DNA of 64,000 nt from Rhytidiadelphus loreus (taxonomy: Eukaryota > Streptophyta > Bryopsida > Hypnales > Hylocomiaceae): assembly GCA_947034895.1 (NCBI GenBank), contig OX344762.1, positions 51,129,087 through 51,193,086 on the forward strand. Reading direction: 5' to 3'. Position numbers and translations under genes: made by a program. The stretch's first letter is position 1, and every line of letters starts with the position of its first letter. Shown here one piece after another: positions 1-64,000 of the stretch. The notes beneath the pieces are model-generated. The model had not been told where the DNA came from. It saw nothing but the letters and a program-made list of their open reading frames with translations, and did not search any database.

Positions 1-1516
1 TCTTAGATACTGAGGGCAAGCGCGTGGCTGTCAAGTATTTCTCAGATGACTGGCCGAGCTTTGCCAATAAATTGGCGTTCGAGAAATCGGTTTTCACCAA
101 GACTCAACGAACAAGTGCTCGTTCAGAAGGTATTTTTCGACTGATATGCTGGTGGTTATAATGCTGTATCTTATCAGTGATCTCTACAATTCATCTATAG
201 GAGATGTATCCAAGCTACATCATGCTTACTACGATTTGTGTATATTCAATACTGCAGCTCAAGAATGAACTGAAATTGCATGGTTCTGATACTCTTGTTG
301 TTTATTGCAGTTGAGATTGGGATGTTCGATGGTTACGTTGTTGTATACAAATTCACCTCTGATGTCCATTTCTATGTAACTGGAGGTGAAGATGAGAACG
401 AACTTATTTTGGCAACAGTTTTGCAAGGATTTTTTGATGCGGTTGCACTACTTCTCAGGTTACACATCCTTCATCTACCATGCTTCTTCTATGATTCTGC
501 CATTTTCCTTATTTAAAAATGGAAATCTTCTATGTTGTCCTCGTGGAAACATTACTTGGTAATGTGCAGGTTCATGTCTTTAATTGTGAGTTTGACAGCA
601 GTGTCCTTCCCGGAATTTTGTGGCACATCGACTGTATTTCATCGATTCCGGAACTCATGTGATTGCTGCATGTGCTGCAGGAATGACGTTGAGAAGAAAA
701 GTGTTCTGGAAAATTTGGATCTTGTTCTTCTTTGCCTTGATGAGATTGTGGATGGCGGGTATGTCTCTGACCTTTTACACCTTTCTTGAAACTGATGGGT
801 TTGAAGCCTATTGCTGAGGATTTACACATTTGTATAGGATTCGATTTGTGTTCAATGAGCTTTGTGGATATAGCTAGTGTCCAAACAGATGCACCATATT
901 CGATATGAGTACAGCGTTGCCAGATGTATGTCGCTTGAGGGCATACTTTGGAGTTCGTTTTGGGGAAACTTCATCAATTATTCGGCTGAATGTTTTTGTA
1001 CTGCATATTTTTTAGCTTTTGGCGTTTGATGGCTATTGATAGTTGCCCTGGCATGACCGTTCTGCTCAGAATCATACTGGAGACAGATGCCAATGTTATC
1101 GCTAGCAGAGTAGCTATGCGCGGTGCTGATGTAGATGTGCCTTTTTCTGAGCAGGTACATACATTATTGGCTCGATTTTCATGCTACTGTTCTTTTGTTC
1201 ATGAAGTCACTCGGTTGATTGTCTGTTCCAGCTGCGTACCAATGAAGTTGAGGAATAGTGGTTGATGAGTCTTGCTTGTTTGGTGGCAAATAGACTAACT
1301 TGTTCAGGATTGAGCTTTAGATATTTCTATAGCGTCTTGATATTGCCGTGAAAAATGTGTATTATTTCGTAAACTCCATCATTGGAGACAGATTTCAATT
1401 CCTGTGTCTTTAGCGTTTCTTACTCAGTTGGTGTAATTTTCCTTTATTTTGTGCAGACAATTTCGCAGGCTCTTGCAACAGCGAGGGAGCACTTGGCAAG
1501 ATCACTGCTCAAGTAG
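1..1516 (+). CDS. COPZ: Coatomer subunit zeta (COPI coat), 5' end cut off by the window
   Basis: Small subunit of the COPI coat, which acts on Golgi membranes in retrograde transport. Five exons join in frame: 1-129, 311-458, 681-758, 1070-1154 and 1457-1516, all with GT-AG introns. They encode the last 165 residues; family members are about 175-180 residues, so only the first dozen or so are missing. Recognisable family stretches are [75 protein letters not shown] and the C-terminal [10 protein letters not shown] before TAG. This is the longin-like fold shared with adaptor sigma chains. No stop or frameshift is seen, so it is probably functional. The assignment rests on family sequence known to me, not on a search. 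Confidence 0.95.
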
Positions 1517-4322
1517 AACATTCAATGGAATCTCCTTATGGTGAGTTTGAAGAAGAGTATGGTATTTAGCATTTAGTATTTCTATTTATAATCTACAGTG
1601 CCAATCTCTATGGTTATAAGCTTTCGCAGATAGTGTGAAAAAGATATCCTTACGATGCTCTGTCCAAGCATAGAAGTAGCCTTTCTCTCATTGAGGTGTA
1701 GAGTCTGCACTGCTTTTTATACATCACTGAAGAGATGTGGTGTTTGCTAGAAATTTCTGAATGTACAGTAGGAGGCGCTGGAAGCTTGTCTAGTGTTCAT
1801 TTATGGGCGGACAGTTTTTGAAATTAATACAAATATGTTTCCTTCAAGAGTTTTTTCATCGTTATTTTCATGATCTTCAGCTTGCTGCAGTTTTGAGACC
1901 GTATCGAACTAGTTCACGCCACGTTGCGCATCTTTGATAGTCATTTAGATCAATATATTTTGTTTCAACTTCGATTCAGAGAGAGGAGATTAATATTTAT
2001 GCAATGTGTGATGAGATGCCAGAAACAAGCTTGTTCAATATCTGTTTTTCCTGCTAGTAGCATAACAAATACCTGAGACTTGCAAAGAATGCTGAAATCT
2101 AGATTGAAGCCGCCTGCAATGCGGAATGTGTCTAGAGCACGCGAGAGGAAAGAGATTTTGACCTCACGGTTTAACATCTCCCTCTACCTATGTTTCCGAA
2201 TGCATCAACTTTCCCATGTTGTTTGACCAAATTACTATGTATCGAGATTTCAATGTAGAACATACTTTCGACAGGTTCTACAGTCTTTGACGCTCAGGGG
2301 TTCTACTGGTATTCAATTTGTTGCACTTGATGGAATCTCTTGTTTCCATAGAATCAAGTACAAGCAGTTACAAATTGTATACATATTCTGGTCATGTACA
2401 ATTGTGACCACTTCAGTTGCATTAGGTCATGCCGATTGTGCGATTCTGTCTAAATTCCTTTTTTCCATCAATAATTTTAGTAAAACAACCTTGATTGAGA
2501 CGGTGCATTTTTGAGATGCAGGTGAGGGAATGGTCGAGGTAGAGTCTGTAATTGTGAACACATCAAATAGGATTATTTCTTGGCAGGGCGAGAAGATATA
2601 TTTGATGGGAATTCACTACTGTTTGTATGACTGGAAGCTATGGATTAGTCAACGTCTACGGCTCTGTAGACACAGAACAGCTTGGACGCGAAGTTTCGAA
2701 GGCCATGTTTGTCTACACTGAACTGGTTGGTGAGAGGATTGACTTCGCTCCAGCTCTCTATCCTTTGAAATTGGCGTTCCACAACATGTCACTGCTAACC
2801 CCAGCTGATCTGTGCACCAGCCCTCGTTGCCTCCACCCCTCGGAAGGTGCAGTAGAGGCGACCCCTGAAGGCATGCCTGTGCCAACATGTTGACTCTTGT
2901 CATCCCTATCCTTAACCTCGGCATCGCAGCATTCCTCCGCTATTTGTCCCAGGAAAGCGCACAAGCTGTTATAGGAGCCACCGCTGGATGTGTTGGATGT
3001 GCCCTGCACGGTGCCTTCCTGACGGCCATTGAAGAGCGCACGTCGGTCGCGAATTTGCGCACGTCGTCGGATTTGAGGAAGCCAGTTTCGCAGGTTTTGT
3101 GAGAGTTCTGGTGTTTGACTGTCTGCCCCAGCAGAGTTGGACCAGTAGATCTTGTCCTTGTAACCTCGCAAAAGACTATGTTCGGACCATCTGTGACACA
3201 TGCAGCGGTTGAGCATCTTCTACACCTAAATCCGGAATGAGGTCTCGAGCCTGAATGGAGAGTATTTCCCGGATACGAACACCTGCCGAGTTCTTTTTCA
3301 GAGTCTTGCTGGAAAACCTGAAAATTTTCTAAATCAAGTGGCTTCCGATTTGAGTGGACAGGGATCACGTCTCAATCTTCAGAGAATTGCGGAGAGAGTG
3401 TCACGTCCTCATTCTCTCTGAAGATTGAGAATGGGGAGAAGAAGGTGTGACTACCCCCAGTGATTCTCCTCATCGGTCGAGGATACCGCGTAGATTGGAT
3501 AAAATAATTAGTGGATTTCTCAGATAACAGTGGATTTGGATCTGCCCCGGACGAAGATCCAACACCCAAAGTCGGAGATGTAGAGGTTCGTTTGTGGCGG
3601 CTAGCCCCATTCCGCAAGAGTGAATGGCAACCTCAAACCCACTGACCCGTCTGTTGGCTTTTCTGAAGCTTCTACGGTCCTTTTTGTTCTAATTCTGAAA
3701 GGCGCACTCGACGGAGGACACGGTAATGTGAGCGACTGTTTCTTTGTATTCGTCTTTTGGAATGCTTGATTTGTGAGAGGTGGATTGCATATTGCGCAAT
3801 CTCTTTTTCAGCTGCAAATGTCCGCAACAAGCCATTCGAAGTATCCTCACCAGCGCACAAACAATCTCGACCATGTTGATCCATGTAAGTTTGGCTTTGC
3901 GGAATACTTTACAGTGAGCAACTATGTAGAGATTCATGCAATTACTAGAACGGTATGCTTGACGTAGAAATGCTGTACAGGTGAAGGACTCGTAGTGAAT
4001 ACCAGTTGAAATGTATTGGTTCCTTTGGCAACAGGGTTGTAATAACTTAGTCCAATGTGTGATTGGTGCTCTCATTCTCTTTGTACTTGTGAAGCAGGAG
4101 ATAGCCTCCAATGTTTTTAAAAAGTCGGCTGTGAATGTCCTTGAATATTTAGATCAACAAGCTTTGCTTCAAATTCTTTCTGGGAGTGCAGATGTTGAGG
4201 GAGGAGATTGGCTTTCGGTGCAATGCAACATGATAGGACTTATGGTCGAACAGCCTTGCAATCACTGGGTATCTTGTGCAATGTGCTTATTGTTGTCTGT
4301 ACTTCTCAGAGAAAGAATTTGA
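1517..4322 (+). other. Region downstream of COPZ with unassigned exon-like frames
   Basis: Higher GC than the DNA to its right and clearly not simple repeat. Short plus-strand open stretches look exon-like: 2627-2893 (contains YGLVNVYGSVDTEQLGREV), 2887-3102, an open stretch around 3540-3630 ending in RLAPFRKSEWQPQTH then TGA, and 4011-4322 (contains VLEYLDQQALLQILSGSADV). They do not join into a single convincing model and I recognise no family. They could be exons of a divergent host gene, 3' UTR plus fragments, or a decayed duplicate. A transcript alignment would decide. Confidence 0.3.
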
Positions 4323-4484
4323 TGAATCAATGAGTGAAATCATATTAATCAGATAAGAATTGAAATTGATATGAATTTTCAAACACGTTTTTTAGGTGTA
4401 AAAATTTAAAACCATTAGTAAGTGGGGATCATGACCATCTTGAAAAGGTTCAAAATTAGTGTCCCACCACCCTAATCCCATTTG

Positions 4485-5136
4485 ATGAGTGTATTAACCC
4501 CTCAATGTCTAAGGCCTTTTTTAAGGTCTTGGAATCTAAGTTGAACAAAAGTCAACATTTTGATAAGTTGTATCAATTTTTTTTAATTGTAACTATGCAA
4601 ATTCTAAGTAGACATGTTAGAGATCACATAGGAAAAGAAAACACAACAATATCCCTTATGGATTGAAAGATTATAATGAGGGTTTTAAAACTACAAAAAG
4701 TGATTTGAAGTCTTTCAATCTTCTTTTTACATGTCAAATCTAAAAAGTTGGCCACCAAAAAATATGAGGATAAAGGGCCTAACATGCATAACTCCAATCA
4801 ATTTATAGCTTCTCAAAACCTACTTTAGAATTTTTTTGAATGAATTTCTAATGTGATTTTTTCTCCAAGATCTAGCAATGTATTTGTGGCTCATTTCAAG
4901 AGCCCTCAATACTACAAAAAGTCAAGATTGCAATGGACACCCTTGCAAAAAATCTTGAATAGAAAAATCTTATTCAATCATTTCCAAAATCGGGTTTTTG
5001 ATGCTAAAACTAGACTTCATAAAGGATTTTTCAAAAATACAAACTACTAGGAATAGCAACTTGGTTAGGTTTTATTTAACTTCAAAGTATTCTCCACACC
5101 AAAATTTGGTACTTTGGGCATTTAGGGGTTAAAAAC
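4485..5136. repeat. Dispersed element copy 1 (paired with 48245-48835)
   Basis: This AT-rich block is clearly related to 48245-48835. Shared landmarks in the same order are a stretch near AAAGTCAACATTTTG, AGAGATCACATAGGAAAAGA, GATTGAAAGATT, CAATCAATTTATAGCTT, GATTTTTTCTCCAAGATCTA and AATGGACACCCTTGCA. The ends carry imperfect inverted repeats (TTAACCCCTCAATGTC at the left; a GGCATTTAGGGGTTAA-type sequence at the right), which suggests a non-autonomous DNA transposon. No coding capacity is visible. Confidence 0.6.
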
Positions 5137-8100
5137 ACAAGTTTAACATTCTTAAAGCATTTTTGTTTTTAGCTAAAGTAACAATTTGTTTTGACAAGTA
5201 TTTATTCACAAGTAAGCCATTATAAAACAACATTTGTTGAACCACATCTTTATCAATTTTAAACTGTCTATAAAGAGATGTGAATTTGATGTCATTCTTT
5301 GACAGTAGCACCTAATTGTTTGCCCAAAGATAATGACTTACAACCTTAAACCATCCATAGTGAGATGTAAACTTGATTTCATTTTTTTGACAATTAGTTA
5401 TAACACCTAATTCTTTAACTAAAGAAAATGACTTATACATTCTACAGAAATAGACGGGAGACTGGAGCAAATGGGAGGGTCCTACAAATGTCAGAATTAG
5501 GTAATTGCAAGGGTGGTTGACAGCATTGGACTATTCTGCTTTATCTGAAATAAGCCAATTCAAATAGTGACTTGTTTTCCTGCATGTACTAGAACAATAG
5601 AACATTATTTAACTAGGCCGATGTATTGTTCCTAAGTGTTATTGATTAATAATTTGAGAAATTGGCTTTTTGAATTTTGAAACTTTAGACTAAGTTTGAA
5701 GGAGAGTAAGAAGTTAGCAATTGGTTACATAGAGATTTGGTAATAAAACATCAAATTAAAAAAAACTACAAATGACCCCTTAATGTGGATGAACTTTCAT
5801 ATAACCACATAATTTAACTTCAAAGTCATTCACTTTTTGTATCTCATTTTGTGAATACTTACATATAAAAAATATTGATTGATTTTTTGGAGATCAAATC
5901 ACATGTCTTCTTCAAGTCATAAAAATTTTACATTTTTTTGAGAATTTTTTGAAATCAGTGAATTTTTGAAGGGAAAGTGAAAAAGAATTGTATCTAGTGC
6001 AAAATAGGCTAAAAATATCTAAAATTTTCTCAGTAGGTGTATATAGTAGTGTAGAACATTTTAGTGTAAAACCAAATTTCTATGTCACTCAATTATTAGA
6101 AATCTAAGAGACTATTGTTATTGGCCCTAGCTAGTTGAACTTGCAATAGAGTATATTTTTAGGAATTCTTCAAAATTCAAATTAAAGTAGAAGACAAGCT
6201 CAGTAAACTTCATATCATGAATTGTACACAAACTCTAAAACAAGATCATTTTTATAAATATAATTCTAGATCAAGAACAAACATTAGAAAAAATTTGGAT
6301 TCTCTAGAGGGCCATTTGACTTTGTCCAATAGCGCAAAAAAAAAAAAAAAAAAAAAAATTCAATTTTTTTTTAATCACAATTTGATGTGTCACTTGACGA
6401 ATTACATGGTACATGATTTTTAATGTTTAAAAAAAAAATTTAATTCACTTTTTGCTTTATTTGCACTATTGGGTGCTTGCAAGAAAGATCGAATGATTTT
6501 GGTAGCGTTTGGTCAAAAACTGCGTTTTTTTTGCCTAGTACTAGGAGTACTAGGTGTACTACAAAATAGAGCAATCTCGGGCGTTGATTTGAAAAATCAA
6601 CGGCCAATAGTACTTTTGAGTACTTTATAATACCGAAATAGTACTACTTAAAAAAAATGACATTTTGTTACAGAAAGTAGATAAAATTAAATAAAAATTA
6701 ATAAAAATTAGAAAATCATGAATAAAAAAAACTAAAAATTGGCCATTTACAAAGACTTGATAGTGATTACATTTCACCAAAAACTATAAGTTGAAACCAT
6801 CATAAAAATTTGGAGTGCTATGCACAGGGGACCCCTATTTGCATGCATATTGAGGACAAAGAATTGTGTTTTTTTTAATTCCCTTTGGTGGGCACATGCC
6901 CATCTAGTGTGGGAATAGGCTACAAAAAAGTCAAGTGAACATCATGTTTATTGGATACTTCACAGTACTAAAAAACCCTAAACCGCAAAGTGTGACAAAT
7001 TAGCTAAATTGACATTTAATTATAACATTATTTTTCAAATTTTTTGAAAAATAACAAATCTCATGTTTTCTGAGTTAGTAATCTTCCATAGAAATTTCAA
7101 GTCCATTGGCTTCAATTTCCAAAAGTTATAGCCAAAACCAACTCCGTCACTTCAATTGTGACGCCTCATAGGACTGGTCTTTCTTGCAATCACCCTATTG
7201 GCCAAAGTCAAATGGCCCTCTATAGAATCCAAATTTTCTCTAATGGAGCTAGAAGTTGCCAAAATACATTATACAATGACCTATGAATTTGACATCTTCT
7301 TTTGTAGGAGAAATCCATAATATAGTTACAAATAGGGAATTTCCAACACCATATTTTACAAATGCATTTTAACAACTCCCTTTCTAATTGATTGAACAAT
7401 TGTCTTTTTCATCCTATTAGTTTCCTTGAAGTTATTAAGATATAGAATGTCCTTTGCAATGCTACAAGACTAATGATTGTTAAAGGCCCCTTAATTCCTT
7501 GTTGAATAATGTTATGAAATATTTGAAAATGTTGAACTCTAAATCATTTATAATATTATTAATCAATTTTAGTAGTGTCTCTTTACCTTTGGTCCACAAC
7601 ACAATGGCAATATTCCAATATTTTGGTGCGTTCCAAGATATACTCCTTGAGATTACACCAAGAGAAATTCCATAGAAAAAGTTTAAAAGTGGTGTATTTT
7701 GAGCTTTCAAGATGCTATCTTGAAAGTGTCACAAAAATTACAATTTTAACAATTTTGAAAAAAATTCAAATGGAGTAAAAATTAGATTATTAGAGCTATA
7801 TTTTCTTAATTAAGCTTTAAAATATTTAAAATCAAGAACTTTGTAAAAATTCAAGTTTTGACTTTCAAAATGCCCAAGGGACTTGCATTGTCCTTTAAGG
7901 GTTAAACAAGAAATGGATAATTTTTTAGGGTTGCCTATGACTGTCAAGTTGGCATATAAATCTATAACATGATAAAATTGTTCAACTAAAGTAACAATTT
8001 TGTCATATTATTCATATGAGCTACAACAATGGAAACAAAAGCGGGCCAAAAACAATATGAAAACAATATATTGTGAGTGTATTGTGATACACTATATCAT

Positions 8101-8690
8101 CAATTTTTATTAAATTGGTCAAATTTGTGACACATATATGTCACAAAGGTCCAATTTCAAGCTACAAATTGACTAGGCCATATATGGATATGGGGTTTTA
8201 GGTCATGTGTCTTGAAACGCACCAAAATGTTGGAATATCGCCAATGAATAAGGTAGTCTGCTACCTAACTCATCATTGACACTAATAGATATTTCAAGAA
8301 ACATATCACTCTTTCCTAGATAGGGGTTGCATTTAGAACATGATCACTTTTAGAGCAGACTAGCTTACTCAACGAAATCAACATTCTATGGAAGTATTAT
8401 CATGGACATGCAATGGCAGGCAATTGATAAAGTAGGTCTTCTAATCTCACTTCAAATTTGTATCATGGGCAACTCATTTGACGTTTCCAGTCGCTTAGAT
8501 ATTTTTTAAATCAGACTTTCATTGTCAAAAACCTTCAGAAACGTGAAGCTACATATTCCAGAAAAAAGAGATTATAGACCCCAAATTTTATCAATTGGTT
8601 CTGCCTATGCTTCCAAATTAATGCATCGAAGATTCATCATATTTGATCATATTCGATAAGATGGCAAAGTGTCGAGGAACGAAATTTTTT
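5137..8690. other. AT-rich intergenic DNA, no gene seen
   Basis: Low-GC DNA with poly-A/T runs. Short open frames have no coding character. It contains the large inverted repeat at 6284-7235, annotated separately. Nothing else can be supported. Confidence 0.6.
6284..7235. repeat. Inverted repeat about 0.9 kb apart, left arm interrupted by an A-rich insertion
   Basis: The sequence around 6284-6333 (TTTGGATTCT, GAGGGCCATTTGACTTTG, CCAATAG) recurs in reverse complement at about 7186-7235. In the left copy the match stops after CCAATAGCGCAAA, runs through about 145 bp of A-rich DNA, then resumes after TTTGCACTATTGG with GGTGCTTGCAAGAAAGA. The right copy is uninterrupted at this point. The inserted piece is itself bounded by inverted ends, as expected for a small MITE that landed in one arm of an older element. 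Confidence 0.5.
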
Positions 8691-9363
8691 GCAATCAACA
8701 ATACACTGAATACAGAATACAGATGCTCAATTCGAAACTAGCACTTGTTTTCAGAGCTTTTGCACCTTGAATGTTGCAGTTTGGGCAATTTGAGAAACAA
8801 CATTTAAACACAAATGAGCATGCTCTATGAAATAGTACCTGGAGATGCGTACTTTCTGGTTGTGTCACATTCATTGGCACAAGTATACTTTCGTTTTTCT
8901 TGCACAGGCAGAAGCAAAAGAAGTTCACAGATAGCGTACAATCACATCTGACAATGTAATAGTCATAAACAAGTAAATTTATTGAGAAATGACACCAGTT
9001 ATCGTTGTACAGTGCAACGATTGCTGATCTACTACACACGTCAGATCAATAGATGTTGGTGCCAATTATTTGTTGCATACTACGACCCCTGGACATGACA
9101 GTCGCTTTGTCCATTCACGGGTACGGCAGTGAATTGGAGAGTCATTATGTAAAAACCAAACTATATATCAACTTATGGTGATTGAGTTTGCAAGCTCAAT
9201 CACCAGGAGCAAATTAAACTTTCTGCCCTGTATTATAATATACTCGCTAGCCTTGGCATGTCGCATCGTCGCTCAGAGCAAGTATTCAACACCTCAGGCC
9301 ACGATGCAGTGTAGATTCATAAACAAACACACATTTCTTCAAGTCAAGACGCAAACGGCCAAG
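8691..9363. other. Downstream flank of the bHLH-like gene
   Basis: Moderate GC, no convincing frame; probably 3' UTR and intergenic DNA of the minus-strand gene ending at 9364. Confidence 0.35.
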
Positions 9364-10915
9364 TCAGTTTGCGTTATCTGAGGTGCTCGATGGACCGTCC
9401 TGACGGACCAAGCGGATCACGGCCTGTTTCAGAACCTCGTCTTCTTCACTCTCAGGCAGGGGCTCCGGTTGGGGCTCCGGTCGAGGCTCTGGGTTGGGCT
9501 CCGAGCAGGCACCGACAGGCGTCTCCGGGTGGACTTTCTGCAATAATCCTTGAGACTTAGCTTCCACATCACAACGATTTCAAGGTGATCGATAATAGCT
9601 GTTAGACCTTGAATTTCCACTCTCCAGATCAAATGATAGAATCACTAACTTACAGGTAATTATATACTAATTAAATTGTTTGAATATATATCCTCAGAGT
9701 CATGGATGTCATTTCATTTGTACGTACCACCAGATGCAAGTTTGCATAAAAAGCATTTTCGAGATTCACCATACTGCTACCGTCCAACATACTTAAACTG
9801 TTCCGTAGAAGAAAGGCAAGTAGGTCTATGAGTAGGCCGGGCCGAATGACGGAGGTAATTTTTAAATTCAGGTGTCCATCCCCTTGCAGCGGATCGCGCA
9901 GCACTTCCACCTGTTTCACAATCATCATCAGTTCAGATCAGTCTCTGTTGTCAGGTTCAATGTCTTTTGTCAAAATGCACGATCCTTGGTTTGTCATATC
10001 GAAAGGCTTCTCAGTGCAATGAACTAGAAATTTGACACCGAGTCCCTAAATGAATATATGCATGAAAATTTTGAGAGCTGGAAATCATCTTGGTTCACTA
10101 CAAATTAATCATTCAATTCACTAGGGAACCTCAACCAGCTAGAAACTGTCTTCAACCTCAAGAACGCATTAATTTTGTCGAGGTCAGTTTAAATCTATCA
10201 AGGTTACTCAGCTAGAACTGGCCAGAATTAACTGGCGTTGGAATTTGAGGTGAAAAACGCACGATTGGATTCTCGCGGGAAAAGCCCTCGATTATGGCTA
10301 CTCTTGGCATTTTCATTCCAGCTAGTACTCCCTGGAGATTTCGATGAAGTTGCGTTATGTGCATGTTGGCCAGCACCTGAACAGGGTACCCGACAGGGTC
10401 CCTCTCTCTCTGTGAACATGCAGATTCAAAGTTTAGAACCAAGCTTCACTCGTCTCACGTGCGCAGAAAATACTTGTGCCGTACGCTCAAAGTAGATCGG
10501 ACCACATTGAAATCACGAGTTTGGCAAAACCCAAACCATGCACATTCAGCCTTCATACAGAACGCAAAAAATGTACGAATGAACAGGTCTTTAGTTTTAC
10601 TGTATATAGATTTCTAGCTAAAGCCACCATTCATACCGGTCGTACAGCCGACGTTATCCCGGGGGTTGGCGGTAGAACTGAGCGCAATAACGCAAAATTT
10701 CCGTCGAGCTCGGCTTTAGCAATCCGACGCCTTGCGCGCGCCTCATTATCTCGGACGACGAACCTTCGCCGCCCCATGCGTGGAACATCAACCTCCATGT
10801 CAGATTCTGCAGATGACATGTCTGAAATAATTTCTTCGACTTCTGGGATGATATCGTGCGGCTGCTGTTCAGCACCCTGTCCACCATTGGAGGAGATTCC
10901 CGTTCCAGAAACCAT
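9364..10915 (-). CDS. Probable bHLH transcription factor with C-terminal ACT-like domain
   Basis: Four exons join in phase on the minus strand: 10915-10637, 10409-10329, 9910-9728 and 9537-9364 (239 codons including TGA). Residues 1-93 are acidic and end in a basic stretch (RMGRRRFVVRDNEARARRR) followed by the helix-like NFALLRSVLPPTP. Exon 2 gives a second helix (GYPVQVLANMHITQLHRNLQ). Exon 3 resembles an ACT-like fold (LKITSVIRPGLLIDLLAFLL, then a beta-strand-like FYANLHLV) of the kind plant bHLH proteins carry for dimerisation. The C-terminus is rich in Pro-Glu repeats. The donor after exon 3 (GTACGT) is excellent; exon 4's acceptor is less certain. Nuclear role inferred. The basic region is not a textbook E-box reader, so DNA-binding specificity is open. 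Confidence 0.5.
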
Positions 10916-13440
10916 TGTGTTCGATCAGCTCCGTGAGTAATTTGCCTGCGAAATTCAATGCCACCAAATCGCCACTTTAGGAGGTATTCGATTATGATCG
11001 TGTTCAAAGTGATGATTTCAAGCGTGAGAGCTTCCCGGAGACTCAAATAAATTAAACCAGTCTCCCTGAAGTAAAGCGACCAATTGAATAACTAGGGAAA
11101 CCACCGAGACCTTTCTGGAGACTCGCAGCTTAAAGAGCACATAAATAAACTTCCGATGAAGTGGGTCCGTCTATCAGCATAAATGAAAAAATAATATGAG
11201 CAGATATCCAACCTGAACACACCGACATACAACTCAATTCTACTTTAATAGTGTAAAAATTGAACGAAACACCTCATGAGAAAAACTCAAATGACAAATT
11301 TCAATAAGGTCGAGTGAAAGTCAGTGCGCACCACTGCATGACTTTCACTCGACCTTATTGAAAGCCTCTATCCCGATAGAAAATTCGCTTGACCGTCCCC
11401 CGCAGGTTCACTGCGACTACAAAGTTTGCAAGACAAAACGCTAAACGAACAGTGGCTGAGCTCATGTGATGGTTTGGGTGTAGTTCAGAAATCATAGACA
11501 TTGCCCAAGAATCCTTTGGCATGTGCATTCTCTAGTCTGAGACTCAAATGCGAACTAGAAACAGAACTTTCAATAGAAGCTTGGTTTCAATCAAACTAGA
11601 TTGAACATATGAAAGACCTTTACTGATGCTCAACGTACTCCACCAATAGACTCCCCGCCGTGAATGCAAATGAATCAAACAGCTCACTGGAGCTCATTTT
11701 ATACTCAAGTGAGGCCTCGAGCAGTCCCTGTCTACTACTATTTTCTTAAAGCTGAGCATGAGCAAAATGATTTTCCTTCGAGTGACTAGTAAGATTCCTC
11801 TCAACCAATTTGCAAGACATTGACCAGTCTAAGGAAATGTAATAGGCGGAAGCACGAAGCACGTTCTTTACGTTCAGAAGATAGTTATTCACTCAGATAA
11901 TATGAATTCACGAATTGGAATTCAAAATCAGATTTTTTTATCCTTACCAATAATAAAAACTGAGAGGATCGAGGAATTTGATCCTCACAACCAAAATCAA
12001 GTTCAATTTATAGCGTATTTAAGACTTTCTAAACAGCAAAAGATACAAACTTATTTCAATCTATTCCATTTAGATCATCAAATTTTAAGAAAATGTTCCG
12101 ATTGGAAAATTTTAATTCATCGACATATTTTCTCAGACTCCACAATGGTGTTTTTGAAATTTTGATTGCCGTAAACTACATTAATCGGATTCTGTTTTTG
12201 CTAGACTATCCTTAACTCCTTGAGCAATGTTTTGCAAGTAGTATTTGCTTACGATTTCTACTTCTAATTCAACCAGAATTAAAGGCATGGGCAAACAAAC
12301 ATCTTCTAAAATGTGGAACACCACGTCCTTAGACAGGATTAATGTAGCACAGCATGCTACAGGAAGTCTACGATCTCTCAGACAAACTTGAAATAGACAT
12401 TTCACTTCGGTCCATGAAAACACTCAATGCAACCTGCTTTCCCAGAAAAACGAAATAGTTACTCGTTCTCAATTTTTTTTCAATTGCGTTACGTTTCTTA
12501 ATTCTGTTTTTGTAGAATCTGTTAATTGACGCATACAAAGAGTGAAAACCTTTGTAAAAAAAAAGCTCAAATTATTCTTGCTGAATTATAAACGCGAAAA
12601 GAGGATATTCCGTTTTCCCGAAACCTAGAATAGAGCGTGACACCAGTTGACTGCGCCGGAAATGGCGCCTTTGTCAAGCAGAAAACAATAATTCAGAATG
12701 CACGCTCTTCAGGAAAGCTAACGTGGATCGATAAGTAGCGTGAGTGCGCGCGCATAAAAGTGACATGAGAGCCATCGTGTGTACGAATTCAGGCCCTGTG
12801 GCCCCTCGCTTGCGATGCTCCACCAGATGGCTCGTGAGTAGTGAACTACGCTTGGTCGTCTGGCTGTACTGATGAGAGGGAGCAGGTGCGGATAATTGTT
12901 GCGTTGGGACTGAGTCTTTCTCCTCCCCGTTACCTCCAGCTGCGTTGGCTTGTCCAAACATGAAGTATTCGACATGGCGAGTTGATAGCGCACGGATTGC
13001 AAAAATCTCGTGAGGATTCTTCCTGATCAATTGGCCCCTGCATGCATGAGCTTCTGCTTCCATACAAATGTACAGCAACGTCGCTCTCCGCCATGACAAA
13101 GCAAAGCTCACGTTACTAGCTAGCTGTTCACGATCACGCACAATCATCCTTCTCTTCCATACTAAGCTAATTAATCCATGACGGTGTCGTGGCCCCGGCC
13201 CGTTCCAGCAGCAATCGCACGCTAAGTCTAGTCCTGATACATTGCGCCATAGCCAGAATGATCCAATTTGGCTTCTCCAAATGCTGTAGGCTGAGCGCTC
13301 CGACATTGACAGCCCCACCGACCCCGCCAACAATGAACCCCATTCAACTGGAGAGCTAGCTAGCGCGTTCACGTGAAGCTGAGAAGGCAGAGGAACTCAC
13401 TAATGGTGACTTATTTATGTAGTGTCCAAATTTTGCTTGC
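10916..13440. other. Upstream region of the bHLH-like gene, no further gene supported
   Basis: Genic base composition but no recognisable protein. A 232-codon minus-strand frame at 12674-13372 has no domain and looks like chance; a smaller one at 12181-12423 is equally unsupported. The region may hold the promoter, a long 5' UTR or 5' non-coding exons. The hairpin at 11299-11363 lies here. Confidence 0.4.
11299..11363. repeat. Perfect 25-bp inverted repeat with 15-nt loop
   Basis: Left arm 11299-11323 and right arm 11339-11363 are exact reverse complements (core AAGGTCGAGTGAAAGTCA / TGACTTTCACTCGACCTT). The 15-nt loop includes the small palindrome GTGCGCAC. It sits about 380 bp upstream of the start codon of the bHLH-like gene. 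The stem is GC-balanced, unlike the simple AT hairpins elsewhere. It could be a regulatory cruciform or RNA hairpin, a small-RNA precursor, or a tiny MITE; the sequence alone does not choose. Confidence 0.8.
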
Positions 13441-13443
13441 TAA

Positions 13444-13669
13444 GAGCATCCCCACCAGGGAGTTCTCTTTCCCTAAACTCGGGACCTCAATCCAGTCAAC
13501 CTTGACTTTAGGCCCATGCTTTTAGGCCCAACTTTTACCGAGTTCTCTATAAATTTGGGGTAGAGATCTTGTTTCGAGACTCGTGCGCGCAAGCTTCTAT
13601 ATCTCCATCCCCATCTGAGGTCCTCTCCCTAAATATTTAGGGATACAAAACATATTAGTGAGGATGCTC
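13444..13669. mobile_element. 226-bp MITE of PIF/Harbinger (Tourist-like) type
   Basis: The ends are GAGCATCCCCAC at the left and the reverse complement of GAGCATCCTCAC at the right. A TAA duplication (13441-13443 and 13670-13672) flanks the element. GAGCATC-type ends with a 3-bp TAA/TTA duplication are typical of plant Tourist-like MITEs. Non-coding. Confidence 0.7.
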
Positions 13670-13672
13670 TAA

Positions 13673-14559
13673 TGCCCGGGCTCATAACCACTAACTAGGC
13701 TATGGTCCTCCCCATGTTGGGAAGGTATTATGCTTAGAAAGATGCCCAAGAGAGGGACTTAAGGTGGGTACACCCAAAACCGTCACTTTTTACTATTGAG
13801 ACTAGTTTCTATTATGAAACTGGTAAAATTTTCACATATTCATGTTGGCAAGTGAAAGGAGGTTCCAACGCACCAAAGAACGCCACATTTGGATATTGGA
13901 TGCAAAAGTTATTAAGGGTCAAAGTTCATTTTTGAAAGCGCTCCATCCAAATAGGTACATGACTGAAATTCGAAATGTACAAACCTTCTAGATGGCGCTT
14001 TAAGGTTAGGTGCCATTTAACAACGTACTACCTTATTAGAATTGGAGTTGACTGAGGAGCCACGTAAGACAATTTTGTCACCATAGGGGCCCCCTATTCA
14101 AGGTGGCAAAAGGGCCTCTTGCCTCATTGGTAAATCATTGATTGCATCAATGTTATGGCCAAACCACATTTGCTCTTATGGAATTTTTAGCGAGGAAAAA
14201 CATAGGAGTTTTAATTTTTATTTACCTTTGATGATAAAATTTGGAAATTTGAAATTTGCATTTGGAATCAGATATTTAAAACTAGCTTAGAGAGATAAAT
14301 TAAATACAAAGTTAATTGTTTTTTAGTGAGTCCTTAGTAGTGGGCAAATAATTAAAACTTGGAAGGTCACAAATTCTATCATTTTTCAATTTAGCTTCAC
14401 TAATAGCAACTATAGCCATGAATCCATTTGCAATTTGCAACATCATTTTTTTATTTTCTCCTTCCAATCTTTTTTCATCCCTCACTGCCCTTCTATTTCA
14501 TCTCTAGTGGAGTTATAATTATAATTAACTTCCTCATGCATTAGAGATTTTTGTAAACA
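13673..14559. other. AT-rich intergenic DNA, no gene seen
   Basis: No coding frame, RNA gene or repeat structure that I can support. Confidence 0.5.
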
Positions 14560-15780
14560 AATGACTTCATTGGTTTGATGGTTGCCTCTTAAATGTGAAA
14601 TATGTTAGCGTTTTCTACATCATTGATCAAAATTCTCACTTTGAATCTTCTTCACTTCTTATTTTGTCCATCGCATGTCAAACTTGTCATTGTGAATGAG
14701 ACTTAAAATGTACAAATATATGCAGGATGTGACCACATCAAGCACATATTGAAGTGACCCATCAATATGTTTTACCATCTCCCTTTTAAAATTCAAAATA
14801 TTCCAAATGCCCATTTCCAGTCACTACCATTCAAGTACTGCAAATGTAAAATATATTACTGTTTTCTACATCATTCTTCAAATATGTTGCTTTGAGCCCT
14901 TTTCATTTAGTGTTTTGTCTACGACATGTGGAACTTGTCACTGTGAATGAAGCATAGAATGTATAAACATAAGTAGGATATGACCATAATTATCAAGCAC
15001 ACATTGATGTGGCTCATTAGTGTGTTTTACCATTTCTCTTTTGAAATTCAAAACATTCCAAATGTCCATTCCCAAGTGATTTCTACTATTATTCAAGTAC
15101 TACAAAATAATGTAAAATATATTAATTAGTGCTTTCCACATCATTTTTCAAATTTGTCACTGTAAGTCCTCCTCACTTCCTGTTTTGTCTATCACACGTG
15201 GAACCTATTACTGCCAATGAAACATAGAATGTACAAACATAAGTAAGATGTGACCAAATCCAATACATATTGAAGTGGCCTATCAATGCATTTAACCATT
15301 TTCCTTTGAAATTTGAAATATTCCAAATGCCCATTCCCACTACCATTCTAGTACTGCAAATGTGAAATATATCAATGTTTTACAAATCTTCCTTGAAATT
15401 TATCATTGTCAATCCTCTTCACTTCTTGTTTTGTCTATCACACGTGGAACCCATTACTGCCAATGAAACATAGAATGTACAAACATAAGTAGGATGTAAC
15501 CAAATCAAGAATATATTGAAGTGACCCATCAATACATTTCACCATTTCCCTTTTGAAATTTGAAATATTCTAAATGCCCATTCCTACTACCATTCTAGTA
15601 CTGCAAATGTGAAATATATCAATGTTTTACGCATCTTCCTTCAAATTTGTCATTGTCAGTCCTCCTCATTTCCTATTTTGTCCATCAAACCATCACATAT
15701 TGATTTTTTTAGTGCAAATGAGACACATAATGTACATACACATGCATAACGTGAAAAAATCAGTCATTGTGAGCTTTCAA
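14560..15780. repeat. Tandem repeat of about 245-266 bp, block 1 (four to five units)
   Basis: A landmark reading GAAGTGACCCATCAATATGT or a close variant begins at 14751, 15006, 15272 and 15518, giving periods of 255, 266 and 246 bp. Each unit also carries AAATGCCCATTCCCA-, AGTACTGCAAATGTGAAATA- and TTTTGTCTATCACACGTGGA-like stretches. The units are diverged by substitutions and small indels, so this is an old array. A second block of the same family lies at 18173-18670. Confidence 0.85.
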
Positions 15781-15934
15781 TTTATCATTTGGGATTTATA
15801 GTTTTTGGGTTTCTTTTCAATTTTACTTTGTGACTTAAGTTTTATTTGACAAAATTCCCTAAAAGAGTGTTAAACCATAACAAGTGTTGTACATACCAAT
15901 ATAGTATTTGGTCCAAAATACCTCAAAATCTTGC

Positions 15935-15959
15935 ATATATATATATATATATATATATA
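15935..15959. repeat. (AT)n microsatellite
   Basis: About 12 consecutive AT dinucleotides ending at 15959. Confidence 0.9.
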
Positions 15960-18172
15960 GGTTAGAAATCCAATAATAGCAAGAGTATAGAATATTTTGG
16001 AATATCTTCTAAAAAGCCTAACCTTGACCAATACACAACAATTTATAGCTAAAATATTTCTATAGACCTTAGTAAATAGATTTTAGATTTTTAGTTTTAG
16101 GATTAAAAAAGATAGAAATTCTAGTTGCTAGCTTGCAAAGTTAAAATTTAAGATGTACCAGAGGAGTCATCCACAATGGAAGAAGGGCATTATGGGGTTG
16201 AAATCATCAGCTAGAAATTCAACATCAAAATTGGTTTACTAAGATTCTTCTCTATGTGAAAAATATCTTGGTTATCAATAGTTAAAAGAGATAATAGAAT
16301 TTCAATCTCCTTCATTGAATGTGCAAAGTAAAAAAATGAGCCTACACATCTTTTATAGGATTACATAAGAGGTTCCATAAAAAAATTCTAAAATTTCTAA
16401 CTTGCAAAAGATTCTCTTTTGGATAGTCAATAATGGCTTCAACTGAAGATGGAAAATTTCTTCAAATTATCCAAGTTGTGGTCTCGGTTGTGGTACAATC
16501 TCACTAAAAATTTGCTTAGCTTTTTTTATGTAGATAACAAGCATCAACAAGTTTCAAGGCATTCTAACATTGATAAGTACCTAAACTATTAGGAATTCCC
16601 GATTTCAACAAAATTGGAAAAAATATTTGTGGAATTGACCACTTGACTAGCGTATCAAAAGCATACAAAGTCAAAACAAGGTCAAATCAAGGTCTTTTAT
16701 TACTCCCACATACCTTCTAGACATAATAGATTAGTTAAATTCTTTAGAAAAGATAACCTCCAATATTTGGATTTTTACTCCACTTCTAATTGAATTTTGT
16801 ACAAGCTTTTTGCATATGTTTAGCAATGGTAAAAAGGGAGGAAGGTCTCTGAAATTAGAAATGACCTTCTTAATCCAATGGCGCAATTCATTGGTGAATT
16901 GAAGTCTTCCTCCCAAAGTTAGAAGTTTGGACCAAGGTAGAAGTAGAAAATCACAAAATTTTAGATTAAAATGCATAGAATTTGGATTACCACTAGTTAA
17001 GAGAAGAGGTGCCCTTACAAAAAAGTATTTAAGTGCAATCTTCTCCCTCTCAAACCACCTTTTTTGTTTAGATGAATGACTTGCGGCCATTTCTTAGTGC
17101 ATTTTGGGTGTTTTCAAAGCAATTTGTACTTCATTGTTGTTATTTTTTAAGCATATTTTGAAAGACATTGGGTTCCATTCAAACCTTGCATTCTCCTTTG
17201 TGTTATCAAGTGTTGTTTCTTGTATTAACTCTTGTACTAACCCTAAAGACAAGCCCCCTGTAATTTGATGATGTTGTTTGGAGGTGCCCTCTAGTCCTTT
17301 GGTTTGAGATTTGACACATTTTTGGTGGAAATCCCTTCTTAAGAATTCCCTTAGAGATTGTAGAATGCATGGTTCTAACAAGTGCAAATATTTTTTTATG
17401 TTTTGAGTGTTTGTACTAATCTACATTAACCTATTCCTTCTTTATTTGGTTTAGCACTTTTTTGGTTTGCCAAAAACACAACAAAGTTTTGACCAGTTAG
17501 CCATTATAAACTAGAGTTTCTAGAGGTTTTCTTGTCCTTATCATTGTAAAGATGTAGCTAAAAAAACCTTGTCATGACAAAGCTTTGAATTATAAATGGA
17601 TAGAAATCTTTAGTTTTTTGTATTAAAACTCCAAATACAATGAAGCTTTGACTTAGAGATGTACGTGTCAAATCTTTAGTTCTTTTTTATAAAACTCCAA
17701 TTACAACAAAGCTTCAAACTTAGGCAAAAATTTGGCATATCCTAAAATCCTTAGTATACAAATTATAGCCTTGTCTCTTTTATTGCAAAAATCAAGAATG
17801 ATTAGCCTTTGTATTTGGATAGCCAGTTCTAGTAATTATTTAGAAATTAAAGCCTAGTTTTAAAAGTCCAAGAAACTAGTGCTTACAATTTAGAGCACTA
17901 GTACTACAAGTTGAACCTTCTAGCTAGTTAAGAATTGACAACTACAAGGCCAAGGTCTTGGAGGTGCATCTCAGCTTGGATATCACAAGATCGAGATAAA
18001 TATCATAGCTAAGTAGTCAGATATCATAGCAAGGTAGTACTAAGGAGTCGGAGTCCAAGCAATGAGAGCTTCAGATCTATCATAGTGAGAGTTCACTATA
18101 AAAATACTAAGTTTTTTTTATGCCTAAGAAAACAAGTCTTCGTATTCAATTTAACATAGAAGATTGCTCGTT
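15960..18172. other. AT-rich spacer between the two satellite-like blocks
   Basis: Short minus-strand frames at 16731-17090 and 17094-17387 have no recognisable domain and lie in low-GC DNA. I do not call them genes. The segment separates two blocks of the same repeat, so it may be an insertion. Confidence 0.45.
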
Positions 18173-18670
18173 GAAGTGACCCATCAATATGTTTCACCAT
18201 CTCCCTTTTGAAATTCAAAATATTCCAAATGCCCATTCCTGGCCACTACCATTCAAGTATTGCAAATGTAAAATATATTACTGTTTTGTACATCATTCTT
18301 CAAATCTGTCTCTTTGAGTCCTCTTCATTTAGTGTTTTGTCTATGACATGTGGAACTTGTCACTATGAATGAAGCATAGAATGTACAAACATAAGTAGGA
18401 TGTAACTATAATTATAAGCAAATATTGATGTGATCCATCAGTATGTTTAACCATCTCCCTTTTGAAATTCAAAATATTTCAAATGCCTATTACCAAATGA
18501 TTTCTACTACTATTCATATACTGCAAAATATATCAATTAGTGCATTCCACATCATTTTTCAAATCTGTCACTATAAGTCCTCTTCACTTTCTGTTTTGTC
18601 TATCAAGCGTGGATGAAACATAGAATGTACAAAATAAGTAGGATGTGACCAAATCCAGTACATATATTTC
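18173..18670. repeat. Tandem repeat of about 254 bp, block 2 (two units)
   Basis: The landmark of block 1 recurs at 18173 and 18427, with the same internal segments in the same order and orientation. It ends raggedly near 18670. Confidence 0.8.
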
Positions 18671-20700
18671 TAGGTGACAATTTGGCTCATTAGAGAGACC
18701 TTTTCATGAACCATAGTGTAGGTTTGTTTTTTGATGTTTGTGCTTGAAACAATTGAGTTTTAATGGAGAAACACTCTTATTGATTCTTTCCAAATCAAGA
18801 TGGTAAAAGACTACAAAGGCTCTTGACTATTTTATGGCAATTTGAACTTTGGGCCTAGAAATATAGAGTGTTGATTTTTCAATTTTAAAAGTGATGTCCA
18901 ATGAAAATTATATTGTTTTTGAACAAGGTAATCTAATATACTAGACACATCTCTATTACAACACACAATGTGACAAGTGCAAGAGTACTACCAAAATAAT
19001 GTCCAAGAAGACAACGTTAATTACATATTTGGAGAATTTACAGAGTCTAACCTCTAATCAATTACTAAAAAAGTGACATAGTTATGACAAAATCTAGACT
19101 TGGTATTCTTATCATTTTGATGAATGAAAAAAATTCTTTCAAATTTGCCTTTGTAATGGTAATTTTTGAAGACTCCATTGCCATAGTCAAACACAACTTT
19201 TGAGCTCTATTTAGTCTCTTAAATTATATTTTAATTTCATTCTTATATTTTTAAACACATAATTGAAATGGCCTCTATGTTGTTTATTAATGTGAATAGT
19301 TTCTATTAGTTTTGAGAAAAACTATTGTTGTTATGTAATGTTTATAGCAAATAGTAAAAATAAATTTGCATATGTTATACAATTCCTTTAGGAGGCACAA
19401 GTTGCTATAGAAAAAAAATAGTGCAAATTAAAGACTCAAGAAATTGTTTTATTATTTACACTGAAAAACACCCACAGAAATGACTTTAAAGAAATGTCTC
19501 TTCTATGAGTTTTGATATTATCAAAGGGTTTTTTTCAAAAAAATAAAATTATTGGATTTTTCAATTTGTAATTTGTAAATAAAACTACATGAATTACATT
19601 ATATACTAGAAATAATTTAGAAATTTGACCAGAATTGAAGGTTGGAGAAATAAACAATATATTGTAATTTAAATTTCAAAAGAACAAATAAAAATAATAA
19701 ACTAAGTATAATTTGGTTTATAATTGAAAGAATTCATTGAAGTTTTAATGGAGTAGAATAAAGTTTTTGTGAGAATTAATTTCCTTAGTTTTACAGTTTA
19801 ATTAACATCTAAAATTTCTTCACATCTGAAGGTTCAAAACTACAAAATTCCTTACAGAACAATTATGAACATAAATCTAAGGCTTTTAGACCTTCAAATG
19901 TGACTTATTGTTGGATTTGAGATTTATGCCATTGTAGGATGTTTTGAACAAAGAATCATTCTTTGATTTTGAAGCTCATTAGGGCATTAACCCTAGAGCG
20001 CTCCAACGTCCAATTTTTGGACGATGTACAAGTTCAAAATCTAGACTTCTTTCTCATTACAGCTTGGATGAAAGTCATCCTAATTTTTAGAGATACTTTA
20101 TGAAGTTGTGGTCCTATCCAAGGGTTGGATTTGGTCTTACTAGAGGACATTTATTTTTCTAAAATTATAAATGTGGAAGTATGTGAAGTGGTTGACTTGC
20201 GTTGACTCTAGTTCAAACTTGGAATTGCAAAAATGAGGTCATAGACTCAAAGATCACAAAAATTCCAAAAAAAATTCATGTCAAGAGAACCTCATTTCAA
20301 ATCCTTTCCAACAAAATGTACCTCAAAAATGGTAATATTTTGCTTGTAATTGAATTTAGAAGGAATTTTGAATTTTCCCTTTCAAAATTTATAGAAAATT
20401 ATTGGTGATAGCATTGCTGAATCTAACTGTATGGATAGAATCTAAAACTAAAACTCTACAACATCTATTTGCATCTCAATTCCAAAATATTCTTCCAAAT
20501 AGTACTTTATGATGATTTTTCCAAAATTGTCAATTTCGGAGATGAGTCTGGACGCTTAGGAGTTAATGCAGAGAAGCCTCGCTAAGATCTCACTACTTAA
20601 CTACTTTGGAATTGAAAGTCTAGACCAGGATTTAGCATATCAAAATGCAAAAACACAACTAGAATCGTTGTACACAGAAAAAGATCAATAATAATTTATA
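18671..20700. other. AT-rich intergenic DNA with a possible TIR element at 19986-20566
   Basis: No gene. Near 19986 the sequence GCATTAACCCTAGAGCGCTCC is approximately repeated in reverse complement near 20566 (GGACGCTTAGGAGTTAATGC), which would bound a non-coding element of about 580 bp. The TTAACCC-type end resembles the ends of the dispersed element at 4485-5136. No target duplication was established. Confidence 0.35.
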
Positions 20701-21909
20701 TATATCAATGGTGTGTGTCAGCATCGTGCAGTAGAGAGATCTTGGGTGCAGAGTCAAATCTGTTGGGATCAAATTTTCATCACTTTATGTATGAATTTCT
20801 TCTGCAATTTCAAAGCAGACCACTAGGTTTTAAAGGTGCAGTATATAGATATCCCCATTTCAAATCAAAGATGGGTGGCCATAGTAAGACATATTTTGCC
20901 AAGTCAGTATAGTAGACAGGATGAATCCGAGCGGAATTACAAGGTCACGGGTAGCTTTTCTTTGAACAACACAATCTCATTTTCTTTGAAGGATCTGAAT
21001 TCATATTTTATACGTGGTGACTTGTTCAGGACGATTTCACACCAAAGAGATACTTTTCGATTGATCGGGTGTTCCTGTGGGTTCAAGCCAGCATGTAATT
21101 CCTATAGCGAACCAAGCATGGAGCCATTTTCAGGTGCGAATAATCTTGAAATGACGTCAATGTTGTTTTCAGACAAATCTCAATATCTTACCTCAGGTGA
21201 GCTATGAATGCAAATTTCTACTGACTGTCTGTATGTCCTTCATTTGCTGCAGCTACCACGAGGACTTCAAAGAAGTGGGCAATTCGGGAATTTTTTAACC
21301 TGAAATGTGTGAGGATGTTTGTGTAATTGCTTGGGTCTTGTCATGGGAGAGGTGCAAGTGAATCGTTGTTTCATGTGTTTGCAACTGTTCTGTACAATGA
21401 ATTGTAAATTCAGGAAGGAAGATATTGAATTAGTGAATCTCCGATTCATTCGTTGTTGCTGATCATAATTTAGTAGCAACTGATTTTCTCCCTTGCATCC
21501 TTGATGGCTGAGTCACAATGTCTGACTATTATTAATAGCTTGATGTTGACACTCCTCAGTCTGATTTCTAGAACTGGCTCGTGTTCTAAATCTTTAAGTA
21601 TTCTGATGTTCGTTGATGCAATCACTTATTCTGTTCTCCTGTTTCTCTGTTCAGACCAACGATGATCGATACTGCACGGGATTGATAACATTCTTGATCT
21701 TTTGGGCCATGAGGTGAGTGTAGTTACCGTAATCTTGTTTACATCACCTTTAGTAATATCAGTGCTCAAGTCATGCTTAGACCACTTCCTAATTGAAGAC
21801 CAAACACCGAACAAGCGTATGAATATTAGATGAGACGGGATCAAGTTTCAACGGTTATAATATCCTCCACCTTATTGAACAATGGCTGCAAATCGATCAC
21901 AAGATTCTT
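20701..21909. other. Unassigned genic-looking region 3' of the RsmE gene
   Basis: Base composition rises to genic levels. A plus-strand open stretch at 20836-21207 (contains GCSCGFKPACNSYSEP) has no family that I recognise. It may belong to a neighbouring plus-strand gene, or simply be 3' UTR sequence of the minus-strand gene that ends at 21910. Confidence 0.25.
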
Positions 21910-24900
21910 CTACCTATCAACTTGTTGGGAATCCACTGAAGAACCTTCTGAAAGGAGCATCACTGTGGTCAGAATTGCAATGGCAGCTGTTTCAACCCGT
22001 AACCGCAGTTGGCCTAAACCCACAGGCACTGCCCCCGAATCCATCAGCATCTCAATCTCCTCTGGTGTGAAATCTGCACAAGCCAACTCCAGGCTCAATT
22101 TCAACTAGAAAAGCTGTCCAACAGAGATTCTTCAAAACTACTCCACAGCCTCACCCACAGGAACTTCAATGGCAAGCCTTGCCGAGCATTTGCTGAAAGT
22201 TACACATTCCTGTATGAAATTAGATTTTGTTCTTTCTCGCATATGCTAGATTCATTGGCATAAAGACTGACAGTACTAATCAGTTCTAGCAAGGTCCTAT
22301 TGCCTCATAAAAACAATGATCCTGCTAGTGAGGCGTCAGTGGCAAGTTTAATTCAAAGCATCCAAGGTAGGAATATTCTCTCTTGTGGGGAGGAATTACA
22401 GAAGGTCTGAGGGAGAAAATCTCTTGGTTATAGAATGCTGTGTAATGTCCACTGACCTCCTTCAGGACCAATCAGCAATAGACCTCCTTCTGGCTTCTCT
22501 GATCTTTGTAGCAATGCTTGAACTAACGGAGGTGCGCCTGCTGTAGCAAGGAACGCTACCTCCGCCTTCCTCACCTGCATCTCAAAATCGCATAAGAAAA
22601 GGTTAAGCATTGCACCATCGCAACGAGACTATACAACTCGATAGAAAAACGAGGTACAAATCGTAGTTCACTTCATCACAAGGATCACAAGAATCACAGA
22701 GAGATCTCCGCATGATATTTTGAGAGGTCTCTATATGATAATTGGGTCCATTACGGAGACCTCATGAATCATGGTGTACGTTCTTTTCATGATGTTTCCT
22801 GAAACAATCGAGTTTTAATGGAAAACAAAATCATTGATTCTTTACAGATCAAGATGGTAAAAGACTACAGAAGCTCTTGAATGCAAGCCTGAATTGGCGA
22901 AAGAACAGAAAACACACCTAAAACCACCAACACATTCAAGAGTATCATGCACAGCCTGGAACTTACTTCTGCCAGGAAAGAATCAAGTCGTGTTGGTTCG
23001 CGCACATCCAAAGTGTGCAATCTCTGGCCTGCACCACCAGAAGAAGGAAGATATTCAAGAGGAGGCTAAGAATTGGAAGTGCTATAATTATTGAAGCTAG
23101 TTATCTGCACTGGCTCAAAAGGTCCCACCACAGACTAAATGATACATCCTATTGCCTCGTGCGAAATGGTAACTTAATGAGAAAATCCAAGCCATGAATG
23201 GAAACTTAAACAGTACTATAGAACCACCAATATGAGAAAACTCGGCTCCAAAGGAATTCGAAAATACCTTGGAGTTACAGTTGAAGAGGTCTACGTTAGA
23301 CACTGACATTACAATTGGCGTGGCTAGGTTTTCTCGAATACCTTGGGAGTTCTATTAGCGCACTTCTAAAAGTTACTTGAATACCCACGTGTACAGAAAT
23401 TGCACTTATTAACATCAATCGAGTGAGTGCCCTGCTTACAAAAGCACAAAACTTGGAGAAAGTGAAAAGAGATCGTACATTGCTTTGTGGCAGCCATGCT
23501 AATACGGTGCCACCGATCATTGCGTTGCTCAGCAACAGTCGCCGACCTTTGAGTGAGCAGTGGAGTGAGAGTTTGAGCTCCCAATTCCTTCAATCACAAC
23601 AAATAGATATGTCAGCAACACGAAAGGCATCAAGCGAAAGATATATAACTGAAATTACGAGATGTGAAACATGAAACTAGACAAAAAGAAACCTCAACAA
23701 GCAAGCTCCGGAGATCAGCAGGTGCATGAATTCACCATAAACGACTTGGACTCAGGGGAATGTCGAAGAAATCGAGTAGCAACTTACCGTGCATTTTTCC
23801 ACAAGCCAATCGGCACGGCCGCCCTTCAAATTACCTATCGATGCAACACACCGGGAGATCGTTAATGAAAATGCAAAACTTTGACAGCTGAAATTGCATC
23901 TACAACAAACGAATAGATTGTGACCAGTCTTATTACTTTAAAAGATCGCCAACGAAGCCAAATACGAAAAGGAATGTCTGAGCACGGATCTCCATCAAGT
24001 TGATGAAATCAGATGCATCGGACAAGAAAAGGTGGAACCGGAGTTCTACCAAAAGCGGCAGCCACATGCCAGTTGGGCCCTGTTCGTGGAAGGGTTTGCC
24101 TGCTTGTCATTGCGGTCACTTCAGCGCAGTTCTTTGTAACCCGCAGTAAAGTACCCTCCACCAGTCCTCCAATTCCATCAAAAAGCTCAATCCTTGAACC
24201 ACATCCTCAAGCAATAAACAAACAATATCAAACTCCGGAATGGCGCAACAAGAAAACCTTCCCTAGGGATCAAAGGAAAGATCAATGGTACAAGGAAGGA
24301 ACCAAATGGATTCACAATGAAAGATTCATTGAAGGCCCTATTTACGCAATTCTAGACATAGCCCCCAGGAGAACATGATCAGAAGCTGTTTGTGCACAAC
24401 AAAAGATGTCGAGGTCTGAAGATGAAAATCAAATCACGATTTTTCTGTTTTGTTATTGTTTTCCAATTGAAACTCCTGTTATTGAGTGTATTAGAGGATC
24501 CAGTTGCCAATCAAATGGCATAGCAGACAATTATACCTCAAAAAACTCACACCTTTAATCAAATCTAACAAAGGTGCACAACCTGAGATACAAAGGTTGA
24601 AATTTGAAAGTGAAGGTGAAACTCAAAACTGCTGTAGTGCTGAAATTCAAATGTGTCAATTGAGCGTCAAAGGGGTGTTCCATAGAATACCTGTCGTTAA
24701 CATTCAACCTAAGAACTCGTGTCATATGCCAAAACTCGTCCCCATCAACTCGAACAATCATCCCCTACACATGACAAACAATGCCGGGTTCGTAACGACT
24801 GTCTTTAGGATGACTCTATTGGAACTAGATTTATGACACACTTCTCTGGTACAATCTCTGAAATCTTACGAAAAACTATGACTTCGTTAAAATGAACTGC

Positions 24901-25846
24901 ACCAATTGTGGAAAACATTAGAGAATATAGTACCTTCGCGGCTGGGAGTTTAGTAACATGAAAGCGAGGAAGACCACCTCTAGATTGGTCCAACCCTACT
25001 TCCCCTTCTTCGGTTTCCGAATGCAAGCTCTGAACAAAAAAAACTTCCAAAATTAGTGCCAACAATTCACATAAATTCTCTACTTGTGAGACGAGATCTT
25101 TCTGGGAGTACCTGCAAACCTAGTTCTGTTTCTTTATGAATCACACGAAATGCACGCCCTTGGCAATGATCTTCCAGTTCGCTGGATTAAATGCTTCTGA
25201 GAATGTTACGGTTTAGGGTTTAGGGTCACCAACGAAATATACTAGCATTACTAGTGCAAGTAAAGAGCAATGTCGGGTGAGACAGCTACGGTTTTGTTTA
25301 GGGTTTAGGATCTCGAATTAGGCTGGCAGTACTGCATTACAAGGCCAAATGGAGAGCAATTGTCGAGCAATGTCCACTTGCTGGGCTGAATACATCTGAA
25401 AATTCTAGGGTTTAGGGTTTAGGATCGCGGGTGAAATAGAAGTGCAACCATTACTAGTATAAACTAAGAGTAATGTCGGTTTGCAGTGGGCTACAGCGTC
25501 AAGAAGTTTGCAATATAACCATTTTTAGACTAAACCCACATCGCCAAGAGATAAAATATGTAATCAGAGTGCGCTTACAGACTGAGTTCCTTCGAATTAC
25601 CTTCGCAAATGCTGTGACGAGACTCGCATTGCCGCATGGAGCCGTCGTAATTGAATTTCGGTAACCGGGGAGGGCGAGTCCCCCCAGCAAGCGCGTGCGA
25701 GTGTTGAGCAGGAGAGGCCCAACTGTAAGCTCGACATTGCGCATGGGGTGCGCATTTCGAAGGAGTGACGACGGAGGTGGCCATTTCACGTACAACTTCA
25801 GCAGACTGGCGGTTGCAAACGTAGACGTTACCATTCTGTATACCAT
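21910..25846 (-). CDS. rsmE: RsmE-family 16S rRNA (m3U) methyltransferase, probably organellar
   Basis: SPOUT-class, SAM-dependent methyltransferase; bacterial RsmE makes N3-methyluridine in small-subunit rRNA. Nine exons join exactly into 353 codons with stop: 25846-25601, 25029-24934, 24764-24691, 24192-24050, 23834-23788, 23587-23479, 23028-22967, 22574-22457 and 22073-21910. Residues 1 to about 85 are basic and Ser/Thr/Leu-rich, like a plastid or mitochondrial transit peptide. Then come GGLPRFHVTKLPAAK, DEFWHMTRVLRL (N-terminal PUA-like part), IELFDGIGGLVEG, LKGGRADWLVEKCTELGA, the long SPOUT segment with LLLIGPEGDFTPEEIE, and the knot region SGAVPVGLGQLRLRVETAAI. Codons are split correctly at every junction and no stop interrupts. 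An alternative Met at 25834 would shorten the start by four residues. Intron 1 carries telomere-like motifs. Confidence 0.93.
25195..25470. repeat. Three TTTAGGG-containing direct repeats inside RsmE intron 1
   Basis: Doubled TTTAGGG/AAACCCTA (telo-box) units occur at 25211-25226, 25296-25309 and 25406-25423. Each is followed by a related downstream sequence (for example ACTAGTGCAAGTAAAGAGCAATGTCGG). Spacing is about 85-110 bp. On the gene's strand the motif reads AAACCCTAAACCC, the plant telo-box seen near starts of translation-related genes. It lies in intron 1, not upstream of the ATG. Confidence 0.7.
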
Positions 25847-26534
25847 ACAAGTGAAGCTTGTCTAAATTCTAATCCTAATTTGGAGAATGGCTCTGAGATA
25901 GGGATTCTAAAGTATCGCAGTGTTGTGTCGAAGATGAAACACTCTAGTATTATGTGCGTCAAAATCAAATTGGTGAAGAAGCTACACTAGACGAATCTCT
26001 CCCTCACAAGATCAGGTCTGCATCCACTTTCCGAACTGGGAGAAGGGTCCACAAACGCATTTACCAAAATCCCAAACCCTTGAGAATCTGCGGTTCTATC
26101 ACTTTTTATGCAATAAGATTCACTCACCCCTGTCCAAATTCTGACATCTTCTAGTAAAGATATGCAAATCGTAGTGCTTTGACGTTTCTTCGAAGCTGAC
26201 AGTGCTAGTTCTGTTTCTGCGTTTGAGCTCTCAAGGGAGTCCAAATTCTAAGTTAGAATTTATTAAGTTTATATGTGAAACTTCCTTGAAAATATTCCTG
26301 GCGGATCAGACGATTAAGTGAAGGATCAGGCTCATTGAATTGGTGAAGAGCATGATCTTGTTCATGCGAGTGAGTGACGCATGCTTCTAGAGTTTTCAGT
26401 GAAAGAATATTGGTTCCGATAACTTAGAAGCAAAAATTGGAAATAAGAGACTAGACTGAACACGTTGGAAGCAAGCGAGATTTCCCTAACGTTAACAATA
26501 GTAAGTTTCGTGCATTGATGATGCTTATCTGCTG
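25847..26534. other. Promoter-side flank of RsmE
   Basis: Upstream intergenic DNA of the minus-strand RsmE gene. Short open frames on both strands are unsupported. No clear TATA element can be assigned. Confidence 0.35.
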
Positions 26535-26542
26535 GTATACGG

Positions 26543-26984
26543 CTAGGGAGAATTGACCCCCTCATTGCCCCAGTCAATGTTGGTTTGAAAACAAACAAAC
26601 TATGTTGTGACAATTTTTTGGTAATTTTTGCATCTCCGTCAAGTAATTTGGGGCCTCTGATTGCAAATATGAATTCATAATTTCAAAAAAAAATTAAGCC
26701 TTGCAAATAAAAAATTCCAGGTTTTGCCCTGGAGGGGCAATGAGGGGGTCAATTCACCCTGGCCATGTATTGCCCCCATGAAAGGGTAAATTTAAGAATT
26801 GCCCCCTATTTTGTGCCCCTTAAATACTGTATTTCTTCATGATTCCTAGCTAATTTGGGACCTCTAATTGCAAATATGAATTCAGAATTTGCAAATTTTA
26901 TTGTATACGGCAAATAGAAAATTTCAGTGTTTTTTGCAAGGGTAAAATACGAGGCAATATATGGATCAATCTTCCCTAGCACTA
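26543..26984. mobile_element. 442-bp non-autonomous element with 8-bp duplication, hAT-like
   Basis: GTATACGG flanks both sides (26535-26542 and 26985-26992). The ends are inverted: CTAGGGAGAATTGACCCC at the left and the reverse complement of CTAGGGAAGATTGATCC near the right. Inside, a roughly 26-bp segment (GAATTGACCCCCTCATTGCC core) recurs inverted near 26725-26755, and a phrase like ATTGCAAATATGAATTCA occurs twice, so the element is partly duplicated or nested. An 8-bp duplication and CTAGGG-type ends suit hAT. No coding. Confidence 0.5.
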
Positions 26985-26994
26985 GTATACGGTA

Positions 26995-27362
26995 CACGGT
27001 TGCTATTATGTGAGCATAGGATCTTGAGCCCATGAACATAGGAGTTTAGGCTCCTACATTATGGGCACCTTCTATAGTTATAGGATGTTTATATTATAGG
27101 TGTCTATGTTGTAGGTACCTATGTTATAAGCACCTTCCATGGTTATAGGATGTTTATATAAAAGGTGCTTAATTATATTATAGGTGTCTATGTTATAAGC
27201 ACCTTCTATGATTATAGGATATTTATATTATAGGTGTCTATGTTATAGGCATGTTCCATAGTTATAGGATGTTTGTACTATAAGTATGTATGTTATAGAC
27301 ATCTCTAATAGTTGTAGAGTACCTATGTGTTTAGGCTCAAGGCTCATATACTAGCACTGTTG
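26995..27362. mobile_element. 368-bp miniature relative of the giant Mutator-like element
   Basis: The left end reads CACGGTTGCTATTATGTGAGC; the right end in reverse complement reads CAACAGTGCTAGTATATGAGC (15 of 21 match). Both share the GCTA...GTGAGC pattern with the ends at 27447 and 45224. Flanks are GTATACGGTA (26985-26994) and GTATACAGTA (27363-27372), a 10-bp duplication with one difference. The body is roughly four imperfect copies of a 65-90 bp unit containing TATAGGATGTTTATATTATA and ATAGGTGTCTATGTTAT. Non-coding; a MITE that would need transposase in trans. Confidence 0.7.
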
Positions 27363-27446
27363 GTATACAGTAATAAGTTCAAGTATAGAAGTGCCAATAA
27401 ATAATGTTCAAAACCTCCAAGAATGAAAGGGAGGTAATTAGTTGAA

Positions 27447-27500
27447 CAGGGTTGCTATTCTGTGAGCCTACGCTCGTGAGCTTGTGAGCTTGCGAGCATA
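27447..27500. repeat. Left terminal inverted repeat and hexamer cluster of the giant element
   Basis: Begins CAGGGTTGCTATTCTGTGAG and continues with repeats of the GTGAGC/GCGAGC hexamer, likely transposase-binding subterminal sequence. Confidence 0.75.
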
Positions 27501-28531
27501 CAATTTTTTGGTGTAAAGTTTAGAGTGAGACCTATGACCGTGGCTTTTAAAATAGTACAGAAATGGAATAAAATATTGAAATAATATTCCCATTTTGGCA
27601 ATCCAAATCAATTTTAATCCTAAAAATATATTGTAAGTCCAATTTTGTTGAAGTTCATTATATTTACCTATTAATAAATTTGTATCAAATATCACATATT
27701 TTATATGTGTACTATTTAATTCCACAATTTCCATAATTAGAAACATTCAATTAAGATTCTGAATACTATCAATAAGAAATTCTTTCATTAAATCATACTA
27801 ATTGAAAATATTTGAGAATAGGAAGAAAGGTATAAAAAAAATAGGAGTAGCCAAAATGGTGGTGACATTGATATATTCATTGAATTGGAACCACAAAAAT
27901 TCAAGACAAAATTTTTGAAAGTGTAATGTTTTGTGATCACAGGATACTATCATTGAAGTGTCAAAACAATGACAATATTGAAAAGTTGAAATAAGCATTC
28001 AAAAGAACTAAGAAGTACAAGGTTCATAATATTTTAATTGAAGAAGTATATCCAAATTCAAATTCTACCTTTCAAAAGGCCTAGAAGAATTGCACTGACC
28101 TATAATGGCTACAAAAAGAGTTACGGTGGAAATCAAAAGGTTGACACTAGTTCCTTCTCTCGGCTCCGAGAGGTCCTACAACGATAGACAACATTGATCA
28201 ATCTTCCAAAAAATCAATGTAACAAGGCTCTCTCTATTTCAATCTAAATCCTTGTGAATTAAGTCTAATTTATCCACCAAAAATATTAAGAAGAGGAGGC
28301 TATAGTATCCATAGCATATTTTATTGTACAACAAAAACATCACACAAGAAATTGAAAGTATAGAACAATGCAATGTAGTTGTTTTGCCTTCATTATGAAA
28401 AACTATAAAAAAATCAACAAAAATTAGAAGTTCAATGTAATGAAATAGTAATTGTTTTCCCTTCATCATGAAAATAAATAAAAACAAATGGAAAATTTGA
28501 TCCAACAACTATGCAGTAACTGAAAATAGAA
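27501..28531. other. AT-rich DNA between left terminus and the methyltransferase stop codon
   Basis: No gene. One CTCTCGGCTCCGAGAGG palindrome lies at 28157-28173. Probably 3' UTR and terminal non-coding sequence of the element. Confidence 0.5.
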
Positions 28532-29708
28532 TCACATAGATGAAGAAGACATTGACTGAGAATAATCACTACTATCAGTACAAGAATGGCCCTCATCTAC
28601 TTCTGTAGCTGTCAAATCTAAAAACTGCAACACCTTGGGATGTACATTGGCAATTTTATTCCGTGTAGGAATAAGTTGCCGAGATGCACAATCAACAGCT
28701 AAAGCCTCAGCATACGTCGGTAGAATATATGATTTCTCCGGACTCGGAAAAAATCCTGGTAAGGAGTAGAACGGCCAGTGTATGGCCTCAGTATGAATCA
28801 TGCTACAAAAACAAAATTTAGAGTTAGAAAAACTTAAAGATAGTCTAGTGCTTGAAACTCATGGAAAGCAAAATCAAAACAAAAAACAAAAAAAACTTAC
28901 TTACTGAATCGGGATTTTTTGACGATACATGGAACCACAACATCCTCTGCATCGGGGTCATCTGAGGGCACCGTTACTACTGTAGGTGTGGCAGGAACAA
29001 CCTCAACTGTATGAATGAGAGGGGCAAGCATTGCATCAAAGATGGCCTTATCTTCTTCCAAGGCAATGATGTGCCTGTCTAGAAGCCTACAACTGTGGAT
29101 GGCCGCACCTGAAATATATGCATTGACTTAAAATTAAACCGGATATAAAAAAACATGTACAACATATTCAAAAACTTAGTTCGTTAAAAAAAATGTAGAT
29201 TGTAATATTTACCAGTTGAAGCTGTACAATCTACAACCACGTCACCAGGCATAGATGAAGCTTCAATGAACATCTGCATAAACCGAGGGTCCTTCTCACG
29301 TGCACCTCTCCAAGGAATACCCTCATTCATGGCCATTGTCTCCGCCTTTGTGTAGTTTTGGAGAATGTTGTCACGTGCAATGTCTACTCCAAGTGCCTTC
29401 AACTTTGGGCACGCTTGAAATGTAAACTTCGAAGGTCCAACCTCTGGCAAGTTTCTCACCCATAGTGAGATTCCAAAACGCAATGTCTGTAGAACAAGGC
29501 TAGAGAATGTCAATAGAATACTTTAGAAATTACAAGAGAATTTATATAAACACTACCAGAAGAAAACAGTCCAAATGAAGACATATTCAACAGAAAATGT
29601 GTTGGTTTTCTCTGTGGGTTAGGAACACTTGGTTCGGACTCCTTATTAACACATTTTCTGCTGATTTTCTCTTGGATCGAACACAATTAAAAATAAAAAA
29701 TAAAAATC

Positions 29709-29885
29709 AATTTTTTTTTGGCTGCCCGAAATTTCCGGGCAGGAAAAAATTACTATTTATGGAAACTGCCCGCTGCCCGGAATTTACGGGCAGCCTCGCC
29801 ATTAGGCCATTGCCGCCATGGGGGGTCGAACTTGAGACCTCCCGTGTACAAGCCCCATGAACTAACCACCACATCACCCATTGCA
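29709..29885 (-). repeat. tRNA-derived SINE
   Basis: On the minus strand a box-A-like GTGGTGGTTAGTTCATGG (reverse complement of 29855-29872) precedes a box-B-like GTTCGACCCCC (29821-29832 region), with normal tRNA-like spacing. The body follows with two GCTGCCCG...CGGGCAGC palindromes (29720-29742 and 29772-29794) and ends in an A-run (minus strand) near 29709-29720. This fits a tRNA-type SINE with its tail. It is not a folded tRNA gene. Confidence 0.6.
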
Positions 29886-29945
29886 ATTATATGTCTATTT
29901 AGAAATAAAAAATATACTTAACCATTTAAAATTCTATGTTTCTTA

Positions 29946-30300
29946 GGTCAGCTGACTTTGGTAGCCGTTTAGGCATAGAAAATTAATTTTTTTGAAAAAA
30001 CTTTGAACTAAGAAAAGTTTCTAAATGAAGCTAAGATTCATCTCCAAAAATCCGTTTGGGATTTCAATTCTCCAATCAAAAGTTATGGAAAAAAATCAGA
30101 GAGGGTGTTTGAAAATGTAGAAAAAAATGTCCATTTGAACCCCCCTCTGATGTTTTGTCCATAACTTTTGATTTGAGGATTGAAATATCAAACGGTTTTT
30201 TGGAGATGAAACTCAGCTTCATCTAGCAACTTTTCTTAGTTTGAAGTTTCTTGAAAAAAGTTATTTTACTATGCCGAAATGACTATTGAAATCTGCTGAA
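29946..30300. repeat. Long inverted repeat, arms of about 160 bp
   Basis: The sequence from about 29946 to 30115 returns in reverse complement at about 30130-30300. Shared markers include AACTAAGAAAAGTT, GATGAAGCT, TTCATCTCCAAAAA, CCGTTTG, ATCAAAAGTTATGGA and CAGAG. The spacer is about 20 nt. Transcription through this intron would give a long near-perfect hairpin RNA, a natural substrate for Dicer-like enzymes. Confidence 0.75.
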
Positions 30301-30349
30301 ATTAAAGAAACACCAAATTCCAAAGTTTTTCATTTTTTTCATTTTTGAG

Positions 30350-31020
30350 TTGTTTTTTGGGCACTTGGTAGTGTTATTTTTCATTTTTGAGTTGTTTTAT
30401 GGGCACTTGGGAGTGCTAATTTCCATTTTTTAGTTGATTTTTGGGCACTTGGGAGTGCTGATTTCCATTTTTGAGTTGTTTTTTGGGCACTTGGGAGTGC
30501 TGATTTCCATTTTTGAGTTGTTTTTTGGGCACTTGGGAGTGCAGATTTGCTTTTTTGAGTTGTTTTTTGGGCACTTGGGAGTGCTGATTTGCTTTTTTGA
30601 GTTGTTTTTAGGGCACTTGGGAGTGCTGATTTCCATTTTTGAGTTGATTTTTGGGCACTTGGGAGTGCTGATTTGCTTTTTTGAGTTGTTTTTTGGGCAT
30701 TGGGAGTGCTGATTTCCATTTTTGAGTTGATTTTTGGGCACTTAGAAGTGCTGTTTTGCATTTTTTAGTCGTTTTTTGGGTACTTGGGAGTGCTGTTTTG
30801 CTTTTTTGAGTTGTTTTTTGGGGGCACTTGGGAGTGCTGTTGTGGATTTTTGAGTTGTTTTTTGGGCACTTGGGAGTGCTGTTTTGCATTTTTGAGTTGT
30901 TTTTTGGGCACTTGGGAGTGCTGTTTTCCATTTTTGAGTTGTTTTCTAGGCACTTGGGAGTGCTGTTTTGCATTTTTGAGTCGTTTTTTGGTGCTATTTT
31001 GCATTTCTGAGTTGTTTTTA
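30350..31020. repeat. 42-bp minisatellite, about 16 copies
   Basis: The motif GGGCACTTGGGAGTGCTG recurs with a 42-bp period (GCACTTGG at 30361, 30403, 30445, 30487, 30529 and onward). The rest of the unit is ATTTCCATTTTTGAGTTGTTTTT. Because 42 is a multiple of three, open frames run through on both strands and spell repeating 14-residue peptides; these are artefacts of the period. CACTTGGGAGTG is itself a short palindrome. Confidence 0.9.
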
Positions 31021-34000
31021 AGGCATTTGTAGGTGGTCTTTTTAAATTTTTTGAGTGTTTTTTTGGTGTTTTAAGGTGATGTTTGCAAGTTTTCTAGTAT
31101 TATTATGGTATTTCAAAAGATTCCAAAAAGATTCCAAAAGATTCCAAAATTCTAAAAAATGTAACAAAATTATGTTGGTTTTTATTTAACCAACACAAAA
31201 CGTGTTAATGCGGTCTAAAAAATTGTGTTTGATGAGGAAAAATCATTTTCATGTTGATTCCAGCAGAAATTTGTTGATTTTGTCTTGGTTTTCACTACTT
31301 CTCTAGTAGTGAAAGTTGAAAAACTTGTAATAATTTAAATTAAACATACCGTGAAAGAACAATCCAATGGTGACGTCAAGTGTAAGCGGTTCATCCCCCA
31401 CCATTCCTTCCGTAGTTTAAATGCATATGGGTCTGCATATCCAAAAATGTCTGCTTTGGCCTGAGCCCTATACGGATGGATAATAATCAATGCCCCATCA
31501 TCTTGCAAATGTCCATCAGCAAACTCAAAAAGAGACTGAAGCCAAGTATCAGATCGTTGATTCCACTTTGGAATGGTAGTAGGAGGCTTGGAAACATCAG
31601 GTACTGGTAATCCTTCTGGCATGTCAGCAATGATAAGATCTACACGTGGCTTGTCACTTTGAACCCCTTTAAAGAATCGATCTTTATCCGCCATGTGCTG
31701 CAACAAATACAAATGTCAAAATAAAATAAGAAATAAATAAACTTGAGAAAGAGGAAGCATTTAAGAGGTAATTGAACGCACCTTTTCCATGAATTTGACA
31801 ATGTCATGGTATAACTGAGGTAAGGGATCACCGAGGACAACCTCCAAAGACGAGTTGCAAATGAACTCATCAATGGTGATGTCACTATCATTGATCACAT
31901 CAATGACAGTGGGGCCATGTACTAACCCATCTTCCGTCAATACTAGATGCTCAGATCCACGTTTTGTGCCTCTTGAACTGGATGTCTGGAGTTGAGATCC
32001 CTGATCCACTGCAGATGACACAGGAATGGGGTGCTTTGAATTCTTCCCCGAATTCTTTTCAGTAGGCGTTGCCTTCCCTTTCTCAGCATTTTGTGCAATC
32101 TTCCTTGAAACTCTTTGGAGAGCCTTGTCCACGGCCTCATAATTCTTAATGGCAATCCTTTTATCTGCGTCGTCTCTCCTCTTCACAGCCTTTGCCCTAG
32201 TATCTTCATCCAAGTCAGCAAACTCCTCGTACTCTTGAACAACTTCTTGCGAATCGATGGACTGCTTCAAGCAGTCTTCAGGAAGAGGAGTGAACTCTGG
32301 TGGGCAATCAAGGTACCATGCACCTGATTTCAAGTGCGCACTTGTCCACCACTTCAACTGAGAGGGAGAGAACATGCAATGCTCAGTAGACACGTCCAAC
32401 CAAGTACCAAGAAAAGGTGGCAAATCACGTTTTGCAATTGCTCCTTTTGGAAGTAATTCATACTTGAAGTACCTACAAGCATGTGAAATAATTTTAGAGA
32501 TAAGGAAACAATGAAGAATGAGAAGAAAATGACATGAATTTAAACTTATAAATCAACACTTCAAAAGAAGAGTTACCTAAATAAAACGCGCTTAACCACA
32601 AGGTCCGAGCCTTTGTGCTTTATGAAAGAATCTGACTTCCTGAAGACATCATGTCCTCTGAAGTTTGCAAGAAAAGCATGATCCCAGAGGCGAATTCTCC
32701 AAGCCTCAATGTATTCTGATAGGTCCTCTGGTTCTTGGGGAGAGTCCATGTCCAAGACTAGATTATCCTTCTTCACGATAGTATCAAACATATCTGTGGC
32801 AGCATCTTCAATCTAGACATAAATAGATACATTCTGGTTAGATTAAAGCGTTGATCACTAAGTCAACACTTCAAAATCTAATCTCAATTGTAAATAAAAA
32901 TTATATATACATAGCAAAATCCTCAAAATTTAATTAGAATAACTCACCCCTGAATACCAACATGCCTTTACTAAAAAGGACTTCAAATCCGATTCTCCAA
33001 CAGGCTTCAATGGAAACCGACGTGCCTCTCTAGTCTGGACGGAAGAGTTCCACCAACGTAGCCACTTCACTTTGTGCTCAGTTTTTACATTGCAAGTAGC
33101 AATCATCTGCAACTTTTCGAGAGTCATCTCTGGCACAGCATTCGTACTCCAATGGCGCTCAATCTTCACACAATAAAGTCATTTATCAAAATGATTGCAA
33201 TATTGAAAACCAACAAAATACAAAAATCCATTGTAAAGATGTAGTCACCTCATCAAGCCATTCCTTCCCAAGGTTAGGATTAGCCACAGCAGTGAGTTTT
33301 CCCAATTTCTTTGTTAGATGATTTGTCTTCTCTTTGCTGCCTTGTCTCATGGCAGCCAAAACTCCATCTTCTGATTGATCCTCGACTACTGTCTCTTCTT
33401 TATACAACCTCACTGCGGTATCAGCTGCGGCAGCAATCTCGTACTATAGGAAATAATTCAAACAAAGAAGTCAGAAATGACATAGGTCCAAGTAAAAAAA
33501 TATAGAGAATTAATCGTTTGAGGTCAGTTGAAACTTAAACGATAGATGAATGCTGTAAAAACCTCCGTGGACATACTGTACCAAGACTTCCTTAAATTCT
33601 GAGTGCACTGAGACATCTCGGAGGGGCTCAAGTGCTCAGAGAACTTATCCAACGTCATGACTCCATACTTACGCACCCTATATAGGGTGTGAACCAAGCT
33701 TGTTTTGATAAAAGAATTCTCAGTATGCCTGTAAAGCAAGAAATATTGATTTGTTAAAATACATGAAATCAATAAACAAGAGAATGAAATGACATTAACA
33801 AATGGAGTCAAGGATAGACATACTTGTTAATGTCATGCATGATATGCATGACAACACCAATCCGTCCTTTGGTCTCTAATAAAATAGAGTCAACAGAAAC
33901 ATGCCAATCTCGGTCGGCGGCATGGTGGCGAGAAATGTAGGCTGACCAGGCCAGAAGTCGATGGTTCCCATCACAAACAAAAAACTTGGAATTCTGAAGA

Positions 34001-34602
34001 TGCTTCAATTAAGGGGTAGCATTCAAATGTGCATTGAATATATCGTTCTCCTCAATCCAGAGAGGTCCCCATGCAACTTTATCACTGTCAGTCACAACCT
34101 CTTCCTCCCCTTGTTCATTAGTAACTGAAACATAAAAAACAGATGACCCATCTCTGTATCCATGTACATATTCTTGCTCTAGCCTCGTCAAGTCACACTG
34201 CAATGCGGGACGAACCATAGGCATTTGCACAAGACGACACAATGGAATGCGGAGACGAGAAACTGCATGAGGCTTCATCCTTAAACTGGAGATTGAAGCC
34301 ACCGAATTGACTTTCTGAAACCTACGAAGGGCATCTTCAGAGGTGAATTCATCCGTTGCCTCTTCATCATCAGAACCTCCATCATCAATGTCATCAGTTG
34401 TCCCAATAGCCGGCTGATCGGAGGCATGGGATTCAACCATGCCCGATATCGTAACAACCTCTTGTGCAGGAGGTGCTTATAGCTGAACCTACATAAAAGA
34501 AGCATATAAATCATGATTGATTAGGCAACTATAAAAGCAAGGAAAATATAATTCTATACTAACTGAGAAATTTATCATCTATTCACTCCACACTTAATCC
34601 AG

Positions 34603-36625
34603 CCTCGGCGCCGAGACGTACAAGAGATTATCTTGTATTTGATATATCAATGCAAACATAGGACTTCTCCTAAATATAACCAAACCGGAAATTCCAATAA
34701 ATGATACAAACTACTAAATAACAATCTGGAACATTATCCAATAGATGTCAAACATACTATGAAGAACATGTCCTCTCGGTGCCGAGAGGACATATTTGAA
34801 GGCCAGAACTGGATCAAGTACATAAACTATTAGGCTCAATTTGAAATTTAAATAGGTATAATTTGGGGTCCAGCCTTGCTCTCGGCGCCGAGAGGAAGGA
34901 ATTGAGCCTGCCCACTTGATCACCCTAATCTCCACATTAACCTTATAATATAACTAAGGGCCGCCTGATATCCAACATATGCAAAACATATGGACATTAA
35001 GGACTAGCACTTTTAGTCTGAGATCGAAACAACATTGGGATATATGTAGTGGCTGTGCCAAAAAGAATTTCGTTTTCCTCCTAAACCCCCCAAATTACCT
35101 TAGAATATCAACTAACAAAACATCATAGAATGATGCTATCTATAGAAGTCCACATATATATGTAGCTCTCGGCGCCGAGAGGTGTCTATGAATGTGTTAG
35201 GTTTTGCTAGAAAACAACAAGCATGAAATGAAGTTCAAGAATATTAGAAATATACAAGAAAAATAATATGTAAAGTATCCCTCATGAATCATGTACATGA
35301 TCACAAGTTTAAGGGTCCGCGTTCCTCTCGGCCCCGAGAGGTACAATTTATCCTAGAAAATTTGTCCATGTTATCAAAATCCTTCTATTGACTTGTTTTA
35401 GTTCATCTTAATTCTGCTTAGAATCTAAAAATCCAAGTTTTATGATATTTAATTTGTAGGTCTTACAAAATTATGGATTTACGGCTATCTAATCAATTGT
35501 ATCCATCAAATGTGGATGGTCCAGTTCATCCTCTCGGGGCCGAGAGGTGTCTTTTAGTAGAATACTACTTATCAAAAAAAGGTTTTCATGCACATAGAAA
35601 ACAATTATTTGCAGTATGTCAACTAGAGATAGACCCTATCCATTGGCCGAACACCATGAAATTTAGACATGATTTTGCCTTAAAGTCAACATGGCTTGGG
35701 TCTTTCCTTGCTCTCGGCGCCTAGAGGTCCACTTCAGTCGGCAACAATGAATGGACTTGATGATCGATTTGAAATAATTCTAGGTTGAATTTAGTGGATG
35801 TTGATTGTTTACCTATTAATTAGCAAATTAGCTTCAAATGGAATCTAAACTAATTCTTGCTTACATCATTAATTATACAAATATGAGAGCATATGATTAG
35901 GTCAAATTTTAATCATCATAGTGATCATGTAAGAATAGTAAGATGGACATGTCAATGATGTTAAAGATTGATTTTCATAAATTATTAATCTAATACCAAC
36001 TTGTAACTTTCTGTTGGAGCTCTACATCAAGGTGAGATCGTAATTTATTTCATCTAAAATCAGTCTAAGGAAAGAGCACTCTAATCAAATATTGAATGGT
36101 CTCAAAATACATCTGCCTCGAAATACATATTCGGTTGTCTGGTGTTCCCATTCCAGACCAGCCCTCGGCGCCGAGAGGGAGAATTCCGGCATCCAAACTG
36201 AAGTCGTCATCACAGGGAGGAGAGAACGGGAGACTGATTTCAAGGCTCTACACGTTCGCCTCAGAGCTGAGAGGAAGGATGGCAGCCCGCGAGTGTGATG
36301 TCATCACAAGGAGGAGAGAACGGGAGACTGATTTCAAGGCTCCACACGTTCGCCTCGGAGCCGAGAGGAAGGATGGCAGCCCGCGAGTGTGATGTCATCA
36401 CAAGGAGGAGAGAACGGGAGACTGATTTCAAGGCTCCACACGTTCGCCTCGGAGCCGAGAGGAAGGAAGGCAGCCCGCAAGTGTGATGGTCGGGGTTAAC
36501 AAAATAACTAGTCCTGTTACCTTAGTTCTGGTTTCCTGAAGCCACAATACGATTTCCGATCAAGCATGATTTGAACTATTTGCACGATGCCTGAGGTCAC
36601 CCACCCCTCTGTGCCGAGAAGCTGC
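34603..36625. repeat. Palindrome array, CTCTCGGNNCCGAGAG, inside the methyltransferase's long intron
   Basis: Copies lie at 34603-34618, 34772-34789, 34879-34895, 35166-35182, 35324-35341, 35530-35547, 35711-35727, 36162-36178, 36259-36274, 36353-36368, 36447-36462 and about 36606-36622, mostly with 7-8 bp perfect arms around a 2-bp variable centre (GC, TG, CC, GG, AG). The background is AT-rich and unrelated between copies, so the palindrome itself appears conserved. Other copies occur at 28157, 43064 and 43173. A dyad-symmetric protein-binding site is the simplest reading. Confidence 0.85.
36205..36488. repeat. 94-bp tandem repeat, three copies
   Basis: GCGAGTGTGATG begins at 36289 and 36383 and a variant at 36477, period 94 bp. 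Each unit contains GGAGGAGAGAACGGGAGACT and one CCTCGGAGCCGAGAGG palindrome (the first copy has CCTCAGAGCTGAGAGG: two compensating changes keep the dyad). Frames across it are artefacts. Confidence 0.85.
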
Positions 36626-36734
36626 AGGTAGTCATGTTCTCCGGTAATATATCAATTGTTCGATTCACAATGGAGAGAACAAAACCTAACGTCTATAGAT
36701 TTCAATCCGAGCTTATTTTGAAACTGGAATATGG

Positions 36735-37255
36735 AAGTCTGACTGCGATGCAAGTCCGACTACGATGCAAGTCTGACTGCGATGCAAGTCCGACTGCGAG
36801 CTACTCTGGTTACCAAATTTTTTTAAACATACTCGTCCATCTGCTCTTGTTCTTCGAAGCTCAGATGTTCCATTTTGAGCTGCACCAGACGTCGACAGTC
36901 TCGAAACACGGAGGACAGTGCGACAAGCGCAAAACACGGAGGATGCAAGCCTGACTGCGAGCTACTGTGGATACCGAATATTTTAAAAAAACTCGTCCAC
37001 CTTCCATCTGCTCTTGTTCAATGAAGCTCCGATGGGCCAGTTCGAGCTGCCCTGGACGTCGACAGGCTGCAGACACTCCTAAGGATCCAACGCTCGAAAC
37101 ACTAAGGACAGTGCGACGAATTGAAATCTAACTTCTATAGATTTCAGACGGAGCCAACAGCATGCAAGTTTGACTGCGAGCTTCATCGTGAATACCTGAA
37201 CCGTACATCTATACCGGATCTTTGATGCTCTGATGGGCCAGGTCGAGCAGCCGTA
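36735..37255. repeat. 18-bp tandem units followed by about 190-bp imperfect repeats
   Basis: GACTGCGATGCAAGTCC-type 18-bp units repeat about four times at 36738-36800. A longer unit (CTCGTCCA...CATCTGCTCTTGTTC, GACGTCGACAG, CGAAACAC...GGACAGTGCGACAA) then recurs around 36830-36930, 36990-37110 and more weakly to 37255. Intronic, non-coding. Confidence 0.65.
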
Positions 37256-37677
37256 GATGTCGGAGGAATACAAACAGTCTTGCAGGAGTCGAAGATCTCG
37301 GACCACGGAGGAGACAGAGATGTCTATGAATCAAATATCTAATTGTTGCCCTCGGAGATGAGAAGAAGCTAACTTGACCGGAAGCTGGATCAGCAGCTCC
37401 CAAAAATTTCAGATCCAGTCACCGAAACCCTAGATTAGAATTTCTGCTCTGTTGGCTTGTACCGCCTAAATCTCTCTCCGACTAGAAGACAACTACAGTT
37501 AAGTGTAGTTTGAGCAAAACTTACCTCGTTCGGCAGTTGTGCAGGAGTCGAAGAATCGTTGATGCCGGTTTCGTCATCTCGAGCTCTGTCCTCGCTTCCG
37601 CTCCCGTCGCCGTCGCCTCCCCGTCCCATGGTGGTGGCACTTCGAGTCCCAGGTCTCCTCCCCATCTCAATTGCAGC

Positions 37678-39073
37678 CTAGAAAAATATTTAAAAAAATT
37701 CAACCCTTACATCAAGAGATCGATAGAGCCCTCACACGAAATTCACGAATCAACCGTCATAGCAAGAAAACGAACCAACCTTTAGAACAACAAATTTAGG
37801 GTTACCCGGATTGGAGTTCAGATTTTCAGAACTAAACTATAGCACCCAGTATTGGCACTTACTGTCTTCAGAACCATTTGGGATTTCTCAAAAAATCTAC
37901 AAGAAGCCCTTGCTTACAAGGTCAAAGACGAAGGCTGACGTTTTGCGACTTGCGATAAAAAGACCCCGTATCCTCCCTAAGTTTTGGGATTTAGAACGGA
38001 CAAGCTCTTCAACGGAGCATCCTTCGGCATGTACGTTATTTGGCTATCATAGCAGCTTAGATAGTATACTCGAATACAGAGCATATTTAGAGCTGATTCT
38101 TCTTTATAATATGTTTTGTGGACATAATCCATTTTAGTTAAGATTCCTCATCATTGAAAATTTCTTGTTTGTTTTTTAATCATTTTTCAAAGAAAGAAAA
38201 ATAAATACTAAATGTAGCGTAAGTGGTATTCTAGTTTTCTTTGCATTTATTTAGAATTTATGAATTTTTAATGATTTGGGGTAGTGCTACTTGTTTGTGG
38301 TTTAGGATATAAGCCCATACATGCATATATTTGCAACTTATATAGAGTTGTGTAGAACTCACAAGCCATGACTGTCTACTCCAATACCTTTACATTCTTT
38401 TCTTCATTAATTTCATTCCTAATGTGGTCCACGCAAGGATTACCTCATCTCTATTTTCTAGTTAATAATAGGGGAGATGAAACAATGAAGAGAACTTGTA
38501 ATTACTTTTTAAATGTATACTAATTGTACATTGAATAACGCAAAATTTTACTTCCAAAATAGACATATTACGTATATTGAAAAATGAGAATTTCCATTAA
38601 TCAAGTGAAAATTGTTCGTACATTGAACAAATCTTAATTTTCTTTGTCAATTTGACTCTCTTGGTATGTTGAAGAAACCTAAATTTCTCTTTAAATGTGC
38701 ACTACTATAACATTGAAGACAAGTCTAATTTCGGTCAATGCCATGATTAATAATAGAAACAATTTCTTCAACCCTCCTAGAGTGGATAATTATCAATAGA
38801 AGCTCTGTACTAATTATGTGATCGGTTCCTAGTTTCGGCTTGATAATCAACACAATTACACATTCGTAAAGTACTTCCCATTCCCTCTAATGTACGCGTA
38901 GTAGTAAAACATAGAACCCTACATTGTAATAGGGACTTCATGAATGAATTTTGTTGTGCTGTACTTGTTTGCGTAGGTAAATGAAGTGCATTCCAAAGGC
39001 CCTAATTTAACAATTTCAAATAGAACAAACACAATGAAGACCAAAATCGGTGTGTATGAATAGGTTTACTTAC
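37678..39073. other. Inferred intron 1 of the methyltransferase gene
   Basis: AT-rich, no coding frame of note. Acceptor TTTTTCTAG before 37677 and donor GTAAGT after 39074 (minus strand) are both canonical. If the first exon is wrong, this is simply 5' flank. Confidence 0.4.
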
Positions 39074-39367
39074 AAAAGAATTCAATGCTCTTCCAAGGCT
39101 GCACACTCTACGCTTATCTTCCTCCACCCAATTGAGCTTGGCAACAATCACTTTCTGAACATCCTCCACTTTGATATCTTCTATTTCTCGTAGGTCACGA
39201 GTGCGTCCTAGGAATGATGCACTCCTATCTGATGAATTACTGAGTGCTCTCGTTCGAGACCGCTGTAGCTCCTTTCGAGAAGAGAATAATAGTTTCTTCT
39301 TCTTCTTCCTCTTTTTCTTCTCTCTACATTGAAAACTACCTTCAAATTCGCACATAGCCGAAAGCAT

Positions 39368-40772
39368 GAGACTAATGCTACATATTGCAATATGGCTCTG
39401 AGGAAAGTAGCTCCTTCCAACAACTACCAATGTTACTTATATGCAAATGTTGTTTTCGTTACAGAGTCGTGCACAACTAAACCCTACCCCTCCAAAGTTC
39501 AATATCTCTACTACAAAAACACTGATTGCAAGGCTTCTGGTTGAATTGATGTTTCACTCTACTAATTTATACCATACCATCAAAACCAAAATAAACAAGT
39601 ACTACCCCTTGTATACTTGTAGTATTAGTAAGTGAAATTTAATGTGGCTACGTACAAGAATTATGAATTCAAAAATATTTTCTCTTGGTTCATATCTCAA
39701 TGTACTCATAGCAATGATCAATTGCCATAAATTAAAACTGAGAATGTAGTGCACATTTTTGGAAACACTGGTAACGGACCCTATGTATAAATCAAATAAA
39801 ATCTTCACAACTCTATTGTATAAATGCGCATCTTCATGAAATGTACGCTATAATAAGATATTAAACGGCCATGACGTGGTCCTAAAATGGAGATGAGATA
39901 GACTTTTAAAGTTTTAATGGATCTAGGATAAAGCGGAGGCAACTGAATGTGTGTCCTATTTTACTTCAATGGGGTAATGTGCATGGTTCAAGCATCCCTT
40001 CTGCTACATTAATAAATAAATTGGTAGATTGGCATCTTGGTTGGCATTGATGATTTTGAAATTGGAATATGGAAAGCCCCATATTTTATTTTGGACCATT
40101 CCAAATCTACAAATTGATTTGACACAAGTATAATGGGCATTATGGGTACTTACTGGTTACTTATTGTTAGTCTCCAATTATTAGATTATCCGTATATCTT
40201 TACATGGCGCTTGTATGTTCACTTTGCCAGACCTATTGTCAGGAATCGGTGCATACATCCAAGATCTTAGAAAGTACATAACTAATTCCCTATTGTTTGG
40301 AAAGTGCTAAAACCAACTTTCATACATGCCACATCCATTTTTTTTTTTCAAATAAAAATAATTCCCTCTACAGAGTCCTTGTAGTAGTCAGAGTAGACTT
40401 AAAAGGGGCGTAGTTCAAGTATACTATCTTAAACAAACCCCGTATCTTCTCAATTGTGATATGGTCTTTGAATTATGTATTTTTCTCTTTTATGAGCTAC
40501 GTAACATTAATTAGTCACTTAAGTCCCCATCCACCTCAATAAAGATTTGGGTCGCCATTTCAAATACTTAGAAATTGGATCCATTTATAGTACTACTTTC
40601 TAATAAGTAATGACGTACCTACGGCCCTAGATCTGTCTTTATTTTATTTATAGGACAATCCCATGCCCTTATATTTCCAACCTTTTAACCCCTTCAGTCA
40701 TTATCCTTTGTGTTTTATGGAGAGGGGCTTTATATTTCTTTGATTTCAAGTGGTTTTGTGGTTTAGAGGTCA
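39368..40772. promoter_or_regulatory. Shared upstream region of the two divergent transposon genes
   Basis: About 1.4 kb between the inferred methyltransferase start (minus) and the transposase start (plus). It is AT-rich, and a TATA-like CTTTATATTTC lies about 40 bp before the transposase ATG at 40773. No CTCTCGG palindrome occurs within it. A bidirectional promoter is inferred from gene arrangement only. Confidence 0.4.
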
Positions 40773-43700
40773 ATGGCCTCCATTCGAGTAGATGGCCATG
40801 AAATTCCTCTAGTCCTCCCTCTTGGAGAAGGTGGTTTTGCTATCGTATCTTCACACCTCCTTCATGTTCGATTTGGCTTTGTCCAATCTAGCATATATGT
40901 TGAGGAAGAAATCATATCCGAGTCTGGCCAGTTGAAGGAGTCTATACATATTCAGAAGTTAGTACTTGATGATGGTCATGTTTGGCACCTTCATCTCGGT
41001 CGATATAGAGCTTACGGATTGCCCTATCTCATGATGGGTACCTCCAATGATATCTTACCTCGACAGTCAGACTATTCTACGGTGGATATGCCGCTTCGAC
41101 ACCAGGATGTTACAAACTCTACGGACCGTGATCGCATCACAGTTACCAGTACTCCTGCTCCACATGTTCGTGTGAAGGTAGAAGTTTTAGATCGTATCAT
41201 AGATATATCTAGCGAGTCAGAAGGAGAGTCTCCTAGTCAACTAAATTTACAAGCAACACTTCCTCATAGACTTCCAGACAATGTCCTCAAGACGACTTCT
41301 ACTCAATATAGCACGCCTTCCACTAGTCCTGCTCTGTCTGCTTTCTCACGTCCACCAACTTATCCAAGTTGTACAACCACAATTAGTGTCGTTGCTTGTC
41401 TTCAAAACCTAGCATCTATTCGTGGTTCTAGGAATGAAGTTGCTGCTTTAGACTACGATTCAATTATACACCAGAAAGTGGAGTACCTTCCTTCTGACTT
41501 CAATGGAAACGTTGTATTTGAGTTGCCTTCCCTTCGTGCTTCATCCTCAACAACTGCTGCTCGGAACCTCCAGGGCATGGATAAACGTTTTGATGGTCAT
41601 GCATGGTGTCGTACCATGACATCTAATATTAACAACCAAGATGGTCTGAAGTTTAGAAAATCCTCTTGTGCAAGCCATCTAGTATGTAACAATTCGAACT
41701 GTGACTACTTCACACGATCATCAAAGCGTAATGAGACTGAGTGGTGTGGTTATACTCCTGTCCCATTTTATGTTGGAGCAACCCCTCCAAAGGATTCCAC
41801 TCTTCTTTGCAAGATATGCAAAATTCCACCCCATTGCACTAGTATCTGTGATGCTAGAATATACTATGTTTTTAGTGATACTGCCCTCATGACCAGAGCA
41901 TGCACTCATTTAGGAAGCCACATGCATCCTGTTGCTTCCGGAACATGCAGAGAGTGTGTAGACACTATCACCGATCTAATCGCAGATGAGGTTTCTAAAA
42001 CCCCCACTGCCACTAACTTTGCCATCGCCCTTGCAGCTAGTAAGCAGTTTTTGGACAACTACCTCATACACAATGGTGATGGACCTAAGGATATTTTGCG
42101 GGGAAAGTCACTTGAGGATGTGATGGACAGATTCCAAATACTAAGTTCCCCTAACATCCGTAATACTATATCTTCATTTCGTAGCACTGGCAAAAGTGGG
42201 GTCATAGATAGCATTATGAATATGAAACGTAATTTAAAGTTTGAATACATTCATGATAGTGTTTTTCCTGGACAAGGAAAGGAGAAGGTTTACTTGTTCA
42301 AAATGTTGGTGGAAGGACCTGGTAGTGGAGTAGACTTGGTGAAACGCATGCAAACTGGAGGCGATCTAGAGAATGCTTGGCTCATGTTTGACCACGTGAA
42401 ACGTGTAAGAGATTGGACAACCATGGCTTGCCATGTGTATGACACAGGATGCAGAAAGGTCATGACAATTGCCGTTTGTGACATGCAATCTGAAGATACC
42501 AAAGTCCAGTGCATCATGTGGAGGTTACTGAATGATGTTATGAAACGAAATGGTGTTGAGAATCCAAATTTCAGAGGCTTCATGGCAGATAGTGCACAAG
42601 CGAATTGGAATGTTGTTCGCATTGTATACGGCACTGGGAATTCCAAAGAGCAGATGGTGAATCGCGAGTGAACGTGTCTCCTGCATTGGAGTACTTCATT
42701 GCACCGACATACACAAAAGCTCATTAAACCGGATATGCAACACCAACATACTCGTCTATGTAAGCAATACAAAGACTCAAAGACTATGGAGGAAGCTGAG
42801 ACACGATACTTGGCCATTCGATCTTGGTGGCTATCGTCTGGGGCAGCCTCCGAAGATGCTATGCGTGAACTAGAGTTGTGGCTCGCTTTTTGGCACTTCC
42901 GATATCGCCAATGGGGAGGTTTTATGCAAATGGTAAGTTCACTCCTATTATTTTAGTTTCTGAACCTCTTATGCAGTTATCCTTTGAATTTGAAATACAT
43001 TTCTTTGTTTTGCAATAATTACTATAGAGAGATTTTGAGATCAAACTACTGAGGGGGTGACTTACCTCTCGGGGCCGAGAGGTAACTTCACTGCCTACGG
43101 ATGAGATTAAAAAATATTGTACTTTTTCAGACTTACAGAAATTTTGGGATCAAACTATAGATGGTATGATTTACCTCTCGGGGCCAAGAGGTGCCTTCAT
43201 AGCATGTTGAAGAGATCCTCCATTTTGATGCTTGTTGAAGCCCACATAGTTGACACTGTAAAGACTTTCATAAAGTGCATTGTAGGTCTAACTATAGTTT
43301 TCCTGTTGCAGGGACTAAGTGTTGAGGAAATGGCAGACATGCCATCATGCAACTTATCCGAAACAATCCACAACAAATGGTTACAGCAATCAGGCAATCG
43401 AGGTAATGATTTGTTTGCCGCCACTTCTGATGATTGCATTCGAGCGTTCATGCAAATGACAAATTATCGAGCATTCCTGAAAGGTAGAACATCAAGGTCA
43501 AGGCCATCTAAAGAGGAGTTGAAACTAAGAGGCGCCAGACGCAGCGGTGACCCGAAGAAAATTGCTGAGGCCTTGAATGTCCTTCCCGGAGCAGTTGATG
43601 CTGCAACACGTGTTCCACACTTAGAGGGCGAAGAAGTGTTCGGCAGTAGTAAGCGCAAGCTTGACCTTCCCATTGGATCAGATGGTGACTCCCATAGACC

Positions 43701-44709
43701 AGATAAGGTCAATTTTTCTCAACCGCGAGTCATGACCCGATCTATCCACGTGCCTATCGAGGCCTCAAATCAAGTCAACACATCCAATAACTTGGAGAAC
43801 ATAGTACATGTGACAACTGCACTAGAGAGTGATTGCGACATTATGCAATGGCATATTGCAAGACTATCCCACAAATCCAGTTGCAAATGTCATGCCCAAC
43901 AGCGTGGATCGAACATCCGTTGCATTGCAAAAATTGCAAAGGGATCTAAAGGCACTCCAGCTCCAACGTATCGTGGTAGAAAGAAACAATGGGGTGGAAA
44001 TAAGGAGATCATGACAGATTTTTGGTTTTGTGCAGATGATATTCACCGATGTGTTCGAGGTTCTAAGCGTCCTTGGGTAATTGACTGGCCTCAATTACCA
44101 GACGTGTGGCCTATACTTACGGGCACTAGTTTGACTCGCCATGAAATACTTTTATTGCAAGATGCTGGTTTTCAACTTCAAGATCGTCCGCCTATGTCAC
44201 CTCGGCGATTATTCACGATGTCCAATGTTTTTGAGGCAGTCCTTTATGATCAGCCTACCCCTGTACATGCTAACACCTATCCAACAACTCGAAGGAGCAA
44301 GCCTATTAGACGCATTGCAAATGCTCCTACTACAGAGCATCGCAATAAGTAAGAAAGTGCTGGCAACGTCAAAGGAACAATCTTAAGGGTTACAATGCTC
44401 CCCTTTCCTGGACTTGGGGCCATAATCTCCCTTCAATCTGGAATAGAGCCCACACACAAAGTTTATCAAATCACACTTGGTATGTACTCAGAATGCACTT
44501 GTCCAGATTTTGTAGACATGGCTGTCTCAGCAATTGGAGGACGCCACCAATATGTTCATTGCAAACATCTTTATTACTTATTTCGATACTTCTGCAAAAT
44601 GGATGTGGTTGAAGACAAGTTCATACATTCTCCAAGCTTTAGTTTCAATGAAGTGAAGCGCCTCCTCATCAAGGCTGGTATCATGATGGTTCCAAACGAG
44701 GGTCTCTAA
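40773..44709 (+). pseudogene. Mutator-like transposase with SWIM zinc finger (two in-frame stops)
   Basis: Two exons (40773-42932 and 43312-44709) join in phase after a GTAAGT donor and TTGCAG acceptor, giving 1,186 codons. Residues about 300-390 form Cys/His clusters (HLVCNNSNCDYF, LCKICKIPPHCTSICDARIY, RACTHLGSHMHPV), a probable zinc-binding module. The catalytic region follows: HVYDTGCRKVMTIAVCDMQ (candidate first Asp about 557) and FRGFMADSAQANW (second Asp about 606), then MADMPSCNLSETIHNKWL with a candidate Glu. The C-terminus has a SWIM finger, CTCPDF...HCKHL (Cys 1115, Cys 1117, Cys 1137, His 1139), typical of MULE transposases. TGA at 42669-42671 (from CGA) and TAA at 44350-44352 (from CAA) interrupt an otherwise intact frame, so the first product would be 632 residues. 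The intron holds two CTCTCGGGGCC-type palindromes. Confidence 0.82.
43064..43192. repeat. Two CTCTCGG palindromes in the transposase intron
   Basis: ACCTCTCGGGGCCGAGAGGT at 43064-43083 and a copy with one change in an arm (CCAAGAGGT) at 43173-43192. The surrounding 50-60 bp are also similar (GATTTTGAGATCAAACTA / ATTTTGGGATCAAACTA), so this is a duplicated unit of about 109 bp. Confidence 0.85.
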
Positions 44710-45110
44710 GATACCTAGACTAAGATTTTAGAATCTGCTTAGAATCTGTGACTTTGACTCTTTGAAGCTTTTGCCTCATCTTTGTCATCTACCTACAAGA
44801 GTAAAAATTTCCCTTTGACCAAATATTGTAATTTGATGGAATTTTGTATCCACTTTTATTTCTATCCTTGTTCATATTTAACATCAAATTAGTTCTTCAT
44901 CTACACAATGTTTACTTCCAATTTTATAGATAATATTCAAAATACCATTTGTAATACAAATAGGACCTGTCCACGGTAATAGGTCCAAGGAAATAGGTCT
45001 ATGGAAGTAGGTCCTAAAATTTACAAGCAATAGTAAAATTTGCCCAAATTTTGTTCTAAAGTAAATTTTTTCTTTAAAATTTTCAGTTTTTTATCCCTTT
45101 TGTAAATCCC

Positions 45111-45185
45111 GAAGCTCACTGCTCACATAATCCCTGCTCACTGCTCACAGGCTCATGCTTGCACGCTTACAGAATAGCACCGCTG
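45111..45185. repeat. Right terminal inverted repeat and hexamer cluster of the giant element
   Basis: Contains several GCTCACTGCTCAC hexamer repeats and ends ACAGAATAGCACCGCTG, the inverted match to the left end. The flanking ATTAGTTGAA duplication starts at 45186. Confidence 0.75.
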
Positions 45186-45223
45186 ATTAGTTGAAGAAGT
45201 TAGGAAATAATCATGATTTCACT

Positions 45224-47685
45224 CAGGGGTGCTATTTTGTGAGCCTTGGAGCGGGAGCCCAAGACCCATGAGCTTGTGAGCCTCCTATTTTAGAATTTTG
45301 GGGGGGGGGACTTTTTGGATTAGGACGTATTACCATGTATTAGGATGAGCGTGTTTTGAAGGCTGATCTTTAAAAAAATTATGGAAATAGAAGATTCTTG
45401 ATAACAAAATACAACAAGGAATATCATATATATCAAGAGATTCTTTGAAAGGTCAGGGGTTTGGAACTCTCAAAAAAATTCAAAATTCTTTTTAAGAAAT
45501 TATTCTATTATTTTTATTAATATTATTATTTCACAACTCCATCACCCCCTAGAAAACCCTCTTGATATCTAATGGTCCCTTGGATTTGAAGCTCTCAAAA
45601 TTTTTATTTTTATTTTTTCAAATTTTTATTTCATGACTTTGTCACATCTAGAAACCCCTCTCGGTACTGAGAGGTCCCTTGGGGATTTCAAAATGTGGAA
45701 CTCAAAAAATTAAAAAATAATTTTTTTTTCAATTTTTTTCCTAACTTCATTACCTCTACAAACTTATCTTGGTACCGAATGAACTATTAGAAGCTTTCAG
45801 ATTTGACACTCTCAAAAAAAAATTTAAAATAATAAAAAAAAATATATAAAATAATTAATTTTTCTGCAACTTTGGCACTCCCAATACTCCTTTTGGTATC
45901 GAGATATCTTTTGCATGTGTTAGGGTTTGGGACTCTCAAATTAAATAATAATAATAATAATAATAATAATTGATTTTATTTTTGCTTGTTGAAAGTCCCA
46001 AATCCCAAACTCTCGAAAGTTGCAAAAAAATTAAAAAATTAAAAAAAAGGTGTTGATTTGTTTTTGTTTTGTTTTTTGTAAAAATCCCAAACTCCAAACC
46101 CCACAAGGCATCTCTCTATATTGAGAGGGTTTTTTTTAAATTACAAAGTTGAATTTAAAAAATAAATAATTTTTTTAAAATTTTAAAATTTTGGTTAGAA
46201 GTCTCAAACTCCAAACACTACTAGAGGTCTCTATACCGAGAGGGATTTTGGAGGGTAACAAAATCGCGACAATTTTATTTTTTAAAACAAAAAAAACACT
46301 CATTTGGGGTTGAAAGTTCCAAACCTCAAACCCTGTCAAGGGTCTCTCGGTACCCAAGAAACCCCTTGCGAAGTTTGGAGATTGGAAATCTCAGGAAAAA
46401 ATAATAAAAAAAAAAGATATTTCTTAAAATTATTGAAAATTATTGAATTTCTTTTGCGACTTTGTCAACCTCTAAAACCCTCTCGGTACAGAGAGACCCT
46501 TGGCAGAACGGCAAGGTTTGGAGTTTTGGAGACCCCTGGCTGGATTTGGGAGTTTAAGACTTTCAACTATAAAATAAAATAAAATTAATAAAATAAAATA
46601 TTCAATTTTTTTTTTGTGATTTTGTCATCTCAAAACCCCCTTCTCAGTAACGAGAGCCCCCTAACAAGGTTTGGGGTTTGGAACTTCCAATTTTTTTTAA
46701 AATTAAATTCTTTTTAAGGAAAAATCTTTTTCTCTTAACTTTTTCTTTCTGGGACTTTGTCACCCCAAGAAACCCTTCTTGGTACAAAGAGACCTCTTGT
46801 GGGGTTGAAAATTTAGGACTCTCAAAAAGAAATTTAACTAAAATAAAAAAATAAAAAATAAAAAATAAAAGTATTTTCTTATTGTATTTTTTCTACAACT
46901 TAATCACCCCAAGATATCCCTTTCAATATCAAAAAATCCCTTGCGGGTTTTTGGGTTTGAGACTCTTAAAAAAAAATAGTTAAAACATTTTACTTTTATT
47001 TATTTTATGTAATCCCTTAAAATCCCATTTCGTTACCAAAGGACCCCTTATGGAATCTAGAGTTTTGTACTTTCAAAATGAAAAATGAAAAAAAATCTAT
47101 TATTTGTTTGTTTTCACAACTTCACCATCTCAAGAATCCTCTTGTAGATTTTGGGGTAGGGGACTTTGAAAACACTTTCTTTTTTTTAATTTTCAAATTT
47201 TCTTTTGAGTGTGTGAATGTGTGTTACAACTCCATCACCCCCCAAAAAACCTCTAGATACTAAGAAGTCCCTTTGGGGATTTGGAGGGTAAGACATTCTA
47301 AAAATTTCCTCGTTCTTACGAGATGGTGTTTACTACATGCGCCCTCTATCAATTAATCAAAATATTTGTTTTCCCTTGGAATTTTTCAAAAGCTTGATCA
47401 TGAACAAACATTTTTGCAAAAAGAACAAAAATGGGCCTCAAGGTGGATTCAAGTTGTCGTTTGTCAACGTGCCTAGCCAAGCACAGTGCACATGCCAGCA
47501 AGGCCCCATGGTCATAGGTCCACGGTCATAGGAATAAAAATAAAAATAAAAATTTTGAAATGTCCTCATTTTTTCTTTGTTGGCTTCAAAAATTTCAAGT
47601 TTTTTTTCAGTTGATGCTCTGGGCTTACAAAATATACGCTCACAACTCCTATTCATGCTTTTAGGCTTACAAACTAGCGTCGTTG
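45224..47685. mobile_element. 2.46-kb non-autonomous relative of the giant element, filled with palindrome-bearing repeats
   Basis: TGATTTCACT flanks both sides (45214-45223 and 47686-47695). The left end CAGGGGTGCTATTTTGTGAG and the right end in reverse complement, CAACGACGCTAGTTTGTAAG, agree at most positions and match the giant's ends. GTGAGC-type hexamers follow. The interior (about 45540-47280) is some 14 diverged units of roughly 110-150 bp, each with a degenerate CTCTCGGTACCGAGAG dyad, then CCCTTG, a GGGTTTGGGACTCTCAAA-like segment, an A/T run, and CAACTTTGTCACC. Non-coding; presumably mobilised by the giant's transposase. Confidence 0.75.
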
Positions 47686-47695
47686 TGATTTCACT

Positions 47696-48244
47696 TATAG
47701 TTGGAAGAGAGTGAAAAGCATTAAGTGGTTGGAGGGCCTTTGAGAGACTATGAGTTCCCCATAATTCCTAGATTGTGGGAACGTCATTGGACCAATAGTC
47801 CAACATAGCAAAGAGATTGCCACACTTGATAATATTAATTTATTAAATATTAAATATTTTAAAAATAATAAAAATAATATTTAAATATTTAAATATTTTA
47901 TTATTAAAATAATCTAACTATCCAATTGTGGTTTACAGCATGGAAAACCAAGCCAGATCAGTCTCTTAAAGGCCTCAAATCTCACTTTATGGTTGTGTTC
48001 AACAAAATGCTCATACTAATCTAATACTTATTGAATTTATGGGAATCATTTAAATACACAAGGGTCAATTTTAGTTCACCAAATTGTATTTTGATGGTTG
48101 CAATTATTGGGTTTGTTTCTCCTTGAATTCATCCAATGTCCAATGAAGAACAAAATTTAAGATTTTCAATTGTTAATTCTACAAAAAAAAATTCTTGAAA
48201 AAAGTGCCTCCAACTATGTTGACTACCATATTTGGGTGTTTTCA
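47696..48244. other. AT-rich intergenic DNA
   Basis: Contains a nearly pure A/T palindromic stretch around 47828-47920 (AAATATTTAAATATTT core). No gene. Confidence 0.5.
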
Positions 48245-48835
48245 GCTTATCCGCCTTTTGCCTCTAGATGCCCATGGCCTTTTTTAAGCTTCTTGGAATT
48301 TTCTCCAAATTGAATATAAAGTCAACATTTTGGTAAGCTTCATAAAAAAATTTGGAATTCTAACCATACAAATTCAAACCATGCATATTAGAGATTACAT
48401 AGGAAAAGAAAACATAACAATATCATTTTGGATTGAAAGATTGTAATGTTCAATCATGAGGGTGTTAAAATTGTGAAAGTAATTTCAAGTCTTTGAATTC
48501 TCATTATACATGTCAATTCTAAAATGGAGTTCACCCAAATAAATATGGAGTTAAAAGAAATAACATGTATAACCACAATCAATTTATAGCTTTTCAAAAT
48601 CTACTCTACAACTTTTTTAAATGAATTTTTAATGTGATTTTTTCTCCAAGATCTAGTGTAGTGATTTGAGAGTTGAGACTCATTTTCAAGAGCCATCAAC
48701 ACCTAAAAAATTAAAGTTTCTAATGGACACCCTTGCACACAAAATCTTTAATAGAAAAATCAAAATCATTCATTTTCAAAACTGGATTGTTGATGCTAGA
48801 ACTATACTTCAACATGAATTCGTCTCTAAAAACTC
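48245..48835. repeat. Dispersed element copy 2 (paired with 4485-5136)
   Basis: Same orientation and segment order as the copy at 4485-5136, with substitutions and small indels, for example an extra TGTTCAATCATGAGGG-like piece. The left terminus is less well preserved. Confidence 0.6.
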
Positions 48836-49137
48836 CTAAAATTAATAACTTGGTAAACTGAGCTGCAAAAAACTGAGTAGTATGGCAATCGGATGTTGAG
48901 AGATGGATGCATTGCAAAATGCAAACTGAGCAGTTTTATTAGTTGGATCTCTATCAGCATGTTGAGCATCCCCAGATCAAACCATCCCCAGATCGAAATT
49001 ACAATTGAACTCAAAATTTCAGTGGTTTGAAGTGTACTTGGGCTTCAACAGTTTCTGAAACAACTGTGTAGAACAATGATGAGTACTTGCGATGCACTAC
49101 CAAAATTATCATAAATTAATAATATTTTAATGAAGTT

Positions 49138-49210
49138 GGAGTTCTTCAGAGGCCAAGTTTCTTGTGCGGGGGCTGAGGCCACCCAAGAAACTTGACCTCC
49201 AGAGAACTCC
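49138..49210. repeat. 27-bp imperfect hairpin with 19-nt loop
   Basis: Arms 49138-49164 and 49184-49210 match at 23 of 27 positions (GGAGTTCT...CAAGTTTCTTG against CAAGAAACTTG...AGAACTCC). The loop is GC-rich (GCGGGGGCTGAGGCC). It stands out in AT-rich DNA and could be a tiny MITE or a small-RNA hairpin. Confidence 0.6.
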
Positions 49211-52200
49211 CCTTACAAAAAGTGTTGCTACATAGGTAATCTTGTCATTTTTTCATCCATGCTTGAAGTTCTCCACTAGACAAGTCTTGGCTATAGTGTA
49301 AACCCAATCTAGTAAAAAACAAAATTTGCTTCAATCATATTGCCCTATTTCCCTACAATTCTTGACCAACACACTTCTCCACTGTGGTATCAAGTGGCCC
49401 TAATTAATGAGGCCTATGTGAACATGATGTAAATTTAGGTTTGGTTTCCGTTCAACACACACTATAAATTAATGGTGGGACAATTGTCTGTAGATCTTTC
49501 TTTTGACATTTATTATTGTTGTAATCCAATGAACTCACATAATTAAGCTATGCCATTTTAACTTATACTATTTTGTCGATGCTTTACATTCATCAATTAC
49601 GAATTTTTCTCTAAGATCTAGAATTAAGTTAAGCTAGAATTCACAAATTCAAGCGATGCAGATGAAATTGTATTTAGACATTACAAGAATATACTCTACA
49701 AATTATTAGATGGATATCCCCAAAACCGTCACTTTAATGTGAGTGTAATTTGAGATGCTAGGGCATAATAACTTTAATCGTGCCAACTTTAGAATGCATG
49801 TCAAATTTTAGTTTATAAGATTATAACACACATGAGTTAAATTTCTATGAATTAGCCAATTAGGCAATTCATTAATACAATTTTTTTGGGGGCAAATTAG
49901 GTTATATGCACATTTTTCAAACATTGAGGGGAGGCACAATATACTAAAAATAAGATACATACAACTTTCTTGTTATAATCTCATACTTCCTATGCAATTT
50001 CACACTCAAAATTGGTATGCACACTAATGAGCAAGTTCTTTAATCATCTATATGGTTAGATTTAGAAAAAAATTCAACTTACTTCATTGGAGATTAAGTC
50101 CATGCTCTTTTTTCTTGGGAAAAATACACTTGAAAAGGCTTAGGCACTTGGAAGTTAAGATAATTAACCCCTAAAGTTCTTTGTATCCCCAAAGTAGATG
50201 TGTCTTAGTCAAACTTGATTGTAATTTTCAAAATATTCATTTTTGTTTTTGATTTAAATTTATAAAATGAATTTTAATAAATTGTGTTTCTACACCATCT
50301 TTGAAATTTGAGAAATTCAATAAGTTATTGAAACCAGAAGCTCTATGAGTTAAAATCCAAATAACAAAAAATTGTATGTAATTCATTTATATTTTTTCTT
50401 TTATAAAGATGACTTGAATGCTTAAATTAAAAAAATATTGTTTCTCGTTTTAACCCTTAAAGGATTAAGACCTTTTTTCTACCAAAAAACACTCTAAACT
50501 ACCATTTCTATAGCAAAGAGTAAAAAAATTTGTACTTTTTTTTTGCACATCTAACCATAGGATCTTACACCTACCTAATACAAAAATGTGTAGGAAAAAA
50601 CTCAGAATTCATGACCTCACAAATTGCAAGATATCTGCGTTTGAAGAAAAAAACAAGTTTTTCAATACATTGCAGGAGAATATTATTTGACATTGAACCT
50701 TCTTAACTTAAAATTTTTTCACTACAAAGTTTTGAACTTTATATCTTTATTGTAAAAAATTCAATTGAGAGTCTAGGAAAAAAATTTATTAATCAATTTA
50801 ATTTTTATACTTAAGTTATTTTTTCAAAAAGATCAATGTTCTAATTGCCCCCAAAACAAGATTGTCCATAACTTTCTCATAGCAAATCCAAATGGAATAA
50901 ATCAAAGATTTCCATGTAGACAAAATTATAATTTATGAGGAGAAAAAATCAAATTCAAACTTTTGAAATTTTCTTTTGCTACCTCTTCTTCCTTCCTCTC
51001 CCTTGTTTTTAGCTTATTTGGACATAAGTTTTGAACCTGGTCACTAATTGAAAAAAAAACACTATATTACCATGAAGCTAATAAACTTTTCTATCTTCAA
51101 TTTTTTTTTTCAGAAATCAAGACAAAAATTGAGACTATAGGCACCTGCCAAAAATTCCACTTGTCTCCTGAAGGGACAAATGGTCTTTTAGTGCTTAACC
51201 TTCATTTCTTTTGGTCAAAATCCCAAATCATTATAATATAAATTCTATTTGACATATAATGTTATGTACATATTACAGTTAAAAAATCACAATTTTGATT
51301 TTTCCACTAAAATTTAGAAAAAATCAAAATCGATAGACAAAAATTAATCCAATCTTGAAAATTATGAAAATTTTATGAATCAATTTTATAAAAGTTAAAT
51401 TTAATTTAATAACGGTGATTTGAATACAAGTCACCTCTAAGGGCATTTAGGGTTTAAAAAAAGAAAACAATCATAATTTGAAAAGCTTTTATACTACAAT
51501 TTTTTATGGCTATTCTTATATCTTGGATAAAAACTTAAAATTAATTGGATTTTTTTTGTTATACTTTGTATTTATCAATTTATGTTCATCTAGTATTTAA
51601 ATAATTATAATAGTTACAATTTACTACAAAATTAATAGAAATTTTCACATTGATAGATTATATACATAGTCTCGTGCAACAGAACTATTTCATTGAAGTT
51701 TGAATATAACCTTTAGATTCCTTGAAATTTTTTTATTTCATTTGGATGCTAAAGAAATTATTTTTATACCCAAATGTATGTAAATTAGTAGGCACATTAG
51801 CATTTTTAGGCACTCTAGTGCCTCAAAAACAATTCAACTATTTTTTTTACATGCCCAAGGCTATGCCACTATGTATGGTGTTAAGAATACTTTCAAGGTC
51901 AATAAAACCTCATGAAGTTGATATTTTCATTCATTTCTTTTATGGATTGATAAACTTTCAATTCTATTTTCTACATCAAAAAGCATATTTTCAAAAATAA
52001 TAAATTACGATGCTTTTAGTCTACATATCATACAAACAAATCCATTTTAGAACTTTTTTTTGTATTGAAAGATAATAGAGACAAGTCTCAAATACACTTG
52101 AACTTTGAGAAAATTTTACATTGTAAATTCTTTCTCAAAATTTGTTGAATGCATTTGACATTTCATATATTGGTCTCAGTTGTACATGCTTTGTCCTTTG

Positions 52201-54962
52201 ACCTTTTATTATTTCATGACCTAAATTTCATATCTTCTATATAAAAAACCCATTGAAAGATTTCAAATCAATTTCACTATTTTAACACCCTCTATTATCA
52301 AATTTTTATTTTTTTAATTTATAATTTATTCCATAATACATCCATTCAAGAATTATATGCTTACAGTTCTAAAACACTTGAAAAAAGTGCTCAAAATATT
52401 GTCTATTTATTTGGATTAAAATAAAATTCAATGAGCTCAAATCCAATTTTTTTGACCTTCTGGTACCTCCCAAGAAAATTTAAATTAAATCATATTAATT
52501 TTTTTCCAAAATCCACCCTCCATCCCACCACTTGTAATTTTCAAGTGAGGGTGGAGGTAGCATTCAATATGATATAAATACCATATCTTTGTATTGCAAC
52601 CATATCTCGTATCATAACCGTATCTGAATTCATATCATATCTTGTACCCCATATTGTATATATACTCTGCACGTGTATCCATATCCATATATCATATCAT
52701 ATCTATACTCATACATGTATTTGTATCCATATCTAGGTGTGTTCAAGATCAACAATATGCGAGGAAGAAGATTTGTTTTTATTTTTAAATCAACGGCTCT
52801 TTTATTTTTTGTTGGGGGAAAAAGGGAGGAAATGGACGAAACCAAGGTTTCGCCTCTTTTCAGCACATTGTGAATGGTAATATTGACCTTCACTATAGTG
52901 GATGCTATGAAGACTACATATGCCTCAATTCTTAATCCTCTTTATCATTATTGCTTTTGTCATTGCTACTATTTTCATAATCATTTCCATCATTTCCTTA
53001 TGCAATAATAGAAATGGATCTATTTGTAATGTCTATAAGCAACTTGTAATAGTCATGTTGAATATAGTATTGGTTTTCCTTTGTTGCATGCAACCTACTG
53101 TATTTAGTCCTCTACAATTTAAGATTTGTTCTACATTGTTTCATATTAAAACCAAGTCTTCTATAAAATGGTGTCCATTCATTCCTACCAAAATTCACTT
53201 GTCCACTTGTTCACAATTGCCATTAAGCTATAACCTCTATAAAATAATCCATTCAAAACATCTACTCAATCAATGACTGTCATAAATTTTTCAACAAAAG
53301 TGTCACTCATTACTAGAGAAGGGACACACATAAAGTATGAATTGCTTATGGACTTTATCCGACTTCAACAAATTAGAGTAAAGTATGGGGACAATTTACT
53401 AACGCATCTAAAGGACACATTTAGTGGAAGTCTATGGTACAAGAATAGGAATATAAATACTTTCAGGTGTTTCTATTTTAGGATAAATTGCAAACATTGA
53501 ATAGAAGTTTTTAAGTTCTTTTTGAGTCAAAGATGCTATTCATTTTTATCATTCTTCAAACTTTTAGGCAAACAAAAAGTCCTACCAGATATAAGATATT
53601 GTTTATTTTTAGATATTTTATAACTTCAAGAAATAGGACATAGGACCTTTTTTTCATGTTGTCTACCTTTTGTAATGATCTAAAAATAAAATTTCCACAT
53701 TCTCTAATGTTAAATTAATATATATAGTTGTGAATTACCATAGTAGCTTATAAATTATAAAATGAAAATATAAACAATGTGCGTGAATTTGCAAATTTGC
53801 AATTGTACATGCATGTATTTATTAAGCATAGGTACTCAACTCCCATATTATATGACCCTAATTATAATCACTTATAGTTTGTTTTGATGTAGAAATTTTT
53901 TGTAACCCTTCTAACAAGAAATTCAAAAACATAATTATTTACATGAAATAATGTTAAAAATATATTATAATGCCGAAGACCCCTACCGCCCTACGTATAA
54001 TACAAGAGTTGTGTACCTAGATTGTTAAGTAATTTTTCATCCATATTCATCCATCCAAATTTGAAATTACATTCATCCATAGAACAATTTTTCGTTTTCA
54101 CTTCATAACACTATTATACTACAATAAAGTTTCTGTGTGAATTTTCAATGATTTTCTCCTATTGTTGTAGTGTTTTTTTGGTGATTAATTTTTAGTGTTA
54201 TATTAGAGTTTTCTAGTGTCTCTCATTTTCCCTAGCATCAGAAAAAATTCCTAATATCACCTTGGGAACAAATAAAAGCACAAGGAATATGTCCTCTTTT
54301 CCTTACTAAGCACTTTATATAGTACATGAACTCCATGTGGATTACTTTACGGTATCAATTTTCATGGAGTAGCAACAAATCCAAGTCTTTGATTTGCATT
54401 TCTTAGCTTTCATATATAATGTCTATAAATTATTGAAGGTAACAGTAGAAGAAGAATACACAATTAAACATTCTTGCACTTGGTTAAGTGCACTGACTGT
54501 ATGCAAAACTATTTACTAAAGAAGTCTCTATGGAAAATAGCAGTCCCTCCAATTCTTCCAAGTACATTTCTGCTTTTCTTATTTCATGTACTACTTCAAT
54601 TTTGCATGTCATTTTTATCTAAACACGCACTTCTAATTTTTGTTTTTTTTCATCTGAATAAATCTTCTTCCTTTAAGAAGTAAAATTTTCAACTCTATTT
54701 TTTCTTTTCTATTAATATTATACCATCTATTATGTCCACATCACATGTACACTAATAATTATTGCAAATAATAAAATATTTATTTCAAAATCCAATACAA
54801 CATTGAAAGTATGTCTTCCACGTTCACACTCCTCAATCACAATTCACACAAACGAAAAAACATATACTCCTACATGTATAGTCATTTTCAAAAAAATTAT
54901 ACAACATCTGCACTCCTACATACGCTACATTATCATCGCTTATATAACTACTTCGCTTGTTA
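49211..54962. other. AT-rich intergenic DNA, no gene supported
   Basis: Low-GC sequence with many poly-A/T runs. A CATATC/GTATCC-rich simple-sequence patch covers about 52560-52740. A 118-codon hydrophobic frame at 52920-53276 has no recognisable domain and I do not call it. TTAACCCCTAAA near 50165 and GGGCATTTAGGGTTTAAA near 51440 are inverted and echo the ends of the dispersed element at 4485. Confidence 0.5.
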
Positions 54963-57900
54963 TTACATTGCTCTATCAGGTGTCTCTAACACTACTATGG
55001 ATGACTGTATCTGAACTTCTTCTTCGCGTCCTCCAACTTCCTCTATTGGTTCGTATGAATTTAGAGCTCCGCTTGGAGATAGTGGTGGAGGAGATGCATA
55101 CTCTAATGTCCTATTTATCATGGCATTTGCAACGGGCGTTGATACTCCCTCTGATAAAATTGGTGATACATTATGTCCTTCAAATATAGAACTAACACGT
55201 TCAAAAACGTAACATCCCTACCCACTAGTTCGAACAAATTGCACGTAGTCCCTATTATAGAAATATCCATCCTCATCCGAAAATAAGCTCATTGACTCCA
55301 ACATAATAAATGCCGACAATGCCGACATGGATTCAGTTGGTGATAATATACCTCCTATTTCTCCTACATTAGTTTCAACATCTTCCACATGCACATTCTC
55401 CACATCTTTAATATTGTTTGGAGGTACAAAATCAGGGTCTTCTTGCATTTCTACCAAATCTGCTTGATCTCCCATGGGCATCACTCATTGCATCAATATC
55501 TCTACAATCCAAACTTCTGCCACCACTTTGTAAATCGTCAAATATCCTTTGCTCAGACTGACTATCACCTTCACTTGTTGATGATGCTCCTAAATCAATT
55601 GCAAACTATTTTCTCTTCCACCTCTCTCGCTTTGTCATTTGAAATCTTGCTCCTTCATCGGATGATGAACTAGACGATCGCAATACCCTTTCCAATCTAC
55701 CACGTGGTACATCCACATTTGTTTGAGAAGAAACATCAATAGGCGATTCGTCTCCTGTGTTCATCATTTGTAAAGAATTGCGTTCAACTATTCTACTCGT
55801 AGTGTTCAAGATCACCATTTTCTCCCCATACATAACCTACAAAGCGTTGTACATAAATTGCATTCGAGTTGATGTCCCTTCCATGATGATAATTTCATTG
55901 CTCGCGAAACTAGTCTCCAAAATCATTGGCACTGCCATTGTTATGCCTAACGTTATGAGTCCTCAATTCCATGGTAGATACATATGCACCATTTTTTTCA
56001 ACTCCATTGGTGTCCTCTCGAACTTGTCTTCTACCCGAGGCAAGACCTCTGAATTCCATGAGTCTTCAAAAGCGACAATCAAATCATCCCTGTTGTTGGA
56101 GAGGTTTTCCATAGGACTAGACTCTGTAGGATATTGTAGGATGATGACTACATCACCCATTGGCTGCACAACACGTTGCTGGTGCTCACCATGACGTAAA
56201 TCATGCACATATGAGGGAACGGTTTGCGGTGTAAATATCAATAACCCTTCAACTAATGCCAAATTTCTAGCATCACCATCGTTGATCGCATGTCATTGTC
56301 AAAGTACACACCTGGTGGAAATATAAATATGACATTCCACTGTAAAATGAATAACATCCACTTCTGGAGTTGTTGCAGAACTTTACCGTAGTCCTCACTT
56401 GACCATTCTTTGTCTTCCCGTTCCGAACCTTCACGTCTATAATCATATATCCATAAACAAAGTTTTTCAAACTCAATATACTCGTCCGTGAAAAAACCTC
56501 CTCTGCACCTCACGTGCATCAGTGCTCCACTTTCTTCCTCCAAAACTCCATCAATTGCAACTTGTCAGTCTCATCAAGCATTTGATACATCTTCTACATC
56601 TCAACCATAGTCTGCATAACCTTTACGACCCGCTCTCACATTCGTAAAGTGTTGCTTGACGAAAGCGGAGATGAGAGTTTCAAAATTCTTCAAAGTTTGA
56701 ACCAATTTAACGGTAGGTGAACTCCACAATATCTTTGTATCATTATTCAATGTCCTTCCCATGAGAATGAATTCTTTTCCTTGAACATCTCCGTATTTGT
56801 TGATGTCTATGGCAAAAAAATCATCCATGATGATGGTTTCTCATCCCCTGTTTGGATCATCAAGAAGCGAATTTGGTTCCTCACTGCATCCTTCCGTTGC
56901 AAACGTTCCATGGCATATGCTATGGTACCTATAGGGGGGTTTGGATTAGATGCATTATTGAAATAATATTGTTGTGAACCTTGTCTCCCATCTATCACAT
57001 CTTTTGTGGCCATTCGTTTTACTAAACGTAAATAATATTCCTTCCACACTTTTATATAAGGGTTCAACCAAGTCTTCTCCATCATCTTTCTCTTTGAAGT
57101 CACATCCACAGTACTATCTAAATTTTGCTCTCTTGCCGTTTTTCTTCATTTATCTTCATCTTTTTTACTGAAAAATAGCTTTCCTTCCTTATAGTCTTTA
57201 CACACATGCAACATCGCCTGATATGACTCTTCATCCTCATTCCAAGTATGACGTGTGTAGTCGGTCACCTTCTTAGACAACTCTCCCAATGACATATGCT
57301 TTGGTAAGTTCTGATTCCAATGCAATGCACTAGTTGCCATTATCAATGTCTTCGCTCTGTGTGCATCATCAGCTCTAGCAAAATACTAGGACTGCCACAT
57401 GTTTTCCAAATATCACACAACTTGATCACGTTCTCATAATATGTGCTGAAGAACGTCCAATCAAACTCTCTCGCGTTAATTCTAACCGACGCCTCGATAT
57501 ACTATTGTGGATTGTTGTATACCACAAACTTTGCTTTGCGTCTTTCGAAGCTCTTCATGTACTCTTCATCGGACAAGTTACCATCCAGATTCTCTTGCTG
57601 GGCTCATTTACAAGCATTCACAATATGTTATCCATCCACAGGCTTCCAAACAATATTATTCTGCAAGCACCTTCTCTGTACCATACTATTTGAAAGAGAT
57701 ACATCTGCATGGCAATGCTTTAGAAATGCAACTTCAAATTCCCATACTACACCTTTATGACTGAAGGTAATCTCTACCACCTTTGTCTCACCCTCTTCAC
57801 TAACATTCTCATAGCGATATGCAATAGGCTGAAGTGTAACTGCACTAACGCCATCAGCTTCGGATCCCTTCAAACACTCATACATTTCATTCGCTCGCCA

Positions 57901-58158
57901 TTCCATCAATGCCCTATGATTCGTTTCTGCATTCCCTACATTGTGGATGCTATCAATATTTGCATTAAATAAAGTATTATGTCCCCATATATACCCAGCC
58001 TTGTACTCTGTCTCAAGAGAAAAAATCACAGGTGGTTTCTTATTACTCCGAACAAATACATTGCTAGGTCCCTACTCAAGCTTTTCTTCTAAAGACTCAT
58101 CACCACCAACTGCATCTTCACCATCATTGCCTTGTATAGGCAGTACTCGCGTTGTCAT
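54963..58158 (-). pseudogene. Decayed intronless gene of about 1,065 codons, family unrecognised
   Basis: From ATG at 58158 (MTTRVLPIQGNDGEDAVGGD) to TAA at 54963, the minus strand reads as one long protein broken by stops and a few frameshifts. Recognisable open pieces include IHNVGNAETNHRALMEWRAN, TLIMATSALHWNQNLPKHMS, AYAMERLQRKDAVRNQIRFL, ILWSSPTVKLVQTLKNFETL, HVRCRGGFFTDEYIEFEKLC and a Ser/acidic C-terminus. Nearly all in-frame stops (TAG 58072-58074; a cluster of TGA near 56560-56600; TAG near 55215) are one C-to-T step from CAG, CAA or CGA. No introns are needed. I know no family for it; transposon or viral origin is possible. Confidence 0.55.
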
Positions 58159-58164
58159 GCTACA

Positions 58165-58240
58165 AATTATGTAGAACATGTAGAACATTATAGAACATGT
58201 AGAACATGTAGAATTATGTAGAACATGTATATATACATGA
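58165..58240. repeat. GTAGAACAT short tandem repeats
   Basis: GTAGAACAT and close variants recur about six times just upstream of the minus-strand frame at 58158, between it and the divergent plus-strand frame at 58308. Confidence 0.8.
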
Positions 58241-58307
58241 TTTAAATAGATTTAAATATTTGTAATATTATAAATAAGATGACATCATTTGAAGTGGCTT
58301 TAAGGTG

Positions 58308-58859
58308 ATGCCTTCTCTTTTCGACTATATAGAGAAGGATTTACTTGAAAGCTTCATCTCATTTTATATTCTTCTTCTTCGTGTTTTATTTAGATTATAC
58401 TATGTTGAACTGGAGGGGTTTTTTGAGCCTCAAGATGAAGAATCTTAACCGGAGCGTGAGTTTGAAATTTCTTTATCGCAACTGCCGGATCAGCCACAAC
58501 TGCCACTGAATCTTTCATTGTTACATGGGTGATCAAAAGATGAAGCTGGGCCATTTCGACCACCGAAACAATCTTGTGTAGAGAAACAATGGCACGGTAA
58601 TCTTCAACGTGACGCTCGGGCATTGGTGATTTTGTTGCAGGTTGAATGTGTTGAACCCGGCAGTTGTAAAGTCACATTTGAAGGATGTTTTGAAGGCTTA
58701 AATGACGAGCAATACTATTGCTTGGTGAGGCCTATCGAAAGGAGTCGTGGTCATCAACGATGGTTGGAAGGGCCAATTAATTCTTTAATCAATGCAGATC
58801 GTGCCGATTACGTTGCCGCTACTATCAAACACATCCTCAAATTCTTGCAGATGGAGTGA
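58308..58859 (+). pseudogene. Decayed intronless gene of 183 codons, family unrecognised
   Basis: One frame runs from ATG 58308 to TGA 58859 (552 nt) with only two internal stops, TAA after QDEES and TGA after SLLHG, each one C-to-T step from CAA or CGA. The best coding stretch is VECVEPGSCKVTFEGCFEGL followed by LVRPIERSRGHQRWLEGPIN. It is divergent from the large frame that starts at 58158 and 150 bp away. Function unknown; the upstream extent (58308-58400) is the least certain part. Confidence 0.5.
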
Positions 58860-60140
58860 CATTTCAATTGGAGCTCTAATTTTTTACCTCTATTAGATAT
58901 ATGTTGAATTTTAATTCTTCATTCCATAGTTGGAGTGATTTATTACAATAAATTTGTATTTGTGAAGTAGTATGAGAAAATTATTCAAATAGTTTATCTT
59001 TTAGGTGAACTTGAAGTGAATTTCTTTCAAAGTTAAAGATAAAGAAATACTTGTGGGACCAAATAAGTGCTCAATTATTCATGTTGTAATTTTGGGAGTA
59101 AGTTAGAGGCTGACCCCACTTGTTTGTGTGGTTAGAGTGAAGATAAAGTGGAGAAAAGGTATAGAAAAAGTGAATACTATTCATCTTCTCTCCTATTGAA
59201 AGTATAGGGAGGACCCGAATGTTTGAAGGGCCATTGTGTTGTGAGTTTGAAGTATTTTGAAATTAAATTGAGAGGTAATGTGTATCATGGTGTGTAGTTT
59301 CCAAATTGATCTCACTTGCTTGATTTGGAGTTGTGAAGCAAAAGTTGTGCTAGTTTGAGTGGAGGGAGGTTTGTTGCCTTTAAAATTAAAAGGCAGAGAC
59401 TTTGACCAACCATAAAAGACGGACAAGTTCTTGTTTTGCAATGAAATTTGAAGAAAGTGTAGAAAATTGTGTTATCTTTTTATGAAGCTATCATTCGTTC
59501 TGTTTGGAGTTTGTATGAAAAAGTTGTGAGTGTGGAAGCAAAGGAAGGTCTGTTGCTTTTTCCTTCTCAAGGCCAAAACTTTGGATGGCCATAGAAGTTG
59601 GAAAGAGTTTTAGAATTGTTTGAAATTTGAAAGAGAAGTAGATGATTGTATTAGCTTTCCAAAAAGCTATCATTTAGTTCATTTGGAGTTGTAGATCAAT
59701 AGTGATACTCATCCAAAGTTTAGCTTGGAAATTGGAGTTGGGTTTGAAGGAGGTGTTGAAGACTTGTGTGTGTGTGTATGGCTTGTGGCTTTGTAAATTG
59801 AATTTTTTTGTTGCGGGTGATTTGATTTATACCAAAACTAGCCTCAATTTGAGTTGTGGATGCGACGAAATGGGGGTTAATTGCTCACATGGTCGAGACT
59901 TTTATGTTGTTCTCACTGGTGAGGCAAGTTTGCTGGTCACCGTGGGTTTGAAATTTAAGATCCAATCCCTCAGACGGTTCAGCTTGTGGTCTGGCTGTCC
60001 CGTTTTACACATCTAAAGTCCGTGGTTTTTATCACCTTACTTTAACCCTTGGCCTATTTAGAAACACAACAGGATAGGACAACGAGTAACAGTTTGAAGA
60101 TTTGAAGACTCGAAGATTTGAAGATTCGACAAGTCACAAT
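58860..60140. repeat. Spacer with about 180-bp diverged direct repeats
   Basis: Within 59215-59720 a unit carrying GAAATTTGAA-, GAAGCTATCATT-, TTTGGAGTTGTG- and GGTTTGTTGCCTTT-like segments recurs about three times with much divergence. GAAGATTTGAAGA short repeats lie at 60093-60130. No gene. Confidence 0.5.
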
Positions 60141-61380
60141 TTATTTCATTCCCGAGCCACTTTTGGTCGCAGTTAGAATCCTTGTGATTTTCCGAGGCAA
60201 ACGCTCTCAACACAACAGCGTGTCGACCCTCTGACGATGTCTTTGGGTTGCAGAACGAGTACGAACATTTTGATCTACTTGTAATCCACTTTCTAAGGTG
60301 CAATGCCCTTGTTCTTTTTCTAAGATCTCTTGTACTCTAGATAATTGTTGTACTCCCCTTCCACCACTTCCTGTACCAGAAGCCCATGGAGCACTTTCAC
60401 TAGATCTTCGAGCATTCATATTGACCAATACAACACTTGACCTATATGTTCGCGTTTCAGAGCGTGCTTGTGGAGGTCTCGAACCTGAACCCACTTCAGT
60501 AATTGTCGTTCCAGGTCCAACTTCAACACGACCTTGAAGTCAAACTCTAAAACTTCTTCAACACGTCTAGTACTAGCAAATGCCACCAGCTCAGGTTGAA
60601 ATGTTCCGTCTCCCATCTCCAATGATGGCAATATAACTGGTGCACTTTCTTGTTCAAAAACATCTTCACCTCTTTCATTTCCACCCAAAGATTGAACTTC
60701 AACATCTATTGGCATTGACAATAGATGTTGACAATGTGCTCTCTGTCTTTCGGAAACGCTCGTGTCTTCTATATTGACTACAGTTTCCTCTTTCATTGTA
60801 GCTCGCTTCTTGTTTCTCTGAGCCAATGGAACCCAATTCACATTTACATTTGTAGCAAGAACCCGATAAATCTCATTCGCATCCTCCGGTTCTCTAGGGG
60901 AGGCACTCTTTTCTGCAAGTTGAGGATCAATATTTCGCAAGTCCTCATACCTTCAAATTTCGATATAGCGAGCACGTGCATCAAACACTTGTTGAGGAGT
61001 CAATTCCTTGAATTTCTGAACTAATGCTTGTCTTGGAACCTTCAATTCTTCTAACATGGCCGCCCAAAATTTTCCCAAGGTCTTCAAACCATGCATAGGA
61101 GCCAGAACTAGAAAGAGCTCTGGTGGAATTGTGCCATCAACAACTTCTTCTTCAATTTGTACTTCTCAAACACTGATGCAGTGTTCATCACTGACACATT
61201 TATTCCTCCTTCACCAGTACCAGCGACGCTCTCAATGATTCCATATGAGGAACCCAAAGCAGCCCAATAGCGCTCTTTTTCAATTGCATAGTCTGTGATC
61301 CACAAATCAGGCTTCGCTGTACCGTCCGCTATGATCCACCATCCATGCTCCAACCACTTTGAATGAACTTTAGGCGCCAT
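60141..61380 (-). pseudogene. Decayed intronless gene of about 410 codons, family unrecognised
   Basis: Starts at ATG 61380 (MAPKVHSKWLEHGWWIIADG) and, after one frameshift near 61180, continues through IPPELFLVLAPMHGLKTLGK, LVQKFKELTPQQVFDARARY and RQRAHCQHLLSMPIDVEVQS. A second frameshift near 60540 leads to a Ser/Arg/Gly-rich C-terminus with VQQLSRVQEILEKEQGHCTL, ending at TAA 60141. Internal TGA stops, for example 60953-60955, fit CGA-to-TGA changes. With the frames at 54963-58158 and 58308-58859 it forms a compact three-gene module. Confidence 0.5.
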
Positions 61381-64000
61381 AGTGCACTACAAATTACTAA
61401 AAGAACTAAAACTTAGTATTCAAAAACACCATCAAACTTCAAAAATATCACAAAATGAACTTCAACTATGCAAATGTAGGGAATGTCATAGACACATTAC
61501 ACTTGCATTCAAGTTCTAAATGGATCACTCAAATTAATGACCTTCTCAAAGTAATACATTTTCATGAAACAATCATGTGTATCACTGACTAATAGACATT
61601 CATTCCAACATATAGTCCAAAGGAAACATCCCTATAATTCATTTTTGCTAATACAAGAGTCACATTGATGACTAAAATTGCTGCTACAACTTATATGAAT
61701 TCCCTAGCTATACTCTCGACACTCTTAATACATAAAAACTAAATGTGCATGCTCCAGATGGAAAAAAAAAATACTCCATCACTGCTGCCTTGTATTTTGT
61801 TTTATAATTCACTGAATAAACTATAAAACCTTACTCCAAATATCTATATACGAACATGACAATATGAATTTTCAATCTAATATGACATCTACAATGCAAA
61901 ATTTTAAAATGAAAACAAAACTAAATTAATTCCATAATATATTTAGAAATAACACTACATTAAATAACACTACAAGACATATAGTATATAGAATAACCAT
62001 TGCATTCAAAATCATTTTGATTTGACCAACAACTACTACAATACTCTTAAAACAAATGTGGACTACAAAGGACAATTTTTGTGAAAAAGCTACACACACT
62101 TATTATTCTACGTGTATTAGGATTCCCTCCAACACTTCATACAGACTAAATCTTTGAAACTTCAAAGCACTTTTCATCTACGTATAACATATAACTACTG
62201 CATGCAACTTAAACTTTCTTATCACTACTACTTTTGAACCATATTATGTCCACTACATTAATAATACAGTTTATGTACAATAGTTTTAACAAATAATCAT
62301 TTCAATTAAGTGATCCATATTCATTACTAAAAATTAATCATACAAATTTTCAACCAAAATACACTATTTTGTGTTTTAGTGTTCTTGATTTCAAAACATT
62401 GAAACCTATGTTCATACATTTAACTTCTAAGATTCGTGATGGACTCTTGTCGTACGTTGCATTTCAATTCCCATAATTTGTTTATAATTATTTGAACTAC
62501 TTTAACAAAAAAGAAACGATTTCTGTCTGAACTTATGAAAATTTATTCATTTCTTCAAACGTTCTTCATGAACAAACATCATAATTTTCAGTAAACCAAA
62601 AATGCACGTCATGCACAATCCCAAGAGAATTCTAGAAAAATTTCCATCTACTATTAATAAAATTCCATTAAAACTATTCATTTCAAGAACTGTAGTAGAA
62701 GTACTAACTTCATTCTTCGGGACAAAAAACAACAATGCCATGAACAACATTGTTTGTTGAGGAATATAAAATCTTCAACTAATAGAAAAATTTAATACAA
62801 AATGAGAAAACCACTATGAACTTTGTACTACACAAATTTAGGAAATGTAAGTTCATATGCAAAAACATAAAAAAAACCATTAATAAATCTTCTAGCATTC
62901 CATTTGAACAACATTGATACAGTGCTCACATACACAAAAAATTTAAATATAATCATGTAAAACTTTGATAATCTACCATTGATAACATAATTTCTACAAT
63001 GTATCTCATACACTTTTTCCTTTGAACATTTTGAAGAGTGACCATCAAACAAATGGCTCTATTAGGTTTTCTTCACATATACAATTTTGCATGATGTGAA
63101 GGTTCATCATGAAAACAATTAAATCTGAGATACAAAATTTATTCACATAAATAGAACTTCTAGTCAATTTTTCTTCTTCACTATCTACTACCTCTACATG
63201 CTTATTTATTTCAAAGAAAAAAATATGTTTTATATTGTACGATAATTGTTGACAAACACTCTCTTTTCATTTTTTATGCATACCATGTTTTAAATTACAA
63301 TTGATTTAACCTACTTTTAATATTAAGAATATTTGACGCAAAACATAAAAGTAACCCAATCCAAAAATTACAAACTGCATGATTATGCAACTTCAAAATA
63401 TGATCTTCAAGCATTTTTAATTTGTAGCATTCAATCTTCTACAACTTCACTAAAATTTTCCCTTTCTTCCAATTTGCAATTTTCTCATACACTGAATAAC
63501 AACATTCATAAGTTTCAGGTTAAAAAAACTCTACGAATAACTTTAGAAAGGAAAATGAAAATAAAGTTGGAACTTGGAAATACCAAATGTAGATGTTGTT
63601 CTTCATTCTGTAGGCAATCAAATAACAACAACGAACGTGCTCCTTCCAATCTTAGTTTTTGCTGTATGTGCACTTCACTTCTCTTGAAATTCCTGTCATA
63701 AACCCATGTACTATCAACATCTACACCATTTTTCTTTGTTCAATGTATTGTACAAAAAATTGGCCTGCATTGGAGAAATATACTACTAATTTGTTCATTG
63801 TGAAGTCCTTTACAATGTTCATGTTTTAATGCTATTTTTTTTTAAAAGCAAAATAAATGAACTAGAGAGTACACAATTTGAAAATGTTCTATAGTTTTGT
63901 TCTTTTCCAAAATAAAATTCTTTCAATCTCCTATATGTTAAAATGAACATTTAATTAGAAGACTATGAAGCATAGTCATACTTAGTTTTATAACATACCC
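61381..64000. other. AT-rich intergenic DNA, no gene supported
   Basis: Short open frames on both strands lie in low-GC sequence with no recognisable motif. Nothing else stands out. Confidence 0.5.

Follow-up and report, generated by a model that had tools for sequence, protein, structure and literature searches.

A moss DNA transposon with two divergent genes, one of apparent methyltransferase descent, and a palindrome kept in its coding-free derivatives

Retroelements that carry methyltransferases are already on record. According to the accessible part of one study, LINE and DIRS elements of Symbiodinium encode DNMTs, DIRS elements also encode Dam-like adenine methyltransferases, and most of these genes are under purifying selection; the study also mentions marine-virus DNA transposons that code for a DNMT (PMC5890265). 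Retrotransposons of charophytes, too, are described with methyltransferases of their own. Likewise on record is transposon anti-silencing with cognate motifs in Arabidopsis, where the VANC proteins of VANDAL elements act through motifs that are often repeated in tandem and differ from one related element to another (accessible part of PMC5735166). Bacterial-type amino-methyltransferases are also found as host genes, namely bdelloid N4CMT, with catalytic SPPY (PMC8885841), and Marchantia MpDN4MT1a/b (PMC8566409); in its accessible part, PMC8885841 describes the Marchantia enzyme as having no additional terminal domains. Finally, YcdA of haloarchaeal phiH and gp71 of HRTV-28 have a ParB-type domain with GEHR ahead of a permuted methyltransferase.

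We analyzed a 64,000-nt stretch of the genome of the moss Rhytidiadelphus loreus (the window). Positions 27447–45185 are a single DNA transposon, ~16 kb in length plus one nested insertion, that ends in short inverted repeats and carries two divergent genes. One gene encodes a transposase, and the other a fused protein with the motif DGNHR in its N-terminal half and a methyltransferase-like C-terminal part. Like the methyltransferase-bearing retrotransposons, this is a eukaryotic mobile element with its own putative DNA methyltransferase under purifying selection. Those, however, are retroelements with other methyltransferase classes, and no DGNHR fusion or palindromes are described in the accessible text of PMC5890265. 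The element resembles VANDALs in having an accessory protein and motifs, often tandem, that vary between related elements (PMC5735166), but here the accessory protein appears to be methyltransferase-derived; the likeness is one of description, and of the two systems VANC is the one with known loss of silencing. N4CMT and MpDN4MT1a/b are, again by description, bacterial-type amino-methyltransferases in a eukaryotic nucleus, yet they are host genes rather than transposon-borne. The haloarchaeal proteins resemble the fused protein in its putative domain order but are only ~400 aa long, with canonical DPPY and DPFxGSG and without the large middle region. Combined here, in a plant DNA transposon family, are a protein apparently derived from a bacterial-type methyltransferase and a palindromic address kept by coding-free derivatives. 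A literature search, with subscription papers mostly outside its scope, returned no paper recognizable by title or abstract as describing the element, and the accessible parts of PMC12344493 and PMC12695648 hold nothing on it.

The borders at 27447 and 45185 are common to seven sister copies (DNA identity 96.8–99.3%). Identical 10-bp target-site duplications flank the window element (27437–27446 and 45186–45195), and all seven sisters with both ends have one as well, exact in four and with one mismatch in three. The left terminal inverted repeat (27447–27467, plus strand) is of the CAGGGTTGC type and is followed by subterminal GTGAGC repeats; the right one (45165–45185, minus strand) is of the CAGCGGTGC type. 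GTGAGC/GCTCAC occurs three times in the first 200 bp of the window element, four times in the last 200 bp and nowhere in the interior. The nested insertion, at 29551–31311 in intron 7 of the methyltransferase gene, is not the element's own and is missing from those sister copies that span the site. The original prediction, which covered 28532–39367, lies inside the element but falls short of its real borders; those borders, the palindromes and the coding-free derivatives had been overlooked. CpG depletion was looked for in the element as a trace of self-methylation and was not evident. Observed/expected CpG was about equal inside (0.60) and outside (0.56), and thus gives no sign of extra 5mC-type decay.

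Exon 1 of the plus-strand transposase gene (40773–42932) has one in-frame stop in the window copy and is stop-free in five of seven full-length sisters. Exon 2 (43312–44707), with one premature in-frame stop, encodes a C-terminal CxC...CxH segment that we take to be SWIM-like; it had no Pfam match. The transposase had been called a MULE transposase. It does sit in the same element, and the 10-bp duplication, seen in the window, in 7/7 sisters and in 3/3 derivatives with both flanks, is within the 8–11 bp given for MULEs in the accessible part of PMC6446971. PF10551 (MULE transposase) lends no support: none of its 30 genome matches, 29 of which (those on large contigs) were rechecked by script, fell at the 70 listed transposase places. 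Nor was there a MULE match among 16 homologues. Profile–profile comparison with MULE aligned D...CxxH segments at a probability of 3.6%, with a score of 24.35 versus a decoy maximum of 23.95 (n = 100). The MULE label is only suggestive.

Copies of the element are present on all five large contigs. Searching the genome with a Ceratodon protein (see below) gave 88 matches from 40 scored candidates, and with the methyltransferase part 304 matches from 149. To gauge adjacency we used 70 places of the transposase (in 71 rows, since one of the copies was split in two), 40 places of the DGNHR part and 114 methyltransferase places, the last hand-picked among the matches listed, normally one row per copy. 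For at least 43 of the 70 transposase places, a listed methyltransferase place lay no more than 35 kb away with the divergent arrangement of the window element, versus a random expectation of 0.4 on average and 2 at most (200 runs). These counts come from listed places only and are lower bounds; when partnerless transposase places were retrieved, a methyltransferase gene adjoined in three of three. The 53 close pairs counted comprised 49 in divergent geometry and 4 in other geometries. The predicted mobility of the gene, in company with a transposase, is thus borne out.

In the window copy, we modeled the minus-strand gene as 10 exons joined by in-phase GT–AG introns, with 1073 codons and its end at 28533. 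The DGNHR exon (33824–34440) contains KFFVCDGNHRLLAW and is followed by exons 2–6 (33563–33728, 33249–33443, 32948–33163, 32577–32812 and 31782–32472). Exon 7 (31350–31697) holds IADMPEG, with what we take to be motif IV (DMPEG). Exon 8 (29213–29486) holds GDVVVDCTASTG, with presumed motifs X (PWRGAREK) and I (VVDCTASTG), and exon 9 (28901–29108) holds RHIIALEED, presumably acidic motif II; the last exon is 28533–28802. All peptides quoted in the original prediction were therefore found on the minus strand and in order. Two in-frame stops interrupt the DGNHR exon of the window copy, one at codon 144 and another upstream of 34440. Since the acceptor of this exon lies near 34488 in sister copies, at least one further 5' exon is expected. 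Comparison of the window with eight sisters revealed no convincing frame between 34488 and 39367: frames 37212–37418 and 39211–39423 had 10 silent versus 5 replacement changes, and frame 39005–39436 had 3 versus 28. Of the earlier figure of about 12 exons, splicing holds, with 10 exons modeled and at least one more expected, but the total of 12 is not established. A search for stop-free copies, which had been suggested, was productive: in two of the seven sisters both genes, as modeled, read through without a stop. The window genes carry stops.

A Ceratodon purpureus protein of 1147 aa, M758_1G295400, has the same architecture as the fused protein and aligns with it at 30% identity across 85% of the query (E 2.2e-120). 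This alignment shows that the DGNHR and methyltransferase parts belong to one spliced plant gene, as had been supposed. A second Ceratodon protein, KC19_7G101700 (661 aa), has the middle and methyltransferase parts in common with the element's protein. These entries are labeled 'hypothetical protein' or 'DNA methylase domain'. Protein searches with the fused protein (7992 and 6033 candidates scored) found nothing outside Ceratodon, and pattern-based scans of viral contigs and prokaryote genomes yielded no relatives. Two phage records match the methyltransferase end only.

Via the Ceratodon relatives, the minus-strand protein can be traced by sequence to a permuted amino-methyltransferase, in line with the original prediction. 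PF01555 scored 25.1 bits (E 2e-5) against the window part, below the cut-off of 26.7, and 30.4 bits against a Ceratodon relative, above it, over profile positions 2–217 of 221. In the spliced protein, motif IV comes first, X and I follow, and acidic motif II is last; 17 further copies aligned to it have this order too. Two methyltransferases of haloarchaeal viruses were matched by profile, with no decoys run, at a probability of 79% over motifs X, I and II.

The N-terminal half had been described as ParB-like, and here what stands is a short motif. A GxHR motif follows a hydrophobic strand, reading DGNHR in 21 of 22 aligned sequences and DGNHH in one; we take DGNHR to be a ParB/sulfiredoxin motif. 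Profile searches did not bear this out. No ParB match was obtained in Pfam, PHROGs or NCBIfam (six sequences), PDB sequences gave no credible match to the N-terminal profile, and against 12 phage ParB-like proteins the match shrank to 13 residues around DGNHR. With 22 sequences, ParB profile–profile comparison scored 26.5 at a probability of 14% over 13 columns, where the highest of 200 shuffled decoys reached 25.7. With nine sequences it scored 25.4 at a probability of 11% over 45 columns, and the highest decoy reached 19.8. Structure predictions from one and two sequences had a pLDDT of 35 both times. ParB identity, drawn from one short motif, is only suggestive.

A palindrome, CTCGGNGCCGAG, gave 36 strand-matches in the window versus 1.9 expected. 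Sixteen of its 20 sites lie inside the element, as do all 14 sites with at most one mismatch. Those between the genes (range 34604–36618) are at 34604, 34775, 34881, 35168, 35327, 35533, 35713, 36164, 36260 (two mismatches), 36354, 36448 and 36607, with a weak site at 37351–37362 (two mismatches). Another lies 3' of the methyltransferase gene (28159–28170), and two are in the transposase intron (43068 and 43177; range 43068–43188). All eight sister copies have 12–14 sites, and all eight loci counted for other copies have 2–17. The latter are 8 of 11 other-copy loci with DGNHR exon and flank (L001, L006 and L008 were left out), some being close copies of one another. At these loci the core TCGGNGCCGA is intact at 61 of 64 sites, and the palindromes sit on tandem units that differ in length and are mostly unalignable in sequence. 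Genome-wide, the palindrome had 3043 strand-matches versus 49 for a reversed control. Four coding-free derivatives, chosen among the short pairs listed and before the genome-wide palindrome listing, have two palindromes each. Hence palindromes are kept both between the genes and in derivatives with no coding sequence.

We propose, giving it about an even chance, that this two-gene plant DNA transposon is marked or shielded by its own fused protein, which would bind the palindromes. The ends, with their inverted repeats and subterminal GTGAGC motifs, would be where the transposase acts, and the fused protein would bind the internal palindromes through its N-terminal or middle part. Its SAM-binding domain, as a modified methyltransferase, would mark or occupy the inter-gene control region. 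Despite host silencing, the two divergent genes may thereby stay competent to move, and so may the coding-free derivatives. More doubtful is a self-marking transposon, in which TCGGNGCCGA would be a parS-like address in autonomous copies and derivatives, and the fused protein would write an unusual mark (4mC, 6mA or a DxPE-linked variant chemistry) that protects or licenses the family. Several points weigh against the proposal: a motif IV without aromatic residue, a divergent motif I, the short-motif ParB assignment, the possibility that the transposase or a host factor binds the palindromes, the lack of a sign of extra 5mC-type decay, the four non-divergent pairs and two palindrome arrays with no methyltransferase match within 3 kb.

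Motif IV reads DxPE in 27 and NxPE in one of the 28 readable copies, unlike the DTPF and DQPY of the Ceratodon relatives. A motif IV-like peptide is thus present as predicted, but the canonical (D/N/S)PP(Y/F/W), with its aromatic residue, is absent from all 28, so writing of 6mA or 4mC cannot be assumed; from the sequence, normal catalysis is unproven. Purifying selection nonetheless acts on the fused gene. dN/dS between copies was 0.10–0.14 for the DGNHR exon (9 pairs), 0.05–0.29 for the motif IV exon (8 pairs) and 0.09–0.23 for the motif I exon (10 pairs), leaving out pairs with <50 shared codons, dS ≤0.1 or dS ≥1.6. The contrast in motif IV with Ceratodon, and strong selection despite a divergent motif I, fit a tentative but serious alternative: the domain may be catalytically dead and the protein an accessory factor that binds DNA at specific sequences, whether as repressor, anti-silencing factor or transposition co-factor, and perhaps retains SAM binding. 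Yet low dN/dS in the motif IV and motif X/I exons would be odd without a ligand.

Because both genes travel together, co-occurrence cannot tell which protein reads the palindrome. The palindromes could be transposase or host-factor sites, with the methyltransferase acting elsewhere on the element or genome, a reading we consider rather unlikely. It gains from two further palindrome arrays, one running to the edge of the retrieved stretch, near which only transposase was observed: both adjoin a distant transposase relative (42–50% identity), with no methyltransferase match within 3 kb on either side. However, the ends already hold GTGAGC, confined to the terminal 200 bp in the window element, and the palindromes are internal in 4/4 derivatives.

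A passenger host gene, caught once and without function for the element, is very improbable; Mutator-like elements do tend to pick up host gene fragments (accessible part of PMC6446971), but dozens of copies of differing identity, with both genes in one geometry and under purifying selection, contradict it. Contamination or prokaryotic sequence is hardly credible: the methyltransferase motifs are prokaryotic in type and haloarchaeal viruses carry ParB-methyltransferase fusions, but the exons are spliced, copies lie on all five large contigs, plant LEAFY (PF01698) is in the same assembly and the relatives from protein searches are moss (Ceratodon) only.

Taken by its sequence, the element suggests a transposon with its own system for recognizing, and perhaps marking, its own DNA. 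The identity of the palindrome-reading protein, and the possible writing of non-5mC marks by a mobile element in a plant nucleus, are now directly testable.

In the 407-Mb genome that holds the window, a plant genome containing LEAFY, we found eight close copies (sisters) of the two-gene element, with transposase exon 1 97–98% identical to that of the window, and fetched them with their flanks. Seven have borders in common with the window copy, at 27447 and 45185, and show 96.8–99.3% DNA identity over long blocks; for the eighth, the match includes the right border and covers part of the element. The element terminates in imperfect inverted repeats, the left one starting CAGGGTTGC and the right one CAGCGGTGC, and is flanked by a 10-bp duplication, exact in the window copy and four sisters and with one mismatch in three. 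Genome-wide, the terminal pattern (≤2 mismatches) occurs 1125 times, versus 0 for a reversed control. Four short end pairs, with ends 1.1–1.6 kb apart, were fetched as coding-free derivatives; the longest stop-to-stop frame is ≤105 codons in each. All four have in common the ends and ∼350 bp of the right side (68–74% identity). Where both flanks were fetched (three derivatives), the 10-bp duplication is present, twice exactly and once with a mismatch. Left and right terminal repeats differ from each other in the window, in these seven sisters and in the four derivatives, which may mean that the ends differ in function.

Other repeats lie within and around the element. A nested insertion at 29551–31311, missing from the sister copies that span that place, has CACTA...TAGTG ends, which we take to be the CACTA superfamily signature, along with a 42-bp minisatellite and a likely 3-bp duplication (AAA); it looks like a non-autonomous CACTA element. 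The left part of the element (27870–28119) forms a direct repeat of ∼71% identity with sequence 20 kb away (7637–7911), possibly a decayed relative. Just right of the element, clustered short direct and inverted repeats at 45533–47558, perhaps another mobile element, include palindrome-like sites with two mismatches at 45660 and 46482. Further left, the stretch 14591–18665 contains a 246-bp tandem array (14695–15687) and a related block (18171–18665).

The transposase gene (plus strand, 40773–42932 and 43312–44707) is divergent from the fused methyltransferase gene. Of the transposase places listed, 70 in all, at least 43 have a DGNHR or methyltransferase match, among those listed, no more than 35 kb away in this geometry; random placement (200 runs) averaged 0.4 and never exceeded 2. 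Among the matches listed, 53 transposase/fused-gene pairs are close, 49 of them divergent and 4 otherwise arranged. Flank was fetched for three of the 27 places lacking a listed partner, and the fused gene was present in all three. Exon 1 of the transposase is without stops in five of the seven full-length sisters. The original prediction called this transposase a MULE, a name we keep as provisional: the 10-bp duplication fits the MULE range of 8–11 bp stated in passages of PMC6446971, but the transposase has no match to the Pfam MULE model, and a transposase profile scored barely over decoys against six MULEs of the same genome.

The fused gene was modeled as ten exons on the minus strand (34440–28533), with in-phase GT-AG introns and 1073 codons including one internal stop. 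The DGNHR motif lies in the N-terminal part of the protein. The C-terminal part holds, in order, DMPE, PWRGAREK, DCTASTG and an acidic motif; we take the first three to be motifs IV, X and I, and their order to be that of a permuted amino-methyltransferase. The best independent test of the model is a separately annotated protein of Ceratodon purpureus, M758_1G295400 (1147 aa), which in a protein search covers 85% of the fused-protein query at 30% identity (E 2.2e-120) and itself retrieved another protein of that moss, KC19_7G101700 (661 aa). The Pfam methyltransferase profile gives 30.4 bits in the Ceratodon protein, over the cut-off, and 25.1 bits in the window protein's part, slightly under it. 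The window copy has two in-frame stops in the fused gene and two in the transposase. Stop-free copies, a check named at the outset, do exist: the fused gene is open across ten exons in three of the seven full-length sisters, and both genes are open in their modeled parts in two, one with two small transposase alignment gaps. For pairs with dS between 0.1 and 1.6, dN/dS in three exons was 0.10–0.14 (9 pairs), 0.05–0.29 (8 pairs) and 0.09–0.23 (10 pairs); by this measure, the fused gene is evolving under constraint.

Motif IV bears on catalysis. Its fourth residue is usually aromatic, as it is in the two Ceratodon proteins (DTPF and DQPY). The predicted DMPE is indeed present but is not the canonical catalytic form: all 28 readable copies (the window, seven sisters, 17 other copies and three flank copies, the eighth sister's exon falling outside the fetched stretch) have glutamate, 27 as DxPE and one as NxPE. 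Judged from these alignments, the site is constrained yet differs from the known catalytic form, and hence both altered chemistry and catalytic loss are possible.

The ParB label given earlier to the N-terminal half depends on the DGNHR motif, which is suggestive, but no profile library names this half ParB. Profile comparison with ParB-like proteins shrank to 13 columns with the larger sequence set, scoring marginally above shuffled decoys; the smaller set gave a somewhat better margin over its own decoys. Structure prediction of this half yielded no confident fold. Since ParB-methyltransferase fusions are present in haloarchaeal viruses, the likeness is a fair analogy, as distinct from demonstrated descent.

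A palindrome, CTCGGNGCCGAG, recurs in the inter-gene DNA. Across the window it has 36 strand-matches (≤2 mismatches) versus 1.9 expected, forming 20 sites. Sixteen are inside the element: 13 in the inter-gene region, one beyond the 3′ end of the methyltransferase gene and two within the intron of the transposase gene. These sixteen include all 14 sites with ≤1 mismatch, and the four outside carry two mismatches. Every sister has 12–14 sites (≤1 mismatch), and each of eight loci of other copies has 2–17 (64 in total), with the core TCGGNGCCGA intact in 61; for seven of these loci, first-order random sequence gave means of 0 to 0.2 and a maximum of 1. In the other copies the palindromes mostly sit on tandem units of varying length, and the outermost base is variable. 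Five of their inter-gene regions were compared with the window's, giving no alignment in four and a single 46-bp match in one. Genome-wide, exact strand-matches number 3043, versus 49 for the reversed control. Each of the four derivatives retains two sites (≤1 mismatch), and exact sites are present in two more short end pairs common to the terminal-repeat and palindrome listings (C1:14387502-14389070 and C1:1385066-1386207). Two additional palindrome arrays were examined; both have a distant relative of the transposase inside the 3 kb fetched to one side, and neither shows a methyltransferase match in the 3 kb to its left or right. In the window, a 94-bp unit is repeated three times at 36206–36488 with one palindrome per unit, one of these weak; judging by the number of sites and the length of the inter-gene region, sisters seem to differ in how many units they carry. 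GTGAGC repeats are confined, within the window element, to its first and last 200 bp, and by sequence the palindromes are a separate class.

The element comprises two cis-site classes, ends and internal palindromes, and two proteins. In the simplest and most likely assignment, the transposase would act on the ends and the fused protein on the palindromes between the two divergent genes. We put the chance of this overall model at about even, our estimates for this and the following readings partly overlapping. A version in which the methyltransferase domain lacks catalysis is possible though less probable; the invariant glutamate is compatible with it, and the Ceratodon proteins retain aromatic residues. 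Somewhat less probable again is an alternative in which the palindrome is recognised by the transposase or by a host factor.

The fused gene falls outside the kinds of retroelement methyltransferase treated in the sections of PMC5890265 considered here. Any kinship with bdelloid N4CMT (PMC8885841) or Marchantia DN4MT1 (PMC8566409) would be hypothetical. Similar in outline is Arabidopsis VANDAL/VANC, where, according to PMC5735166, an anti-silencing protein encoded by the element acts on targets, often arranged as tandem repeats, which differ between related elements. The proposed pairing of fused protein and inter-gene palindromes would be similar to that protein and its targets, and the fused protein may methylate, merely bind SAM, or merely shield DNA.
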